From Chryseobacterium sp. 3008163 (GTDB taxonomy: Bacteria; Bacteroidota; Bacteroidia; Flavobacteriales; Weeksellaceae): a stretch of DNA of 64,000 nt. The notes beneath the pieces were generated by a model, which saw nothing but the letters and a program-made list of their open reading frames with translations, had not been told where the DNA came from and made no database searches. The stretch lies in NCBI RefSeq assembly GCF_003669035.1, contig NZ_CP033070.1, positions 1,302,001 to 1,366,000 of the forward strand, read 5' to 3'. A program made the position numbers and the translations under genes. Positions 1 through 64,000 of this stretch are shown piece by piece (the first letter of the stretch is position 1; every line of letters starts with the position of its first letter).

Positions 1-439
1 TGATCATATCTGAAATTTTCGCCAGATAATCATCTGTTTTGAAACCGTTGCAGATCACTTCAATATCTTTCGTGACTTTCCCTTCATTATAAAGAGATTT
101 TACAATATCCATGTCGTAAGCTGAAGACGTCTCGATAGAAATATCGTTCTTCAAAGCTTCTTCAATCACAAATTTGAAATGGCTGGATTTTGTACAGTAG
201 CAGTATCTGTAGTTTTTTTTGTAATCGATTTTCTCAAAAGCTTCCTTAAACCAGCCTTTTGCTTTCTGAATATTTTGAGAAATCTTCGGGAGGTAACTTA
301 CCTTAAGAGGCGTTCCAAACTTCTCAACAACTTCCATCAAAGGGATATCGTGAAAAGACAAATTGTTCTCAGAAACATTGAATTCTTCCGTTGGAAAATA
401 CAATGTCTGATCAATAAGTTCCGAGTATTTTATTTTCAT
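1..439 (-). CDS. speA: Biosynthetic arginine decarboxylase, N-terminal part (partial at window edge)
   Basis: The first 146 codons lie in the window and the gene runs off its left edge. The family decarboxylates arginine to agmatine with PLP, on the route to putrescine and spermidine. The visible N-terminus is that of the large Flavobacteriia arginine decarboxylase: it opens MKIKYSELIDQTLYFPTEEF and continues with the alanine-racemase-like barrel. A YRYCYCTKSSHF stretch (about residues 88-99) sits where the Schiff-base lysine is expected (consensus YPIKVNQ-like), and ETSSAYDMD follows. The ATG at 439 is the only sensible start. A small ORF on the opposite strand here is a shadow. Identification rests on the N-terminal third only. 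Confidence 0.8.
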   Translation of the reverse strand, partial: MKIKYSELIDQTLYFPTEEFNVSENNLSFHDIPLMEVVEKFGTPLKVSYLPKISQNIQKAKGWFKEAFEKIDYKKNYRYCYCTKSSHFKFVIEEALKNDISIETSSAYDMDIVKSLYNEGKVTKDIEVICNGFKTDDYLAKISDMI

Positions 440-557
440 TTTTTGACAAGTGAATTAAGAATGCAAAATTGCTAAAAAGTTTGATTTTTTTAGTTTAAAT
501 TTTCTTAAAGTTTTCACAGATTTGAAATTACTGAAATCGTTATTTTCTATGTGAAAA

Positions 558-1180
558 TCAGAGATAATTTCGACCGACAAATACCAACAAATCTCCTTTT
601 TGATATGCAATAGAAACATCATCTTCTACAGCAAAATTTCTCGTACCGATTCTTGTGGTAATACTCAGATTTTCATTGCTTAATGCCCAATTCAAACCTT
701 TCGTTGTCACACCTTCAACATTCGGAAAAGGATACAGTGAAACGAGTTTATTTTTCACATCTTTCAAGACAAAAGTTTTAGGAATAAAAAATATTCAGAA
801 AACTCGTCATAAAATTTTATGTTTAAATTTTCTTTAAAGGTGTAAGCAACGGTGAGATTTCCTAAAAAATGATCTTGTTCTCCTCCACTTCCGCCAAAAA
901 CATCGATGTTTTTAAAGCCTTTTTCTGCAATAATCTCTAAAGCTTTATGAAAATCTGTTTTTTCCTGATCCGGAGTGTAGATAAATTTATCTTCATATAC
1001 ATTTTCATCAGCACCCGAATGTGAATCAAAATCACCGGAGATAAAATCTAATTTTTCTAAAGGAAAATCCAACTGTTTCAGATAATGAAATGCACCGTCA
1101 GTACAAGCAATCAGATCATATTTTTCAGGATCAGGAAATGATTTTGGAGCGTCGCCGTTGATGAATAGTAAAACCTTCAT
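558..1180 (-). CDS. Thiamine pyrophosphokinase, split by a one-base homopolymer frameshift
   Basis: The family transfers pyrophosphate from ATP to thiamine to make thiamine diphosphate. The 5' frame (to about 764) holds the catalytic half with SGDFDSHS, TPDQEKTDFHKAL and GGSGGEQDHFLGN. The 3' frame (558-767) holds the thiamine-binding tail with VEGVTTKGLNW and TRIGTRNF. The frames meet at a run of six A/T bases at 786-791. Adding one base gives a continuous 207-residue protein, normal for the family. The ATG overlaps the stop codon of the upstream TPR gene by one base, so the two are probably co-transcribed. The break may be a sequencing error (see findings). Confidence 0.88.
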
Positions 1181-1818
1181 TAATCTATCTTTTTATTGAT
1201 TAATTCTTCAACATTTTGCTCTGTTGTGATGATCCATTTTCCTACATTTTTGCCAGGTCTTTTTTCTTCCACTTTTTTCACAAAACTTTTTGCGTCAATG
1301 AGATCTTCAGCATTGGGCTGCAATTCAATATATTTTTTGTAGGTTTCAAGCATTCTGTCAACTTCATTGTAGTTTAAACCTTCTCTGTACAAAAGCTTTC
1401 TGTAAGATCTTCCTATATAATAATTAACTGCGAAGTATTGCGGAGAACTCACATCAATCAGAGGATATGCTTTCTCAAAATAAGAAATTGCTTTTCTAAA
1501 ATCTGATACTTTTTTATTAAAATTATTGATTCCACCATACCAAAGTGCAGCAGTAAATTCAGGTTGCAAAGCTAAAATTTCGCCAATCACCTTTTCAGCC
1601 TCATCATTCTTATCCTGATTGATCAGCGTCAAAGCCAATTGTGATTTTAAAATCGGGTTGCCGGGACTTTCCTTCAAACCTTTTCTAAAAGTATTTTCGG
1701 CATCAGAAAATTTATTTTTTGAAATCAATTCATCTCCCTCATCAAGGTACATCGTAATATCCTGAGAAAAAACAGAGTAAAAAATTAGACAAAAGAATAA
1801 TAGAAATATTTTCTTCAT
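1180..1818 (-). CDS. Secreted or periplasmic tetratricopeptide-repeat protein
   Basis: A 212-residue protein with a Sec signal peptide (MKKIFLLFFCLIFYSVFS, cleavage probably before the Gln). Helical repeats follow with TPR spacing, such as ENTFRKGLKESPGNPILKSQ and ISYFEKAYPLIDVSSP, so it is likely a protein-protein scaffold outside the cytoplasm. I chose the ATG at 1818 because the signal peptide begins there. A longer reading from 1890 would overlap the adenosyltransferase gene. The gene starts one base after that gene's stop and ends on the thiamine pyrophosphokinase start, giving a tight three-gene unit. The specific role is unknown. Confidence 0.8.
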   Translation of the reverse strand: MKKIFLLFFCLIFYSVFSQDITMYLDEGDELISKNKFSDAENTFRKGLKESPGNPILKSQLALTLINQDKNDEAEKVIGEILALQPEFTAALWYGGINNFNKKVSDFRKAISYFEKAYPLIDVSSPQYFAVNYYIGRSYRKLLYREGLNYNEVDRMLETYKKYIELQPNAEDLIDAKSFVKKVEEKRPGKNVGKWIITTEQNVEELINKKID

Positions 1819-1819
1819 A

Positions 1820-2389
1820 TTATCTTTCATTCGGATTCCAGTATTCTTCCGGTTCGTTGTTGATTTTTGAGATATATCTTGCCAAGACAAAAAGATAATC
1901 TGAAAGTCTGTTTAAGTATTTAATCAATTCAGGGCGTACTTCCTCAGATTCATTTAAGAAAACCAATGAGCGTTCTGCTCTTCTGCAAATCGTTCTTGCT
2001 GCATGTAAAAAAGTGGCTGACTTTCCGCCGCCTGGAAGGATAAAAAATTGAAGTGGCTCCAATTTTTCTTCAAAAGCATCCATCCAGTTTTCCAATTCTT
2101 CAATTTCTGTATCGGAAATAATTAAAGGAAGACGGGATTTTCCGTTGGCCAACATCAGTTTATCCACCGGAGTTGCAGCTTCAGAACCAACTGTAAATAA
2201 GTCAAACTGAATTTTTTTTAATTGTTTTAAAACCTCATCATCCGTAATATGACTTTTTGAAATTCCGATAAAAGAATTGAGTTCATCAATATTTCCGTAG
2301 CTTTCCACTCTTGCGCTGGCTTTTGAAACTCTCGTACCGCCGTATAAAGCGGTTTGCCCTTTATCTCCTGTCTTGGTATATATTTTCAT
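1820..2389 (-). CDS. PduO-type cob(I)alamin adenosyltransferase
   Basis: The 189-residue protein adds the 5'-deoxyadenosyl group of ATP to cob(I)alamin to make adenosylcobalamin. The N-terminal TKTGDKGQTALYGGTRVSK is the ATP-binding signature of PduO/MMAB enzymes. Further matches are YGNIDELNSFIG, ARTICRRAERSLV (the conserved RxxxRxxER helix) and YLNRLSDYLFVLAR near the end. The ATG at 2389 places TKTGD at residues 4-8, as in the family. The longer reading from 2428 adds a non-conserved extension. It is first in a minus-strand unit with the TPR and thiamine pyrophosphokinase genes. No other cobalamin gene is present, so it may serve salvaged B12. Confidence 0.92.
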   Translation of the reverse strand: MKIYTKTGDKGQTALYGGTRVSKASARVESYGNIDELNSFIGISKSHITDDEVLKQLKKIQFDLFTVGSEAATPVDKLMLANGKSRLPLIISDTEIEELENWMDAFEEKLEPLQFFILPGGGKSATFLHAARTICRRAERSLVFLNESEEVRPELIKYLNRLSDYLFVLARYISKINNEPEEYWNPNER

Positions 2390-2511
2390 AGGTAAATTAT
2401 CATTGTTTCTGAATGCCCAATTAATCAAGGCTTTTTCATGTTACTAAATTAGTTTTTTTTACAAAGAGGAAAAAATGAAAACCCAAATGTTCTGAAAAAA
2501 ACTGAATTCCT
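2390..2511. other. Intergenic region before the hairpin element
   Basis: The 450-base gap between the adenosyltransferase and DinB genes holds no credible ORF. It contains the structured element at 2512-2577 and a -7 box near 2802. The rest is AT-rich with no feature I can support. Confidence 0.5.
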
Positions 2512-2577
2512 AGCCCGGATAGAAGCGGCATCCTTTTTTTTCAAAAAAAGATACAGCGGATAGCCGGAATAGCTTCT
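2512..2577 (+). ncRNA. Structured intergenic element, possibly Flavo-1-like RNA
   Basis: AGCCCGGATAGAAGCGGCAT is followed by a small hairpin (CTTTTTTTTC against CAAAAAAAG) and then GATACAGCGGATAGCCGG. I recall this conserved layout as a frequent intergenic element in Flavobacteriia, and it may be Rfam Flavo-1, though I could not run a covariance search. A second element with similar layout lies at 36525-36622. The strand is assigned by resemblance only. Confidence 0.45.
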
Positions 2578-2801
2578 GAAAAAACTACTCATTAAACATT
2601 ATTCATTACCTATAATAAAAGACCAACCCCGAAAGATTGGCCTCATTCAAAATTATTTATCTACCTCTACATATTTACTATTGAAACATTTGTGTATCGG
2701 ATATCCATCTAACGTGAGAAATATTTAATTATTTGAAAAAAAATAAAATATTTTTTAAACATCAAAAATCCTACTGACAAACTGTTGTCATTAACCTGAA
2801 T

Positions 2802-2809
2802 TATCTTTG
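2802..2809 (+). promoter_or_regulatory. Bacteroidetes -7 promoter box (TATCTTTG)
   Basis: TATCTTTG fits TAnnTTTG and lies 31 bases before the DinB-like gene start. I see no well-spaced -33 TTG; the nearest, at 2785, is 14 bases away, which is short. Confidence 0.45.
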
Positions 2810-2839
2810 TCATAAGATTAACAACTTAAAACAAAAATT

Positions 2840-3331
2840 ATGACAACTACAGCAACAGCAACGACACAGTTTATCTCTTCAGCACAACTATTAGAGCATT
2901 GGCAAGGACACAGAAACCTGACAAGAAGAGTGATTGAAATGTTCCCTGAAAAAGAATTATTCGAGTTTTCGATTGGCGGAATGAGACCGTTTGCGAAATT
3001 AGCCGTTGAATTAATCAGCATTGCAGGTCCGGCTTTGAAAGGAATCGTTGAAGGCCAAACTGAGGAATTTTCTGAAAAAGCTTTTCAACCGAAAACGAAA
3101 GAAGAAATTTTAGCTAAATGGGATTCTGAAACGGAAGTGATTAATCATTATTTTAATCAGATTTCAGAGGAAAGATTTCAGGAAACGTTCAACTTATTTG
3201 GTCAGTACGAATTTCCGGTGTATCAGAATATTCTTTATTTTGTGGATAATGAAGTACATCACCGTGGACAGGGGTTTGTTTATCTGAGAGCTTTGGGAAT
3301 TGAGCCGCCTTTCTTCTGGGAAAGATTTTAA
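2840..3331 (+). CDS. DinB/YfiT-like metal-dependent four-helix protein
   Basis: A 163-residue DinB_2-type protein of the YfiT/DinB fold. The family contains bacillithiol or mycothiol S-transferases and many uncharacterised metalloproteins. Visible signatures are LLEHWQGHRNLTRRVIEMFP (helix 1 with a candidate metal His) and VDNEVHHRGQGFVYLRALG near the C-terminus, carrying the paired His of the metal site. It ends in the EPPFFWERF tail common in these proteins. It is a single gene with its own -7 box upstream. The substrate cannot be told from sequence, so no symbol is given. Confidence 0.85.
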   Translation: MTTTATATTQFISSAQLLEHWQGHRNLTRRVIEMFPEKELFEFSIGGMRPFAKLAVELISIAGPALKGIVEGQTEEFSEKAFQPKTKEEILAKWDSETEVINHYFNQISEERFQETFNLFGQYEFPVYQNILYFVDNEVHHRGQGFVYLRALGIEPPFFWERF

Positions 3332-3336
3332 TTATT

Positions 3337-3641
3337 TCCCACTGATCAAACAGATTTGCACGGATGATTGAGAATAGTTTTTCTCATTTCTCTCGCAGAT
3401 TTTGCAGATGTAGCAGATTAATTTTTAAAATTTGTGAGAATCTGTAGAATCTGTGGGAGATTTTTTTTGCCACGAATGCACTGATTGGCACGAATGATTT
3501 TGGTTTCCCACAGATCACAAGGATTTCCACAGATGATTGAGAATAATTTCTTTGTGAATCAATTTTCTCCCGCAGATTTTGCAGATGAAGCAGATTAACT
3601 TCAAAAAATCTGTGATGATCTGTGCAATCTGTGGGAGATTT
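3337..3641. repeat. Tandem duplicated ~170-base unit with imperfect inverted repeats
   Basis: Two related units fill the DinB-WYL gap. Each begins CCCAC(T/A)GATCA..., contains GATGATTGAGAAT, then TCTC(T/C)CGCAGATTTTGCAGA, and ends AATCTGTGGGAGATTTTT. In each unit CTC-CGCAGATTTTGCAGAT pairs with ATCTGT-GAATCTGTGGGAG (3389-3460 and 3566-3638), so each can fold into a long stem. The second runs up to the stop codon of the WYL gene and could terminate it. The short motif CAGAT recurs throughout. No coding potential is seen. Confidence 0.7.
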
Positions 3642-4595
3642 TTACGATAACTTTTCTAAAAGTTTTTGAACTAAATCTTTCATTTTTACCTTTAATAGAT
3701 CCGGTTCCAATATCGTGGCATAGTCTGCGAAAGTAATCAGCCAGCGCGGAAATCCTTCATCAATCCATTCTGTTTCAAAGGTCATTTCGATTCCCTTTTC
3801 GGTTTCCATTTCTTCAATCAATCCGTAGTAGCTTTTAGAATTAATTAAATATCCCATGATTTTCTTATCGACCAATAATTTTACTTTTGTAGTCGTTTTT
3901 GAGGCAACTCTTCTGTGATCATTGATTTTTCCGTATTCCTGTGAAAAAGAAGTTTCTGTTTTTGAAATTTTCAAAATCCGGTCTACTCTGAACTGTCTGA
4001 AATCTTTTCTAAGTGTACAAAAAGCCATGATGTACCAGTAGGTAAATTCATAAAAAATTCCAACAGCTTCAATGGTACGATTTGAAACCTTTGCACCAAC
4101 ACTTTGATATTCAATAGAAAGCTGTTTTTTATCGGCGATACTTTCCAGAATAATCGGGATAACGTTTTTTATAGAATCATCTGATTTGGGACTGTAATCA
4201 AAAATATCAATCTGATTTTCAATATTCTGAATTAAATTTTTATCTGAATTTCTCAGCACTGAACGCAGTTTTTCCATTGCCGTTTTATAATGGTTTCCCA
4301 AACTTTCATGTGAAAATTTCTGCATCAGTTTTTCGGCAGTGATAAAACTTAAAACTTCTTCTTTGGTAAACATCACGGGCGGAAGTTTGTAACCATCCAT
4401 CAAAGAATAACCGCTTCCCGTCTCACCAATAATCGGAATTCCTGCGTTTTCCAGTGTTTTAATGTCACGGTAAATCGTTCTTACACTCACTTCAAATTTT
4501 TCGGCCAAATCCTGAGCTCTTACAATCGGTTTTGACTGTAATTGGGTGAGAATGGCAGTGACGCGGTCGAGTTTTTTGAGGTAATGGTCGTTCAT
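3642..4595 (-). CDS. YafY-type HTH/WYL-domain transcriptional regulator
   Basis: A 317-residue regulator. Residues 1-65 form a DeoR/HTH_11 winged helix (LDRVTAILTQLQSK, VSVRTIYRDIKTLENAGIPI, GETGSGYSLMDG). Residues about 75-310 form the WYL ligand-sensing domain with a GIFYEFTYWYIMAFCTLRKD core, where WYL reads as WYI, followed by FRQFRVDRI. The family commonly senses ligands or nucleic acids and controls stress or defence genes. It lies downstream of the ABC exporter on the same strand. Two palindromes between them (4712-4747) are candidate operator sites. A -7-like box, read on the minus strand as TAAATTTG, lies at 4619-4626. Confidence 0.9.
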   Translation of the reverse strand: MNDHYLKKLDRVTAILTQLQSKPIVRAQDLAEKFEVSVRTIYRDIKTLENAGIPIIGETGSGYSLMDGYKLPPVMFTKEEVLSFITAEKLMQKFSHESLGNHYKTAMEKLRSVLRNSDKNLIQNIENQIDIFDYSPKSDDSIKNVIPIILESIADKKQLSIEYQSVGAKVSNRTIEAVGIFYEFTYWYIMAFCTLRKDFRQFRVDRILKISKTETSFSQEYGKINDHRRVASKTTTKVKLLVDKKIMGYLINSKSYYGLIEEMETEKGIEMTFETEWIDEGFPRWLITFADYATILEPDLLKVKMKDLVQKLLEKLS

Positions 4596-4711
4596 GTAGA
4601 AAATCTGTTCAAATGATACAAATTTACTTTAATCTTCATCAACTTTGAAATTTTGAAATGCTTAAAATTTTTAACCATTAAGATGTATAAGTTGTTAAGT
4701 GTGGTTAAGGA

Positions 4712-4747
4712 AATATCTGAAGATATTCATTAAGCGGACCGCTTAAT
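4712..4747. promoter_or_regulatory. Two adjacent palindromes between the ABC exporter and WYL regulator
   Basis: AATATCTGAAGATATT (4712-4727) and ATTAAGCGGACCGCTTAAT (4729-4747) are nearly perfect dyads separated by one base. No T-run follows the second, so it does not look like a simple terminator. They sit about 120 bases upstream of the WYL start, so an operator for that regulator is one possibility; this is inference. Confidence 0.35.
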
Positions 4748-4839
4748 TCAGATAAATCTGAACCTTAAAAAATCTTACCAACTAAAACTCCTTAATGGTT
4801 TAAGTCATTGCTACATTGTTAAATAGTTACATCGCTACA

Positions 4840-6645
4840 TTAATTCTTGAAAGAATTAACCAGTTTATCTAGATTCAAACTTCTCGCAGAAGCATCAAAA
4901 ATTTCTCTGTAAATTCCATTCATTTGTACTAGTTCATCATGCGTTCCATTTTCTACAACCTCACCTTTTTTCATTACATAAATTTTATCTGAATCTAAAA
5001 TCTGTGAAAGCGAGTGTGAAATAATCACCACTGTTCTTCCTTCTTTGATGGCATCCAAAGAATTTTTAATCTGTTCAGTTGCAATCGCATCCAAACTTGC
5101 AGTAGGTTCGTCTAGGAAAATAATCGGTGGATTTTTTAAAAATAATCTTGCGATGGCAATTCTCTGTTGCTGCCCACCAGAAAGTTGGGTTGCATCATGT
5201 TGATATTTTTCAGGAAGATCTAAAATTTGTTCGTGAAGATATGCTTTTTTGGCGGCTTCTTCAATTTCTTCAAAACTGGCATTCATATTTCCGTAGCGAA
5301 TATTATCTTCGATACTTCCTTGGAAGATGTGGTTTTTCTGTAAAACCAGACCAATATCGTCTCTTAGATAAGCGTTGTCGTACCGATTGAGATTAATTCC
5401 ATCTAATAAAATCTCGCCATCATCCGGAAGGTAAAATTTGCATAAAAGGTTAATGATTGTAGATTTTCCGGCACCACTTAAGCCAACCAGCGCCGTGGTT
5501 TTCCCATTTTCGATGGTCATTGAGACCTTATGTAAAGCTTGCGTTCCGTTTGGATAGGTAAAATTGACGTTTTTCAGTTCAAAATTTTCAGAAGTTTTGG
5601 TTTCCTTTAAAGTTCCGTTGGGTTCAGCTTCTTCGTCTGCATTTAAAATTTCAAAATAACCTTCGGCATAAATCATCGCATCATTCATGTCATCATAAAT
5701 CCTGTGAAGCTGTCTGATAGGCGAAGAGACGTTGTTGAACAACATAATGTGAAGCATGATAGCACCAATTGTCATTTGCTGATTCAGCACTAAATAAACC
5801 GTCAGTAAAATAATAAGAACAACCCCGATCTGCTCGATGAATGTTTTTAAACCTTCATAAATAAAACTTGTTTTCCGGGTGTACATCTGGCTTTCCATCA
5901 GTTGCATTTGCAAATCAAATTGCTTTTTACCTTCAAATTTTTCACGCACGAAACTTTTAATTACTAAAATAGAATTGATTAAATTTAATAAACCTGAAGT
6001 CTTTTGCTCGCGTTGATTTCGAAGCTGCCTTCTTACACCACCCAATTTTTTCGCCTGCATTGAAGTAACGTAAAAGTAGATCGGGACAATGATCGTAGAA
6101 ACCAACCCCACATAAACGTTCTGCATGTACATGATAACCAAAGCAATAATTGCATTCGAAAACATAGGAAGAATATCGATGAAAAAGTTCTGAACAAGCT
6201 TTGTTAAGCTCTCTATTCCCCGATCAATTCTGGTCTGCAATTTTCCTGAAGCATGGTTTTCGTCACTGAAGTAAGCAACTTTGTACGTTAAAATTTTATC
6301 GATTGCTGATTGCGCTAAAACCGAGCTTACGTTAATTCTTATTTTCTCACCATAAAATTTCTGCCCGAAACTAATGAAAATATTCGCTATTTCTTTTCCT
6401 AAAAGTATTGCAGAAATCACCAAAAGCACATGAATTCCCTGCGACATCGGACTAGGAAGCTTAGTTAATTTTTCAACTTCGTCAACCGTGTATTTTAAAA
6501 CCACTGCATTGACCTGAGCCGTAATGGCGCCTAAAAAAGTGAGAAACAAGGTTCCGTAAATCATCAAACGATACGGCTTAATGAAAGGTTTCAGTTGCCT
6601 ATAAATCCCGAAAATACTCAGTGCTCTTGTAAAAGGTTTTGCCAT
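4840..6645 (-). CDS. ABC exporter, fused permease and ATPase (ABCB/MsbA type half-transporter)
   Basis: A 601-residue half-transporter expected to act as a homodimer in the inner membrane. Residues about 1-330 are a six-helix ABC type 1 exporter permease. The nucleotide-binding domain from about 350 has Walker A GLSGAGKST (near residue 388), Q-loop VLQKNHIFQG, signature LSGGQQQRIAIARLF, Walker B PPIIFLDEPTASLDA and H-loop VVIISHSLSQI. The substrate (lipid, drug or peptide) cannot be assigned. The C-terminal tail SARSLNLDKLVNSFKN is short. It stands as a single gene 70 bases downstream of the hypothetical gene at 6716, on the same strand. Confidence 0.92.
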   Translation of the reverse strand: MAKPFTRALSIFGIYRQLKPFIKPYRLMIYGTLFLTFLGAITAQVNAVVLKYTVDEVEKLTKLPSPMSQGIHVLLVISAILLGKEIANIFISFGQKFYGEKIRINVSSVLAQSAIDKILTYKVAYFSDENHASGKLQTRIDRGIESLTKLVQNFFIDILPMFSNAIIALVIMYMQNVYVGLVSTIIVPIYFYVTSMQAKKLGGVRRQLRNQREQKTSGLLNLINSILVIKSFVREKFEGKKQFDLQMQLMESQMYTRKTSFIYEGLKTFIEQIGVVLIILLTVYLVLNQQMTIGAIMLHIMLFNNVSSPIRQLHRIYDDMNDAMIYAEGYFEILNADEEAEPNGTLKETKTSENFELKNVNFTYPNGTQALHKVSMTIENGKTTALVGLSGAGKSTIINLLCKFYLPDDGEILLDGINLNRYDNAYLRDDIGLVLQKNHIFQGSIEDNIRYGNMNASFEEIEEAAKKAYLHEQILDLPEKYQHDATQLSGGQQQRIAIARLFLKNPPIIFLDEPTASLDAIATEQIKNSLDAIKEGRTVVIISHSLSQILDSDKIYVMKKGEVVENGTHDELVQMNGIYREIFDASARSLNLDKLVNSFKN

Positions 6646-6715
6646 GAATTGGTTTTAAAAGAAAAACGTACCGTTTCTGAGAGAAAAGGTACGAATTATT
6701 ATTTATTTGGAATTA

Positions 6716-7303
6716 CTAACTTGCATTCTTCTTTAGCGTTCCATCATCATTGATATATTTGAATTGATGCCCTTGATCTAAAATTTCTCCGCCCATTTCT
6801 TTGAATGTACAAAACATTCCAATCCAATCTTCCTCATCTATTTCTTTCGGTGTGTCCCATCTGATTATTCCAAAATTTTCATTCCTTTTTTTATCAAGAA
6901 TAACTCCAAATTCATTTTCAAGCCAAATCTTGGTTCCTAAAATAAAGTCATCGTCTAATTTCCAAATATTTGTTATCGTAAAAATCTGAGAACCTATTTC
7001 AATCCCATTATATTCGGTAAACTGGCTCCATTCTCTATTCGGTTTAAACCAATTCCAAATGTTTGTAAAATCTGCAACATTATCACCTTCTAGTTCGTAA
7101 ATTTCCTCTATAAAAACATTTTTAAAATTTAAGAATTGTACATCAGAATTTGTTAGACTAAACTCTTCAAGTAATTCTTCAGCTTGATGCAATAAAGTAA
7201 ATAGTTTTTTGATCTGATATTTTTCTAGATATTCAATTTTAGAAAGACCACTTGTTTTAGAATAAGTGGTTTTATGTTTATTGAAGATATTTTTAAAAAA
7301 CAT
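6716..7303 (-). CDS. Hypothetical protein, 195 residues, next to lptB
   Basis: I do not recognise a named family. The N-terminal 70 residues are basic and helical with no signal peptide. The rest is acidic and Trp-rich (NIWNWFKPN, NIWKLDDDFILGTKIWLENEFG, EEDWIGMF), a composition seen in many cytoplasmic immunity-type (SUKH/Imm) and DUF proteins. It starts 24 bases after the lptB stop on the same strand and is probably co-transcribed with it. Together with the extra C-terminal domain of LptB this is suggestive, but the function is unknown. Confidence 0.7.
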   Translation of the reverse strand: MFFKNIFNKHKTTYSKTSGLSKIEYLEKYQIKKLFTLLHQAEELLEEFSLTNSDVQFLNFKNVFIEEIYELEGDNVADFTNIWNWFKPNREWSQFTEYNGIEIGSQIFTITNIWKLDDDFILGTKIWLENEFGVILDKKRNENFGIIRWDTPKEIDEEDWIGMFCTFKEMGGEILDQGHQFKYINDDGTLKKNAS

Positions 7304-7326
7304 TTTCTTAAAATACTTAATTAATT

Positions 7327-8388
7327 TTATCCTTCATAAACATAAGTCGTCAGATAATGAAGTTCAGACTTACTTGCTGCTTTCGATTCCGCTTCAGCCT
7401 GTTCCATAGAATATTGTGAATTGATTTCTTTACGCTGGAACACAAAAGAATTATTGGCGTTTTTATCTACAACATCAGCAAAAATATGCTCGATTTCAGA
7501 GTTGGCTAAAGATGCAAAGCTGATATCTTCAAAACCATACATCAGTCTTAAATCATCATATTGAACAAAGTTCTCATTCACAAAACCCTGTAGCTGAGAT
7601 TTAGATTCAAAATTTCCTGCCCAAATATTGTAGGCGTAAGTTTTCTTGCTCGGCTTGTCGAAAATACTTTGGTAAACAAAATTTTCTCCCAGATATGCTT
7701 CTCTTACCTGCGGATCATTTGCCAGCTCTTCCGGCAAACCTTCTTTTAATATTTTACCTTCAAACATAATGTACGTTTTGTTGGTAATCGCCAGCGTCTG
7801 TTGTACATTGTGATCGGTAATCAGAATTCCGATATTTTTATCGGTCAGACTTCTTACAATTTTCTGAATATCTTCTACGGCAATCGGGTCAACTCCGGCA
7901 AAAGGCTCATCCAATAAAATAAAGCTAGGACTTGTTGCCAGACATCTTGCAATCTCAGTTCTACGTCTTTCACCTCCGGACAGTAAGTCTCCACGATTTT
8001 TTCTTACATGCTGCAATGAAAACTCTTCAATCAGCTCATCACATTTAATCTGCTGTTCACGTTTCGAAAGTTTCGTCAATTGCAAAACTCCCATAATGTT
8101 ATCTTCTACAGACAATTTTCTGAAAACAGAAGCTTCCTGTGCCAGATAACCGATTCCTTTTTGGGCTCGTCGGTACATCGCATCAGTGGTAATTTCCTGT
8201 TTGTCAAGAAAAATCCTTCCCGAAGTCGGCTTTACCAAACCTACGATCATATAAAATGAAGTGGTTTTTCCGGCTCCATTTGGACCCAGCAAACCTACAA
8301 TTTCTCCCTGCTGAACCTGTACAGAAACGCCTTTTACAACTTTTTTGGGACCGTATTCTTTGATTAAGTTTTCTCCTCGTAAAATCAT
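7327..8388 (-). CDS. lptB: LptB-type lipopolysaccharide export ABC ATPase with an extra C-terminal domain
   Basis: Residues 1-245 are a canonical LptB ATPase, which powers extraction of LPS from the inner membrane with LptFG. Walker A is GPNGAGKT (35-42), the signature LLSGGERRRTEIARCL, Walker B PSFILLDEPFAGVDPIAVED and the switch His ILITDHNVQQTL. LptB is normally about 240 residues; this protein has 353. The extra ~105 residues contain AYNIWAGNFESKSQLQGFV and LMYGFEDISFASL, which resemble the Imm22/DUF4284 immunity fold by eye (an inference). A minus-strand -7 box (TATCTTTG, 8393-8400) lies almost at the start codon, implying a very short leader. Confidence 0.9.
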   Translation of the reverse strand: MILRGENLIKEYGPKKVVKGVSVQVQQGEIVGLLGPNGAGKTTSFYMIVGLVKPTSGRIFLDKQEITTDAMYRRAQKGIGYLAQEASVFRKLSVEDNIMGVLQLTKLSKREQQIKCDELIEEFSLQHVRKNRGDLLSGGERRRTEIARCLATSPSFILLDEPFAGVDPIAVEDIQKIVRSLTDKNIGILITDHNVQQTLAITNKTYIMFEGKILKEGLPEELANDPQVREAYLGENFVYQSIFDKPSKKTYAYNIWAGNFESKSQLQGFVNENFVQYDDLRLMYGFEDISFASLANSEIEHIFADVVDKNANNSFVFQRKEINSQYSMEQAEAESKAASKSELHYLTTYVYEG

Positions 8389-8708
8389 AAGGCAAAGATA
8401 AAGTTTTTTTGAATTTAAATTTCAGATTAAAAACTGGTTGCATCAGTTTTATGATATTTTAATAAATCAAATTGAACATCCGCAATTTGTCATAACATTT
8501 AATTTAACGCAAAGCCAAACAAAGAATTTTAACTCTTGACCGTTGTTAAGTTAAACAAAGGCGTAAACTTAACCATGAAATACAATGTATTCTTGATGAC
8601 GACAAATTGCGAACAATCGTATAAATCAATATTAATTTTTCATTAATCCTGAAATCTTCTGTAACGATGGCTTTATTACTGCTACTTATCAAAAAAACAA
8701 AATTTATT
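8389..8708. other. Divergent intergenic region, lptB / TM2 gene
   Basis: About 320 bases without a gene. It holds the lptB -7 box at 8393-8400 and a weak dyad around 8546-8571 (TTAAGTTAAAC with GTAAACTTAA). No clear promoter for the TM2 gene was found and no ORF is credible. Confidence 0.5.
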
Positions 8709-8999
8709 ATGGAAAATTACGGTTACACAAAAGACGGCAATACTCAACAGCAAAATAATGCGCCCTACAAATCTGAAAAGAAAATTCCGGCTGCACTTTT
8801 AGGTCTTCTTGTCGGTTGGCTTGCTTTAAACAAATTCTATTTAGGATATACCAAAGAAGGAATAATTCAGTTGGTTCTAAATGTTGTTACTTTCGGAGCA
8901 GCTTCAATCATCCCATTTATCGAGGGAATTATTTATCTGTTTATGAGCGATGAGCAATTTGACAACACGTATGTTCACAACAAAAAAGGCTGGTTGTAA
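8709..8999 (+). CDS. TM2-domain membrane protein
   Basis: A 96-residue protein with a polar N-terminus (residues 1-25) followed by the TM2 domain: two membrane helices (ALLGLLVGWLALNKFYLG and ASIIPFIEGIIYLFM) joined by GYTKEGIIQLVLNVVTFGA. The LNKFYLGYTKEGI hinge is the hallmark of the family. I start at the ATG at 8709 because the upstream reading from 8667 adds an unconserved hydrophobic leader. The role of TM2 proteins in bacteria is not settled. It precedes the hypothetical gene at 9082 on the same strand. Confidence 0.8.
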   Translation: MENYGYTKDGNTQQQNNAPYKSEKKIPAALLGLLVGWLALNKFYLGYTKEGIIQLVLNVVTFGAASIIPFIEGIIYLFMSDEQFDNTYVHNKKGWL

Positions 9000-9081
9000 T
9001 TTTAATACAAATTTTCCTTTTACGAATCTGATTAATTGATATTTTTCTTAAATTTAAATCACCAATCACAGTTTAAATTTT

Positions 9082-9810
9082 ATGGAAAATAATCAACAAT
9101 TAACCGATTTACTCGCATTAGATTTAGGAATTAATCTCATCAACCGCAGACCTTACGCAAAAGAAGTTTTCAAATGGCAGGATATCGACCTTCTTCCCCA
9201 TTCCTCCGTAGATACATTGCTTTGTGAAATTTACGAATGGAACGGCAGAAACTGGAGAACGACCAATAATAATCTGATTGGTTTTCTCTTCTCCGACCAA
9301 CAATTGAAAGCTGTCAAAGATCAACTTTTAAGTATTCCCAAACATCCAGCTTTGATTCCTGATTTTGAATTTACCAAAGAAAGCATGGTTGAATATAGTC
9401 TTGCGTTGCCTTCTCTTTTTAATATCGGAATCAATGGAAATATCAACAGTGCGAAAAGTTTTTCTGTGCGTGTCAACGGAGTGACAAAATCTAGAATTAC
9501 CAATATCGATTCTCCAGGAATTGAAATTCTGAGAAAATATTCTGAATTCACAGATTCTGAATCGAAAACGTATCGGAAGAATATTAAATTTAATTATTTA
9601 AGCACTTCATTATTCTATGCCGAAAGTGTAGAAATTTTCCTGGAAAAAGAATCCGGTGTTGGCTTAGATGTCAGTTTTCAGACACAGGATGTAGAAGTGG
9701 AAGCCAAAGTTGATACGGATACCAAAAAACATTTTGTTTTAAAATATTCCGGAAATCAGGCTCCTTTTGCAGCAAAATTTACCAAAGGGAAAGATTTTGA
9801 TTTTAAATAA
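9082..9810 (+). CDS. Hypothetical cytoplasmic protein, 242 residues
   Basis: No family recognised. No signal peptide or membrane segment is visible. The first half is mixed helical (residues 1-110). The second half reads as beta-rich (SFSVRVNGVTKSRITNID, VSFQTQDVEVEAKVDTDTKKHFVLKY) and ends in a basic tail. It lies 82 bases after the TM2 gene on the same strand and ends at an inverted repeat shared with hemB. Codon use and length support a real gene. Confidence 0.7.
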   Translation: MENNQQLTDLLALDLGINLINRRPYAKEVFKWQDIDLLPHSSVDTLLCEIYEWNGRNWRTTNNNLIGFLFSDQQLKAVKDQLLSIPKHPALIPDFEFTKESMVEYSLALPSLFNIGINGNINSAKSFSVRVNGVTKSRITNIDSPGIEILRKYSEFTDSESKTYRKNIKFNYLSTSLFYAESVEIFLEKESGVGLDVSFQTQDVEVEAKVDTDTKKHFVLKYSGNQAPFAAKFTKGKDFDFK

Positions 9811-9818
9811 TTTTTTGA

Positions 9819-9885
9819 AAGTTATTAGTTATAAATTATAAGTTGCAAGAAAACGTTCTTAACTCATAATTTATAACTAATAACT
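9819..9885. terminator. Bidirectional AT-rich inverted repeat between convergent genes
   Basis: AAGTTATTAGTTATAAATTA (from 9819) pairs with TAATTTATAACTAATAACTT (to 9885) around a short loop. It lies exactly between the converging 9082 gene and hemB, so it may terminate both. Confidence 0.6.
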
Positions 9886-9894
9886 TAAAACTAA

Positions 9895-10884
9895 TTATCT
9901 GTTTAAAAGAATCGCAGCTTCTTTCGCAGCATACGTGAAAATCATATCTGCTCCTGCTCTTTTAAAACACGTTAAACTTTCAATAATGGCTTTATCATTA
10001 TCGAGCCAACCGTTTTGTGCAGCGGCTTTCAACATTGCGTATTCTCCACTTACGTTATAAACTGCGATTGGTAGATCGATGGCTTCACGCACTTTTGAAA
10101 CGATATCCAAATACGGCAAACCCGGTTTGATCATAATAATATCTGCACCTTCTTCCACATCTTTAAAAACTTCATTTAAAGCTTCACGAGAATTATGAAA
10201 ATCCATCTGATATGTTTTTTTATCTTTCGGAATTTCCATATTGTCTTTCGGTGCACTATCTAAAGCACTTCTGAAAGGTCCATAGAACGAACTTGCATAT
10301 TTTGCTGCGTAACTTAAAATTCCAACATCATGAAAACCACTTTCTTCCAACGCTTCACGAATCGCCAAAACTCTTCCATCCATCATGTCACTCGGTGCTA
10401 CAATATCTGCTCCTGCTTCTGCATGAGAAACTGACATTCTTGCCAAAGCATCGTTGGTTGCGTCATTTAAGACTTTACCGTTTTCTATAATTCCGTCGTG
10501 ACCGTAGATTGAATATGGATCTAAAGCAACATCAGGCATAATCACCATTTCAGGAACAGCATCTTTTATGGCCTTGATGGTATTTTGCATCAACCCATCT
10601 TTGTTCCAGGCTTCTTTTCCCGTGTTGTCTTTCAAATGTTCCGAAACTTTCATGTACAGATTGACCGCTTTTACGCCTAAAGAAAATAATTCTTTACATT
10701 CTTTAACCGTTAAATCAATACTTCTTCTGAAAATTCCGGGCATTGATGAGATTGCTTCTTCTTTATTTTCACCTTCCATTACGAAGATCGGCATTACAAA
10801 ATCGTCTGTAGAAAGGCTACATTCTCTTACCAAACCTCTCATAGATTCATTTACTCTCAATCTTCTGTTTCTTGAATATATCAT
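9895..10884 (-). CDS. hemB: Delta-aminolevulinic acid dehydratase (porphobilinogen synthase)
   Basis: The 329-residue enzyme condenses two 5-aminolevulinates to porphobilinogen in haem synthesis. The two active-site lysines are K195 (SYAAKYASSFYGPFR) and K253 (IIMIKPGLPYLD). At the usual zinc site the cysteines are absent: residues 118-131 read DVALDPYSIYGHDG instead of DVCLCxYTxHGHCG. This is the Asp-type, probably magnesium-dependent, form of the enzyme. The start ATG at 10884 gives the normal N-terminus RNRRLRVNESMRGLVRE. A minus-strand -7-like box lies at 10913-10920. The 3' end faces an inverted repeat. Confidence 0.96.
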   Translation of the reverse strand: MIYSRNRRLRVNESMRGLVRECSLSTDDFVMPIFVMEGENKEEAISSMPGIFRRSIDLTVKECKELFSLGVKAVNLYMKVSEHLKDNTGKEAWNKDGLMQNTIKAIKDAVPEMVIMPDVALDPYSIYGHDGIIENGKVLNDATNDALARMSVSHAEAGADIVAPSDMMDGRVLAIREALEESGFHDVGILSYAAKYASSFYGPFRSALDSAPKDNMEIPKDKKTYQMDFHNSREALNEVFKDVEEGADIIMIKPGLPYLDIVSKVREAIDLPIAVYNVSGEYAMLKAAAQNGWLDNDKAIIESLTCFKRAGADMIFTYAAKEAAILLNR

Positions 10885-10912
10885 TTTGGAATACTTTTTG
10901 AATAATTTATTG

Positions 10913-10973
10913 CAAATTTAATATAAGTTCTATAAAAAACTATTGCAGATGATTATAGAATTTATTACTTTTG
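10913..10973. promoter_or_regulatory. Divergent promoters, hemB and the T9SS mini-protein gene
   Basis: On the plus strand TTG (10943-10945) is followed after 20 bases by TACTTTTG (10966-10973), a good Bacteroidetes -33/-7 pair about 30 bases before the ATG at 11004. On the minus strand TAAATTTG (10920-10913) faces hemB, without a clear -33. Confidence 0.6.
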
Positions 10974-11003
10974 TTAGTAATAATTATGCAAATTATACGT
11001 TAG

Positions 11004-11354
11004 ATGAAAAAACTTTTACTTTTAATTATATTTATGGGCGCTTTTGTTGGTTTTTCCGACAATGTTAAAGCACAAATCAAAGAGCCTTCTTCTACTTCAC
11101 AAAAGTCTGATGATGGTGTTCTTACTGCATACCCAAACCCTGCGAAAGACTTTTTGGTAGTAAAAGCCAAAGATTCTTCTTTAAAAATTAAATCAGTGAT
11201 ATTTTATTCGATATTGGGAACACAGGTTGCCAACTATAATGTCAATACAAACAAAGCTGAAATTAATATTGAAAAATTAAAGCCCGGAAAGTATCTGATT
11301 CGCTACATTCTCAGCGACAATACGCAAAAGGTTACTCAAATAGTAAAACAATAA
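11004..11354 (+). CDS. Small secreted protein made almost only of a T9SS type A sorting domain
   Basis: A 116-residue protein with a Sec signal peptide (KKLLLLIIFMGAFVGFS, mature from about residue 25). A short Ser/Thr-rich spacer follows, then a complete type A C-terminal sorting domain: TAYPNPAKDFLVVKA, IKSVIFYSILGTQV, IEKLKPGKYLIRYI and a terminal KVTQIVKQ. There is no room for a cargo domain, so the sorting domain is essentially the whole mature protein. It has a strong promoter and its own terminator, which argues for a real monocistronic gene. Alternative: a remnant of a larger T9SS protein. Confidence 0.85.
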   Translation: MKKLLLLIIFMGAFVGFSDNVKAQIKEPSSTSQKSDDGVLTAYPNPAKDFLVVKAKDSSLKIKSVIFYSILGTQVANYNVNTNKAEINIEKLKPGKYLIRYILSDNTQKVTQIVKQ

Positions 11355-11359
11355 TATTA

Positions 11360-11388
11360 AATCCTGATCAACATCAGGATTTTTTCTT
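11360..11388 (+). terminator. Rho-independent terminator
   Basis: Stem AATCCTGAT/ATCAGGATT with a four-base loop, followed by TTTTTC, directly after the 11004 gene. Confidence 0.8.
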
Positions 11389-11454
11389 TTAGCAAAATTC
11401 TTTTAATTCCGTAACTTTCGGATTATTTTTATACTCATTATAAAAAACAACTGA

Positions 11455-12366
11455 ATGCTAAAAGCTGAACATATTACTAAAACCTACAATGCAGGAAAAA
11501 AAATAGCATTGGATGATTTTAGCATACATGTGCCGAAAGGAAGTATCTACGGTCTTCTAGGACCTAACGGAGCAGGAAAAACCTCTTTTATCCGTATCAT
11601 CAATCAAATTACACAAGCAGATTCCGGAGATGTTTTCATCAATGGAGAAAAGCTCAATCCTAATCACATCAAAGACATCGGATATATGCCTGAAGAGCGA
11701 GGTTTATATAAAAACATGAGCGTCGGAGATCAGATTCTTTACTTCGGAGAACTGAAGGGAATGAAAAAAAATGATGCGCTGAATGAAGCCAAAAAATGGT
11801 TTGAAAAACTGCATATCGATCAATGGTGGAAGAAGAAACTTTCTGAACTATCCAAAGGAATGGCGCAGAAAATACAGTTCGTAGTGACCGTTCTTCACAG
11901 ACCACATTTGTTGATTCTTGACGAACCGTTCTCAGGTTTTGACCCTGTGAATGCCAATTTAATTAAAGATCAAATCATTGAACTTAAAAATAACGGAACT
12001 ACAATTATTCTTTCTACCCACAGAATGGAAAGTGTGGAAGAAATGTGTGACTATGTTGCACTAATCGATAATTCTAAGAAAATAATCGACGGAAGAGTTT
12101 TTGATGTACGAGAAAAGTTCAAGAAAAATATTTTTGGGATTACGCTTTCTGATGTCAACAATGAGAAGCTTCAGAACTTCCAGAATAAGTATGAAATTTT
12201 CAACTTGTCTGAGCAAAATAATCTGATTTCGTTTGACCTGAAAAATACGGTGAATCAAAATGATATTTTACTGGATCTTGTACAGGCAGGAAAAGTAAGA
12301 TCATTTGACGAAAAAATTCCGAGCATGAATGAAGTCTTTATTAATGCCGTAGGTAATCATTCTTAA
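11455..12366 (+). CDS. ABC transporter ATP-binding protein, NatA-like
   Basis: A 303-residue ATPase that pairs with the permease gene four bases downstream. Walker A is GLLGPNGAGKTSFIRI (about 35-48), the signature LSKGMAQKIQFVVTVLH, Walker B HLLILDEPFSGFDPVN and the switch His TIILSTHRMESVEEM. The C-terminal 80 residues are the extension typical of the NatA/CcmA group. NatAB-type systems export Na+ or other substrates; the actual substrate is not predictable. The start ATG at 11455 begins MLKAEHITKTY, normal for the family. Confidence 0.9.
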   Translation: MLKAEHITKTYNAGKKIALDDFSIHVPKGSIYGLLGPNGAGKTSFIRIINQITQADSGDVFINGEKLNPNHIKDIGYMPEERGLYKNMSVGDQILYFGELKGMKKNDALNEAKKWFEKLHIDQWWKKKLSELSKGMAQKIQFVVTVLHRPHLLILDEPFSGFDPVNANLIKDQIIELKNNGTTIILSTHRMESVEEMCDYVALIDNSKKIIDGRVFDVREKFKKNIFGITLSDVNNEKLQNFQNKYEIFNLSEQNNLISFDLKNTVNQNDILLDLVQAGKVRSFDEKIPSMNEVFINAVGNHS

Positions 12367-12370
12367 ATTT

Positions 12371-13681
12371 ATGAACAATATATATTTAATTACAAAAAGA
12401 GAATTTCTTACGCAGGTTAAGAAAAAATCTTTCATTTTACTGACTTTATTAGCTCCATTAATGATCATAGGATTTGGTGCTGTGATTGGGTTGATGTTTA
12501 AAGCCAACGAATCTCACAATGTGATTGAAGTTGTTGACAACAGCGGACTTTTTAAAGGTCAGCTAAAATCTAATGATAAGCTGGAATATATTTTTGTTCC
12601 AGTAGCAGATGAAAAATCTAAACTTAAAAACCTTAAAGGCAACGAGTCTTTAGATGGTATTTTGATTTTACCTCAAATAGCAAGTCAGAATTTTGATGAT
12701 TTGGAAAAAAACACAAGATTAGTTGTTAATACTAAAATCGGTCTTGATACCAAACAGCGCATCATCTCTGATATTAGCAATGTAATTAAGAAAGAGAAAA
12801 TCAAACAATTAGGCATTGCAGAATCGCAGCTTGATAATCTTGATAAAAATTTTGAACTGAAAACAATCAACGTATCAGAAGATAATAAAGAGGATTCTGA
12901 CTTGGCTTTTGGCGTAAAAACGGCACTAAGCTTAGGATTGATGTATGTTACCTTTATGTTTATCATCATTTATGGAGTACGTGTCATGAGAAGCGTTCTT
13001 GAGGAAAAAAACAACCGTGTTGTGGAAATTATCATTTCATCGGTAAAACCTTTTGAACTGATGATGGGAAAAATTCTCGGGGTTACAATGGTTGCTTTAA
13101 CACAATTTCTCGTCTGGATATCTATGTCTGTAATTGGTGCATTAGTTTTGAACACCGGATTTTCTTCTATGCAGAAAAACATGCCGGGAGGTGATGAAGG
13201 TATTTTAAGCAAATTGGATATTTTACAAATATTCACACAGATTTCTCATAGCTTATTGGAACTTAATTTTCCTTTAATCATCTTCGTATTTATTGTATTT
13301 TTCCTTTTGGGATACATTTTTTACAGTTCGATTTACGCAGCAATTGGTTCTGCTGTTGATAACGAAACCGAAACACAGCAATTCACTTTATTTGCCATTT
13401 TGCCTTTGACTTTGGGGATGTACGGAAGTTTTTCTTTAATGAATAATCCGGATGGGCCACTAGGATTTTGGTTATCAATAATTCCTTTTACGTCTCCTGT
13501 TGCGATGATTGCGAGAATTCCTTACGGCGTTCCGGCTTGGGAAATTGCTTTATCAATTTTCTTATTATTAGCAACGACTATTTTTATGATTTTCTTAGCC
13601 GGAAAGATTTACAGAGTTGGAATTTTGATGTATGGAAATAAGGCTACTTTGAAGGAACTTTGGAAGTGGATTAGAAGTTAA
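12371..13681 (+). CDS. ABC-2 type permease, NatB-like
   Basis: A 436-residue inner-membrane permease, partner of the ATPase just upstream. One N-terminal membrane helix (ILLTLLAPLMIIGFGAVIG) is followed by an extracytoplasmic domain of about 150 residues. Five further helices follow, including LGLMYVTFMFIIIYGVRVM, IFVFIVFFLLGYIFYS and IALSIFLLLATTIFMIFL. The motif VLEEKNNRVVEIIISSVKPFELMMGK is the coupling region of the ABC-2 membrane protein family. The four-base gap from the ATPase indicates an operon. Confidence 0.9.
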   Translation: MNNIYLITKREFLTQVKKKSFILLTLLAPLMIIGFGAVIGLMFKANESHNVIEVVDNSGLFKGQLKSNDKLEYIFVPVADEKSKLKNLKGNESLDGILILPQIASQNFDDLEKNTRLVVNTKIGLDTKQRIISDISNVIKKEKIKQLGIAESQLDNLDKNFELKTINVSEDNKEDSDLAFGVKTALSLGLMYVTFMFIIIYGVRVMRSVLEEKNNRVVEIIISSVKPFELMMGKILGVTMVALTQFLVWISMSVIGALVLNTGFSSMQKNMPGGDEGILSKLDILQIFTQISHSLLELNFPLIIFVFIVFFLLGYIFYSSIYAAIGSAVDNETETQQFTLFAILPLTLGMYGSFSLMNNPDGPLGFWLSIIPFTSPVAMIARIPYGVPAWEIALSIFLLLATTIFMIFLAGKIYRVGILMYGNKATLKELWKWIRS

Positions 13682-13707
13682 TTTAGAATAATTTCAAATT
13701 TTTTAAT

Positions 13708-14157
13708 ATGAAAAGAATATTACTGATTATGATGATAGGTGTTGTCAATATTTTCAGTGCTCAATCGTTAAATGAAAATATTTCCTTTAAAAATTTGACA
13801 CAAGAAGAGAATATACAAATTGAAAAAATTAAAGGACTGTTGACTCAGTCAAAAATTATAATAATTAAAGATTGTAAACTAATAAATTATGACAATTGTA
13901 TCGACGAATATACCATTGTCTATTTGTATAATAATAAACCTGTACTTATTGACCAAATAGAATTCAGCTTCATACGAGCTTATGTTTCAAATGGGACAGA
14001 AGAAACATCAAACTACATCACAAAGACAAGAATATATATTACAGATTGGGAAAACAGTAAGTTTATAGGAAAAACAATACGTTTAAGTCAACATGGAAAG
14101 AGTGAATCAAGCCCTTATCTTAACAAACATGAAATTGAAGCAAAAATTAAAAGGTAA
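13708..14157 (+). CDS. Hypothetical secreted protein
   Basis: A 149-residue protein with a Sec signal peptide (MKRILLIMMIGVVNIFSAQS). The mature part is Lys- and Asn-rich with two cysteines (DCKLINYDNCIDEY) that could form a disulfide, and beta-strand-like stretches. No family recognised. It lies 26 bases after the permease gene and ends before a strong terminator, so it may be the last gene of that operon. Confidence 0.7.
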   Translation: MKRILLIMMIGVVNIFSAQSLNENISFKNLTQEENIQIEKIKGLLTQSKIIIIKDCKLINYDNCIDEYTIVYLYNNKPVLIDQIEFSFIRAYVSNGTEETSNYITKTRIYITDWENSKFIGKTIRLSQHGKSESSPYLNKHEIEAKIKR

Positions 14158-14203
14158 TGTGGTCAAAAATAGTTGGTGTTTTTTTAATACAGATACAATA
14201 ATA

Positions 14204-14236
14204 AAAATCCCGAGATAAAATATCCCGGGATTTTTT
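14204..14236. terminator. Bidirectional terminator
   Basis: AAAAATCCCGAGATA pairs with TATCCCGGGATTTTT (one mismatch) around AAA. An A-run on one side and a T-run on the other serve both converging genes. Confidence 0.8.
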
Positions 14237-14256
14237 ATGTTTTGAATGAAAAATTT

Positions 14257-14901
14257 TTATTCGAAGATATAGCTTAAGCTTAAACTAATAACCTGCTCAG
14301 ACTTCTTTTTAGCTGAATTTGGATCTAACTTGCTTTCATCCAGATTTGGATAAGTATTCGATAAACCAAAGTCATACTTTAAAGCCAATTCGAGCTGTCT
14401 TTTGTAGCTGTACCCTAGACCTGCGCCTATTGCGAAGTTAAATGAGCTAGCCTTACCCAACTGATCTGTTCTATAGATTTCACGAGATTCATTTTTAACT
14501 TTTTGATCAATTAAAAAATTAAATCTCGGACCAATCAATCCAAAGAATTCTGATTCTGCTTCAGAAAAATATCCTTTGAAAGATACAGGAACACTGATGT
14601 AGTTATTAGCATAAACAGCATCATAACCTTTTACACCTTTAGCATTCTTATCTTTTCCAGATTCTCCTGCACCGTAGTACACGACTTCCGGCTGAAGATA
14701 AAACTGGTTAGAACCTCCCATTGGGATTAATGCTAAAACACCACCCTGAAAAGCAAATCTAGCTCCTGAAGGATTGTGTGCATTTTTTACTCTCGAATAG
14801 TTTCCACCAGCAGTAACACCAAATCTTGTACTACTAAAATCAATCTGTGCGAATGATAAAGTAGAAAATGCTAAAGCTGATGCTAATAAAAATTTTTTCA
14901 T
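14257..14901 (-). CDS. Outer-membrane beta-barrel protein (PorT-like)
   Basis: A 214-residue protein with signal peptide MKKFLLASALAFSTLSFAQ. An 8-strand-like barrel sequence of the PF13568 group follows: RFGVTAGGNYSRVKN, FQGGVLALIP, FYLQPEVVYYGAGE, ISVPVSFKGYF, FNFAIGAGLGYSYKRQLELALKYDFGL. It ends VISLSLSYIFE, the C-terminal aromatic strand expected for an outer-membrane barrel. The family includes the T9SS-related PorT but also many porin-like proteins, so no symbol is given. Confidence 0.85.
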   Translation of the reverse strand: MKKFLLASALAFSTLSFAQIDFSSTRFGVTAGGNYSRVKNAHNPSGARFAFQGGVLALIPMGGSNQFYLQPEVVYYGAGESGKDKNAKGVKGYDAVYANNYISVPVSFKGYFSEAESEFFGLIGPRFNFLIDQKVKNESREIYRTDQLGKASSFNFAIGAGLGYSYKRQLELALKYDFGLSNTYPNLDESKLDPNSAKKKSEQVISLSLSYIFE

Positions 14902-15005
14902 ATGTAGTTTGTATTGTTTTTAATAGTCACATGTTATCGCCTATCTTTATCAGTGTTTAGCTTTCTAAGTCAGTTAAAGCGATTTCATATCATTTTGTTG
15001 TTTAA

Positions 15006-15878
15006 TTATCCTAAAACTTTTGCAACAGTAACACCAATATCAGCAGGGGAATCTACTACATTGATACCGTTTTCTCTCATGATTTCCATTTTAGCCTGAG
15101 CTGTATCTTCATCACCTCCAACAATAGCACCTGCGTGACCCATTGTTCTGCCTTTAGGAGCAGTTTGTCCAGCGATAAAACCAACAACCGGTTTTGTAGA
15201 ACCACTAGCTTTATACCATCTTGCAGCTTCAGCCTCAAGACCACCACCGATTTCACCGATCATTACAACCGCTTCAGTTTCTGGGTCGTTGATGAACAAT
15301 TCAAGAGCTTCTCTTGTAGTAGTTCCAATTATTGGGTCACCACCGATTCCGATTGCTGTAGAAACACCGTAACCAGCTTTTACAACTTGGTCAGCAGCTT
15401 CATAAGTAAGAGTTCCTGATTTTGAAACGATCCCTACTTTTCCTTTTTTGAAAACGAAACCTGGCATAATACCAATTTTAGCTTCATCAGAAGTGATGAT
15501 TCCCGGACAGTTTGGCCCGATCAATCTGCACTCTTTGTCAGCGATATAAGATTTTACTTTTACCATGTCTGCAACAGGAATACCTTCTGTAATACATACG
15601 ATTACTTTAATACCCGCTTCAGCAGCTTCCATGATAGCATCTGCAGCAAATGCAGGTGGTACAAAAATGATACTTACATTAGCTCCAGCCTTTGCAACAG
15701 CGTCAGCAACAGTATTAAATACCGGCTTCCCAAGGTGCTCGCTTCCTCCTTTTCCTGGAGTAACACCACCTACTACGTTGGTTCCATATTCGATCATCTG
15801 ACCAGCGTGGAAAGTACCTTCGTTACCTGTAAAACCTTGTACAATTACTTTAGAATCTTTGTTTACTAAAATTGACAT
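15006..15878 (-). CDS. sucD: Succinyl-CoA ligase, alpha subunit
   Basis: A 290-residue alpha subunit of the citric-acid-cycle enzyme that couples succinyl-CoA hydrolysis to nucleoside triphosphate synthesis. The CoA-binding Rossmann domain is N-terminal ([21 protein letters not shown]). The phosphorylated His is H248 in [11 protein letters not shown]. Other matches are LIGPNCPGI and [15 protein letters not shown]. The sucC partner is not in the window, as is usual in Flavobacteriia. A minus-strand TAAATTTG box lies at 15915-15922. Confidence 0.97.
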
Positions 15879-16476
15879 TTTATTGTTGTTTTAATTTATT
15901 TTTATTAATGCTCACAAATTTACTTATTTTTCTTTGATTATAGATAAAACCATCAGACTAATCTTTATCACCTTTATTAAAAAAATTAAAAGAAATACAA
16001 TCGGGCAAATCACTGCTGAGCGATTAAGAATAGAATAATCTGTTCTAAGCGTGTGATTTTATTTTAATTTTTAAGTAAAATTATCTCTCTGCAAACATAC
16101 TGATTTTATTTTTTTCAGGACAGAGTGCAGTTAAGAACCTCATGAATTTTTCATAATATCAATTCTGAAAGTGGATTTTTTGTTTAAATGAACAGAAATA
16201 AGATTGATGTGATTTTAAACTACATCTATATAGTATGAAAGTGTTCTGTTTATTGCTGAATATAGTCTGGCAGTTGATGAATATGAGCTTTCTAATTCTT
16301 AATACAATATGGATATGCCATATTTCCCTCAGATAATTATAACACGTCAAGTTCTGTCGCTTTACTGAGTTAGCTTTGTCAAAATAAACATCACATCATC
16401 ATCAAGTTTTTATCAAACTATTGTGGTATGTATTAAAAAAAGTTAAATTAGCGCCAATAAAATAAAAACCCAAATC
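15879..16476. other. 598-base intergenic region at the left edge of the RHS island
   Basis: No credible gene: a 63-codon minus-strand reading (16159-16350) is low-complexity and has no homology I recognise. It holds a sucD -7-like box at 15915-15922 and a plus-strand TAGCTTTG at 16371-16378 that may belong to the promoter of the 16477 gene. The region is likely the junction between core DNA and the accessory island. Confidence 0.5.
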
Positions 16477-18078
16477 ATGAAAAAACTCTACATGAGTGCA
16501 GTTCTACTATGCACAACTGCCGTATTGTATGCTCAGGATGTGGTATGGCAGAAAGACATTAAATCCTCTACTCAGAATTTTCTCTCACAAGTCACCACAA
16601 CAATCGACCAGCAGTATCTCATTACAGGAAGTTCTATTCAATCGAAAAAGCTTACTTCTGAAAACAAACAAAATAACGGTTACGATTTTCATCTCGTTAA
16701 ATTGAATCAACAAGGTGAAGAAGTCTGGGAAAAACATTTCACAGGACAGAACCATGATTTTCTCTCGGCAACGGTCGCTACTCAGGAAGGTGGTTTTCTG
16801 TTGGCTGGAACATCGTATTCAGGAAAAGGTTTAGACAAAAAAGATGATGCTAAAGGCGGATCGGATATCTGGCTGATCAGAATCAATGAATATGGTGATG
16901 AGCTATGGCAGAAAACTTTGGGAACTTCACAGGATGAGGAAGCCAGAGCGGTGATTCAAACTACAGATTTCGGATTCTTTGTTGCCGGAAACGTTCAGAA
17001 TGCTTCAAAAGGATATGGTTCCAAAGATGTTTTGGTTTCAAGACTCGATAAGAACGGAAAAGAACTATCTCAGATTATTTTAGGAGGAAAAGGATTAGAT
17101 GAAGTGGAGAAGATGATTCCAACTATTGATGGAGGTGCATTGCTCGGAATTTATTCAAGAAGTAATGCCGGTGGATCAAAGAAGACAGAGAACTTCGGGG
17201 AAGGAGATTTTTGGGTGGTGAAGTTGAGCAAAGACGGAAAAGTAGAATGGGAAAAGAACTTTGGAGGTAAAGGAGATGATCACTTAAGAACTCTTTCAAT
17301 GACTTCCACAGGATTTATCGTGGGTGGTGAATCGAGATCAGAGAGATCAGGAAATAAATCTATAGGCATTGAAGAAGGTACTGATATTTGGTTGATTTCT
17401 CTAAATGACAGAGGTGAAGAACTGTGGCAGAAATCTTACAATTTTAAGAACAGAGATGTTCTGATGGGGATGAATGTGGTGAAAACCGGAGACGATAAAA
17501 GCTCGAAAGGAATTTTACTCGGCGGTTATACTCAGGCGGAAGGCAGAATAGAAGCAGATGATGAAACATTTTGGATGCTCTACCTGAACCAGGATGGTAA
17601 CGAACAATGGAGAAAGCATGTGAAAGGAGAATCGAGAAAAAAAGAAGAAAGGTTATCTGATATTAAATTAAATAGAGATGGCTCGATCATTTTGGCAGGA
17701 ACGAGCGCTGAAGAACTTGGAAAAGAGAACTGGAAGATCGTGAAGTTGGGTGACAAGCAATTGGATCAGCTGATTGAGAAATTAGATATCAAGATTTATC
17801 CGAATCCTGTATCTGATTACTGTTATGTGGAGATTGGTTTTGAATTCAAGGAAGCGGATATTACGTTGTATGATATGGGCGGAAGACAGCTGCAAAGCTT
17901 GAAAACCAAGAATAAGGTGACTAAGATCAGTACGCAGAATCTGATTCAGGGAGCGTATCTCATTACGATTAAAACAGATACCGAGAAAACCGCCAGCGCA
18001 AAAATTATTAAAAATAAAAAAAACACTAATAAAAATGAAAAAAATTGTAATCTGTGCAGGTCTTATACTTGCCAATAG
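16477..18078 (+). CDS. T9SS-sorted repeat protein (beta-propeller-like), start of the RHS operon
   Basis: A 533-residue secreted protein. The signal peptide is MKKLYMSAVLLCTTAVLYAQ. Seven or so repeats of about 55 residues follow, each with a core like GSDIWLIRINEYGDELWQK or GDFWVVKLSKDGKVEWEK; this spacing suggests a beta-propeller. From about residue 436 there is a type A sorting domain (KIYPNPVSDYCYVEIG to ASAKIIK). The last 20 residues are odd: they run past the normal end of the domain and overlap the next gene by 44 bases. One extra A in the run 18010-18014 would give KIIKK and a stop at 18017, the usual end, with no overlap. Confidence 0.88.
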   Translation: MKKLYMSAVLLCTTAVLYAQDVVWQKDIKSSTQNFLSQVTTTIDQQYLITGSSIQSKKLTSENKQNNGYDFHLVKLNQQGEEVWEKHFTGQNHDFLSATVATQEGGFLLAGTSYSGKGLDKKDDAKGGSDIWLIRINEYGDELWQKTLGTSQDEEARAVIQTTDFGFFVAGNVQNASKGYGSKDVLVSRLDKNGKELSQIILGGKGLDEVEKMIPTIDGGALLGIYSRSNAGGSKKTENFGEGDFWVVKLSKDGKVEWEKNFGGKGDDHLRTLSMTSTGFIVGGESRSERSGNKSIGIEEGTDIWLISLNDRGEELWQKSYNFKNRDVLMGMNVVKTGDDKSSKGILLGGYTQAEGRIEADDETFWMLYLNQDGNEQWRKHVKGESRKKEERLSDIKLNRDGSIILAGTSAEELGKENWKIVKLGDKQLDQLIEKLDIKIYPNPVSDYCYVEIGFEFKEADITLYDMGGRQLQSLKTKNKVTKISTQNLIQGAYLITIKTDTEKTASAKIIKNKKNTNKNEKNCNLCRSYTCQ

Positions 18079-21000
18079 TTTTGCAGCACAAGAACTAAGT
18101 AATTTAATGCGGGGCGGTCAAAATGACGAAGAATTGTCGCCTAATGTAAATCCACCTTCTCCTGAATCATATTTCAGAACACAGTATGGAAATTTACAGT
18201 TTAATGAATTTAAAGGGAATCCTAATGTAGTTATCCCGATCCATACGCTATCATCAAATAAACTTAAACATCCTTTATCCTTACTATACACCAAGGCAGG
18301 TGTTAAGGTGAATGACACCCCTAATACTGCGGGCATGAACTGGATACTGGAAGCAGGAGGAGTTATTAACAGAACGATATATGACAAAACAGACGAAACA
18401 GTAAGCAACAGACTTTTGTTGAGTCTTGATGATCTAAGTTATTTGTACAGCCAACAAGGAGAATCGACATTGGTAACGTATGCCCGAGAACTTACTACTA
18501 ATTTTGACCATCAGCCTGATATTTTCAATTTTTCATTTCCAGGATATAGTGGAAGTTTTTATCTCGACCATAATTTCAAACCTGTTCTTCTGACTCAGGA
18601 CAATAATCTGAAAATTGAAACCGTAGGTATTTTTAAACAGACCTATAGTTTTATCATTACCACCAATGATGGAACAAAATATACTTTTGGAGGGGCAGGG
18701 GCTACAGAAAAAACGAAAGTAAGAGCCAATGTCTTTCTCAGCGGGGTGACCAGTTTCTATTTAACAAAAATAGAGGATATGGCAGGAAACAAGATTGAGT
18801 TTTCCTATACACAAGTCAATCCAAATGTTACTTTGCTGGGGTTGAACGAGCAGAAGTCTCTAGACAAAAAATTATTTGACATGGGGGCTCCCGCAGAAGG
18901 CACACAGGCAAGTCCTTCAACCACTCCTTACAGTCAGTCTATTAAAAAGATTAACATCAATGATCCTAAAATTCTGACGCAGATCACAGCAGGAAATGAA
19001 AAGGTGATTATTAACTATGCAACAACCCCTTCCGAAACTTTTCAGAAAGCAGGAAATATTGTTATTAGTTCCTATAATGTTGATGTTAAAAAAATTGTAT
19101 TTGAATATATCAATAATTTGGCAACAGATCCCCAGAAAAAGCGTTTTTTTCTTGAAAGGGTAAAAGAATATACACTTAAAAACGGACAGGAAAACTTTGT
19201 ACAAGAATACAAGCTTGAATATGATAATCCTTTAGGTCTTCCTGACAGGCTGTCATTCAGCATGGACTATTTAGGATATAGCAATGGTAAAAGTAATCTG
19301 CAAACGCTGCTTCCTAATTTGAATTTATTTGGAAGTCGGTATAATGTTTTTAATCAGAATTCAGGATATTATGCAGACCGTACACCTGATTTTAATTTTA
19401 CCAAAAATGGAACGTTGACTTCCATCACTTATCCCACCAAAGGCAAAACTGTTTTTGAATATGAACCCACGTTTGCCCGAAAAAGCACACCTGTACAGGG
19501 CGAAAAATCTCTGGTAATAGGAAATACTGAAGCTCTATGGGCGGACGGTTCATTAATTGATTACAATCTTGTGACCTCAAATCTTCCTTTATCTGGAGAA
19601 CTCACAGGCAGTTTTCAGTCTTCAGAAGTCGAAGGAAACAATGTTCAGATAGAATTGAAACTCCACTCAAACGAAGTCGGTACCTATGCAGATAAAGGAC
19701 GTGCTAAATTTGAAATCATCGATAGTGCTACTGGGCAGGTTATATTTAGCGAATTAATATTTCTTCCTAAAACCATGCAATACATAGACTCTTTCAATGA
19801 CTTTATGATAGAGCCCAATAAAACCTATCTTTTTAAATACAACTTAGTAAATAATATTTGTCGTAAATGCAGTGCAACAAGTGTAATAAAATATTCTAAG
19901 AAGGGCGAATGGGAGCTTACACCAAACGGAAATATCAGGCTTAAAAAGCAATATGATGTTTCTGAAAACGGTTCTGTGAACTACAAAAGAATATACTATT
20001 CTGATTTTCAAAGCATCAATAACACGGGCAGTCTTGACTTCGAATACACACCGGAGTTTAGATCTAACAGGTTTGACCAGCAGCCATATTCTGGTTACTC
20101 TGGTCCAAATCAACTTCCTGGAGCAGGTGTCAGTTATGTCGGCAGTATTTCTGAAACCATACTTCACTCAGAACTGCAGATGCATATGGTAACAAGGTCA
20201 ATACCTTCGGTATCCAATCCTGACGAAGGATTGGATGAATATTTAGACAATATTTATGATCCGATATATCCTGTGGTGAACATCAGCTACGGAGGAGATG
20301 AATTTGAGAAAGGAGGTGAAGAAAAAAGATTTACAATAAGTAACATCTATAATAGCTATACATTCAGACAGCCAACAGATGATGGTATGTTCACTAATAT
20401 AGGTAGTGCATTAAATGAAGCTTCTGGATCAGCACAAAATACATTATTCTGGAATGTTCCTTTAGGGAATCTCAGCGGAAAACTTATTTCAAGCAAAGTG
20501 TTCGGAAACAAAAACGGACAGCTGTATTTAAAAACAGCAACACACAATGATTACCGTTTCGATCAAGTGGGTATTGTATCAAGTGTTGCTGGAATGACAC
20601 TATTCCCACTAGTCTTTATTCCTACAGGATCAAATATCAATACCTACATCAGTAATATGTACATCACAGGATATATGCTGCCTTCCTATTCTGTTTTTTT
20701 AGACAGAAGTATCTCTAAAGAATACCTGGAAGATATTCCTTACAATACACCGAATGATGCTAATTATAAAAAAATTACGACCATCACCAATTACCTGTAT
20801 GATAATATAGACAAGCAACTTTCAAAAAGTACAACACAATTCTCTGATATGAGGGTTCAGGAAACGACTTATAAATATGCTCGTGAAAAAGCTAACCAAC
20901 GATTGATTACTGCCAATATGCTTGGAATTCCATTAGAAACATCTGTGATTGAGAAACAAAATGTTGCAGACGCAGGGAAAATAATTGCTAAAACCGAAAC

Positions 21001-21505
21001 CAAATACGACAATCCTTCAAATCTTTTCCAAAGTTCAGTGTTGTCTTATGATTTGCAAAACAATAGTTCTACCGAAGTCACTTACGATCTATATGATTCC
21101 AAAGGAAATCTATTGCAGTACACAACGAAAGACGGCATTCCTGTATCCATTATCTGGGGATATAATGCTATCCAGCCGATAGCCAAAGTGACAGGAGCTA
21201 CTTACGCACAAGTGAGCAACTTAGCAACAGCAATTATTGCCGCTTCAGATCTTGATGCTTCGAATCCTTCTAACGAACCTGCATTTATTAATATCTTAGA
21301 TTCATTCAGAAAAGACTCAAATCTTTCAGGTTATCAAATTACTACATATACTTACGATCCATTAATCGGAGTCACCAGCATCACTCCATCATCAGGAATC
21401 AGAGAAGTTTACTTGTACGATTCTGCTAATCGATTAAAAGAAATCAGACAGGATAATTCGACAGGTAAACTGTTGAAAGAATTCAAATACAACTACAAAC
21501 CATAA
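18035..21505 (+). CDS. Large secreted YD/RHS-type protein upstream of the RHS toxin
   Basis: A 1156-residue protein with signal peptide MKKIVICAGLILANSFAAQ. The N-terminal part (QYGNLQFNEFKGNPNVVIPI, PLSLLYTKAGVKV, AGMNWILEAGGVINR) is the conserved opening of large Bacteroidota proteins that precede RHS genes. The C-terminal 200 residues carry YD-type repeats (EVTYDLYDSKGNLLQYTTKDG, YLYDSANRLKEIRQDNSTG, KEFKYNYKP). It ends without an RHS core or toxin domain and stops nine bases before the RHS gene. By analogy with split SpvB/TcB-TcC shells, it may form part of the cocoon that encloses the downstream C-terminus; this is inference. Confidence 0.85.
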   Translation: MKKIVICAGLILANSFAAQELSNLMRGGQNDEELSPNVNPPSPESYFRTQYGNLQFNEFKGNPNVVIPIHTLSSNKLKHPLSLLYTKAGVKVNDTPNTAGMNWILEAGGVINRTIYDKTDETVSNRLLLSLDDLSYLYSQQGESTLVTYARELTTNFDHQPDIFNFSFPGYSGSFYLDHNFKPVLLTQDNNLKIETVGIFKQTYSFIITTNDGTKYTFGGAGATEKTKVRANVFLSGVTSFYLTKIEDMAGNKIEFSYTQVNPNVTLLGLNEQKSLDKKLFDMGAPAEGTQASPSTTPYSQSIKKININDPKILTQITAGNEKVIINYATTPSETFQKAGNIVISSYNVDVKKIVFEYINNLATDPQKKRFFLERVKEYTLKNGQENFVQEYKLEYDNPLGLPDRLSFSMDYLGYSNGKSNLQTLLPNLNLFGSRYNVFNQNSGYYADRTPDFNFTKNGTLTSITYPTKGKTVFEYEPTFARKSTPVQGEKSLVIGNTEALWADGSLIDYNLVTSNLPLSGELTGSFQSSEVEGNNVQIELKLHSNEVGTYADKGRAKFEIIDSATGQVIFSELIFLPKTMQYIDSFNDFMIEPNKTYLFKYNLVNNICRKCSATSVIKYSKKGEWELTPNGNIRLKKQYDVSENGSVNYKRIYYSDFQSINNTGSLDFEYTPEFRSNRFDQQPYSGYSGPNQLPGAGVSYVGSISETILHSELQMHMVTRSIPSVSNPDEGLDEYLDNIYDPIYPVVNISYGGDEFEKGGEEKRFTISNIYNSYTFRQPTDDGMFTNIGSALNEASGSAQNTLFWNVPLGNLSGKLISSKVFGNKNGQLYLKTATHNDYRFDQVGIVSSVAGMTLFPLVFIPTGSNINTYISNMYITGYMLPSYSVFLDRSISKEYLEDIPYNTPNDANYKKITTITNYLYDNIDKQLSKSTTQFSDMRVQETTYKYAREKANQRLITANMLGIPLETSVIEKQNVADAGKIIAKTETKYDNPSNLFQSSVLSYDLQNNSSTEVTYDLYDSKGNLLQYTTKDGIPVSIIWGYNAIQPIAKVTGATYAQVSNLATAIIAASDLDASNPSNEPAFINILDSFRKDSNLSGYQITTYTYDPLIGVTSITPSSGIREVYLYDSANRLKEIRQDNSTGKLLKEFKYNYKP

Positions 21506-21514
21506 AAACACACC

Positions 21515-24500
21515 ATGAAAAAAATACTCATCCCCATCAGTACTTTGTTTGTAGCGGGCATATCCCATGCACAGACGACGAATCTTAGTACAACAGAAAA
21601 CTATGTCTATACGAAAACATATATAACCGATCCTACAGTAGCTAACCCCAAGACTGTTGAGACTGTACAATATTTTGACGGTTTAGGAAGACCTAAACAG
21701 ATAGTTAATGTAAAAGCCTCGCCATTAGGCAGAGATGTCGTTACTCATATAGAGTATGATGGTTTTGGAAGACAAATCAAAGATTATCTTCCCGTACCTC
21801 AGAGTGGAACAATGAACGGAGCTATTGTACCGACACCCCTTGCCAATGCCGCACAAACCGACATCTACGGATCAGAGAAAATATATGCAGAAAAAATCTT
21901 AGAGAACTCACCACTAGACAGAATCCAACAACAGATCCAGGTAGGAAACGACTGGACTAATAAACCCGTCAAATTTGATTATGATGCTAATATTGGGACA
22001 GCTGATTATGTAAGAAAATATAAAACCTCTACGACATGGGTTGATGGCAGAACAGAAACTTCTATTGAGCTTCCTCAATATTTCGATTCCTCACAATTAT
22101 ACAAGAACACAATAACTGATGAAGACGGAAATAAAACCATAGAATTTAAAAACGGACAAGGGCAGACTCTTCTCGTGAGAAAAGTTTTGAGTGCTACAGA
22201 AAATGCAGATACCTATTATGTGTATAACGAATATAATCAACTCGCATTTGTTATTCCGCCATTAATTTCTACATGGAGTACTTTAGATCAAACAACCATC
22301 GATAATTTATTTTATCAATATCGCTATGATGGCAGAAACCGTTTGGTAGAAAAAAAACTTCCCGGTAAAGGATGGGAATATATGGTCTATGACAAGGCAG
22401 ACCGATTGGTGGCAACACAAGATGCTAATCTAAGGCAAACCTCAAAATGGTTTGTTACAAAATATGATACATTTGGAAGAGTGATTTATACAGGATTGAT
22501 GCCACTTCCAAATCAAACTCGTGCAGGATTACAGAATATAACCAATCAGTATGTCATCACTGAATCAAGAAACAATACAGGATTTACCAGAAATGGTATG
22601 CAGATTTATTATACAAATGATCTGTACAGTCAGATAGAAACTATATTGACGGTCAATTATTATGATATTTATCCTGTAGGAAGCCCTGCAATACCGACCC
22701 AAGTTTTGGGACAGAATATCCTGCACGAAAATGCACAACTATACAACATCAGTACAAAAACACTACCCGTTGCTTCTTATGTGAAAAACATTGAAGACGA
22801 CAATTGGACAAAGAACTACAGCTGGTACGACACCAAAGGAAGGCCTGTTGCAAGCCATTCTGTCAATCATCTGGGAGGATATACCAAAACCGAATCTTTA
22901 CTAGATTTTTCAGGAGTACTAAAACAGGCAATTACAAAACATAAACGATTAGATTCTGATACAGAGCGTGTAATTACTGAGAATTTCACCTACGATCATC
23001 AGAACAGACTGCTTACCCACACCCACCAGGTTGATAGCAATCCTCTTGAATACCTTGCCCAGAACGACTACAATGAACTTTCGCAGTTGAAAAACAAAAA
23101 AGTAGGCGGTACGAGTTTGGGAAGCGGAATTCAGACAGTTGATTATGCTTACAATATCCGTGGGTGGATGACGCAGATTAATGATCCTGCAAATCTAAAC
23201 GGAAAATTGTTTGGATATCAAATAAAATACCATAACCCTGTATATACCAACAATGCTACAGGTAGATATAATGGCAATATTGCAGAAGTTGATTGGAAAT
23301 CTGCGAATGATGGTGTCTTAAAAAGATACTCATATCAGTATGATGCATTAAACAGGCTGAAAAAAGGTTCATATGCTGAACCTGACACCTCTGTTCCCCA
23401 AAATGGATACTTCAGCGAAGAATTGAGCTATGATCCTAATGGTAATATTGGAACACTGAAAAGAAACAGGAATGCAGCTTATGTAGGAGCAGAGCTTATA
23501 GACGATCTTACGTATAATTATACAGGAAACAGACTTAATTCTGTAGCAGATGCATCGTCAAATTATTTAGGCTATCCTGATACTTCTGGTAATCTAATAA
23601 ACTACGATTTTAATGGGAATATGACAGATCATGTTGACAAAGGTATCTTACAGATTGATTACAACTTTTTGAACCTTCCTAATTATATTAAATTCGATCA
23701 ATTTATCACAAGGTTTTGGGAAGATATTTATAAAAACACGCTCTACACTTATCGTGCAGACGGCACAAAAATAAAGAAAACCCACACTTATTTTTCAGGA
23801 AAAACACAGGCTGTAATCATCAAAAAGACAGATTATCTCGACGGGTTTCAATATACTGACAATATAATTCAATTTGTCCCCACTTCAGAAGGGTATTTTG
23901 ATTTTGTGAAAAATAAGTATATTTACAATTATACAGACCATTTAGGAAATACAAGATTAAGCTACCTACACAATGGCAGCAGCATAGGAGTTCTTGAAGA
24001 AAACATCTATTATCCTTTTGGATTAAAGCATGACGGGTATAATCCTGGTAAAAACCCAAATTATCAATATGAGTATAACGGTAAAGAATTGCAAACGGAA
24101 ACAGGGATGTATGATTATGGAGCAAGATTTTATATGCCTGACATTGGAAGATGGGGAGTTGTGGATGAACTTGCTGAAACATCAACAAGATTTTCTACAT
24201 ACACATATGCTTTAGATAATCCAATTATGTTTGTTGATCCTGATGGTAGAGAAGCGGAACAATGTTGTGGTTGGTTAAAAAGCTATGCAAAAGGAGTTTT
24301 GAGTACAACTATGGGAATAGCCCAAAGTACAGCTACAACTCTTGTAGAAAATTCTAACCCTACTGTATTAATCTATAATAAAAGTAAAAGTATATATGGT
24401 TATGGAGAAAGGGTTGTTAATGGATATCAACAGGGAGGTGTAAAAGGAGCTGCTAAAGAATATGGTAATGTACTATATGAAGGTACTGGAGCAAAATCTG

Positions 24501-24949
24501 TTGTTCAAACTGCAAAAGGTGTAGCCAATGGCGATCCTGAAGCTATAGGTTCGGCTACTGCTCTCGTTGGTTTTGGAATAGCTACTCGTAAAGCTGGCGG
24601 TGCTGGATCCGTAGCAGAAACAACATCTTTAAGCTCAAAGGGAATTGTTGTTACACAGGAGTCTGTTGCATCAGCATTAAAAGATTCAAAACTACAAACG
24701 GCACAAGGTGTTGTATCGGGACCAATGGTTGAAAGATATGTAAAAATGGCACAAGAAGGAAATACTGCGCCGCCAATAAAAGTAACAAACAATGGTGTAA
24801 TTGTAGATGGTAATCATAGATATGTAGCAGGAAGATTAGTTGGTAACGAACCATCTCAAGTCCCTGGATCCCTGTCTCCAAGTCAACAATCTAAAGTCCA
24901 GCCTGTTCAAAATACAAAAGTCGACCCTAATGATTGGGGTGGGCGTTAA
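21515..24949 (+). CDS. RHS-repeat protein with C-terminal ParB-like candidate toxin domain
   Basis: A 1144-residue protein with signal peptide MKKILIPISTLFVAGISHAQ and a DUF6443-type N-terminus (VQYFDGLGRPKQIVNVKASP). YD repeats run to about residue 800. The RHS core is near 805-911: YTDHLGNTRLSY, YYPFGLKH, YEYNGKELQTETGMYDYGARFYMPDIGRW, ending DNPIMFVDPDG (D908-G911), the usual self-cleavage boundary. The variable C-terminus (912-1144) has Ala/Gly-rich helices, then PPIKVTNNGVIVDGNHRYVAGR with DGNHR at 1098-1102. This matches the ParB/sulfiredoxin-like phosphate-binding DGxHR box found in some polymorphic toxins. The tail ends DPNDWGGR. Activity is inferred. Confidence 0.92.
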   Translation: MKKILIPISTLFVAGISHAQTTNLSTTENYVYTKTYITDPTVANPKTVETVQYFDGLGRPKQIVNVKASPLGRDVVTHIEYDGFGRQIKDYLPVPQSGTMNGAIVPTPLANAAQTDIYGSEKIYAEKILENSPLDRIQQQIQVGNDWTNKPVKFDYDANIGTADYVRKYKTSTTWVDGRTETSIELPQYFDSSQLYKNTITDEDGNKTIEFKNGQGQTLLVRKVLSATENADTYYVYNEYNQLAFVIPPLISTWSTLDQTTIDNLFYQYRYDGRNRLVEKKLPGKGWEYMVYDKADRLVATQDANLRQTSKWFVTKYDTFGRVIYTGLMPLPNQTRAGLQNITNQYVITESRNNTGFTRNGMQIYYTNDLYSQIETILTVNYYDIYPVGSPAIPTQVLGQNILHENAQLYNISTKTLPVASYVKNIEDDNWTKNYSWYDTKGRPVASHSVNHLGGYTKTESLLDFSGVLKQAITKHKRLDSDTERVITENFTYDHQNRLLTHTHQVDSNPLEYLAQNDYNELSQLKNKKVGGTSLGSGIQTVDYAYNIRGWMTQINDPANLNGKLFGYQIKYHNPVYTNNATGRYNGNIAEVDWKSANDGVLKRYSYQYDALNRLKKGSYAEPDTSVPQNGYFSEELSYDPNGNIGTLKRNRNAAYVGAELIDDLTYNYTGNRLNSVADASSNYLGYPDTSGNLINYDFNGNMTDHVDKGILQIDYNFLNLPNYIKFDQFITRFWEDIYKNTLYTYRADGTKIKKTHTYFSGKTQAVIIKKTDYLDGFQYTDNIIQFVPTSEGYFDFVKNKYIYNYTDHLGNTRLSYLHNGSSIGVLEENIYYPFGLKHDGYNPGKNPNYQYEYNGKELQTETGMYDYGARFYMPDIGRWGVVDELAETSTRFSTYTYALDNPIMFVDPDGREAEQCCGWLKSYAKGVLSTTMGIAQSTATTLVENSNPTVLIYNKSKSIYGYGERVVNGYQQGGVKGAAKEYGNVLYEGTGAKSVVQTAKGVANGDPEAIGSATALVGFGIATRKAGGAGSVAETTSLSSKGIVVTQESVASALKDSKLQTAQGVVSGPMVERYVKMAQEGNTAPPIKVTNNGVIVDGNHRYVAGRLVGNEPSQVPGSLSPSQQSKVQPVQNTKVDPNDWGGR

Positions 24950-24960
24950 ATAAATTTATT

Positions 24961-25437
24961 ATGATAATATATTGTGAAAATGATAATGAAATAGCCGTTC
25001 CTTATAATAGTTTAGATGGAGCTATTTTAGAAGATTTAGATTTACACAGGGCAAAGCTTGAAAATATGAATCTGAATAGCACAAGTTTTTTTAAATCAAA
25101 TCTCCGAGGTGCATTTTTATTCAACTCTTGTTTGATAAAATCTAATCTTTCTTTTACGAACCTAATAACTGCTGATTTTAGAGACACTATTCTGCTTGAT
25201 GCTAATTTATCTGAAAGTATAGCTTCATACTGTGATTTTAGTAATGCAAAACTTCAGGGAAGTAATCTAAAAGGTGCTAAAATTAACTTTTCAAATTTTA
25301 CAAATGCAAACTTATCTGGTGCAAATATGCTTTGTATTGATATCGAGAAAGCAATATTTAAAGACACTGTGTATAATAATGAAACTATTTGGCCTAAAGA
25401 TTTCGATCCTTTAATTAATGGATGTATGCTATTATAA
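24961..25437 (+). CDS. Pentapeptide-repeat protein, candidate immunity protein
   Basis: A 158-residue protein, 11 bases after the RHS stop. About 15 consecutive A(D/N)LxX-type units (DGAILEDLDLHRAKLENMNL, SNLRGAFLF, KLQGSNLKGAKINFSNFTNA, ANLSGANML) should form a right-handed quadrilateral helix that mimics DNA in some family members. The position directly after a polymorphic-toxin C-terminus is where the cognate immunity gene is found. I start at the ATG at 24961; the longer reading from 24934 overlaps the toxin gene. The C-terminal 25 residues leave the repeat pattern. Immunity function is inferred from position. Confidence 0.82.
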   Translation: MIIYCENDNEIAVPYNSLDGAILEDLDLHRAKLENMNLNSTSFFKSNLRGAFLFNSCLIKSNLSFTNLITADFRDTILLDANLSESIASYCDFSNAKLQGSNLKGAKINFSNFTNANLSGANMLCIDIEKAIFKDTVYNNETIWPKDFDPLINGCMLL

Positions 25438-25441
25438 GACC

Positions 25442-25513
25442 CTCCCCACTACCACGATTGTATCATGTGGCAGATAAAAAAACCTCGCAAAATTTGCGAG
25501 GTTTTTTGTGTTT
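25442..25513. repeat. Repeat copy 1 with embedded terminator
   Basis: CCTCCCCACTACCACGAT..ATCATGTGGCAGATAAA, followed by a terminator hairpin AACCTCGCAAA/TTTGCGAGGTT with flanking A and T runs (25476-25507). It matches 25870-25943 closely. It sits between the immunity gene and the converging XRE remnant and can terminate both. Confidence 0.75.
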
Positions 25514-25824
25514 TATAGTGCAGCAATATTTTTCTGCAAATAATCTTTAAACCGTTTTTTAGAAACGAAAGTTTCAATAAGTTTTAGGAGAATATTTTTT
25601 TCTTCAGTATCGAGTTCGTTAATGAGTTTTAATTGCTCTAGAACTGCAGTATCTTCCATAGAAACTTCGTTGGGAACATTATTTTTTTCATTGAAGAAAA
25701 TAATATCATCAACAGAAATCCCGAAATGTTTAGCGACAAAAACCAACTTGTCAACAGGAATATCCTGTTGGTTGTTTTCCATTTTAGAATATCCTGTTCT
25801 GTGCGTGTGCATCAGATCAGCCAT
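25513..25824 (-). pseudogene. 5'-truncated XRE-family regulator, remnant 1
   Basis: The open frame continues upstream as NLKKLRESTGLTQQDMADLM (to about 25857), the normal first helices of an XRE/Cro helix-turn-helix, but no ATG, GTG or TTG precedes it before an in-frame stop. The repeat at 25870-25943 directly abuts the truncated end, where the native start should be. Downstream are RTGYSKMENNQQDIPVDKLV, FGISVDDIIFF and a C-terminal helical tail ending KNIAAL. If the internal ATG at 25824 is used, the HTH lacks helix 1. It is probably a displaced fragment. Confidence 0.65.
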
Positions 25825-25869
25825 ATCCTGTTGTGTTAAACCTGTACTCTCACGGAGTTTTTTTAAGTT

Positions 25870-25943
25870 GTCCTCCGCTACCGCACGATTTTATCGTGTG
25901 GCAGATAAAGATAAACCTCGCATTTTGCGAGGTTTTTTGTGTT
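25870..25943. repeat. Repeat copy 2 with embedded terminator
   Basis: CCTCCGCTACCGCACGAT..ATCGTGTGGCAGATAAA contains the dyad GCACGAT/ATCGTGT, then AACCTCGCATTTTGCGAGGTT with a T run. It is near-identical in layout to 25442-25513. The terminator serves XRE remnant 2 on the minus strand, and the other end abuts the truncated 5' end of XRE remnant 1. Confidence 0.75.
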
Positions 25944-25973
25944 ATATGTTTTGTTTTGTATACGGAAACAGAA

Positions 25974-26258
25974 CTACATTGCAGCAATATTTTTAAGTTT
26001 AGAGGCTTTGATAAAAGCATCGATGGTTGCAAATATGTGAGCTTTGGTATCACTGTCAAGTTCCTGTATTGCTTTTAGTTTTTTCAGAGTATCGTTGTCG
26101 ATCTGCTCATACTGTCCGTCTTTTACGAGATAATCTAAAGTAACACCTAAAGCATCAGCAATTTTTGTAGCCGCATCAATCGACGGAATATTTCCTTTAA
26201 AGTTCAGTTCGTACTTACTGAAAATATATTTGGTTTTTTGCAAGCTCACACTACTCAA
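25974..26258 (-). pseudogene. 5'-truncated XRE-family regulator, remnant 2
   Basis: The frame holds the second half of an XRE HTH (SKYELNFKGNIPSIDAATKI, ADALGVTLDYLVKDG), then a helical tail ending KLKNIAAM, similar to remnant 1's NIAAL. The usual first 20-25 residues are missing. Instead the frame begins with TTG inside the last codons of the lpxD paralogue (8-base overlap with its stop at 26251), and an in-frame stop lies three codons upstream. The join looks like a deletion or insertion junction at the right edge of the accessory island. Confidence 0.65.
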
Positions 26259-27153
26259 GATTTCTCAGCTTCACCTCTTTCTTAAGATAAGTTTTATAAT
26301 CTTCTGCAAACATCCCAATATAAGTTCCTTTTTTCAGATCTCGGTTGACTCCGGTTTTACCTAGTAAGACAGAGCCACTTTCGATATTGTTTCCTGAAGC
26401 GATGCCAACCTGCCCCCATAAAGTAACCTCATCACCGATGATGCAACAACCTGCAATGCCGACCTGAGAAGCGATTAAGCATTTTTTACCAATCACGGTA
26501 TCGTGCCCAATCTGAATCTGATTATCTAAAACTGAACCTTCACCAATAATGGTAGAATCTGTCACTCCCCTGTCAATGGTGCAGCCGTTTCCGATTTCTA
26601 CGTTGTTTTCGATGATGACGTTTCCTACTGAGATTAAGCGGTCAAAATTTCCGTCTAATTTTCTGTAATAAAATGCGTCGCCACCCAAAACGGTGTTGGA
26701 TTGAATGATGACATTATCTCCAATCACTGTACGATCGCCAATGACAACATTAGGGAAAATAATGGTGTTTTTTCCGATGGTGATGTTGTTTCCAAGGACT
26801 GCAGATGGATGGATTTTTGTGCCCTCTCCTATTTCTACATCATGAAGGGTTTCTGTGAAGTTGTAGATTTTGGTGAAATGGGTACTGATCTTATTGAAAT
26901 CTCCAAACGGATCATCGGAAATTAAAAGAGCCTTACCTTCCGGGCATTCTACTTCTTTATCGATTAAGATGATAGTAGCAGCAGAATTTAAAGCTTTATC
27001 GTAATACTTCGGATGATTAACGAATACAATTTCACCCGATTTTACTCTGTGAATTTCGTTGGTACCAAAAACCTGAAAATCTTCGGAACCTACAAATTTT
27101 GCTCCGATAAGATCTGCAATTGTTTTTAGTTTTTGTGGCTGATGAAACGTCAT
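26251..27153 (-). CDS. LpxD-like UDP-3-O-acylglucosamine N-acyltransferase, second copy
   Basis: A 300-residue left-handed beta-helix acyltransferase. The N-terminal uridine-binding domain is present (residues 1-100: [32 protein letters not shown]). Hexapeptide repeats from about 105 follow ([19 protein letters not shown]). The expected catalytic His is in [13 protein letters not shown]. It is shorter than the canonical LpxD at 30475 (343 residues) and lies nearer sucD, on the far side of efp. Flavobacteriia often carry two lpxD-like genes; this one may use another acyl chain or substrate. Its 3' end borders the island. Confidence 0.85.
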
Positions 27154-27248
27154 ATTTTTAATGATGCTTTTTTAGTTTAATCAACCTTGTCTGGTTTTGA
27201 AACTTAGACAAGATTTGTTTTTCGGTGTGAGTCGCAGCCCGACTTGAT

Positions 27249-27274
27249 GGTCCTTCGACAAGCTCAGGATAAAC
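27249..27274. repeat. Dispersed short repeat (CTTCGACAAGCTCAGGA type)
   Basis: GTCCTTCGACAAGCTCAGGA followed by TAAAC. I recall this string as a very common intergenic repeat in many bacterial genomes, including Bacteroidota. A single copy was noted in this window. Confidence 0.5.
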
Positions 27275-27297
27275 TACAATTGCTGCCCTAAAAATGA

Positions 27298-27327
27298 AAG
27301 CTGAAAGTTGTTATACTTCCAGCTTCC
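27298..27327 (-). terminator. efp: Terminator of efp
   Basis: On the minus strand AAGCTGGAAGT pairs with ACTTTCAGCTT (one bulge) and is followed by TCATTTTT, 15 bases after the efp stop. Confidence 0.7.
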
Positions 27328-27342
27328 TATTATTTTGAATAA

Positions 27343-27909
27343 TTATTCTTTTACTCTTTCTAAGTAAGAACCGTCTTCTGTGCTCACTTTGATTTTGTCG
27401 CCAGCTTCAATGAACAAAGGTACCATTACTCTTGCTCCTGTCTCAACGATTGCATTTTTCAGCGCGTTGGTTGCTGTATTTCCTTTCACACCCGGATCAG
27501 CTTCTACCACCTCTAAATAAACTGACTGAGGAAGCTCTGCAGAAAGCGGAGTTTCATCAACTTCTTTCAAAATGATCGTTACTTCTTCACCTGCTTTCAT
27601 CAGATTAGAGTTTTCAATCATTTCTTTGTCTAAGTATAGTTGAGAGAAATCTTCATTATTCATGAAGTGGAAACCATTCTCATCATCATAAAGATATTGG
27701 AATTTTCTTGTAATAACTTTCACTTCGTCAATTTTATGACCTGCAGAAAAAGTATTATCAATAACTTTACCGTTGGTTACCGATTTTAATTTTGTTCTCA
27801 CGAAAGCAGGACCTTTTCCTGGTTTTACGTGCATAAATTCGATTACTTTAAAAATATCATTGCTGTACTCGATGCAAAGACCTTTTTTTATATCGTTACT
27901 TGTTGCCAT
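27343..27909 (-). CDS. efp: Translation elongation factor P
   Basis: The 188-residue factor relieves ribosome stalling at polyproline. It has an N-terminal KOW-like domain (SNDIKKGLCIEYSNDIFKVIEF). The loop lysine is K32 in HVKPGKGPAFVRTKLKS. Two OB domains follow, with the signature KNAIVETGARVMVPLFIEAGDKIKV near the C-terminus. Length and start are standard. It lies in the lipid A gene block on the same strand and has its own terminator downstream. Confidence 0.97.
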   Translation of the reverse strand: MATSNDIKKGLCIEYSNDIFKVIEFMHVKPGKGPAFVRTKLKSVTNGKVIDNTFSAGHKIDEVKVITRKFQYLYDDENGFHFMNNEDFSQLYLDKEMIENSNLMKAGEEVTIILKEVDETPLSAELPQSVYLEVVEADPGVKGNTATNALKNAIVETGARVMVPLFIEAGDKIKVSTEDGSYLERVKE

Positions 27910-27932
27910 TTAATTATTGTATGTTATTTTTT

Positions 27933-28280
27933 TTATTTTGATTTGTAGACCTGAAGGCTCAAAACCTTTCTTCCAAGCATATCCATCCCATCAATTCTAG
28001 GTTTGTAATAAGTCCCTGCATCTGCTGCAGTTACTGCACGATTATTTATTACTGTATTAAAATTGATGGTATTAATTAAAAGCCGGTCTAAATTTTTGTT
28101 GACTTCTGATGAACTTTTTAGGTCAGAATTTAAATTTGAAAAAGATATTTTAGAATAATCCAGAATTGAATTTACATTTCTTACTGCAATTGAATCTTTA
28201 AGATTCAAAGACACCACTTTTTTCTGCTGTGCAAAAATAAAAGAAGAAAATACTGTAAAAATTAATACTAAATTTTTCAT
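27933..28280 (-). CDS. Hypothetical secreted protein
   Basis: A 115-residue protein with signal peptide MKNLVLIFTVFSSFIFAQ. The mature part is Ser/Asn-rich and ends with MDMLGRKVLSLQVYKSK. No family recognised. It lies between lpxA (16 bases away) and efp (23 bases), so it is likely co-transcribed with the lipid A genes. Confidence 0.7.
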   Translation of the reverse strand: MKNLVLIFTVFSSFIFAQQKKVVSLNLKDSIAVRNVNSILDYSKISFSNLNSDLKSSSEVNKNLDRLLINTINFNTVINNRAVTAADAGTYYKPRIDGMDMLGRKVLSLQVYKSK

Positions 28281-28296
28281 TCTGATTCAATTTAAA

Positions 28297-29085
28297 TTAT
28301 TCTTTTCCTGTTCCGTATCCTTTTACGATACCTCTTGGAGAGTTTTGGATGAACTGTAGAATTTCGTCTCTTTCTGCTGTAGGAAGCATTTCTTTTTCGA
28401 TGTGTGAAACTGCCTGAGAAACGTTCATTTTCATCTGAAAGATTGCTCTGTAAATTTTTTGAATTTCAAAGATTTTATCATTAGTAAATCCTCTTCTTCT
28501 TAAACCTACAGAATTTATTCCTGCATAAGACATCGGCTCACGCGCTACTTTTACATAAGGCGGAATATCTTTTCTTACCAAAGTTCCTCCAGAAATCATC
28601 ACGTGCTTCCCAATTTTTCCAAACTGGTGAACAGCACTTAAGCCACCCATTACCGTAAAATCACCTATTTCTACGTGACCTGCAATACCGCATCCGTTAA
28701 CGATGATTACATGATCACCTATCACACAGTCATGTGCAATATGAGAAGTCGCCATAATCAGACAGTTACTGCCAATTTTAGTATAACCTAAAGCTTTTGT
28801 CCCTCTGTTTACGGTAACACATTCTCTAATCGTTGTATCATCACCGATGATGGTCTGCGTATCTTCACCATCAAATTTCAGATCCTGAGGAATAGCGGAA
28901 ATTACCGTTCCAGGAAAAATCCTGCAGTTTTTTCCGATTCTCGCACCATCCATGATGGTTACGTTAGATCCAATCCAAGTACCTTCACCTATTTCCACAT
29001 CACCTGCAATGGTTGTAAATGGTTCTACAATTACATTTTTACTGATTTTTGCACGTTTATCAACGGCGGCTAATTGATGAATCAT
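28297..29085 (-). CDS. lpxA: UDP-N-acetylglucosamine acyltransferase
   Basis: The 262-residue enzyme makes the first committed step of lipid A synthesis, O-acylating UDP-GlcNAc. A left-handed beta-helix of hexapeptide repeats fills residues 1-185. The catalytic His lies in ATSHIAHDCVIGDH, followed by GGLSAVHQFGKIGKH and a C-terminal helical domain (RRRGFTNDKIFEIQKIYRAI). The ATG follows the fabZ stop directly (TAAATG). It is part of the lpxD-lpxC/fabZ-lpxA operon. Confidence 0.96.
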   Translation of the reverse strand: MIHQLAAVDKRAKISKNVIVEPFTTIAGDVEIGEGTWIGSNVTIMDGARIGKNCRIFPGTVISAIPQDLKFDGEDTQTIIGDDTTIRECVTVNRGTKALGYTKIGSNCLIMATSHIAHDCVIGDHVIIVNGCGIAGHVEIGDFTVMGGLSAVHQFGKIGKHVMISGGTLVRKDIPPYVKVAREPMSYAGINSVGLRRRGFTNDKIFEIQKIYRAIFQMKMNVSQAVSHIEKEMLPTAERDEILQFIQNSPRGIVKGYGTGKE

Positions 29086-30482
29086 TTACTCAACTTTATT
29101 TTTTGCAACCTGAGCCATAAGCTCAGCTTCTACTGCTATCGTGTCACCAACATATCCGTAACCCTGCATGTGCACGATACCTCTTCTGATTGGTTCAATC
29201 AATTCAATTTTGAAAATCATAGTATCACCAGGAACTACTTTTCTCTTGAATTTTACTTTATCCATTTTGATGAAGTAAGTAGAATAGTTTTCAGGATCCG
29301 GCACACTTGCTAAAACCAAAATACCACCTGTCTGCGCCATAGCTTCAACTTGTAAAACTCCAGGCATTACAGGCTCTTTCGGGAAGTGACCCACGAAGAA
29401 AGGCTCGTTCATCGTCACATTCTTTAAACCTACCACATGAGAATCTGATAACTCAAGAATCTTGTCAATCAATAAAAACGGCGGTCTGTGAGGCATCAAC
29501 TTCATAATTCCGTTAATGTCAAAAACAGGTTCTTTATTTAAGTCAAAATCAGGAACGTTTTTCTTTTTTGTAATTTCCAATGACGGTTCAGTTTTTTAGC
29601 AAACTGAGTATTTACAAAATGTCCTGGTTTATTGGCAATAATTTTACCTTTAATTTTTACTCCACATAAAGCTAAATCACCAATTACATCAAGCAATTTG
29701 TGTCTTGCAGCTTCATTTGGAAAGTTTAAAGTTAAATTATCAAGAATTCCGTTGGGTCTGATCGCAACGTGATCTTTACCAAAGGCTTTCTTTAATTTCT
29801 CTGTTGTTTCAGCAGTGAGATCTTTATCAACATATACAATGGCATTAGAAATATCTCCTCCTTTGATCAAACCGTGATCAAGAAGCATTTCCAATTCATG
29901 TAAAAAGCTGAATGTTCTTGCCGAAGAAATTTCTTCTTTAAACTCTGAAATATTTTTTATGGTAGCATTCTGAGTTCCTAAAACTTTAGTCCCAAAATCT
30001 ACCATGGTTGTAATCTCGTAATTATCTGAAGGGATAATTGTAATCTCAGAACCGGTGGCAGGATCGCTGTAACTTAGAACTTCTTTCACTACCAAATATT
30101 CTCTGGCAAGTTTTTGCTCCACAATTCCTACGCTTTCAATTGCTTCTACAAAAAATTTAGAAGAACCATCTAAAATTGGAGGTTCTGAAGCATCCATCTC
30201 TAAATAAGCATTGTCGATATCGCAGCCTACTAATGCCGCTAAAAGATGCTCGCAAGTGTTGATTTTTACGCCTAATTTCTCAAGAGTTGTCCCTCTTTCA
30301 GTAGCTACAACATAGTTTACATCAGCCTCGACCTGAGGGTGACCCTCAAGATCTGTTCTTACGAAGATGAAACCTGTATTTTCTTTAGCAGGTTTGATGG
30401 TCAATTTTACTTCTTTACCAGTATGAAGGCCAATTCCGGATAGAGTAACCTCTTCCTGAAGTGTTTTTTGCATATCACTCAT
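29086..30482 (-). CDS. lpxC/fabZ: Bifunctional LpxC deacetylase / FabZ dehydratase, split by a one-base frameshift
   Basis: In Bacteroidota LpxC and FabZ are one protein. Here the LpxC part (from 30482; [31 protein letters not shown]) runs to NRHWKLQKR and then out of frame. The FabZ part ([10 protein letters not shown], the active His in [20 protein letters not shown]) is in another frame. Adding one base to the A/T runs at 29558-29569 gives [14 protein letters not shown] and a 465-residue fusion, the normal length. LpxC deacetylates UDP-3-O-acyl-GlcNAc; FabZ dehydrates 3-hydroxyacyl-ACP. The start at 30482 overlaps the lpxD stop by eight bases. Confidence 0.93.
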
Positions 30483-31506
30483 TAGTCTGATCTTTTGAGT
30501 TATTCTCAAGATTATTTATTCGTTTTACGAGCTCAGGAAGATTCCTGAAATGAACGTAACTTCTAAGATAGTCGTTATAACTGATTGCCGGCGAACCGTA
30601 AACCGTTTCTTTATCATTCACATGAGAATTCACACCACTCTGTGCCTGAATTTTCACCTGATTTCCAATTTTAATATGTCCTACGATACCAACCTGACCG
30701 CCAATCTGATTCCAATCGCCAACAATTGTAGATCCTGCGATACCAGTTTGTGAAGCGATTACGTTGTTCTGACCAATTTTTACATTGTGCGCAATTTGAA
30801 TCAAATTATCAATTTTAGTTCCTTTACCGATTACCGTTGAGCCAATTGTCGCTCTGTCGATGCTGCAGTTTGAACCAATTTCAACATCATCCTCAATGAT
30901 TACATTCCCCAACTGAGGAATTTTTTTGAAACCTTCAGGAGTCGGCTGAAAACCAAAACCATCACCACCAATCACTGTATTGGAATGAATGACACAATTA
31001 TCTCCAATAATGCAATAATCGTAAATTCTTGCACCACTGTCAATTTTACAGTTTTTACCGATCTTCACTCCTTTTCCGATATAAACCTGAGGATAAATCT
31101 GTGATCCTTCCCCGATTTTGGCTTTCTCAGAAACATAAGTAAATGCTCCAACATAAGCTTTATCACCTACCACTGCGGTATCGTGAATAGAAGCACCGTC
31201 TTCAACACCTTCTTTTCTTCCCTGCATTTCCTGATATAAATTCATCAGAACCTGAAAAGAAAGATAGGCATCTTTCACAGCAATGATCGTCTGGTCGTAA
31301 CTTTCTTTGGTTAAAATATTTTCCGATACGATAAGAACGGAGCAATTTGAAGTATCTAAATAGTGCGAAAAACGTTCTTGGGCAATAAAAGAAAGATGCC
31401 CTGCTTCCCCACTTTCAATAGGCGAAACTCCTGTTATAAGTGCATTTTCGTCACCTATAATTTTTCCGTCAATAAAACTCGCAATTTGCGAAGCTGTGAA
31501 TTCCAT
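30475..31506 (-). CDS. lpxD: UDP-3-O-acylglucosamine N-acyltransferase
   Basis: The 343-residue canonical LpxD adds the second acyl chain in lipid A synthesis. The N-terminal domain ([20 protein letters not shown]) precedes hexapeptide repeats, the catalytic His in [14 protein letters not shown] and the standard [14 protein letters not shown] start at the ATG at 31506, since the longer reading from 31524 runs into the -7 box at 31513. It is first in the lpxD-lpxC/fabZ-lpxA operon. Confidence 0.96.
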
Positions 31507-31512
31507 ATTCTG

Positions 31513-31520
31513 CAAAGATA
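31513..31520 (-). promoter_or_regulatory. -7 promoter box of the lpx operon
   Basis: TATCTTTG on the minus strand, ending seven bases before the lpxD ATG. The transcript would have almost no leader. Confidence 0.5.
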
Positions 31521-31596
31521 ACAAATTCTATTATTCACCAACATTTTTTAGTTTGAGGAATACAGATTTTAATATTCTTTAAGAAATTTAAATTCT

Positions 31597-32802
31597 TTAA
31601 TGTCTTGGAAAAGTAAGGATGTATCGTGTTGTTTTATTAGTAATCAAACCAGATAAAAGCTGATCTTCTGATTCGTCTAGTCTTAATATTTTTCCGCTTT
31701 TCTGTAATAAAAATATTGGCTGTTTATCAGTATTATAAGGCAACAAGCTACGCTCAATCTCGTGTATAAGTTCGTGAGCATTGTCTATTCCTAAAAACTC
31801 ATTGGTGCTTTTTATTTTTTCTTTCACAAATTCCGGATCGAAAGGTTGTGAAGAAATAATCGTTTTCGGAAGGTTTCTCTGGATGACGCATTGACACCAA
31901 TAAGAAAGAATGAAATCATCAGATTTTTGCCATAATTTCATAGCATGAATAATATCATTATCATCCATTTGGGTAAATCTTTGCACATCTTCATCGGTTT
32001 CCTCGCTTTTTTCACGATTGAGAAAGTATTTTAAATTCTCAGTTGCGGGCAAATCTATTCCTTGTGAAGCCAGATATTTAGCTCTTTGTAAAATTTTAAC
32101 TAAAATAAACTCAGCCAAAGCCGATGTTTTATGATAATATACCTGCCAGTACATGAACATTCTTGCGGTAAGGAAATTCTCAATAGAATAAACACCTTTT
32201 GCGTCAATCACCAGCTCGTCTTCACACACATTCATCATTGAGATGATTCTTTGGGTATTTACATTTCCCTCAGAAACTCCTGTGAAAAAACTGTCTCTTT
32301 TCAAATAATCTAAACGGTCAACATCTAATTGTGAACTAATCAACTGATTAAAGAACTTTCTGTGATATTTTCCCTGAAACATTTCTATAGCCGTTGAGAG
32401 CTGCCCATTAAACTCATCATTTAATCTGTTCATTAATAATAACGAAAGATTTTCATGATGCCAATCATCCATCAACATATTTTCTAACGCATGAGAAAAC
32501 GGACCGTGACCAATGTCGTGCATTAAAATTGCCAGCATCGCTCCTTTTTCCTCTTCTTCGGAAATCTGAATTCCTTTTTGCTTTAAAGTTTCCAAAGCGG
32601 TAAACATCAAGTGCATTGCACCCAACGCATGATGAAATCTAGTATGAGTCGCTCCGGGAAAAATTAAATTTAAAAGTCCGGTCTGTGAAATTCTTCTTAG
32701 TCTCTGAAAATAAGGATGTTCGATAATATCGAATAAGATTTCGTGAGGAATTTTAATAAAACCGTGTACAGGATCGTTGATAATTTTAAGCTTGTTCTGC
32801 AT
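31597..32802 (-). CDS. HD-domain phosphohydrolase
   Basis: A 401-residue HD-superfamily protein of the YdhJ/dGTPase-like group that usually sits beside lpxD in Flavobacteriia. It shows KIINDPVHGFIKIP, FQRLRRISQTGL, then the metal motif H...HD...H...D: TRFHHALGAMHLMF, AILMHDIGHGPFSHALE and SSQLDVDRLDYLKRDS. Such proteins hydrolyse nucleotides or related phosphate esters; the substrate is unknown. It is monocistronic, 91 bases upstream of lpxD on the same strand, and divergent from porX. Confidence 0.92.
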   Translation of the reverse strand: MQNKLKIINDPVHGFIKIPHEILFDIIEHPYFQRLRRISQTGLLNLIFPGATHTRFHHALGAMHLMFTALETLKQKGIQISEEEEKGAMLAILMHDIGHGPFSHALENMLMDDWHHENLSLLLMNRLNDEFNGQLSTAIEMFQGKYHRKFFNQLISSQLDVDRLDYLKRDSFFTGVSEGNVNTQRIISMMNVCEDELVIDAKGVYSIENFLTARMFMYWQVYYHKTSALAEFILVKILQRAKYLASQGIDLPATENLKYFLNREKSEETDEDVQRFTQMDDNDIIHAMKLWQKSDDFILSYWCQCVIQRNLPKTIISSQPFDPEFVKEKIKSTNEFLGIDNAHELIHEIERSLLPYNTDKQPIFLLQKSGKILRLDESEDQLLSGLITNKTTRYILTFPRH

Positions 32803-33058
32803 TGAAATAACTGTGATGAATGCAAAATTAAGGTATTAAACTTAATTCAGAGAAAATTGAGAAATTTAATCGAATGAATTTTTATTAATAATGCTTTTAA
32901 AACCGAAGATTTTAGATTATCTTCATACCACATATTTTATATTTAAAATCAAAAATATCTTTAACTAAGATTTAACTTTTAGGCGCACCAATTTGGCTTT
33001 TGTTAAAGGGTTTTGGTCGCAGTTTTGATACAATAACCATAGAAAAAATTAAACTTTT

Positions 33059-34603
33059 ATGTCAGAAAAAATATTATGGATCGATGATGAAATAGATTTA
33101 CTCAAACCTCATATCGTATTTTTAGAAAAGAAGGGTTACCATGTAACTCCCGTAAATAATGTGAACGAGGCTTTAGAATTGATAGATTCAGAAAAATTTG
33201 CATTGACGCTTATTGATGAAAATATGCCCGGAATTTCCGGTCTTGAAGCAATACCAATGATCAAAGAGAAAGACAGTTCTCTGAAAATCGTGATGGTTAC
33301 GAAAAGTGAGGAAGAACACATCATGGAAGAAGCAATCGGATCTCAGATTGCAGATTACATTTTGAAACCTGTGAATCCTAACCAAATATTATTATCTCTA
33401 AAAAAGAATCTTCAGGAAGATAATCTTGTAGAGCAGAAAACTATTATTCAATATCAGCAGGAATTCAGAAACCTTTCTATGGAACTTTCTTATTTGAGGA
33501 CGTACCAAGATTGGGCAGAATATTATAAAAAAATCGTCAATTGGGAATTGAAATTTGACAAAGTTGCTGACAATGAATTTGCAGATTTGCTGCAATCTCA
33601 AAAAGAAGAAGCCAATATTCAGTTCGCTAAATTCATTGAAAACAATTATGAAGATTGGTTGAATGGTGGTGATAAGCCATTGATGAGCCACACGTTGTTC
33701 AGAGATAAAGTAAAACCTGAGGTTGAAAAAGATAAAGTTCTTTTGTTGATGGTTGATAATTTAAGATACGATCAGTGGAAAGTCATTGAGCCTTTATTTA
33801 CTAAATTTTACAATAAAGTATCTGAAGATTACTATTACAGTATTCTTCCTACAGCAACTCAATATGCAAGAAATTCATTTTTTGCGGGAATGCTTCCTTC
33901 AGAAATTGAAAAACGTTTTCCGGATAAATGGTTTAATGATAATGAAGACGGAAATAAAAATGAGTATGAGCGTGATTTCTTAGAAGATCAAATGAAAAGA
34001 ATTGGTTTGAATTCTAAATCAATGAAATATCTGAAAGTTTTGAATGCCGATTTTGAGAAGAAAATCTATGAAGATTTTAATCAGCATAAAAACAACGATC
34101 TTTTAGTGATTGTTTACAACTTCATTGATATCTTATCTCACGCAAAAACAGACAATCATATTGTTGATCAGTTAATCAGAGATGATAAAACTTTCCGTTC
34201 GTTGACTTCGAATTGGTTTGAGAATTCATCTTTAATAAAGATTATTAAATTGGCTGCGGAAAGTGGATATAAATTAGTTATTACCACCGATCACGGTACC
34301 GTTTACGTTAAAAAACCAAGTCGTGTTGTCGGAGACAGAGAAACTTCAACCAACATCCGTTATAAAACAGGGAAAAGCTTGACGTATGACGAGAAAGATG
34401 TGTGGGCAGTTACGAATCCTGAAAAAATATTTTTACCTAAAGGAAATTTAAGTTCGAAATATATTTTTGCCAAAAACAATATCTTTCTAGCGTACCCGAA
34501 AAATTACAATCATTTTGTAAATTATTATAAGGAAACCTATCAGCACGGAGGAATTTCTTTAGAAGAATGTATTATTCCAATAAGTGTTTTGGAACCAAAA
34601 TAG
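33059..34603 (+). CDS. porX: T9SS regulator PorX, response regulator with PglZ domain
   Basis: A 514-residue protein. Residues 1-120 are a receiver domain with acidic pair D10/D11... (WIDDEIDLL), phospho-acceptor D53 (LTLIDENMPG) and K103 (DYILKPVNP). Residues about 200-510 form the PglZ alkaline-phosphatase-like domain (VLLLMVDNLRYDQW, SILPTATQYARNSFFAGMLP, VIVYNFIDILSHAKTD, LVITTDHGTVYVKKPSRVVG). In Porphyromonas and Flavobacterium, PorX with PorY and SigP controls type IX secretion. Its presence fits the T9SS cargo genes elsewhere in the window. It is a single gene ending at a strong terminator. Confidence 0.95.
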   Translation: MSEKILWIDDEIDLLKPHIVFLEKKGYHVTPVNNVNEALELIDSEKFALTLIDENMPGISGLEAIPMIKEKDSSLKIVMVTKSEEEHIMEEAIGSQIADYILKPVNPNQILLSLKKNLQEDNLVEQKTIIQYQQEFRNLSMELSYLRTYQDWAEYYKKIVNWELKFDKVADNEFADLLQSQKEEANIQFAKFIENNYEDWLNGGDKPLMSHTLFRDKVKPEVEKDKVLLLMVDNLRYDQWKVIEPLFTKFYNKVSEDYYYSILPTATQYARNSFFAGMLPSEIEKRFPDKWFNDNEDGNKNEYERDFLEDQMKRIGLNSKSMKYLKVLNADFEKKIYEDFNQHKNNDLLVIVYNFIDILSHAKTDNHIVDQLIRDDKTFRSLTSNWFENSSLIKIIKLAAESGYKLVITTDHGTVYVKKPSRVVGDRETSTNIRYKTGKSLTYDEKDVWAVTNPEKIFLPKGNLSSKYIFAKNNIFLAYPKNYNHFVNYYKETYQHGGISLEECIIPISVLEPK

Positions 34604-34627
34604 TTTTTTCATAGTTATAATTTTGGG

Positions 34628-34670
34628 CTCGGGCGGAAAAAATCTTCGATTTTTTCCGCCCGAGTTTTTT
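34628..34670 (+). terminator. Strong terminator after porX
   Basis: CTCGGGCGGAAAAAATC pairs with GATTTTTTCCGCCCGAG across a TTC loop, followed by six Ts. The perfect 17-base stem makes this the strongest hairpin in the window. Confidence 0.9.
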
Positions 34671-34809
34671 CGTTTTTAAATAAAGTACCCTTTTTTTTAA
34701 CAGCAGAAGAATCAAAATATTTTTCAGCGATGAAAGTTTGTAATTTGTAAAATGAAGACCTTGCATTTTTGTAAGCTTTTGAAGTTCTTTTTTCAAGCAT
34801 TTCTTTTGT

Positions 34810-34817
34810 TACTTTTG
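34810..34817 (+). promoter_or_regulatory. -7 promoter box (TACTTTTG)
   Basis: Fits TAnnTTTG, 40 bases before the exodeoxyribonuclease gene. No well-spaced -33 box. Confidence 0.5.
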
Positions 34818-34857
34818 TGGTAATAAAATTTCATCTCTTTATATTCTATTTTTAATT

Positions 34858-35622
34858 ATGAGATTAATCACCTACAACGTCAATGGAATAAGAGCCGCTT
34901 TTACAAAAGATTTCTTGGGTTGGCTGAAAACTGCAGATCCGGATATCATCTGCATTCAGGAAAGTAAAGCAGGCAATGATCAAATAGACATCGAAAGTCT
35001 TGAAAAAATCGGTTATCATAGCTATTGGCACTCAGCGGTACGAAAAGGCTACAGCGGAGTCGGAATTGCTTCTAAAACAAAACCTCATCACGTAGAATAC
35101 GGCTGTGGAATTGAAAGCTATGACAATGAAGGAAGAATCATCCGTGCAGATTTTGACGGCTATTCTGTTATTTCAGTTTACGTTCCGTCAGCATCTAATA
35201 TTGAAAGGCTGGAATTTAAAATGCAGTTCTGTCATGACTTTTTAGCATACATTAAAAATCTAAAGAAAGACATTCCGAATCTGATTATTTCTGGGGACTT
35301 TAATATCTGTCATGAAGCGATTGATATTCATAATCCGGTAGGCTTAAAAAATACTTCAGGATTTCTGCCTATGGAAAGAGAATGGATGACGAATTTCATT
35401 AACGAATGCGAATTGATAGACAGCTTCAGGTTTTTTAACCAGGAGCCGGACAATTACACTTGGTGGAGCTACAGGCAAAACTCGAGAGCCAATAATAAAG
35501 GATGGAGACTGGATTATAATTTTGCTTCATATTCTTTGAAAGATAAACTCTCACGAGCCGTTATATTAAAGGAAGCTGTACATTCTGACCATTGTCCTGC
35601 GATGATTGAAATAAACGTCTAA
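34858..35622 (+). CDS. xth: Exodeoxyribonuclease III / AP endonuclease
   Basis: The 254-residue enzyme of the EEP fold repairs abasic sites and digests DNA 3'-5'. Catalytic motifs are N7 in ITYNVNGIRAA, E35 in ICIQESKA, SVYVPSA, the D/N pair in ISGDFNICHEAID, WTWWSYR-like TWWSYRQNSRANNKGWRLDY and the terminal His in VHSDHCPAMIEI. Length and start are standard. It is monocistronic with its own -7 box and terminator. Confidence 0.95.
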   Translation: MRLITYNVNGIRAAFTKDFLGWLKTADPDIICIQESKAGNDQIDIESLEKIGYHSYWHSAVRKGYSGVGIASKTKPHHVEYGCGIESYDNEGRIIRADFDGYSVISVYVPSASNIERLEFKMQFCHDFLAYIKNLKKDIPNLIISGDFNICHEAIDIHNPVGLKNTSGFLPMEREWMTNFINECELIDSFRFFNQEPDNYTWWSYRQNSRANNKGWRLDYNFASYSLKDKLSRAVILKEAVHSDHCPAMIEINV

Positions 35623-35630
35623 AAAACATT

Positions 35631-35658
35631 AAAGCCAGCTGAATCAGCTGGCTTTATT
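35631..35658. terminator. Bidirectional terminator
   Basis: AAAGCCAGCTGA/TCAGCTGGCTTT hairpin between the converging xth and RlpA-like genes. Confidence 0.85.
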
Positions 35659-35681
35659 TAATTTTAAGAATCGTATTAAAT

Positions 35682-36053
35682 TTAATCGACAATTTCGTAC
35701 TCTACTGGGATGATACCTTTTTTGATTCCCCCAATTTCATCGAACGCAGCTTTAGACATATCTAATGCTCTTGATGAATGAAAAGGCCCTCTATCATTAA
35801 TCGTTACAATTACCTCTTCTCCATTGTTCAAATTGGTTACCTTAATCTCGGTTCCAAAAGGAAGCGTTCTGTGCGCTGCGGTTAGTTTTGAATTATTAAA
35901 AATTTCTCCGCTTGCTGTTTTTCTACCATTAAACTTGTCGTGGTAGTACGACGCATAACTTGTTTTCTTCGCATCTTCGGCATCATTCTTGAAAGAATAG
36001 ATACCTAGTGTTGAAATCATCATTATGATTACGAGAATGAATCTTTTCATCAT
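35682..36053 (-). CDS. RlpA-like septal ring protein (double-psi beta-barrel)
   Basis: A 123-residue exported protein with an N-terminal hydrophobic signal (MMKRFILVIIMMISTLGIYSF) and the RlpA DPBB domain: TSYASYYHDKFNGRKTASGE, the conserved LTAAHRTLPFGTEIKVTN and VIVTINDRGPFHSSRALDMS with the catalytic-type Asp. RlpA proteins bind or cleave denuded peptidoglycan glycan strands. This form lacks a SPOR domain, as is common in Bacteroidota. I start at the ATG at 36053; the upstream reading adds no conserved residues. Confidence 0.9.
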   Translation of the reverse strand: MMKRFILVIIMMISTLGIYSFKNDAEDAKKTSYASYYHDKFNGRKTASGEIFNNSKLTAAHRTLPFGTEIKVTNLNNGEEVIVTINDRGPFHSSRALDMSKAAFDEIGGIKKGIIPVEYEIVD

Positions 36054-36375
36054 TTTGAACTTTTTTTTGTTTGACAAGGCAAAAGTATAGTGAAACTTCT
36101 TACTCACCTATTTTAAATGTTAACAAGTCTTAAATAAAAGTTAAAAATATCTTAAATCAGATTCTAACTGCCTATTATCAGGGCATTTAAGTAGCTATGT
36201 TAAAAAACGTTAAAATTAGAAGCTAAAAGTTAACGGATTTAACTGCTTTAAGGTCACTTAAAGGCAGATTTAGCTTGCAACATTTTAAAAATCAATTAAT
36301 TAAAAAATTGTGATTTTACTAAAATCTACTTGTAACTAATCAAAAAATCCAACTACTTGTTGATGAAAAAGCATC
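36054..36375. other. AT-rich intergenic region
   Basis: About 320 bases between the RlpA-like gene and the small ORF at 36376. No ORF, hairpin or clear promoter box that I can support. Confidence 0.5.
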
Positions 36376-36492
36376 ATGGAAAAATTGAAAAACAACAAAA
36401 TATTACTCATTTTAATTTTGGCTGTACTCCTAATCTCAATATTTTCTGCAGGAAAAGAATTTGGGGAATATCTACATCAACGCTTTAATTAA
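36376..36492 (+). CDS. Possible 38-residue membrane peptide
   Basis: An ATG-initiated frame encodes 38 residues: a basic start (MEKLKNNK), one hydrophobic segment (ILLILILAVLLISIFSAG) and a polar tail ending HQRFN. The one-helix layout and in-frame stop just before the structured element at 36525 make a real small membrane protein plausible. There is no homology that I recognise and no clear promoter, so this is a candidate only. Confidence 0.45.
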   Translation: MEKLKNNKILLILILAVLLISIFSAGKEFGEYLHQRFN

Positions 36493-36524
36493 TAATTTTT
36501 CACTCTTTTATAACATCGAATTGC

Positions 36525-36622
36525 AACAGCCCGACCTGAGTGGAGCTCTTTTTGCAAATTACAGCAAGGATAAAGCTTCGGAAATTTGCAAAAAAGCGGG
36601 AACGGAGGGCGGAAAAGCTGCC
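36525..36622 (+). ncRNA. Structured intergenic element, second possible Flavo-1-like RNA
   Basis: AGCCCGACCTGAGTGGAGCT is followed by a perfect 12-base stem (TTTTTGCAAATT with AATTTGCAAAAA) enclosing a loop, then GCGGGAACGGAGGGCGGAAA and AGCTGCC. The layout resembles 2512-2577: AGCCCG opening, central hairpin, GC-rich closing strand ending in GGAA-AGCT. A 64-codon reading across it is best seen as a shadow of the RNA. Confidence 0.45.
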
Positions 36623-36660
36623 AAAATAAAAAAAGAGTATTTGAAAAACATTTAAAACAA

Positions 36661-36690
36661 AAAACCAATGACTGAATCATTGGTTTTCAT
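36661..36690 (-). terminator. Terminator of rimO
   Basis: AACCAATGA/TCATTGGTT hairpin; on the minus strand it is followed by TTTTTTGTTTT. Confidence 0.75.
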
Positions 36691-36708
36691 TTTTTATCTT
36701 ATTTTACT

Positions 36709-38010
36709 TTACACAAGTTCACCGTACAAATCAAATTCCTCTGCGGAAGTAATCTTTACATTGGCAAAATCTCCGATTGAGATATATGTATTTTCTGCAG
36801 GAACCAAAACCGTATTGTCTACGTCAGGCGAATCGTATTCTGTTCTGCCCACAAAGTAATTCCCTTCTTTTCTATCAAAAACACATTTGTAAATTTCGCC
36901 GATTTTCGTTTGATTTTTCTCCCAAGAAATCTGTGACTGCAACTCCATAATCTCTTCTACTCTTGCTTCTTTCACTTCTTGCGGAATATCGTCTTCTAAA
37001 ACGTAAGCTCCTGTATTTTCTTCATGAGAATAAGTAAAGCATCCCAATCTGTCGAATTTCTGTGTTCTCACCCACTCTTTCAGCTCTTGGAATCTTTCTT
37101 CAGTTTCACCCGGATAACCTACGATTAAAGTTGTTCTAATCGCCATATCCGGAACTTTCTCTCTGAATTTATCTAATAAAGCGTTTGTTTTTTCGTGTGT
37201 TGTCCCACGTTTCATCGATTTCAACAAATCTGAATTGATGTGCTGTAGCGGGATGTCTATATAATTACAAACTTTCGGCTCTTCTCTGATGATATCTAAA
37301 ACATCCTCCGGGAAACCACTCGGGAAAGCATAATGCAGACGAATCCACTCGATTCCTTCTACTTTTACCAATTCTTTCAAAAGTCCGCCCAAAGCTCTCT
37401 TCTTATATATATCTAAACCGTAATAGGTCAAATCCTGAGCAATTAAGATTAACTCTTTTACCCCAACTTTAGCTAATTTTTGAGATTCTTTCACCAATTT
37501 CTCGATTGGTGTAGAAATGTGACCACCTCTCATCAAAGGAATTGCACAGAACGAACAAGGTCTGTCGCAGCCTTCGGAAATTTTAAGATAAGCATAATGT
37601 TTTGGTGTGGTTGTCAATCGCTCTCCTACCAACTCATGCTTGTAATCTGCCCCTAAATGCTTCAGTAAAATCGGTAAATCTCTTGTTCCGAAATACTGAT
37701 CAACATCAGGAATTTCTTTTATCAAATCTGGTTTGTATCTCTCAGAAAGACAGCCTGTAACGAAAACTTTTTCTACTTCACCTCTGTTTTTCGCCTCAAC
37801 ATACTCAAGAATGGTGTTGATTGATTCTTCTTTTGCGTTATCAATAAATCCGCAGGTATTGATAACCACAATATCGCCTTTATCTTCATGCACCACCTCT
37901 TTTCCGTTGGCTTTAAGCTGGCTCATCAAAACTTCTGAATCGTAAACGTTCTTGGAACAACCAAGGGTTACAATATTTATTTTCTTCTTTCCTACAGATT
38001 TTGTACGCAT
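36709..38010 (-). CDS. rimO: Ribosomal protein S12 methylthiotransferase
   Basis: A 433-residue radical-SAM enzyme that methylthiolates an Asp of ribosomal protein S12. N-terminal MTTase domain cysteines are in VTLGCSKNVYDSE, INTCGFIDNA and VTGCLSERYKPD. The radical-SAM CxxxCxxC is ISEGCDRPCSFCAIPLMRGG. The C-terminal TRAM domain is present (GRTEYDSPDVDNTVLV). RimO rather than MiaB is supported by LGCSKN and the SxRxxxxR-lacking AIPLMRG motif. I start at the ATG at 38010, because a -7 box occupies 38029-38036, over the longer start. Confidence 0.94.
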   Translation of the reverse strand: MRTKSVGKKKINIVTLGCSKNVYDSEVLMSQLKANGKEVVHEDKGDIVVINTCGFIDNAKEESINTILEYVEAKNRGEVEKVFVTGCLSERYKPDLIKEIPDVDQYFGTRDLPILLKHLGADYKHELVGERLTTTPKHYAYLKISEGCDRPCSFCAIPLMRGGHISTPIEKLVKESQKLAKVGVKELILIAQDLTYYGLDIYKKRALGGLLKELVKVEGIEWIRLHYAFPSGFPEDVLDIIREEPKVCNYIDIPLQHINSDLLKSMKRGTTHEKTNALLDKFREKVPDMAIRTTLIVGYPGETEERFQELKEWVRTQKFDRLGCFTYSHEENTGAYVLEDDIPQEVKEARVEEIMELQSQISWEKNQTKIGEIYKCVFDRKEGNYFVGRTEYDSPDVDNTVLVPAENTYISIGDFANVKITSAEEFDLYGELV

Positions 38011-38028
38011 CTTTCTATTTTGAGTGTG

Positions 38029-38036
38029 CAAAGATA
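38029..38036 (-). promoter_or_regulatory. -7 promoter box of rimO
   Basis: TATCTTTG on the minus strand, 18 bases before the chosen ATG. It excludes the upstream ATG at 38031. Confidence 0.5.
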
Positions 38037-38068
38037 CAAAATATAACTCTGTATCTTAAACATATAAA

Positions 38069-38092
38069 AACCACTTAAAAATAAGTGGTTAT
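38069..38092 (-). terminator. Terminator at the end of the polysaccharide locus
   Basis: AACCACTT/AAGTGGTT with a six-base loop; on the minus strand a TTTTATAT tract follows, just after rfbC. Confidence 0.65.
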
Positions 38093-38103
38093 GAATTTAA
38101 TTT

Positions 38104-38649
38104 TTAAAAATTGCCTTCAGAAAAAGTGGGAAGTTGGCTGTCTTTTTCAGACAATTGGATGACATCTTCGGGAAGCTTCCAATCGATGTTTAAATCTTTA
38201 TCATTCCAGATTACGCTTCCTTCTGATTCTTTATTATAAAAGTTATCACATTTATAAGCAAAAATTGCAGTTTCGCTTAAAACAGAAAAACCATGTCCGA
38301 AACCTCTTGGTACATATAGTTGTAATTTGTTTTCCGGTGTTAATTCAACCCCGAACCATTTTCCAAAAGTTGGAGAATCTCTACGTAAATCTACAGCGAC
38401 ATCAAACACTCTGCCTTCTAAACATGATACTAATTTTGCCTGAGCATGTTCGCCTTTTTGCAAATGTAAGCCACGCAAAACTCCATAAGAAGACTTTGAG
38501 ATATTATCTTGTACGAAATGACCATTCATTCCGGTCAATTCTTCGAATTTTTGTTCGTTGTATTTTTCGAAAAAATAACCTCTGTCGTCTTCGAAGATTG
38601 TCGGTTCAATGATGTAACAATCTTTAAGTGGTGTTTCTTTTATTTTCAT
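38104..38649 (-). CDS. rfbC: dTDP-4-dehydrorhamnose 3,5-epimerase
   Basis: A 181-residue cupin epimerase with the family signatures FEDDRGYFFEKYNEQKF, VQDNISKSSYGVLRGLHLQKG (catalytic His), QAKLVSCLEGRVFDVAVDLR, GFGHGFSVLSETAIFAYKCD (catalytic Tyr region) and VIWNDKDLNIDW. It is the last gene of the minus-strand polysaccharide locus. No rmlA, rmlB or rmlD is in the window, so either these lie elsewhere or the enzyme acts on another dTDP- or UDP-4-keto sugar. Confidence 0.95.
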   Translation of the reverse strand: MKIKETPLKDCYIIEPTIFEDDRGYFFEKYNEQKFEELTGMNGHFVQDNISKSSYGVLRGLHLQKGEHAQAKLVSCLEGRVFDVAVDLRRDSPTFGKWFGVELTPENKLQLYVPRGFGHGFSVLSETAIFAYKCDNFYNKESEGSVIWNDKDLNIDWKLPEDVIQLSEKDSQLPTFSEGNF

Positions 38650-38661
38650 AGATGTGTAATG

Positions 38662-39624
38662 TTATAGATTGTATTGTTTTTTTAAACTCCATTTTAAAGC
38701 TAAATAAACTCCGCCAATCGGAACAAAAATGATTAAAATAAGAGCCCAAATAGGAAGTTGTGAATTTATTAAAAATATATTGATTAACACTTGAAAAACA
38801 GCATAAACCGAACTAATAATCAAATGAGACACTTTTTTTTCGTTGGCAAAAAGCTGATATAAATGTCTTCTGTGTGCCTCAAAAATATTTTCTTTCAATA
38901 GTAGTCTCTCAATGATGGTCAGAACCACTTCCATTCCGTAAATTGATAACAACAAAATATATTTATAATCTTGGGTCTTCATAATCAGCAAAGTGATAAG
39001 ACCAATTACCCAAAAGCCCATTCCCATACTTCCGATGTCTCCTGCAAAGCATTTTGCTTTTTTTCTGAAATTAAAAAACAAGAAAACCAAAGAAGCTAAA
39101 ATGGGATAAATAATGAAATCATTTTCTGTGAAAATTACTACTTCTTTATTAATATAAAGTAATGCCGCCAAGGTGACTAAACTGTATGTCCCACCCATTC
39201 CATTAATACCATCCATAAAGTTATAGGCATTTAAAGTACCAATAATAAGAATAAATAGTATTGGCCAAACCCAATATGGCATTAAGCTAAAAGCTCCTGT
39301 AAAATACAAGAGTAAAATTACAGAAATTAAGTGAACTGATAACCTAATTCTGTTTGACAATGGTTTGATATCATCAATAAAACTTACTGTGCAGATTGCC
39401 AATAAGCCTAAACCAAACGACCAATAATGATCTATAGTATCATTTAAATTAAATAGACAAAAAAGAATGAATGAGATAGGAAAAATAATTCCACCTCCAC
39501 GTAAAGTGATTTGTGTGTGTGCACTTCGGTGGTTTGGTTTGTCAATAATATTATATTTGTCGGCTATTTTGAAATAGACAAACATTGATATAAATAGAAA
39601 GGTTGTTATTATAAGATATATCAT
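38662..39624 (-). CDS. Initiating sugar-1-phosphate transferase, WecA/WbpL-like (GT4-type membrane protein)
   Basis: A 320-residue polytopic inner-membrane protein with about ten helices. It has the polyprenyl-phosphate N-acetylhexosaminyl-1-phosphate transferase motifs: DKPNHRSAHTQITLRGGGII, SFIDDIKPLSNRIRLSVHL, NAYNFMDGINGMGGTYSL (the catalytic NxxNxxDGIN), CFAGDIGSMGMGFWV and EAHRRHLYQ. It would begin repeat-unit assembly on undecaprenyl phosphate. Its partner upstream (3-base gap) is a WbpV-like reductase, the same pairing as wbpV-wbpL in Pseudomonas, suggesting a FucNAc- or QuiNAc-type first sugar. Confidence 0.9.
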   Translation of the reverse strand: MIYLIITTFLFISMFVYFKIADKYNIIDKPNHRSAHTQITLRGGGIIFPISFILFCLFNLNDTIDHYWSFGLGLLAICTVSFIDDIKPLSNRIRLSVHLISVILLLYFTGAFSLMPYWVWPILFILIIGTLNAYNFMDGINGMGGTYSLVTLAALLYINKEVVIFTENDFIIYPILASLVFLFFNFRKKAKCFAGDIGSMGMGFWVIGLITLLIMKTQDYKYILLLSIYGMEVVLTIIERLLLKENIFEAHRRHLYQLFANEKKVSHLIISSVYAVFQVLINIFLINSQLPIWALILIIFVPIGGVYLALKWSLKKQYNL

Positions 39625-39626
39625 TA

Positions 39627-40517
39627 CTATGATTGAAAGCTTTTAATTGTTTTTGTTAGCCCATCTTTCGCAGATATTGGAAGACTACTAATTTCTAAAG
39701 CTTTTTTAATTTTATCATTAGAAACCATGTAGCTTTCTGTTAGTTTTTTTAATCTTTCTGAGTTGAGTGGCAACTTTATCATATCTCCCAGCTTAGCGAC
39801 ACTAGAAATAAAGTTTGCTGAAAATTTCCACAATTTAGTTTTTTTGCCAGAAGCTTCCGCAATTATTTTTACAAGTTCATTGGTAGAGATAGAATCGTCA
39901 TCGGCAAAATTATAAATTCCTGAAGGAATATTTTTATTGGATAATATTTTTCCAATTAAAAAGTTTAAATTATCAATACTTAAGAATGATCTTTTATTAT
40001 CAAAAGCTGCCAAAGGCCATGGAATTCCTTTTTGAACAACTTTATACAAAAGATTTAGGTTTCCTTTGTTTCCGGGACCGTGAATCATACATGGACGGAT
40101 AATGAAAAGTTTTTTTCCATCTGGCAATTTTTTTGAAAGCAAATATTTCTCGGCTTCTAACTTTGATTTTCCATATGGAGTCTTAGGATTCGATTTATGT
40201 TCTTCATCCAAAATCCCCTCAATAGTATCCGCCGTTGCTTTCACACTGCTGAAGTATATAAAATCTTTGATATTTGAATTTAAAAATTCGTCAAAAAGTT
40301 GAATCGTTAAATCTCTGTTTACTTTAAAATATTCTTCATCAGCTGTTGTATTTGCAGTATCGTGAGCTTTACCTGCAAGATGAATTATTGCATTAGAATT
40401 TACATTCAATTTCCAATTATTTCTCAAACAGAGTCCCTCTACACTACAATTATATTGTCGTAAGTAATTAGATAAATTCCTTCCAACAAAACCTGAAATA
40501 CCTGTAATAACTATCAT
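39627..40517 (-). CDS. NAD-dependent epimerase/dehydratase, WbpV-like UDP-4-keto-sugar reductase
   Basis: A 296-residue extended SDR. The Rossmann glycine motif is ITGISGFVGRNL (residues 4-15), then IIHLAGKAHD. The catalytic set is YFSSVKATAD and TPYGKSKLEAEKYLL (YxxxK). The substrate half shows FIIRPCMIHGPGNKGNLN and PLAAFDNKRSFLSIDNL. These are shared with WbpV/WbcJ-type enzymes that reduce UDP-4-keto-6-deoxy-HexNAc, the product of the WbpM-type dehydratase upstream in the same locus. The stop meets the start of the next gene with a three-base gap. Confidence 0.88.
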   Translation of the reverse strand: MIVITGISGFVGRNLSNYLRQYNCSVEGLCLRNNWKLNVNSNAIIHLAGKAHDTANTTADEEYFKVNRDLTIQLFDEFLNSNIKDFIYFSSVKATADTIEGILDEEHKSNPKTPYGKSKLEAEKYLLSKKLPDGKKLFIIRPCMIHGPGNKGNLNLLYKVVQKGIPWPLAAFDNKRSFLSIDNLNFLIGKILSNKNIPSGIYNFADDDSISTNELVKIIAEASGKKTKLWKFSANFISSVAKLGDMIKLPLNSERLKKLTESYMVSNDKIKKALEISSLPISAKDGLTKTIKSFQS

Positions 40518-41329
40518 TATTTAAATTGAGCTAATGCTTTAGAATTAATTTTCGCTCTATCTTTATCAAAAAACCACCCCCATTTATTAAAATAATTGAC
40601 CGCCGACTTTAAAAATATTTTAAATAATTTAAAGTTTTTATTTGCTCCAGATTCATATTCGTGATAAATAGATGCATTGGGATAATATATTGTCTTATAT
40701 TTTTTATGCATGCGTCTTGATAAATCCCAATCTTCAAAATACATAAAAAAAGAATCATCATAAGCTCCTACATCTTTTATGGCATTAAGGTTTAATAAGG
40801 TAAAACAACCTGAAAGTATTGGTGCATTATAAATTTTATAACGTGGAACAAAACGTAATTCATAATTATTTATAAATTCATCATATTTCGCCTTAGGCCT
40901 TTTTAGTTTTCTCAACAAAATATTTATAGGTGTTGGTAAAAGTTTTGGAAGAAACTGTACTGTACCATCTTCATTTAATATCTCTGGCATCATCATTCCA
41001 ATCTTAGAATCACTCTCCATAAAATCGACCATTAAACTAATAACATCCTTTTCAAAATAAATATCAGGATTTACAATGAAATGGTATTTTGCTCCCGATT
41101 CTATTGATTTCTCTATAGCTAAATTATGTGCAGCTCCAAAGCCTGGATTAGCATTTATAAAATGGTATTCGATATTCTTATCGATATGTTTTAAAGCTTT
41201 AAGATGATCAGTAGGGGAATTATCTATGATATAAATCTTAACATCATTTCTTTGGTTCAGGAAACTTTTTATTGCCTTTTCCAATAATATGGGATTATTA
41301 TTATATGTTACAATACTAGCTGTTATCAT
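40517..41329 (-). CDS. Family 2 glycosyltransferase (rhamnosyltransferase-like)
   Basis: A 270-residue GT-A fold enzyme: TASIVTYNNNP (residues 3-13), YIIDNSPTDHL, NANPGFGAAHNLAI, a metal-binding HFIVNPDIYFEKD, the acceptor region APILSGCFTLLN and FFMYFEDWDLSRRMHKKY, typical of the WbbL/rhamnosyltransferase group. It is soluble or peripheral and adds one sugar of the repeat unit on the cytoplasmic face. Its ATG overlaps the (corrected) polymerase gene by 14 bases and its stop base is the start of the reductase gene. Confidence 0.9.
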   Translation of the reverse strand: MITASIVTYNNNPILLEKAIKSFLNQRNDVKIYIIDNSPTDHLKALKHIDKNIEYHFINANPGFGAAHNLAIEKSIESGAKYHFIVNPDIYFEKDVISLMVDFMESDSKIGMMMPEILNEDGTVQFLPKLLPTPINILLRKLKRPKAKYDEFINNYELRFVPRYKIYNAPILSGCFTLLNLNAIKDVGAYDDSFFMYFEDWDLSRRMHKKYKTIYYPNASIYHEYESGANKNFKLFKIFLKSAVNYFNKWGWFFDKDRAKINSKALAQFK

Positions 41330-42498
41330 TTGTGTTTCTTAAAAAATTATAATCCGTATAAAAAAGGTGCAAGAATAGAACTATATTACAAGTTACAAAG
41401 AAAAGCATAATTTTATTTCTGGAAAAATATTGCAAAATTGAGGATATGAAAAAAGGAACCATAAAAATATAATATTTGGCATTTGCATAATTTGGAAATA
41501 AAAAAACAAAAAAAGAAGAGTAGTCACAGAAGACAATAAAAGAATATTTTCTTTAAAAATTCGTTCACCTTGATTTACATTTATTAATTTAATTATAAAT
41601 TTAAAAATTCCTACTAAAAACATTAAATATACCAGAACAACTTTAATACCAGTAGGTGTCATAAAAATACTTGTCATTAAAGTAATGAACGGCCGAAGCA
41701 AAATAGGATACTTATCTCTATATCCCCCATATTCTTCCAACGCAAGCATTCCTTGTGATTTTTTAGCCAAAAATGGAATATATTGTATGTATGATAAAGA
41801 AGCAATACCCAAGATTAAAGCTAAACCAAGCATACCTGCCATTGAAAGATAGATTAGTTTCAGGCTTTTCTTTTTTCTACCTAAAAAACTGAAATACAAT
41901 GCAATAAAAATAAAAATTAACAAAATCATACTATTCCCTAAATCAACACTTGCTATAAAAATAAAAATTATAGAAACAAAAATATAATTTCCCCAAAAAA
42001 GGAAAATATATAATGATAATACTAAAGTGAATTGTTCTATAGAAAAAAGTCCAGAATAATAAATAATCCCCGAATAAATTAAGCTGAGGGATAAACTATC
42101 TAATCTTAAATTCCACTCTTGATTTGTCAACTTAAATTTGAGTAATGACATTACTTTAATAAACCTATCTCTAAAAACTAATGCCCATAACATGGGTGAG
42201 AATATAATGATATTAATAAAAAAACGCAAAAATTTATTTCTAAAGTTTTCGAAAAAGAGTTATTAATATTATTCCATAAATCAGAAAAATTTTGTTTTTC
42301 ATAATAAAAAGAATAATCAATATTATTTACGTATTCAGGGAAATATTTATATAAATTCCAAAAACCAGTTTCTTCAATTAGTTCAGGTCCTCTTACCATA
42401 ATATCAGGTTCATCACCATAAGGAAAGAGAAATCTTCCTAAAAGGCAAAAAACAATAAATAAAACAACTAATTTAAAACCAAACTTAGATATATACAT
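41316..42498 (-). CDS. Wzy/EpsG-like O-antigen or capsule polymerase, split by two one-base frameshifts
   Basis: Three frames together encode a 394-residue polytopic membrane protein. The N-terminal frame (from 42498: MYISKFGFKLVVLFIVFCLL, then YGDEPDIMVRG) passes near 42246-42256 (short A/T runs) to the long central frame starting NKFLRFFINIIIF. That frame passes at the seven-A/T run 41500-41506 to a last frame reading LFPNYANAKYYIFMVPFFIS and ending NDNS. The last frame gives a coherent C-terminus overlapping the next gene. At least ten hydrophobic segments and the lack of other polymerases in the locus suggest Wzy; this is inference, as such proteins share little sequence. Confidence 0.72.
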
Positions 42499-42499
42499 T

Positions 42500-43741
42500 T
42501 TATTGTAATTTATATAATCGATCATATAAAGATTTATACTTTAATGCATTACTTTTATAATCGAATAATTTTTCTGCAATATCACTACGCTCAATATTTT
42601 TCCCATCCTTTACAAAACTAGTGATATTATTTTCACTTATTTCTTCAAAGGAATTTGGATCATAGGAGATTCCCATATTGTACTTATCAACTATACTGGA
42701 GGCTCCACCACACATTTTATTAACAATCATTGGTAATCCGGCGGCAATATACTCTGCCGTTTTAACAGCTAAAACCATATTAGCCAATAATATATCTCTC
42801 TTGTTTAAAGGTTTAAAATATGACATTAGGCCAAAGTCCAAATTATTAAGAACTAATTTTAATTCATCCACTGTTTTTGTAGATGTCAATACAAGTTCAT
42901 CTTCAGAGATTTCGGAAAAAATATTTCTAATATCATTATGATTGGAAGTTGTAATGATAAAAAGTTTTGAATTTTTCACTTCTTTTCTAATTTCCTTGTA
43001 AAGAGATAATAGCTCTAATGGTTTATGCCATGTATTATCTGCCAATCCTCCTATGTATCCGAAATGAATGTGCTCTCTATTTTCTTTAACAATTATATTT
43101 TTAAGCTTTGCAATATCTGCACTTAAATAAACGCACTCCACATTCTTAGCACCTAATTCTTTATAATGTTGAACCATTGTGTCAGATACTCCTATAATGA
43201 AATCACACTTACCCAATAATTCGGATTCTATTGATTTTAAGAACTTATAGTTTTTACTTTCTTCTGAAAATTCTTTTTTAAGAGAAATTTCTTCAGGCCA
43301 CAAACCTCTTGCATCAAAAATTATTTTATAATTAAAATTATATCTTGTCCTAACCTTTAAAGCTGCCCAAGCCGCATGATATGATCTACAATGAACAATA
43401 TCCGGATTAATCTTTTGAAAGTGATTTTTCAAAATTCTATGAGCCCCATAATGCATAAAGCCAAAAGTGGATTTAGAGGAATTTACAAAATTCTGAGGTG
43501 CAAATATTGGGGTCAAAATAAATTTTACATTGTCTAATTTTTTCTTGATTTCATCTATTTCCCGACCATATTTTAGCTTCTCTCTGACGAAACCACTATG
43601 AATAAGAGGAATACCTGAAATAAAATAAAATTCACTTTCAGGCATTTGCTTTTTTGTTGCCATAAACTGACCTATGACCTGTGAGCCAAAAACACCATAA
43701 GATCTAGGTGTCTCTCCCCACGTAAGATAACAAATTTTCAT
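42500..43741 (-). CDS. Family 4 glycosyltransferase (GT-B fold)
   Basis: A 413-residue GT-B enzyme. The N-terminal acceptor half has DIVHCRSYHAAWAALKVR and IIFDARGLWPEE. The C-terminal donor half has HFGYIGGLADNTWHKPLELL and the family E-x7-E region AVKTAEYIAAGLPMIVNKMC with GGASSIVD. It adds a sugar to the lipid-linked repeat unit in the cytoplasm. Start ATG at 43741, 20 bases after the asnB-like stop. The donor sugar cannot be predicted. Confidence 0.88.
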   Translation of the reverse strand: MKICYLTWGETPRSYGVFGSQVIGQFMATKKQMPESEFYFISGIPLIHSGFVREKLKYGREIDEIKKKLDNVKFILTPIFAPQNFVNSSKSTFGFMHYGAHRILKNHFQKINPDIVHCRSYHAAWAALKVRTRYNFNYKIIFDARGLWPEEISLKKEFSEESKNYKFLKSIESELLGKCDFIIGVSDTMVQHYKELGAKNVECVYLSADIAKLKNIIVKENREHIHFGYIGGLADNTWHKPLELLSLYKEIRKEVKNSKLFIITTSNHNDIRNIFSEISEDELVLTSTKTVDELKLVLNNLDFGLMSYFKPLNKRDILLANMVLAVKTAEYIAAGLPMIVNKMCGGASSIVDKYNMGISYDPNSFEEISENNITSFVKDGKNIERSDIAEKLFDYKSNALKYKSLYDRLYKLQ

Positions 43742-43760
43742 ATTCCTCTATAGTTATTAA

Positions 43761-45514
43761 TTATAATTTCAACCCTTTTACCAAATAATTTTTCAAAGAC
43801 AACCCGTCTATATACTTACTATTGGGAGGCTCGTACCCAATTTTATCTTTTCTCCAAACAATCTCTTGAGGTACTATATCTTGCATAGCCTCTCTCAGTA
43901 TATATTTAGAGAATCCCTTATTTACCTTATAAATTGAAGGTAATGTAAATACATACTCTACTAGTTTATGAGAAAGGAAAGGCAATCTTACTTCTAATGA
44001 ATGTGCCATAGAATTCCTATCTGCATATCTAAGTAATTCCTGTAATCCTCCTCTGAAGGTTGCTTCATAAAGCACTTCATTTAAGCTAGAAGCTGTATAT
44101 TTTTTATCGAACTGCTCTTTTTTATACTGAGAATGCAGATCTTTTTTAGCCTCTTTACCTAAGAGATTATCAACACTTGATTTAAAACCCAGCAATTGAT
44201 TTATCTGTGCATTAGAAAGCATGTCTTTAATGAAATTATTTCTTAATCTCCTCGACATATTGTTAATGTCATTCGATGCATGCACTTCTTTATATACTTG
44301 TAGCTGTTGCTTATAAAGTTTTTTATCAGTTTTTTTCAGTTCGATGAAAAACATATCTATCAAACCGTGATAACCACAAAGATATTCATCAGCGCCCTGC
44401 CCGTCAAGCATCACTATTACTCCGTTATTCCTAGCCAGTTGCATTACTTCAAATTGTGCAGCAATACTAAGACTTCCAAAAGGTTCCTCCTGATGTTCTA
44501 TAATTTTATGAAGATTCGACAGCATACTGTCTCCATCTGGATAACAGCTAAACCCTTGTGCATTAACTTTACTCAGAACTTTATCTATATATATAGATTC
44601 ATCTTTCTTAAAATTAGGAAAACGTGCAGAAAAAGTCTTTTGATCTACATCACTCATCTTCATATGATTAATCATACAAACTGTAGCAGAACTGTCTAAT
44701 CCTCCCGATAAACTTGTACCAACAGCAACATCTGATCGCAATCTTCGGCTAATAGATGTTTCAAATAGATCAAAAAATGTATTTTTAGCTTCTTGAAAGG
44801 ATATTTTAGAGTCTTGATTGTTGTAATCAATATCCCAATATTTACGTTTTTCTTTTATTTTACCATTTTCATCTACAATAATGTAGTGGCTAGGCTCTAA
44901 TAAAAAATATTTTTATAAAAAGTTTCAGAAAGATCATTTGGATTGAGTAAATAATTAAAATACCAATAATTAAAAAGCATTCTCCCATTTGTCTCTTTCG
45001 GTACATTCACACTCCATAAAGCTTTCATTTCAGATCCAAAATAAAAACTTTCATTTGCTTGAGAATAATAAAATGGCTTTTCACCAAACCTATCTCTGGC
45101 ACAAAATAGGGTCTTTTCCTGATTATCCCAAATTGCAAAAGCAAACATTCCATCAAAATCATCAAGGCATTTTTCTCTTTTATAATCAAAATTTGCCATT
45201 AACACTTCAGTATCTGAGTCTGACCTGAAACTATATCCTTTTGTTCTTAAGAATGCTCTAATCTCGATATAATTATATATCTCACCATTAAATACAATAC
45301 TGTATCTATCCAAATAATGCATAGGCTGACTACCTGCATTAGATAAATCAATAATGGATAATCTTCTATGTCCTAAACCTACAGTAGTTCTCTCATCAAT
45401 CCATTGTCCCTCTCCATCAGGCCCTCGATGCGAGATTGCATCTGTCATTTTTTTTAAATGCTGATAAGTAAGAATATCTTTATTTTTGGATATTATCCCT
45501 GCTATTCCACACAT
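43761..45514 (-). CDS. Asparagine synthetase-like glutamine amidotransferase (AsnB/WbpS type), frameshifted
   Basis: The 5' frame (to 44897) holds the N-terminal glutaminase domain: Cys2 nucleophile (MCGIAGIISKN), RRLSIIDLS, VFNGEIYNY, GMFAFAIWD and RDRFGEKPFYY. The 3' frame has the synthetase domain: PP-loop VGTSLSGGLDSSATV, MLDGQGADEYLCGYHGL and RNSMAHSLEVRLPFLSHKLV. One base added in the A/T run 44902-44907 joins them (KNIFLLEPSHYIIVDE) to 584 residues, normal. In polysaccharide loci such enzymes amidate uronic acids, which fits the UDP-uronic-acid pathway here. Confidence 0.9.
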
Positions 45515-45552
45515 TGTATTTTATTTTAATAAATTTGAAATTATACAACTTA

Positions 45553-46074
45553 CTACAGCTGTAATTCTTTAATGATTTTAGCTGGTATTCCACCAATAAC
45601 AACATTATTAGGAAAAGATTTCGTTACCACGCTATTTGCTCCTACAGTTACATTATCTCCTAATTCTACACCTGCTGTGATTACAGCTCCATGTCCTATC
45701 CAACAATTCTTTCCTATTTTTATTGATTTTCTTATATATATATCTCTATTAAAAAAATCATGATTTGCTGTATGAATACCTACTCCATATGACCAAATTG
45801 TTCCATCTCCTATTTCTAAAATAGTATTATCAAAAACAGAAAAGTAACATCCTCCTGATGCAGCAAATGATGCTAAAATTTTGGGATCATTTACATTAAA
45901 TACTATATTTCTAGAACCTGATACCCTAGAAGTATAATGAACAGAGTATTTAGCAAAGTAATTAATAAAAAATATTCTTTGAAATAGAAAATTAAGAATT
46001 AAAAAATTAATAGGAACTGTTTCGTATTTTTTACTCTTAAATAAAGAGTTTATTTTATTCAGTATTTGTTTCAT
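45553..46074 (-). CDS. Hexapeptide-repeat acyltransferase (WbbJ/CysE-like)
   Basis: A 173-residue left-handed beta-helix protein. After a basic N-terminus, hexapeptide repeats run from about residue 70: NTILEIGDGTIWSYGVGIHT, SIKIGKNCWIGHGAVITAGV, ELGDNVTVGANSVVTK, then VVIGGIPAKIIKE. The HTANHDFF segment has the usual catalytic His. It probably O- or N-acetylates a sugar of the repeat unit. The start overlaps the flippase stop by four bases. Confidence 0.85.
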   Translation of the reverse strand: MKQILNKINSLFKSKKYETVPINFLILNFLFQRIFFINYFAKYSVHYTSRVSGSRNIVFNVNDPKILASFAASGGCYFSVFDNTILEIGDGTIWSYGVGIHTANHDFFNRDIYIRKSIKIGKNCWIGHGAVITAGVELGDNVTVGANSVVTKSFPNNVVIGGIPAKIIKELQL

Positions 46075-47389
46075 TGTTTAAAAAAATATAATATAAAAAT
46101 CGCCAACAACATACCAAAAATCAATTTATCTTTAAATAAAGATAAATATTTTTTCAGACTCCCTTCCAGATATAATGTACTCATAACTAAAACCAGTACT
46201 GAGCAAAATAGAGCTCTTACAATTCCTACGACTTCCCATTTTTGGTAGAAAAAATATATTAAAATTACATTAACAATTAATGATACAAAAGAAACTAATG
46301 CAATATAATTTGTTTTACCTTTAACTGATAATATAGTTCCGTATGTAGCATTTCTCCAAATCAATATTAAACAATAAGCTTCGAATACAGGAATTGATGC
46401 ATAATATTTGTCTCCAAACAAGCCTATTATTATCTGCTTAGAAAATAATATACAAAAAAAAACTAATGGAAAAATAAAATAAGAAGCTCTCTTCACATCA
46501 TTTATCCAAATATTATTTGCTTCTTCAAATTCTTTTTTTTCTATATGTCGCACAATTTTGGGATAACTTATACTAGTAATAGATTTTGTTACCAATCCTA
46601 CAAATGGTATTTCTAAAGCGCCAATAGAATAAATAGCAAATGCACTAATTCCACCTAATTTATTAATAATTATTTTGTCTATGTGAAGTGTAAAAACACC
46701 AAGATATGTTGCAATAAAAAGAGGAAATCCAAACTTAAAAATTATTGAAAGATTGTAACTATTAAAATTCAGCTTAGGATAAATTTTTAATGTAAAAAAA
46801 TAGGTAAATAATTGGCTAGATAACGCTAACAAAAATGGTAAAAATATACTCAAATGAAAATCAAAGCATTTAACATATAAAAATGCAAATAAACTTGTAG
46901 AGAAAACAACGCAAAATACTACCATAGAAAATAAAATCACATTTATTTTACCAATTGACAAACCAATTTGAAGATAAAGTGCATTTGCAGAGAGGAGTAA
47001 ATACAATAAAGGTATTAAAAAGCCTGCCTCTATAATAATATCTATTCCCAATAAAGAACCTATAGTTCCTGAAATATCGTTTGAGCTTAATAATAAAAAT
47101 AATAAAAAAGAAATAATAATAAAAAGAGAATAGCTGTTCCCAACAACTCTCCTATTTTATCATGATGCTTTGCAATGTTATATCTAAATCCCTCAATAAA
47201 TCCAAAGGATAGTAAGACTGCTGTAAATTGAACAAGCAAAATAAGCTGTTTCCATCCACCAACTTCTTCCAATGAATAACTTCTAGCAATTATAATATCT
47301 GCCAAAAAAAGGGTACCTAAAAAACACATATTTGCAATAGAATATAAAATTGCAGGTTTTTTGATCAGATTTAGTATTTTCTCAAACAT
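46071..47389 (-). CDS. Wzx-type oligosaccharide flippase, split by a one-base frameshift
   Basis: The 5' frame (47087-47389; two to three helices, FLADIIIARSYSLEEVGGWK, SFGFIEGFRYNIAKHH) breaks off at the run 47104-47109. One added base makes it continue as FLLFLLLSSNDISG into the 3' frame (IIIEAGFLIPLLYLLLSANA, DKIIINKLGGISAFAIYSIG, IVRHIEKKEFEEANNIW). The joined 439-residue protein has 12 to 14 membrane helices and fits the MOP/PST exporter family that flips lipid-linked repeat units across the inner membrane. Confidence 0.85.
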
Positions 47390-47404
47390 TATAATTAAGT
47401 TTTA

Positions 47405-48432
47405 CTAGTCTAAATTATTAAAATCTTTTAGACTATAAATCCTTTCAATAATATCTACAACTTTCAAGCCCTCTAAAGCATTAGTGGTAATTGTACTTCT
47501 CCCTTTCAATACATCAACTACATTTTCAATAATATAGTGGTGATTAGCCGCAGAGCCTTTATATGCACCGTAATCATTACCTGGATTTGTAGGTGCGAGT
47601 TCCGGCATTTCATAACCTTTTACATTACAAACTTCCACTTTATCCATGTATTGTCCCCCAATTTTTACAGCTCCATTTTCAGCAATAACGGTCATTGAAC
47701 TTTCAAGGTTTTGATTCCAAACTGAAGTTGAATAATTTAAAGAACCCATTCCTCCGTTTACAAAATCAAAATTTATAAAACCTGAATCTTCAAAGTCTGT
47801 AAGGTCTTTATGATTAAAATCGGCAAACTTACCCTGAATATTGGTTAAATCCCCAAACAACCAGTACATAATATCTATAAAGTGAGAAAACTGCGTAAAT
47901 AATGTTCCACCATCTAAATCTTTTTTCCATGCCAAGATTCCGGTTTATAATATCTGTCATCACGGTTCCAGTAACAGTTAAGCTGAACCATATAAATCTC
48001 CCCTAATCTTCCACTCTCTACCATTTCTTTTATCCATGCAGAAGGTGGAGAATAACGGTTTTGCATTACTGCAAAAACCTGCTTATGCTTGTGAAGCGCC
48101 TGAAAAATAAGTTTTTCAGCATCTTGTTTATTCAGAGCCATTGGTTTTTCTACAACAACATGCTTTCCTGCGTCAATTGCTTTATATGCTTGTTCAAAAT
48201 GAAATCCATTTGGAGAAGCAATATTAATCACATCTACTTCAATCCCAGATTTCAAAAAATCATCTAATGATGCGAAAAAAGGAACATCATAACTTTCGAT
48301 TCCCAAAACAGATTTATCTTTTACATCAACTAAAGCTACCAATTCACATTCGGAATTCCTAGACACCATTTCTGCATGTCTTTTCCCAATATGCCCACAA
48401 CCGATAACTGCAAATTTTATTTTTTCAGACAT
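47405..48432 (-). CDS. WbpB/WlbA-like UDP-sugar 3-dehydrogenase (Gfo/Idh/MocA family), frameshifted
   Basis: The 5' frame has the NAD-binding AVIGCGHIGKRHAEMVSRN and VVEKPMALNKQDAEKLI. The 3' frame has the substrate domain (GGTLFTQFSHFIDIMYWLFG, GAVKIGGQYMDKVEV). One base added in the T run 47921-47926 joins them through ESWHGKKDLDGG to 342 residues, normal for the family. By position with wbpA, wbpD and wbpE homologues it should oxidise C3 of UDP-GlcNAcA. In Pseudomonas WbpB the bound NADH is recycled by 2-oxoglutarate. Confidence 0.9.
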
Positions 48433-48440
48433 TTGTATTT

Positions 48441-49013
48441 TTATTTTTTTAAAACTTTATTATTCTCAAGTTTATATTTTTCTCCGCTTTCATCACAAAC
48501 TGCAATACCTTCAGCATCAAAATGTAAACGCTGGCCAAACTCGCTCATCCATCCCATTTGCTTAGCAGGATTTCCAACTACCAAAGCATAATCAGGAACC
48601 TCTTTTGTTACAACGGCACCAGCACCAATGAATGCATATTTACCAATATTGTGACCACAAACAATTGTTGCATTAGCACCAATTGAAGCGCCTAGCCCAA
48701 CATGTGTCTTTAAATATTCATTTTTTCTGTTTACAGCACTTCTGGGATTAATAACATTTGTAAAAACCATTGAAGGACCTAAAAAAACGTCATCATCACA
48801 AGTAACACCTTCATATATAGAGACATTATTCTGAACCTTCACATTCTTTCCTAAAATAACTTTAGGCGAAACTACTACATTCTGTCCGATATTACATTTT
48901 TCACCTAAAATACAATCAGGCATAATATGGGAAAAATGCCATATTTTAGTACCTGCTCCAATGTGGCAACCTTCATCTATAATAGCTGTTTCGTGTGCGA
49001 AAAAATCTGACAT
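48441..49013 (-). CDS. wbpD: WbpD/WlbB-like UDP-3-amino-sugar N-acetyltransferase
   Basis: A 190-residue left-handed beta-helix enzyme. The N-terminus (FFAHETAIIDEGCHIGAGTK, IWHFSHIMPDCILGEKCNIG) and FTNVINPRSAVNRKNEY are the hallmarks of WbpD/WlbB, which transfers acetyl from acetyl-CoA to the 3-amino group of UDP-GlcNAc3NA. GLGASIGANATIVCG and VGNPAKQMGWMSEFGQRL complete it. It lies between the 3-dehydrogenase (8 bases) and the aminotransferase, in pathway order. Confidence 0.92.
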   Translation of the reverse strand: MSDFFAHETAIIDEGCHIGAGTKIWHFSHIMPDCILGEKCNIGQNVVVSPKVILGKNVKVQNNVSIYEGVTCDDDVFLGPSMVFTNVINPRSAVNRKNEYLKTHVGLGASIGANATIVCGHNIGKYAFIGAGAVVTKEVPDYALVVGNPAKQMGWMSEFGQRLHFDAEGIAVCDESGEKYKLENNKVLKK

Positions 49014-49027
49014 ATTTTTATTGATTA

Positions 49028-50151
49028 TTAATTAAAAAAGTTTTTAATCTCATAGATAATAAAATCTAATACCTCCTTATCAAACTCCGTATGAATAGGA
49101 AGTGAGATAACTTCTTCACAAAGTTTTTCTGTAACTGGCAGATGAAAACCTTGATTTACATATTGCTTAAAAGCCTCCTGCTTATATAATGGAAGCGGAT
49201 AATAGATCATGCTTGGGATATTTTTTCACCAAGATATTTTTGCAGTTCATCCCTTTTACCATTTTTAACCTTTAGAGTATACTGGTGGAAAACATGAGTG
49301 GAATTTTTTGCTCTTTCAGGTATTTGAATGTTTGAAATTTCGGCTAAATTTTTATCATAGTAATCTGCCATTTTATTTCTGGCCGAAGAATACTCATCCA
49401 AGTGCTTTAGTTTTACTTTTAAAACAGCTGCCTGAATAGTATCTAACCTTGAATTACAGCCTAATACTTTATGATGGTATTTCTTTTCCTGACCATGATT
49501 GGCGATCATTCTTATTTTTAATGCCAAATCATCATTATTGGTCATTAAAGCTCCACCATCTCCATAACATCCTAAATTTTTTGAAGGGAAGAAAGAAGTA
49601 CATCCTATATGACCAATAGTTCCTGATTTTTTGACAGTTCCATCAGAGAATGTATAATCTGAACCAATTGCTTGTGCATTATCTTCAATTACAAATAAAT
49701 TATGTTTTTCTGCAAATTCAAGAATTTTCTCCATATCAGCACTTTGCCCATATAAATGAACAGGAACAATTGCTTTAGTATTAGGAGTAATATATTTTTC
49801 TAAACCATTAAGTTCAATGTCAAAAGTATTTTCATCTACATCTACCATTATAGGCTTTAATCCTAAAAGTCCCATAACTTCGGCAGTAGCAACGTAGGTA
49901 AAAGCTGGGCAAATGATTTCATCTCCAGGTTTTAATTCTAATGCCATCATTGCGATTTGCAATGCATCTGTACCATTAGCACAAGGAATGACGTGCTTTA
50001 CATTTAAATATTTTTCAAAATCCTGCTGAAATTCTTTTACTGCAGGTCCGTTAATAAATGCTGTATTATCTATACAATTCTGAATGCCAGCATCTACTTC
50101 TTTTTTTATTTTTTCATATTGACTTTTTAAGTCAACCATTTGAATTTTCAT
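49028..50151 (-). CDS. wbpE: WbpE-like PLP aminotransferase (DegT/DnrJ/EryC1), frameshifted near the 3' end
   Basis: The enzyme transaminates the 3-keto group of UDP-3-keto-GlcNAcA using glutamate. The N-terminus is MVDLKSQYEKIKKEVDAGIQ. The PLP region holds ANGTDALQIAMMAL, VIEDNAQAIGSDY and the Schiff-base lysine of SFFPSKNLGCYGDGGAL. The last 60 residues (SMIYYPLPLYKQEAF, FHLPVTEKLCEEVISLPIHT) are in another frame. One base added in the T run 49221-49226 gives GEKNIPSMIYY and a 374-residue protein. Confidence 0.92.
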
Positions 50152-50193
50152 ACAATAATTATGTTTTTGTGTAGTGCGAATTTTAGAGGAAAA

Positions 50194-51384
50194 TTAATTC
50201 TCTATAAGCTCGCTAATTTTATTTCCTATAGAAAGACATGAAGTAGCGGCTGGTGAAGGTGCGTTTCTTACATGAACAATATTACCATTCTTAACGATAT
50301 CAAAATCATCAATTAGTGCCCCACTTCTATCACAGGCCTGTGCTCTTACTCCTGAACCTCCGGGCACAAGATCATTTTCCTGTATTTCCGGCATGAGTTT
50401 TTGCAAAGCTTTGGTAAATGCAGATTTTGAAAGAGAACGATGCACCTCCCCCATTCCCGTTTTACCATATTTTGCAACAATCTTCCTAAATCCTGGCCAT
50501 GTTAATGTCTGCATGGTTTCACTTAAATTGAAATCAAAAAATTGATATCCTTCTTTTTTAAAAGCTAGGACCGCATTTGGACCAGCTTCAATATTTCCAT
50601 CGATCATTCTTGTAAAATGAACTCCCAAGAATGGAAAATTAGGATCTGGAACCGGATAAATAAGATGCTTTACAAGATGCTTCTTTTCGTCTTTTATTTT
50701 ATAATATTCACCTCTGAATGGAATAATGATCACATCATTCTTTTCATTGGTCATTTTTGTAATTTTATCTGAATACAGACCTGCACATGACACCAGTTTT
50801 TTTGTTTTAAATTCAGATTGATTAGTTTTAATAATAATTTCTGAATCTTTATTAATAATGTCTTTTACTTCATTATTAAATTTAACCTCTCCGCCAAGCT
50901 CTTCAAATAATTCTTTTATTTTTTTAGCCACTCCCGGATAATCGATAATACCCGTCTGAGGAACTTTAATAGCTTTTACTCCTTCGCAATGAGGTTCAAT
51001 TTCACGAAACTCTTCTCTTGAAAGATATTTTAAATTATCAAGACCGTTATCTATCCCTCTTTTATAAATATTATCTAAAAGTGGTAGTTCTTCCTGAGAG
51101 CTCGCAACAATTATTTTACCACACAGATCATATTTAATTCCATATTCTTTAGCAAAATTTATTACAGAATGATAACCTTCAATACAGTTTTTCGCTTTTA
51201 AGCTTCCTGGTTTATAATAAATTCCGCTATGAATTACACCGCTATTATGACCAGATTGATGTAAAGATACATCTTTCTCCTTTTCTAAAATTAAAATCTT
51301 AGAATTAGGTTTTTTAAGCTTTGTCTGATAAGCAGTTGCCAATCCTACCAAACCAGCACCGATGATTACGATGTCATAATTCAT
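50194..51384 (-). CDS. lhgO: L-2-hydroxyglutarate oxidase, embedded in the UDP-sugar gene cluster
   Basis: A 396-residue FAD-dependent oxidase of the DAO family. The dinucleotide motif is DIVIIGAGLVGLATAYQ (residues 4-20). Family matches are SLHQSGHNSGVIHSGIYYKP, KLVSCAGLYSDKI, YPVPDPNFPFLGVHFTRMID, EAGPNAVLAFKKEGY and the C-terminal VHVRNAPSPAATSCLSIGNK. It oxidises L-2-hydroxyglutarate to 2-oxoglutarate, passing electrons to the membrane quinone pool. It is unusual in a polysaccharide locus. It lies between wbpA and wbpE homologues, 10 bases downstream of the former. A role in recycling the 2-hydroxyglutarate made by WbpB is discussed in the findings. Confidence 0.93.
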   Translation of the reverse strand: MNYDIVIIGAGLVGLATAYQTKLKKPNSKILILEKEKDVSLHQSGHNSGVIHSGIYYKPGSLKAKNCIEGYHSVINFAKEYGIKYDLCGKIIVASSQEELPLLDNIYKRGIDNGLDNLKYLSREEFREIEPHCEGVKAIKVPQTGIIDYPGVAKKIKELFEELGGEVKFNNEVKDIINKDSEIIIKTNQSEFKTKKLVSCAGLYSDKITKMTNEKNDVIIIPFRGEYYKIKDEKKHLVKHLIYPVPDPNFPFLGVHFTRMIDGNIEAGPNAVLAFKKEGYQFFDFNLSETMQTLTWPGFRKIVAKYGKTGMGEVHRSLSKSAFTKALQKLMPEIQENDLVPGGSGVRAQACDRSGALIDDFDIVKNGNIVHVRNAPSPAATSCLSIGNKISELIEN

Positions 51385-51393
51385 GCTATTTGA

Positions 51394-52689
51394 TTATAAA
51401 CGTGCATCTACCAAGTTTCTATCTAAACAAGCTTTGGTGTCAAATACAACTGCATTTTCTTTTTTCAATAGATTGAGATCCATCTCCAGAAATTCGTTAT
51501 GAGAAACAGCAATGATAAGTGATTCATACTTTTTACCAACGATGAGAGCATCAAGAATATCAATTCCATATTCATGTTTTACTTCTTCTTTGCTTGCCCA
51601 TGGGTCATAAATATCAACATTAACCCCAAAATCTGTGAGTTCTTTATAAATATCCACGACTTTAGTATTTCTTACATCCGGACAGTTTTCTTTGAAAGTA
51701 AATCCTAAAATCAAAGCCTGAGAATCTTTAATCACTCCCCCTTTTGCAATAAGAAGTTTGACTACTTTAGAAGCTACAAATTTCGCAATAGAGTCGTTTA
51801 CTCTACGTCCCGATAAGATAACATCAGGATGATAGCCAAGCTGTTCTGCTTTATGTGCCAAATAATAAGGATCAACAGAAATACAGTGACCACCTACTAA
51901 ACCTGGTTTATATTTAAGAAAATTATATTTTGTTCCTGCAGCTTCCAAAACATCATTGGTATCTATACCCACTCTGTCGAAAATCAAAGCCAATTCATTT
52001 ACAAAAGAGATATTGACATCACGCTGAGCATTCTCTATTGCTTTAGAAGCTTCTGCTACTTTAATGCTTGGTGCTTTATGCGTTCCTGCAGTGATTATTT
52101 TTTTATAAAGATCATCTACTTCTTCTGCAATATCTTCTGTAGATCCCGAAGTTACTTTTTTAACACTCGTTAAAGTATTTACTTTATCTCCAGGATTGAT
52201 TCTTTCAGGAGAATATCCTACGAAAAAGTCTTCGTTGAATTTTAATCCTGAATATTTCTCTAAAACCGGTACACATTCTTCTTCTGTACAGCCAGGGAAA
52301 ACTGTAGATTCATAGATAACAATATCTCCTTTTTTAATAATTTCTCCTAACATTTTTGATGCAGAAATTAGCGGATTCAAATCCGGAGCATTATACCGAT
52401 CAATGGGAGTAGGAACAGTTACAATAAAAATATTAGCCTCAGCAATATCAGATAATTGACTTGTTGCCTTGTATCCTGTATTTCCATTTGATTCGTTATA
52501 TTTTTTTAAGCCGTTATTAAGTTTTTCAATATCAGCTTCAAGCGTTATATCCAAGCCATCATTAAGCTGATCAACTCTTTGTGCATTAATATCAAATCCT
52601 AAAACAGGATAATGACCTGCAAATTCCAAAGATAAAGGCAAGCCTACATAACCTTGTCCTATAACCGCTATTTTATATGTTTTCATCAT
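51394..52689 (-). CDS. UDP-N-acetylhexosamine 6-dehydrogenase (WbpA/WbpO/TviB-like)
   Basis: A 431-residue nucleotide-sugar dehydrogenase that oxidises C6 to the uronic acid in two NAD-linked steps. The N-terminal Rossmann motif is IAVIGQGYVGLPLSLEFAG. Mid-protein are VPTPIDRYNAPDLNPL and YESTVFPGCTEE. The catalytic Cys lies in GLVGGHCISVDPYYLAHKAE. The C-terminal substrate domain has ILGFTFKENCPDVRNTKV. I start at the tandem ATG 52689 just after the wzc stop; the longer reading from 52758 overlaps wzc. Substrate is most likely UDP-GlcNAc given the WbpB-D-E homologues next to it. Confidence 0.93.
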   Translation of the reverse strand: MMKTYKIAVIGQGYVGLPLSLEFAGHYPVLGFDINAQRVDQLNDGLDITLEADIEKLNNGLKKYNESNGNTGYKATSQLSDIAEANIFIVTVPTPIDRYNAPDLNPLISASKMLGEIIKKGDIVIYESTVFPGCTEEECVPVLEKYSGLKFNEDFFVGYSPERINPGDKVNTLTSVKKVTSGSTEDIAEEVDDLYKKIITAGTHKAPSIKVAEASKAIENAQRDVNISFVNELALIFDRVGIDTNDVLEAAGTKYNFLKYKPGLVGGHCISVDPYYLAHKAEQLGYHPDVILSGRRVNDSIAKFVASKVVKLLIAKGGVIKDSQALILGFTFKENCPDVRNTKVVDIYKELTDFGVNVDIYDPWASKEEVKHEYGIDILDALIVGKKYESLIIAVSHNEFLEMDLNLLKKENAVVFDTKACLDRNLVDARL

Positions 52690-52690
52690 T

Positions 52691-55080
52691 TTAGCTAAGT
52701 TTATTTTTGATTTTTTCGAACCATGTGTGTTCTTTATGGTTGTTGTAGCCATAACCATATTTGTTGCTGTATCCTAAATTCTCTCTACTAATATCATTTA
52801 AGACAAAGCCTACATTTTTAATTTTATTCTGGCTAATATTATTATTTGCGAATTCCATTAAAGCTTTTTCAGTGTATTTAGATCTTGTAACATAGATTGT
52901 AACATCTGCCAATTCTGCAATCAGGAAAGTGTCAGTTACCAGAAGTAATGGTGCAGTATCTAAAATAACATAATCATATCTTGCTCTTAACTCATTTAGA
53001 AGCATTTCATATCTTCCATTTGATAATAATTCTGTAGGGTTTGGAGGGATCATCCCTGAATAAATTACATCCAAATACGGATTAAATGACGAAACATGAA
53101 TAACTTCATCAAGGGTTGTCTGATCTGAATATAGATATTCTGTAAGCCCGGTCAGACCTTTTCTTGCGGGGTTATATCTTTGTAACTGAGGATTTCTGAT
53201 ATCAGAACCGATAATAATTGCTTTTTTCTTTGGATTGGCTAAGGTTAATGCAAGGTTAACAGATGTAAATGTTTTTCCTTCTCCTTTTACCGTTGAGGTT
53301 ACAAAAACAACTTTTCCACCATTTTTATCTTTAGAAAGCATAAAATTCATGTTCGTAATAAGAATTCTAAATGCTTCCGCCATTGGTGTAATATCGTTCA
53401 TTTGAACAATTTCAGAATCTCCTTTTTCAAGACTAGGCAATTCTGCAATTATCGGGGCACGAACAAGTTTTTCAAGGTCATGTTTTGTCTTTATTTTATT
53501 ATTAAGTAATTCTTTTAAATAAATTACTAAAAACGGTATAATCAATCCAAGTATAAATGCAACAATGAGAATAACATTCTTCTTTGGTGAAACGGGTAAA
53601 TCAGAAGAATATCCAGAATCGATAACTTTTCCTTTTGGTGCATTGATAGATTGTGCAATTGCAGTCTCTTCTCTTTTTGAAGTAAAAGCAGATACAAATT
53701 TTCTTTAATCTGCTGTTGTCTTTCAATACCTCTAAATATTTTTTCAATGGAGGGAAGTTTTGATATTTTCCCAAAAACTTTACTTTGCTCACCTACATAC
53801 TCATTCTTAGCTAATTCTAATCCAACTCTATTTCTTTGTAAACTCTCGGAAATAGATTGACGTAAACTGTTAACTTGATTTGTAATATCCACAACAGCTG
53901 GGTTTTCTGTAGTAGCAGATTCTAAAAATTTACTTCTTTGAATGATTAACTGATTATATATATTAATTCCTGATGCCACTTCTTGATTTCTCAAGCCAAT
54001 ATTAGAAGGAAGAATCTGATATTGGCTTTGTTTTGAAACAAATCCAATCAAAGAATTCGTTAGCTCCAACTCAGCATCAATATCTAATTGCTTCGTATGT
54101 GCTGCAGCAGAACTTTCTAAATTTATTTTTGCTTCAGTCTCAAGATCTGTTAAGTTGTTTAATGATTTAAAATTTTCTTTCTCATTTTCTACTTGACCTA
54201 ATTCTACAGAAAGTTTTTTAACTCTTTCTTCAATAAAATCCAAAGTTTTTTTGGACTCACTGTTTTTATCTGTAATAGCATCATTGTTATATATTTTCAC
54301 TAATGAATTTACGATATCAACAGCTTTATTTTTCTCAGGGTAGTTTATTTCCAAGCCAACTACAGTTGCATCTCTATTTACTACCGCAACATTAGTGATA
54401 TTTTGAAGTGTGGTGACTTTAGATTCTAATGTAGAAAATACAATCTGAAGATTACTAGTATCTAAATCATTAAGCAAATCTTTATTAAAATTATTATTCT
54501 TAATTATGATAATGTTGGCATATGGTAAACTGATTGTGCGACCAAACAATGAAGTAACCTCTTTACTCATCTCATCTGAAGAAATCACAATTTTATCTCC
54601 TTTCAATGATAAATTCAAAGGCTTCTTTGGAAATGCTACATCGGGCTTTTCATTAATCAGCCTGATAGTTATTGGAGAAGTCCTTTTGTAAAGTTCAATA
54701 CTTTTAAATTTATCTTTTGTAAAAATGTCAATCTGCAAATTTTGTGAAGTAACAACATCCCTCATCAACCTTTTAGATTTTAGTATTTCAATTTCATTTT
54801 CAATACTATTGGTTTTCATTCCCCCAAAACCTGTTAAATCCTGCAAAACACCACTATCATCACTCGACGGATTATTTTTTGAATCTTTTATTAATATTGT
54901 ACTTTTAACATTATAAACCGGGGTAATAAAGTTTATTAGAAAATATGATAATACAGAAAATGATAATGCAGAAATAATAAACCAAGGCCATTTTCTTAGA
55001 TAGGGCCTAATAATTTCATTGACATTGATACTTTCTGAATTATTTTCTGCGTCTGAAAATTGCGAAGATTGGTTATCCAT
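52691..55080 (-). CDS. wzc: Wzc-like polysaccharide co-polymerase with BY-kinase domain, frameshifted
   Basis: The 5' frame holds the Wzz-type chain-length domain with N-terminal helix ([19 protein letters not shown]) and coiled coil. The 3' frame holds the cytoplasmic tyrosine kinase: Walker [20 protein letters not shown], Walker A' [13 protein letters not shown], Walker [13 protein letters not shown] and a Tyr-rich tail ([13 protein letters not shown]). One base added in the T run 53674-53678 gives [20 protein letters not shown], then the second helix ([20 protein letters not shown]) and 796 residues. It controls chain length and export with Wza. Confidence 0.93.
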
Positions 55081-55089
55081 TAATTTTTT

Positions 55090-55908
55090 CTATTTTGTGA
55101 TTAAGGTTACCACTACGGCAGCCGCAGTTATTGCAATAGATGCTGCAGTTAAATACAGACCTGTATTAGGATTCTGCTTAGCCTGAATATCTTTGGAGTT
55201 ATTTGCCGATACGATGATAGCATCACCTTGCTTTAAATTATAATAAGGAGAATTGATAAGAGAAGCATCTTGTAAGTTGACTTTACCATGAGAAACTACT
55301 CCATTTTCTGTTCTTACAACCAATACATCATTTCTTTTACCATACATTGTAAGATCACCTGCCATCCCCAAAGCATTCCAAATAGTTGCTTGACCATTTG
55401 CGACTGTATAATCACCTTGTCTGTTTACCTCCCCTAAAACTGTAACTTTAAAATTGGCTAATCGTATGCTAATTGTAGGATTGATTACATACTTTAACAT
55501 TTTTTCTCTCAACTCTTCTTTTAAATCAACTAAAGTCTTACCATTGGTATCTAAAATGCCCAAAATAGGAAAATTTATAGTACCATTTGTATCTACGATA
55601 TATGTTGGTCCTTGTATAGAACTGACACCCTGATTAGGTGTATTTCCGCCCGCCATTGCATTTGTCTGAATCATTTCTGAAGAAGAGTAATTCTGATTAA
55701 ATGGCTTTACCACATCCATATCTTTGGCAGTGATGAGAATCACTAACTGATCTCCAGGCTGAATAGTCGAACTAGAATTTTTCATCGAATTCTCAATAGC
55801 TACCTGTTCTATGTTTTGCATGTAATTTAAATCATTTTTCGCAGTAGGATTTGTCCTGCAAGAAACAATTATGATTGTTGATAATATAATTAATATTTTA
55901 CTCTTCAT
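55090..55908 (-). CDS. wza: Wza-like polysaccharide export lipoprotein
   Basis: A 272-residue outer-membrane lipoprotein: signal with lipobox-like IIIVSC (Cys at about residue 17). The poly_export domain follows (STIQPGDQLVILITA, YIVDTNGTINFPILGILDTN), then the SLBB domain (FKVTVLGEVNRQGDYTVANG) and a C-terminal hydrophobic helix (LTAASIAITAAAVVVTLI). It forms the export channel with Wzc, whose gene starts 10 bases downstream. A minus-strand -7 box lies at 55923-55930. Confidence 0.94.
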   Translation of the reverse strand: MKSKILIILSTIIIVSCRTNPTAKNDLNYMQNIEQVAIENSMKNSSSTIQPGDQLVILITAKDMDVVKPFNQNYSSSEMIQTNAMAGGNTPNQGVSSIQGPTYIVDTNGTINFPILGILDTNGKTLVDLKEELREKMLKYVINPTISIRLANFKVTVLGEVNRQGDYTVANGQATIWNALGMAGDLTMYGKRNDVLVVRTENGVVSHGKVNLQDASLINSPYYNLKQGDAIIVSANNSKDIQAKQNPNTGLYLTAASIAITAAAVVVTLITK

Positions 55909-55922
55909 GTCTTAAAATTGTG

Positions 55923-55930
55923 CAAATATA
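55923..55930 (-). promoter_or_regulatory. -7 promoter box upstream of wza
   Basis: TATATTTG on the minus strand fits TAnnTTTG, 14 bases before the wza ATG. It may be an internal promoter. Confidence 0.4.
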
Positions 55931-55942
55931 CACTTATCTTTT

Positions 55943-57871
55943 TTAATTATCTAATACTTCGTAAATCGAATTGTTGCTTTTAAACTCAGGAACAATTATT
56001 TTAAGAATTCTCACAATATCAGTTTTATCTCTCTTTATCGACGCTTTGGTAATCAGATTAACTAAAGTATCAATCTCTGAGTATTCTAACGTTGGATCTT
56101 TCGAAATCATAATTTTTTCATTGTGTGTAGGAAGTGTTTTTGCATCATCACTGAGCAATTCTTCGTATAATTTCTCGCCTGGGCGTAACCCTGTATATAT
56201 GATTTTAATATCAACATGAGGCTCAAAACCGGACAACTTTATCATTCTGTGTGCCAAATCAAGTATTTTGACAGGATCTCCCATATCAAAAACAAAAATC
56301 TCACCACCTTTCCCCATCGTTCCTGCTTGTAATACTAACTCACATGCTTCCGGAATAGTCATAAAATATCTTACAATATCAGGATGGGTAATTGTAACCG
56401 GACCGCCCGCCTCGATTTGTCTTTTAAAGTGAGGAATTACAGAACCATTTGAGCCTAAAACATTACCAAATCTCGTAGTGATAAATTTTGTAGTATTCCC
56501 TTCTACATTTTGGATTGATTGTACAAGCAATTCAGCAGCTCTTTTTGATGCTCCCATCACATTCGTTGGGTTTACAGCTTTATCTGTAGATACCATAACG
56601 AATCTATTAACCTTATACTTGCTTGATAAAGTTGCAATATTTTTAGATCCCAAAACATTTACCAATATTGCTTCATGCGGATTTTCTTCAACTAATGGCA
56701 CATGCTTATACGCTGCAGCGTGGTAGACCATAGAAAAATTATACATTTCGAATATGGGTTCTACACGATACTTATTTGAAACATCTGCTAATACAAATTT
56801 GAATCTGACCTGAGGGAATTTTTCTTTTAATTCTAATTCTATATCGTACAAAGGTGTTTCAGCCTGATCCAAAACTACAATAAGTGCAGGATTAAACTGT
56901 GCAACTTGTCTTACAATTTCGCTACCTATTGATCCGGCTCCCCCAGTTACCAATATATTTTTATTAAAATGTCTTGTTCTTACTTCTTCATTCTCAATCT
57001 TGATGGGTCTTCTATTAAGAAGATCCTCTATTTGAAGGTTTTTAATAGAAACTCCCAAATCACTTTCTCTCAATTTTTGTACAGATGGCGATTTGTAAAT
57101 TCTTAAATCTTTTTCTAAGAATAAATTTACCCAAGAGTTCATCTCATCTTTAGACATCATTTCTTTTATAACAATAACTCCATCAATAATCAAATCATCT
57201 TTGGTATTCTCTTCGATTCTCTTTTTAGAATAAATGGGTTTTCCCAATAAAGATGCTCTCTTACTATCTGTACGTTGTGTAAGGAAACCAACTACCTGAT
57301 AAGGTAAACTTGGATTATCTAGAATAGCTCTTGCAATAGCAATAGACTGCTCATCAATGCCCAAAACTAATATTCTTTTTTTCAAAGCACTTCTTCTATA
57401 TTCACGAACTATATGAAAAAATTCTTTAACATATAATCTGAATAAAAACAATCCCATAAAGGATGTTATAAAGTATAATATGAGGTAAGGCGTAAGGATA
57501 AATTTTTCTCCAGAGATCCAAAGTAAAATAATATTGGAAGCTCCTACAACAAACGATGTACAGAAACTCGCCATCAAAAGTTTAAATAAATCTATAAATG
57601 TAGAATGTCTTATAATTCCTGCATATGTCTTGAAAACATACATAAATAAAACATTGATTAAAATAATGAATCCGAAAACGACCGTTTGCTCCTCATGATA
57701 AATGAATTCACGTGGAGATATTTTTTCTATAATATAGGTCGAGAGAAATAATGAAATGATTAAAATTAGAATATCAATACCCAGTATAATCCAACGAGGA
57801 AGATACCTTACATCTGAGAGATTAACAACATTATCTCCTCTAAACATTTTCTTTCTTACAGAACTAAACAT
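55943..57871 (-). CDS. Membrane-bound UDP-GlcNAc 4,6-dehydratase (WbpM/CapD/FlaA1 type)
   Basis: A 642-residue large-type enzyme. Four membrane helices fill residues 25-135, then a first CoA-binding-like Rossmann region (KKRILVLGIDEQSIAIARAI). The catalytic SDR follows: ILVTGGAGSIGSEIVRQVAQ, YHAAAYKHVPLVEENPHEAI, MVSTDKAVNPTNVMGASKRA (Met in place of the usual Tyr, as in WbpM) and TTRFGNVLGSNGSVIPHF, FMTIPEACELVLQAG. It makes UDP-4-keto-6-deoxy-HexNAc, feeding the aminotransferase at 57975 and the WbpV-like reductase. A -7 box lies at 57944-57951. Confidence 0.95.
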   Translation of the reverse strand: MFSSVRKKMFRGDNVVNLSDVRYLPRWIILGIDILILIISLFLSTYIIEKISPREFIYHEEQTVVFGFIILINVLFMYVFKTYAGIIRHSTFIDLFKLLMASFCTSFVVGASNIILLWISGEKFILTPYLILYFITSFMGLFLFRLYVKEFFHIVREYRRSALKKRILVLGIDEQSIAIARAILDNPSLPYQVVGFLTQRTDSKRASLLGKPIYSKKRIEENTKDDLIIDGVIVIKEMMSKDEMNSWVNLFLEKDLRIYKSPSVQKLRESDLGVSIKNLQIEDLLNRRPIKIENEEVRTRHFNKNILVTGGAGSIGSEIVRQVAQFNPALIVVLDQAETPLYDIELELKEKFPQVRFKFVLADVSNKYRVEPIFEMYNFSMVYHAAAYKHVPLVEENPHEAILVNVLGSKNIATLSSKYKVNRFVMVSTDKAVNPTNVMGASKRAAELLVQSIQNVEGNTTKFITTRFGNVLGSNGSVIPHFKRQIEAGGPVTITHPDIVRYFMTIPEACELVLQAGTMGKGGEIFVFDMGDPVKILDLAHRMIKLSGFEPHVDIKIIYTGLRPGEKLYEELLSDDAKTLPTHNEKIMISKDPTLEYSEIDTLVNLITKASIKRDKTDIVRILKIIVPEFKSNNSIYEVLDN

Positions 57872-57943
57872 TAATATTGTTGTTCATATTTAATATATGT
57901 GCTTTGTATTTCTAAGACACGATTTACCCTTCGAAATACCGCA

Positions 57944-57951
57944 CAAAAGTA
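57944..57951 (-). promoter_or_regulatory. -7 promoter box upstream of the wbpM-like gene
   Basis: TACTTTTG on the minus strand, 73 bases before the ATG, leaving a leader of about 65 bases. It may drive most of the polysaccharide locus. Confidence 0.5.
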
Positions 57952-57974
57952 TGATAAAATTTTATCTTTTAAAA

Positions 57975-59105
57975 TTAATTTGACATAATTTTAAATGCCC
58001 CACTTATAGTATCTTTACAAGTATCTGTAAGTGAAGTGCCTGAAGGCAAACACAGTCCTCTATCGAAAAGCTTACCACAGAAATTATTCCCGAAAAAATG
58101 ATATTTCTCATACAAAGGCTGAAGATGCATGGGCTTCCAAAGATATCTTGTTTCAATATTTACTTCTGCAAAATACTTTTTAAGTATTTCGGGTGAAAAC
58201 TTACTATTTTCTATTGTAATGGTATTTAACCAAAAATTAGAAAAGAAATCTTCGCTTGGTGCTGAAAAAAGAGTAATACCTTCTAAATTTTCTATTAAAT
58301 TCTTATAAAAGTCGTGATTTTCTCTTTTTTGATGTATTCTCTCCTCCAAAACTTCCATCTGCCCTCTACCAATGCCAGCAGAGATGTTACTCATTTTATA
58401 ATTATATCCTATTTCAGAATGGCTGTAATAATCTGCTTTATCTTTTGATTGAGTCGCCAAAAACAAAATTTTATCTTTCTCAGATTGAGTTTTTGAGATT
58501 AATATTCCGCCACCCGAAGTGGTTATAATTTTGTTTCCATTAAAACTAATGACCGACAAATCCCCAAAAGTTCCGCACGGTTTATTTTTATATTTACTTC
58601 CTAACGCCTCTGCACTGTCTTCCAAAACCGGAATTTCATATTTTTTTGACAAAGCTAAGATTTCGTCAACCTTAAAAGGCATTCCGTATGACGAAACGGC
58701 AATAATGGCTTTCGGCTTTTTCCCTTCACTTAAACAAAATTTGATTGCATCTTCCAATGCATTCGGACAAATATTCCAAGTGTCTTTTTCGCTATCAACA
58801 AATACCGGAATTGCTTTTAAATATAAAATAGGATTGGCAGAGGCTACAAAAGTGAAAGATTGACAAATCACAAAATCATCTTCTTCAACATTGAGAAGTT
58901 TCAGCCCCAGATGAATAGCGGCAGTTCCTGAAGATAAAGCAGAAACATGAGAATTCTCCCCCAAATATTGTTCTAAATTCTTTTCAAATTCATCTATATT
59001 TGAGCCATATTGAGAAACCCAATTTGAATCTAATGCGTTTTGTATATATACTAGCTCACTTCCGCCCATAATGGGTGGTGAAAGCCAAATTTTATTGTTA
59101 TTCAA
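57975..59105 (-). CDS. DegT/DnrJ/EryC1-family sugar aminotransferase
   Basis: A 376-residue PLP enzyme of the nucleotide-sugar aminotransferase family (PglE/EpsN-like). Signatures are IWLSPPIMGGSELVYIQNAL, ALSSGTAAIHLGLKLL, CQSFTFVASANPILYL, PVLEDSAEALGSKYK, the Schiff-base lysine in ISFNGNKIITTSGGG and NYKMSNISAGIGRGQME. It likely transfers an amino group to the 4-keto sugar made by the WbpM-type enzyme downstream, as in bacillosamine-type synthesis. It is first in the locus, with a well-formed promoter. Confidence 0.93.
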   Translation of the reverse strand: MNNNKIWLSPPIMGGSELVYIQNALDSNWVSQYGSNIDEFEKNLEQYLGENSHVSALSSGTAAIHLGLKLLNVEEDDFVICQSFTFVASANPILYLKAIPVFVDSEKDTWNICPNALEDAIKFCLSEGKKPKAIIAVSSYGMPFKVDEILALSKKYEIPVLEDSAEALGSKYKNKPCGTFGDLSVISFNGNKIITTSGGGILISKTQSEKDKILFLATQSKDKADYYSHSEIGYNYKMSNISAGIGRGQMEVLEERIHQKRENHDFYKNLIENLEGITLFSAPSEDFFSNFWLNTITIENSKFSPEILKKYFAEVNIETRYLWKPMHLQPLYEKYHFFGNNFCGKLFDRGLCLPSGTSLTDTCKDTISGAFKIMSN

Positions 59106-59127
59106 AAATTTGTATTTTATGTTTTAT

Positions 59128-59157
59128 CAAATGTATCATTTATTTTATCATATTCAA
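59128..59157 (-). promoter_or_regulatory. Promoter of the first polysaccharide gene
   Basis: On the minus strand TTG (59157-59155), 19-base spacer, TACATTTG (59135-59128), then the ATG 23 bases on. This is a textbook Bacteroidetes -33/-7 pair. The -33 lies within the degenerate recX copy. Confidence 0.65.
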
Positions 59158-59498
59158 AACATCTGCTTAAAAGGCACTTATGGTTTAGATTTCTTCCGAT
59201 ACGCTTGCAACCCTTTCAGTTTTGACTCGTAATTTTCATATAATCTTTGTATTCTTTTCTCGTAATCATCCTCATCAATTTCATCAAAGCTTTTAGTAAT
59301 CAACTTTTCCGTAATCCCTTTTTGCTTGAGATGCATTTTGATTTTGGTTTTCCCCCAACTTTTAATGTAGAATTTTCCTCGAATATAACTTCTTGTAAAA
59401 CGTTTCTCATTCAGATAATTTTCTTTCATTAAATACAAAAGAATTTCCTCTTTTGCCACTGGAATCATGAATTCACTGAAAATCAAAATACTACACAA
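59148..59498 (-). pseudogene. Decayed, partial second copy of recX
   Basis: The frame 59178-59498 encodes a piece of RecX nearly identical to residues 44-140 of the intact RecX at 62794 (AKEEILLYLMKENYLNE, RFTRSYIRGKFYIKSWGKTK, QKGITEKLI-KSFDEIDE, YENYESKLKGLQAY). The first 43 residues are absent, replaced by an unrelated start. The 3' end frameshifts where the intact gene reads KTIKYLLSRGFEYE (TCTAAACC instead of TCTAAAACC). DNA similarity continues past the stop to 59148. It is a duplication that lost both ends. Confidence 0.85.
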
Positions 59499-59618
59499 AA
59501 AATATAAACAGTCCCTAATTTCAGTCTTTGAAATCGTCAGTTTAAAGTAGAAAACAATATTTTAGACATAATTATTTATAAAAGGGAAAACCTGATTTTC
59601 ATAATTACAAATCATCAT

Positions 59619-62456
59619 TTATTCCCGATTTTTAAGCAGTATCCACCCTATATAGTTTATCAGAACTCTGCTTTTGGGATCGCTCCAGCTTAATTTATAC
59701 CAATAGGTTCCGGTTGGAAGTTTAATATTATTATTTATTGTTCCGTCCCAAGTATAATTATTATTTTTACTTCCTAAAAAAACCACAGCACCATATCTGT
59801 TAAAGACTTCAAATCTAAAGTTAGGGTAGGTACTTAATCCTGCATAATTTAAGATATCATTATGCCCATCACCATTGGGAGTAATAGCGTTCACAATATT
59901 TGGAAGAAAAAATTCATATTTCACTGGAGTACACTTGTACCTATCCCGTACATACACTGTAATATCTCCACGCATGACATTGGTAAAAACATTAGACGCA
60001 CTCCAATTGAATCCATCGATAGAATATTCATACGGAGGATTCCCTCCAGTCACTGTAACCGTAAATCCATTTGATTTTATCTCTACATTGCTTATTACTG
60101 GCGGCGAAGCAGCAAATACATTAACATATTGCTGAACAGTACACTGTCCTTTTGTCAGTTTCACCCAATAAGTTCCTACTCCAACCCCAGTGATAGAAGA
60201 GGTTGTTGCCCCAGTACTCCATTGATAAGAATCATAACCGACACCTGCGTCCAGCGTTGTGGTAGCTCCTTGACAGATGGTTTGATCTAATAAAGTTTGC
60301 GAATAGACCAAAGGAATAATAAACAGCTGTATTTCAGCAATTTTAAAACAACCTCCGGAATACCCTACCCTTACAAAAATTGTTGCGTTGGCTGACGTGT
60401 ATGCGGATGCTGAAACAGCAGAAATAGGATTCGTATTGTTAACCGCATTATTATATGATGTAAAGTAGGTTTTCACGACACCTGGCTGAGCATTAACTGG
60501 TGCTGTAGTAAGATCAAACAAACCGGTTGATGGATTGGTTTCAATTGCACAGGCACGCAAAACAGCATTATTGACTATGGGAATTGGTATTACATTTATT
60601 GTATGGGTAATCAATTCACAATCCTGAAAATCCTGAACATTACTACAAAACTGATAGGAAATAGTATCTGTACCTAAAAAGCCTGTATTTGGAGTATAGG
60701 TTATTACTCCAGTTGCAGGGTTTACTACTGCCGTACCGTTTGTGGGTTGTGTAATAATATGGACTGAAGAATTTAAAACTGCTTGCTGCGAGGTCGAAAA
60801 TTGAGGTGTTATCATAAGTGAACTTTCGCACATAGTAGTAGTCTGTGCTGTTTCATAAAGACAAGTATACACTTTATAATTCGCAGTCATAATTGGAGCA
60901 CAGCCCCCCGTACTTACCATTAAACTATAAGCACCTCCCTGAACTGGTGTAAAAGTACTACTGGTCGCACCAGGAATTAGAACTCCGTTTAAATACCATT
61001 GATAAGTGTCATAAATAGCTTCTATACGAAGAATTATATTCGGAATACAATCGCCCGTTAATCTTGTAATCGCCGGTAATGAAGAAAAACCGGCAAAAAA
61101 ACCGCCATAACCGGCGTTTGAATAACCACCATTCATTCCCGCAGTAACAGCACGGTTAGAGTTAATAGTTAAATTACCGGAAATTCCTTGAATTGAATAG
61201 GTTACCCATTGATTTGTCCCTGTTACAGGATATGGCCCCTGAGCTGCTGTTGGCGTCACGCCATTTATTGTTATACTCGCCCCCGTTTCCGTTATAATAT
61301 TGAGTTTTAAGTTAATATTCCCAGTGTAAGTTGGCATCTGATTAATTAATCCTATTTCATCAATCTTTTTTGGTAAATAGCAGTTGAGTGGAGGAATATA
61401 ATTAAAGCCTCCAGTAAAATTTGTATTTCCAGCAGCTCCGACTAATTGGTAGAAATACACATTTTTGGAAGTCTTAACAAGTAAATTAAAATGTCCTTGC
61501 CCTTGATTTACATAGGCAGAAGATAAAATTCTATAAAATTCGCCCTCATTAATTGTTGCTGCTGGAAGAGGATTATTATTCAAAAAAATCTGAGTATTAT
61601 CTTCTGACGCAATAATTATCCCTCCTTCCATGTTGTCAGGACTCGTTGATAATCCTCTTACTACAGCAAACTCAGAACCTAATCTTGTTGTTGGTACAGA
61701 TTGATCTAAAATCAAGTCAGACCCAAAAGGGTTATTTGTTGTTGCATAAAATCCATTCGCATTTCCATTGGTTAACGAAATAGGTTTATCTGAAACTATT
61801 TTTGCTCCAATAAAACCTGTTCGGTTAGCAGTAACAGTTGATTGACCAGCTAATATATAAGATTGTCCTTTGTTCAAAATAAAAGTAATAGTTGTTGGAT
61901 TTCCCGCAACATTAATAAACTGTACTCCATTATCAAAATTTGAAACAGTAACTTTTGTATTATCTTCAATAGCTAATATACCTGTAGTAAAATTTAAAAT
62001 CCCTGAGCCATATGTTAAAGGCGCTGAAGCATTAAGAAAAAAACGTCCGAGCCCAGCCCTTCCTTTGGAAGTTACTACTTCACCATGAAACTGACTATAA
62101 ATCCTGAGTGTAGCAAAATAAGGTAAATTACCGTTTGTATATAGACCCAAAGTCCTAACCTGAGCTGCATTATTTACTAAATTAGCTTTTATCAAAGCAG
62201 TCGGAACATTGAAAACCTGCGGACTGCCTTTACTTATAGTTACCGTTCCGATCTGATTATTATTATTAAATATTCGCACCTGAAAAGGAGTCACTGAATC
62301 TGTTGAAAAATAAAGTGCATGAACATAATTTGTAGAAGAACTATCATAATAAGGAGCAAACCAATGATCAGTGTCTCGCTGGGCGTAAAGAAAATTACTA
62401 AATAAAAAAATAGGGAGTAAAAAAATAAAAGCTTTTTCATAATTAATCATTTTCAT
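59619..62456 (-). CDS. Large T9SS-secreted surface protein, IgGFc-binding-like N-terminus, type B sorting domain
   Basis: A 945-residue secreted protein with signal peptide ending FLFSNFLYAQ. Residues about 100-450 resemble the IgGFc-binding N-terminal domain (GIIIASEDNTQIFLNNNPLP, YFYQLVGAAGNTNFTGGFNY). Ig/cadherin-like repeats follow, such as IITQPTNGTAVVNPATGVI and YSQTLLDQTICQGATTTLD. The last 90 residues are a type B (gliding-motility) sorting domain: VNAITPNGDGHNDILN, RFEVFNRYGAVVF, YTWDGTINNNIKLPTGTYWY. Likely an adhesin. It lies between the two recX copies. Confidence 0.88.
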   Translation of the reverse strand: MKMINYEKAFIFLLPIFLFSNFLYAQRDTDHWFAPYYDSSSTNYVHALYFSTDSVTPFQVRIFNNNNQIGTVTISKGSPQVFNVPTALIKANLVNNAAQVRTLGLYTNGNLPYFATLRIYSQFHGEVVTSKGRAGLGRFFLNASAPLTYGSGILNFTTGILAIEDNTKVTVSNFDNGVQFINVAGNPTTITFILNKGQSYILAGQSTVTANRTGFIGAKIVSDKPISLTNGNANGFYATTNNPFGSDLILDQSVPTTRLGSEFAVVRGLSTSPDNMEGGIIIASEDNTQIFLNNNPLPAATINEGEFYRILSSAYVNQGQGHFNLLVKTSKNVYFYQLVGAAGNTNFTGGFNYIPPLNCYLPKKIDEIGLINQMPTYTGNINLKLNIITETGASITINGVTPTAAQGPYPVTGTNQWVTYSIQGISGNLTINSNRAVTAGMNGGYSNAGYGGFFAGFSSLPAITRLTGDCIPNIILRIEAIYDTYQWYLNGVLIPGATSSTFTPVQGGAYSLMVSTGGCAPIMTANYKVYTCLYETAQTTTMCESSLMITPQFSTSQQAVLNSSVHIITQPTNGTAVVNPATGVITYTPNTGFLGTDTISYQFCSNVQDFQDCELITHTINVIPIPIVNNAVLRACAIETNPSTGLFDLTTAPVNAQPGVVKTYFTSYNNAVNNTNPISAVSASAYTSANATIFVRVGYSGGCFKIAEIQLFIIPLVYSQTLLDQTICQGATTTLDAGVGYDSYQWSTGATTSSITGVGVGTYWVKLTKGQCTVQQYVNVFAASPPVISNVEIKSNGFTVTVTGGNPPYEYSIDGFNWSASNVFTNVMRGDITVYVRDRYKCTPVKYEFFLPNIVNAITPNGDGHNDILNYAGLSTYPNFRFEVFNRYGAVVFLGSKNNNYTWDGTINNNIKLPTGTYWYKLSWSDPKSRVLINYIGWILLKNRE

Positions 62457-62793
62457 TTAACATCAGAGCTATCTCTCGTCTTAAATATACAAATCTCCCT
62501 TTTTATTTCCTAAAATAATCATAAAAAATATTAAAATAACATATTCATAATATTAATTCCATTCATTTTTTATCTTATTATCATTCATTAATAATTTATA
62601 ATATCAAAAAGTAATTACAGTTATATATAGTAGCAAATTTTCTTTTTACAATAAAAAACTCCTAATAATATATTCTAGACAGCAATATATTTGATAAATG
62701 AATGTTTTCATTCATTCTAACAGAAACATTTCTAGTTCAAAATTCACCTTTCGTCCCGAAAAAACTCAATAAAGATTTAAAATCACAATTATC
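62457..62793. other. AT-rich intergenic region
   Basis: About 340 bases between the T9SS surface-protein gene and recX, very AT-rich. I see no ORF, no convincing -7 box and no strong hairpin. Confidence 0.5.
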
Positions 62794-63261
62794 TTAATTT
62801 TCAGTCAGTTGCAAAATCACCTCATATTCAAAACCCCTGCTTAAAAGGTACTTTATGGTTTTAGATTTCTTCTGATACGCTTGTAATCCTTTCAGTTTTG
62901 ATTCGTAATTTTCGTATAATCTTTGTATTGTTTTCACGTAATCACCCTCGTCAATTTCATCAAAGCTTTTGGCAATCAACTTTTCTGTGATCCCTTTTTG
63001 CTTGAGATATATCTTGATTTTGGTTTTGCCCCAACTTTTAATGTAGAATTTTCCTCGAATATAACTTCTTGTAAAACGTTCTTCATTCAGATAATTTTCT
63101 TTCATTAAATATAAAAGAATTTCCTCTTTTGCCTCTGGAATCAACACAAATTCTCTCATCTTCTGCTCCACCTCAGCATGGCAACGATCCTGATACACAC
63201 AATAATTAACTAGCTTTTGTTTAGTTTCTTCAAAGGTGAAAAGTTTTTTTTCCGACTGCAT
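62794..63261 (-). CDS. recX: Regulatory protein RecX
   Basis: A 155-residue RecX, which binds and modulates RecA filaments. Three-helix repeats run the length of the protein: FTFEETKQKLVNYCVYQDRC, EVEQKMREFVL, YLMKENYLNEERFTRSYIRG, KFYIKSWGKTKIKIYLKQKG, IKYLLSRGFEYEVILQLTEN. Length and start are standard. It sits just downstream of glyA on the same strand. A truncated near-copy lies at 59148-59498. Confidence 0.93.
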   Translation of the reverse strand: MQSEKKLFTFEETKQKLVNYCVYQDRCHAEVEQKMREFVLIPEAKEEILLYLMKENYLNEERFTRSYIRGKFYIKSWGKTKIKIYLKQKGITEKLIAKSFDEIDEGDYVKTIQRLYENYESKLKGLQAYQKKSKTIKYLLSRGFEYEVILQLTEN

Positions 63262-63296
63262 ATTTAGATTATGAGTAATTAAAAATTACGACTTAT

Positions 63297-63332
63297 TAAA
63301 AAGAGGCACAAAATAATTTGCACCTCTTTATA
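63297..63332 (-). terminator. Terminator of glyA
   Basis: On the minus strand AAAGAGGTGCAAA pairs with TTTGTGCCTCTTT (one G-T pair) and is followed by TTAATAA. It lies between glyA and recX. Confidence 0.75.
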
Positions 63333-63370
63333 TTATTTGATTTATTTAAAGCTAAAAAGCCAATAGCTGG

Positions 63371-64000
63371 TTAGTAATTGAATAAAGCTTTACCTTCCAT
63401 CAATCCGTTTACTTTTTTTCTAACTTCAGAAATTAATTCTTCGTTTTTGATATTGTCTACTACTTCAGAAATCAATCCTGCAATAGTTTCCATATCATTT
63501 TCTTTAAGACCTCTTGTTGTAATAGCCGCAGTTCCTAATCTGATTCCAGAAGTTGTGAACGGAGATTTATCATCAAAAGGAACCATGTTTTTATTACAAG
63601 TAATATCTGCTTTTACCAAAGCTTTCTCAGTTTCTTTTCCGTTTACACCTTTGTTTCTAAGATCTACCAACATCAAGTGGTTATCTGTACCGCCGCTTAC
63701 AATATCAAAACCTAAATCTACCATTGCCTTTGATAAAGCCTTAGCATTAGACTGTACTTGTTTTGCGTACGTTAAAAACTGATCATCGATTGCTTCAGCA
63801 AATGCAACAGCTTTACCGGCAATTACATGCTCCAATGGACCTCCCTGGATTCCCGGGAAAACAGCTCCATCAAGAACCTGACTCATTTGCTTAATTTCTC
63901 CTTTTGGTGTTTTGTGACCGTAAGTATTTTCAAAATCTTTACCCATCATGATCATTCCACCTCTTGGACCTCTTAGAGTCTTGTGAGTTGTTGTTGTTAC
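63371..64000 (-). CDS. glyA: Serine hydroxymethyltransferase, C-terminal part (partial at window edge)
   Basis: The last 209 codons; the gene runs off the right edge. The visible part begins [20 protein letters not shown], which carries the PLP-binding lysine (THK), then [40 protein letters not shown] and [17 protein letters not shown], all SHMT signatures. The enzyme interconverts serine and glycine with tetrahydrofolate. An internal ATG at 63955 is not the start. A terminator follows. Confidence 0.96.

Follow-up and report, generated by a model that had tools for sequence, protein, structure and literature searches.

L-2-hydroxyglutarate is usually viewed as a metabolic accident or as an intermediate of lysine breakdown. 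One of the closest described systems is that of Pseudomonas aeruginosa, in which the sugar 3-dehydrogenase WbpB reduces 2-oxoglutarate and a second enzyme, D2HGDH, converts the product back; the product is reported to be the D form, and loss of D2HGDH lowers O-antigen (PMC8651671). Recycling of WbpB-derived 2-hydroxyglutarate is already published for that enantiomer. A further likeness is offered by Cj1427, reported to be a ping-pong GDP-heptose C4-dehydrogenase of Campylobacter whose tightly bound NADH is reset by 2-oxoglutarate with release of L-2-hydroxyglutarate; its substrate differs, being GDP-heptose, and the sections of that report drawn on here describe no partner oxidase (PMC10680097). 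On the oxidase side, Drosophila L2HGDH is reported to be inactive on D-2-hydroxyglutarate (PMC10726252), and lhgO neighbourhoods, in the portion of the published account used here, are csiD-gab glutarate operons or lhgR-lhgO arrangements (PMC8206213). In contrast to those glutarate and lhgR contexts, the lhgO gene described here lies in a sugar locus. Whereas the P. aeruginosa pair joins a WbpB of another family to an oxidising enzyme of another fold, here a putative L enzyme is encoded inside the sugar gene run itself. In the partial texts covered by our literature search, no report of lhgO in polysaccharide loci was found.

Results

An lhgO gene within a Wbp-type gene run

The window, by which we mean the whole 64,000-nucleotide stretch of Chryseobacterium sp. 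3008163 that was analysed, carries wbpA, lhgO, wbpE, wbpD and wbpB in this order on its minus strand, according to its list of open reading frames. The first-pass annotation had placed lhgO between a wbpA-like and a wbpE-like gene, followed on one strand by wbpD and wbpB with short gaps, and the reading frames bear this out: lhgO (50194..51384, minus strand), a whole gene encoding an L-2-hydroxyglutarate oxidase of 396 amino acids by its family model NF008726, PDB match and residues, is separated by 9 bases from wbpA and by 42 bases from wbpE, and no terminator-like site was found in either gap. Family models identified the neighboring wbpA-like gene (51394..52689, minus strand, whole) as a UDP-N-acetylglucosamine 6-dehydrogenase of the TviB/WbpA type; it scored 387 bits with the nucleotide sugar dehydrogenase model, above that model's cut-off, and 523 bits with the TviB model, under the equivalog cut-off of 592. 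Its open reading frame spans 51394-52758, and we set the start at 52689 because the alignments of relatives begin there or just inside. Further upstream in this gene run, also on the minus strand, is a wzc-like chain-length/tyrosine kinase gene in two pieces (53542..55080 and 52691-53545), preceded on that strand by a wza-like polysaccharide export lipoprotein gene (55090..55908); the lipoprotein and the first kinase piece were named from their translations. A wza-like homologue occupies the matching place in two related loci (L156 and L038).

Downstream of lhgO on the same strand lie a wbpE-like aminotransferase gene, whose main piece of 314 amino acids (49207..50151) matches WbpE (PDB 3nu7, E 4.9e-87) and whose remaining match lies in a different reading frame, around 49031-49225; a whole wbpD-like N-acetyltransferase gene (48441..49013; PDB 3mqg, E 3.3e-66); and a wbpB/wlbA-like Gfo/Idh/MocA dehydrogenase gene, split by a frame change at about 47920 into an N-terminal piece (47914..48432; PDB 3q2k, 107 bits) and a C-terminal piece in the other frame (47405..47935; PDB 3q2i, 72 bits). 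The PDB matches support the earlier naming of wbpE and wbpB as homologues, but neither is intact here. Both are whole in all four related loci compared, and wzc (against two relatives) and asnB (against one) likewise change frame in this assembly, while lhgO, wbpA and wbpD are uninterrupted. Relatives whose genes are intact include Chryseobacterium CH21 (L156), Kaistella (L157) and Parapedobacter (L158). Homologues of WbpA, WbpB, WbpE and WbpD of the Wbp/Wlb pathway to UDP-GlcNAc(3NAc)A are therefore all present, two of them frame-broken here and whole in relatives.

LhgO retains the residues that bind 2-oxoglutarate

The lhgO product scored 543.7 bits with the curated L-2-hydroxyglutarate oxidase model NF008726 (cut-off 299), and its best PDB match was 8w75, Drosophila L2HGDH. 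When aligned to the Drosophila enzyme, its residues S48, H52, Y243, L253, H256 and R347 correspond to the 2-oxoglutarate contacts S88, H92, Y289, L299, H302 and R393, and V50 to the FAD contact V90; of 141 aligned rows, 139 carry all seven unchanged. By the curated model and the ligand-binding residues, the protein belongs to the same family as E. coli LhgO, P. putida LhgO and Drosophila L2HGDH, and its annotation as an L-2-hydroxyglutarate oxidase stands as a prediction from sequence.

The WbpB homologue belongs to the WlbA family

A profile of the window WbpB scored 218 bits with 3q2k/3q2i, which we take to be the WlbA enzymes of Bordetella pertussis and Chromobacterium violaceum, and 53 bits with 3oa2, listed as WbpB and presumably that of P. 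aeruginosa. An assignment to the P. aeruginosa type was therefore rejected, and WbpB was placed in the WlbA family with 3q2k and 3q2i as its nearest solved relatives. A structure prediction for intact WbpB from five sequences gave a mean pLDDT of 59.8, too poor for a fold search.

This placement bears on chirality. The proposed recycling had hung on WbpB yielding the L form, and published assays go the other way: the P. aeruginosa WbpB gives the D form, on which Drosophila L2HGDH is reported to be inactive. Because the window WbpB is of a different family, the P. aeruginosa result does not transfer, and we rejected it as a refutation. Assayed sequential WlbA members reportedly have no need for 2-oxoglutarate. 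Close as they are to the window WbpB, the B. pertussis and C. violaceum enzymes differ from the proposal in that a sequential mechanism, not a 2-oxoglutarate ping-pong, is reported for them (PMC10622841). For the L form, a different sugar dehydrogenase, Cj1427, already sets a precedent in the literature.

lhgO is tied to wbpB within the genus

We searched 148 genomes of the genus for lhgO and wbpB. lhgO was found in 46, all of which also hold wbpB on the same contig at a distance of 1.8-4.3 kb, whereas none of the 97 genomes without wbpB gave an lhgO match. The 46 include one genome with an interrupted lhgO (G581); in a 47th (G522), lhgO lies at the locus in pieces. Two genomes (G103 and G521) have a strong wbpB match and no lhgO match anywhere, and wbpE is also missing at their wbpB locus. 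In L035 and L036 lhgO is kept with wbpA, wbpE and wbpB while other genes fill the wbpD slot (gene families were read for L035). These data support a tie of lhgO to the wbp pathway in the genus; given the co-occurrence we rejected a chance neighbour, and given the 97 genomes lacking both genes, a housekeeping repair gene of the genus. The locus may be inherited as a single cassette, so the 46 cases should not be counted as independent of one another. We also searched for proteins with PF02913, which we take to be the domain of known D2HGDHs, and found none in the window's own genome and none in 147 of the 148 genus genomes.

Pairing is recurrent but uncommon outside the genus

Flanking sequence of 5 kb or more on both sides was available for 96 lhgO loci, and 18 of these pair with WbpE or WbpB (≥40% identity, within 5 kb), nine of the 18 being from this genus. 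On the LhgO tree, the wbp-linkage label needs seven changes, at least five of which are forced by well-supported branches. Parapedobacter has the identical gene order, with a WbpB 82% identical to that of the genus. Of the nine linked loci that lie outside the genus, eight have wbpE nearby and five have wbpB, so that lhgO is tied there at least as much to wbpE as to wbpB. L202 and L221 read lhgO-wbpE-wbpA with no adjoining wbpB. Genome G604 had no wbpB match at E 1e-30, and G606 had one about 25 kb off on the same contig. A tie of lhgO to wbpE instead of wbpB was considered as well, and we saw no mechanism for it without a source of 2-hydroxyglutarate, because LhgO produces, rather than consumes, the by-product of WbpE.

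In a phylum sample, 31 genomes outside the genus hold both genes, and one has lhgO and wbpB within 10 kb; in 23 of the other 30 the genes are on different contigs, so a few linked pairs could be hidden by contig ends. The recurrent pairing sought across Bacteroidota thus holds within the genus and is uncommon elsewhere. lhgO was present in 36 of 50 wbpB genomes, leaving 14 without a match, and in 102 of 295 others (Fisher p 1.3e-6, with pairs counted by hand), a co-presence to which we give little weight because family f38, rich in lhgO, confounds it.

A second kind of gene run carries lhgO

A second type of sugar gene run, which begins rfbF-lhgO and often includes an SDR, holds lhgO as well; in Deinococcus it reads rfbF-lhgO-SDR-rfbC. 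The best PDB match of this SDR was 6vo6 (78.9 bits), which we take to be Cj1427, itself presumably of the SDR fold. Such rfbF-lhgO-SDR loci occur in Deinococcus, cyanobacteria, a Tatlockia MAG and some Bacteroidota; in two Bacteroidota loci (L153 and L154), lhgO adjoins rfbF and no Cj1427-like SDR was found within 5 kb. The remaining 69 of the 96 lhgO loci lie outside both kinds of run, counting L034, L117, L119, L121 and L159, though these sit in other sugar clusters.

Discussion

We lean towards the reading that LhgO functions within the sugar pathway: it would restore the 2-oxoglutarate that a nucleotide-sugar dehydrogenase uses up when it unloads its hydride to give L-2-hydroxyglutarate. 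WbpA would oxidise UDP-GlcNAc to UDP-GlcNAcA, and WbpB would oxidise the C3 hydroxyl, passing the hydride, in the lineage of the window, to 2-oxoglutarate with L-2-hydroxyglutarate as the presumed product. WbpE would then use glutamate as the amino donor to the 3-keto sugar, leaving 2-oxoglutarate, and WbpD would acetylate the aminated sugar. Without LhgO, every sugar passing through the WbpB/WbpE pair would cost one glutamate and leave one L-2-hydroxyglutarate as a dead end; LhgO would return this by-product to 2-oxoglutarate and send the electrons to the membrane, probably to quinone, thereby closing the cycle and pulling the unfavourable C3 oxidation forward.

We counted in favor of this coupling the gene order, its recurrence, the genus-wide dependence of lhgO on wbpB, the intact residues and the absence of PF02913 matches, together with the persistence of lhgO where wbpD is replaced, the loss of wbpE in the two genomes that have wbpB alone, the two published precedents (WbpB-D2HGDH and Cj1427) and the SDR beside lhgO in the second kind of gene run. 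Counted against it were the reported sequential mechanism of the WbpB family, the D product of the sole chirally assayed WbpB that we found, the two genus genomes that keep wbpB without lhgO, the 14 of 50 wbpB genomes in the phylum sample that lack an lhgO match, the single linkage among 31 genomes outside the genus, the possible inheritance of the genus locus as one cassette, the equal or stronger tie to wbpE elsewhere, and the two rfbF-lhgO loci in which the SDR was missing. The recycling role given to LhgO by the first-pass annotation is thus supported in part: it gains from the linkage, the residues and the missing PF02913, and loses on the published enantiomer and mechanism and on the scarcity of the pairing outside the genus.

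Of the other explanations, metabolite repair fares best, though we think it rather unlikely: WbpB would be an ordinary NAD+ enzyme, and LhgO would clear a side product of malate or lactate dehydrogenase, worsened by the NADH from WbpA and WbpB, making the link to the pathway indirect. The sequential WlbA-type family speaks for it (PMC10622841), as do the formation of L-2-hydroxyglutarate by malate and lactate dehydrogenases, described for animal enzymes (PMC10726252), and the 69 lhgO loci outside both kinds of sugar gene run. Malate dehydrogenase is general, however, yet lhgO is confined to genus genomes that have wbpB. It is less probable still that lhgO was acquired horizontally and retained, uncoupled, in a locus inherited in one piece. 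The Parapedobacter locus points to movement of the block as a whole, and lhgO and wbpB are gained or lost together in the genus; against this, lhgO was placed beside wbp genes several separate times on the LhgO tree, stays where wbpD has been exchanged, goes where wbpE is missing, and is carried by the second kind of gene run as well. Least probable, despite the tight placement of lhgO between wbpA and wbpE and the two loci without an adjoining wbpB, is that the substrate of this LhgO branch is a UDP-uronic acid intermediate, oxidised for instance at C3, so that the enzyme aids or replaces WbpB, since the 2-oxoglutarate-binding residues are kept, including the arginine for the second carboxylate, and wbpB accompanies lhgO in every genus genome that has it.

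The coupling of LhgO to WbpB could extend further. As a tentative reading, which we hold to be possible rather than probable, LhgO may recurrently accompany nucleotide-sugar dehydrogenases whose bound NADH is reset by reduction of 2-oxoglutarate to L-2-hydroxyglutarate, with partners of two folds: WlbA-type Gfo/Idh proteins in wbp loci and Cj1427-like SDRs in rfbF-lhgO-SDR loci. LhgO and these partners would then link surface-glycan synthesis to the respiratory chain through an L-2-hydroxyglutarate shuttle, a mirror-image counterpart of WbpB and D2HGDH. The two-fold version is weakened by the rfbF-lhgO loci that have no Cj1427-like SDR.

If the proposal is true, some bacteria make L-2-hydroxyglutarate with each surface-sugar residue and have an oxidase reserved for it encoded next to the pathway genes. 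Otherwise unexplained lhgO genes would gain a testable role, and sugar dehydrogenases that were wrongly tested with NAD+ alone would be flagged. It would also raise the question of whether the two WbpB families differ in the enantiomer of 2-hydroxyglutarate that they produce, each being served by an oxidase of its own.

lhgO lies within a wbp gene run in part of the genus

ORF reading of the minus strand of the window gave the order wza, wzc, wbpA, lhgO, wbpE, wbpD and wbpB, with lhgO (50194–51384) starting 9 bases past wbpA and ending 42 bases before wbpE; a search of both gaps found no terminator-like site. With the L-2-hydroxyglutarate oxidase model (cut-off 299), LhgO reached 543.7 bits, and its top solved relative was Drosophila L2HGDH. 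PDB comparison returned solved WbpE as the top match of WbpE, the lipopolysaccharide acetyltransferase 3mqg for WbpD, and 3q2k and 3q2i, which we take to be WlbA, for the pieces of WbpB, while for WbpA the closest model was TviB (523 bits, under the cut-off of 592). These matches and the short gaps confirm the first-pass annotation in placing lhgO among wbp genes on one strand. The window's genome is a single contig of 4.56 Mb, and the nearest named locus, from Chryseobacterium sp. CH21, encodes an LhgO 90% identical to that of the window.

Comparison with related loci showed that wbpE and wbpB are frame-changed in the window and whole in all four relatives compared, that wzc is frame-changed relative to two relatives and asnB relative to one, and that lhgO, wbpA and wbpD are whole. 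Breaks of this kind in adjacent genes are easier to explain by assembly error than by decay. All four frame-changed genes fall within 43761–55080, where a flippase-like gene is likewise split into two ORFs; another genome of the genus, G522, has the same type of breaks at the matching locus.

We searched 148 genus genomes with thresholds of E ≤ 1e-90 for lhgO and E ≤ 1e-60 for wbpB; lhgO was detected in 46 and wbpB in 51, the latter weakly in two (G487 and G570, ≤241 bits). All 46 lhgO genes, including an interrupted one in G581, share a contig with wbpB at a distance of 1.77–4.26 kb, and no lhgO match occurred in the 97 wbpB-less genomes. Three of the 49 genomes with a strong wbpB had no lhgO match: G522 proved to carry lhgO in pieces, and G103 and G521 have neither lhgO nor wbpE at the wbpB locus, each encoding a WbpE relative (57–58%) elsewhere in the genome. 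The co-occurrence gave a Fisher value of 5e-33, which overstates independence because the locus may be transmitted as a single unit. PF02913, the C-terminal domain of known D2HGDHs, was not found in the window's own genome or in 147 of the 148 genus genomes; the same search was positive in 11 of 14 control genomes.

Two loci of the genus, L035 and L036, retain lhgO, wbpA, wbpE and wbpB and carry two other genes in the wbpD slot (L035 10744–13822 and the matching place in L036): a thiamine-diphosphate E1-type dehydrogenase (643 aa; PF00676, PF02779 and PF02780 in L035) and a protein of 384 aa containing a hexapeptide stretch. These may attach an acyl group derived from a 2-oxo acid to the sugar's amine.

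Linkage to wbp genes recurs sparsely beyond the genus

In an even phylum sample of 345 genomes, with pairs counted by hand, lhgO was present in 138, wbpB in 50 and both in 36. The two genes lay within 10 kb in six of these 36. Five belong to the genus; the sixth, G170, carries a second lhgO 2.8 kb from a second wbpB. Second lhgO copies lay 20–22 kb from wbpB in G181 and G237; the remaining two-gene genomes had them farther apart on one contig (5/36) or on different contigs (23/36). Outside the genus the genes are thus usually apart, which speaks against the proposal of a broader lhgO–wbpB pairing.

Among the best 80 of at least 593 candidates in a genomic contig scan, nine lhgO loci encoded WbpA, WbpE or WbpB at ≥40% identity (L156 from CH21, L157 from Kaistella, L158 from Parapedobacter, L160, L180, L184, L202, L219 and L221). 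Requiring 5 kb or more on each side of lhgO removed 24 loci and kept 97; once a duplicate was dropped, the pooled set numbered 96, of which 18 had WbpE or WbpB (≥40% identity) within 5 kb of lhgO, nine of them being the window and its genus. On an LhgO tree built by a quick method, with L116 on a long branch, the wbp-linked label required seven changes, at least five of them forced by well-supported branches. Five independent linkages in 86 correspond to P ≤ 0.004 at a rough chance rate, by our own estimate, of 0.3–1.2% per locus. Genes linked to lhgO were interspersed with unlinked ones in the WbpB tree. In the L219 run (4664–9826, Ignavibacteriae MAG), lhgO is accompanied by a relative of WbpE, a Gfo/Idh dehydrogenase of another kind and a small acetyltransferase; 3q2k, 3q2i and 3oa2 were not among the 60 of 81 PDB matches listed for that dehydrogenase.

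lhgO also occurs in other sugar gene runs

Four Deinococcus plasmids (L260–L263) carry the order rfbF–lhgO–SDR–rfbC–DRL oxidoreductase, as at 7226–12149 of the D. aetherius plasmid L260; further rfbF–lhgO loci are L220, L223, L225, L226, L230, L231, L233, L234, L213, L155, L056, L153 and L154. Within the pooled set, rfbF (≥55% identity) lay within 5 kb of lhgO in nine of 96 loci, seven cyanobacterial and two from Bacteroidota. The SDR, 68–73% identical to that of Deinococcus, was present in all seven cyanobacterial loci, and rfbC plus DRL within 5 kb of lhgO in only two (L220 and L233); the Bacteroidota loci L153 and L154 have rfbF and DRL near lhgO without a Deinococcus-like SDR within 5 kb. 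Among loci not in the 96, rfbF and the SDR accompany lhgO at two from Bacteroidota (L155 and L056), one from a Tatlockia MAG (L213) and one from a cyanobacterium (L225). The top PDB match of the D. aetherius SDR was 6vo6 (78.9 bits; next 71.5), which we take to be Cj1427.

DRL matched 55 plasmid records, 30 of them listed, and we examined D. aetherius and seven others. Three of these seven, all Deinococcus, carry lhgO; none was found in the stretches examined of L264–L267, L266 having only a 30% FAD oxidoreductase. A Pontibacter locus (L159) has rfbF, SDR (41% to the Deinococcus SDR), rfbC and DRL, and its LhgO nests among wbp-linked LhgOs in the tree.

Four further clusters look like legionaminic-acid-type loci, with an SDR of 332–339 aa and a DegT-like aminotransferase near lhgO (L117 5503–6747, L119 5457–6701, L121 9476–10675 and L034 9454–10644). 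The lhgO of the first three is a divergent second copy; the checked LhgO residues are kept in all four, with Ile for Val in L121.

LhgO may recycle L-2-hydroxyglutarate for the sugar pathway

A study of Drosophila L2HGDH defines 2-oxoglutarate-binding residues and describes the enzyme as inactive on D-2-hydroxyglutarate (PMC10726252). The window LhgO has all of these residues. Together with one Val that contacts FAD, they are the same in 139 of the 141 LhgO rows aligned (the window counted twice), the exceptions being one truncated piece and one Ile for Val. Because the ligand residues are kept and the Drosophila enzyme is inactive on the D form, the likely substrate of the window LhgO is L-2-hydroxyglutarate.

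By sequence comparison, the window WbpB belongs to a different family from P. aeruginosa WbpB, and the enzymes of its own family from B. pertussis and C. violaceum reportedly do not require 2-oxoglutarate. A sequential mechanism is reported for those two enzymes (PMC10622841). In P. aeruginosa the WbpB product is D-2-hydroxyglutarate, inhibitory to WbpB, and D2HGDH loss leads to less O-antigen (PMC8651671). Since the families differ, neither this D result nor the 2-oxoglutarate mechanism transfers to the window WbpB. Cj1427 is described as holding tightly bound NADH and as being reset by 2-oxoglutarate with L-2-hydroxyglutarate as product (PMC10680097); this precedent and the lhgO linkage favour a 2-oxoglutarate mechanism for the window WbpB. 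Our best reading, which seems slightly more likely than not, is that LhgO recycles 2-hydroxyglutarate for the wbp sugar pathway, its key step, production of the L form by WbpB, being inferred from linkage and analogy. The WbpB–D2HGDH pair of P. aeruginosa is a published D coupling, whereas the arrangement proposed here would act on the L form; if the reading holds, what is new is an L counterpart of that coupling, with the oxidase built into the sugar gene run itself.
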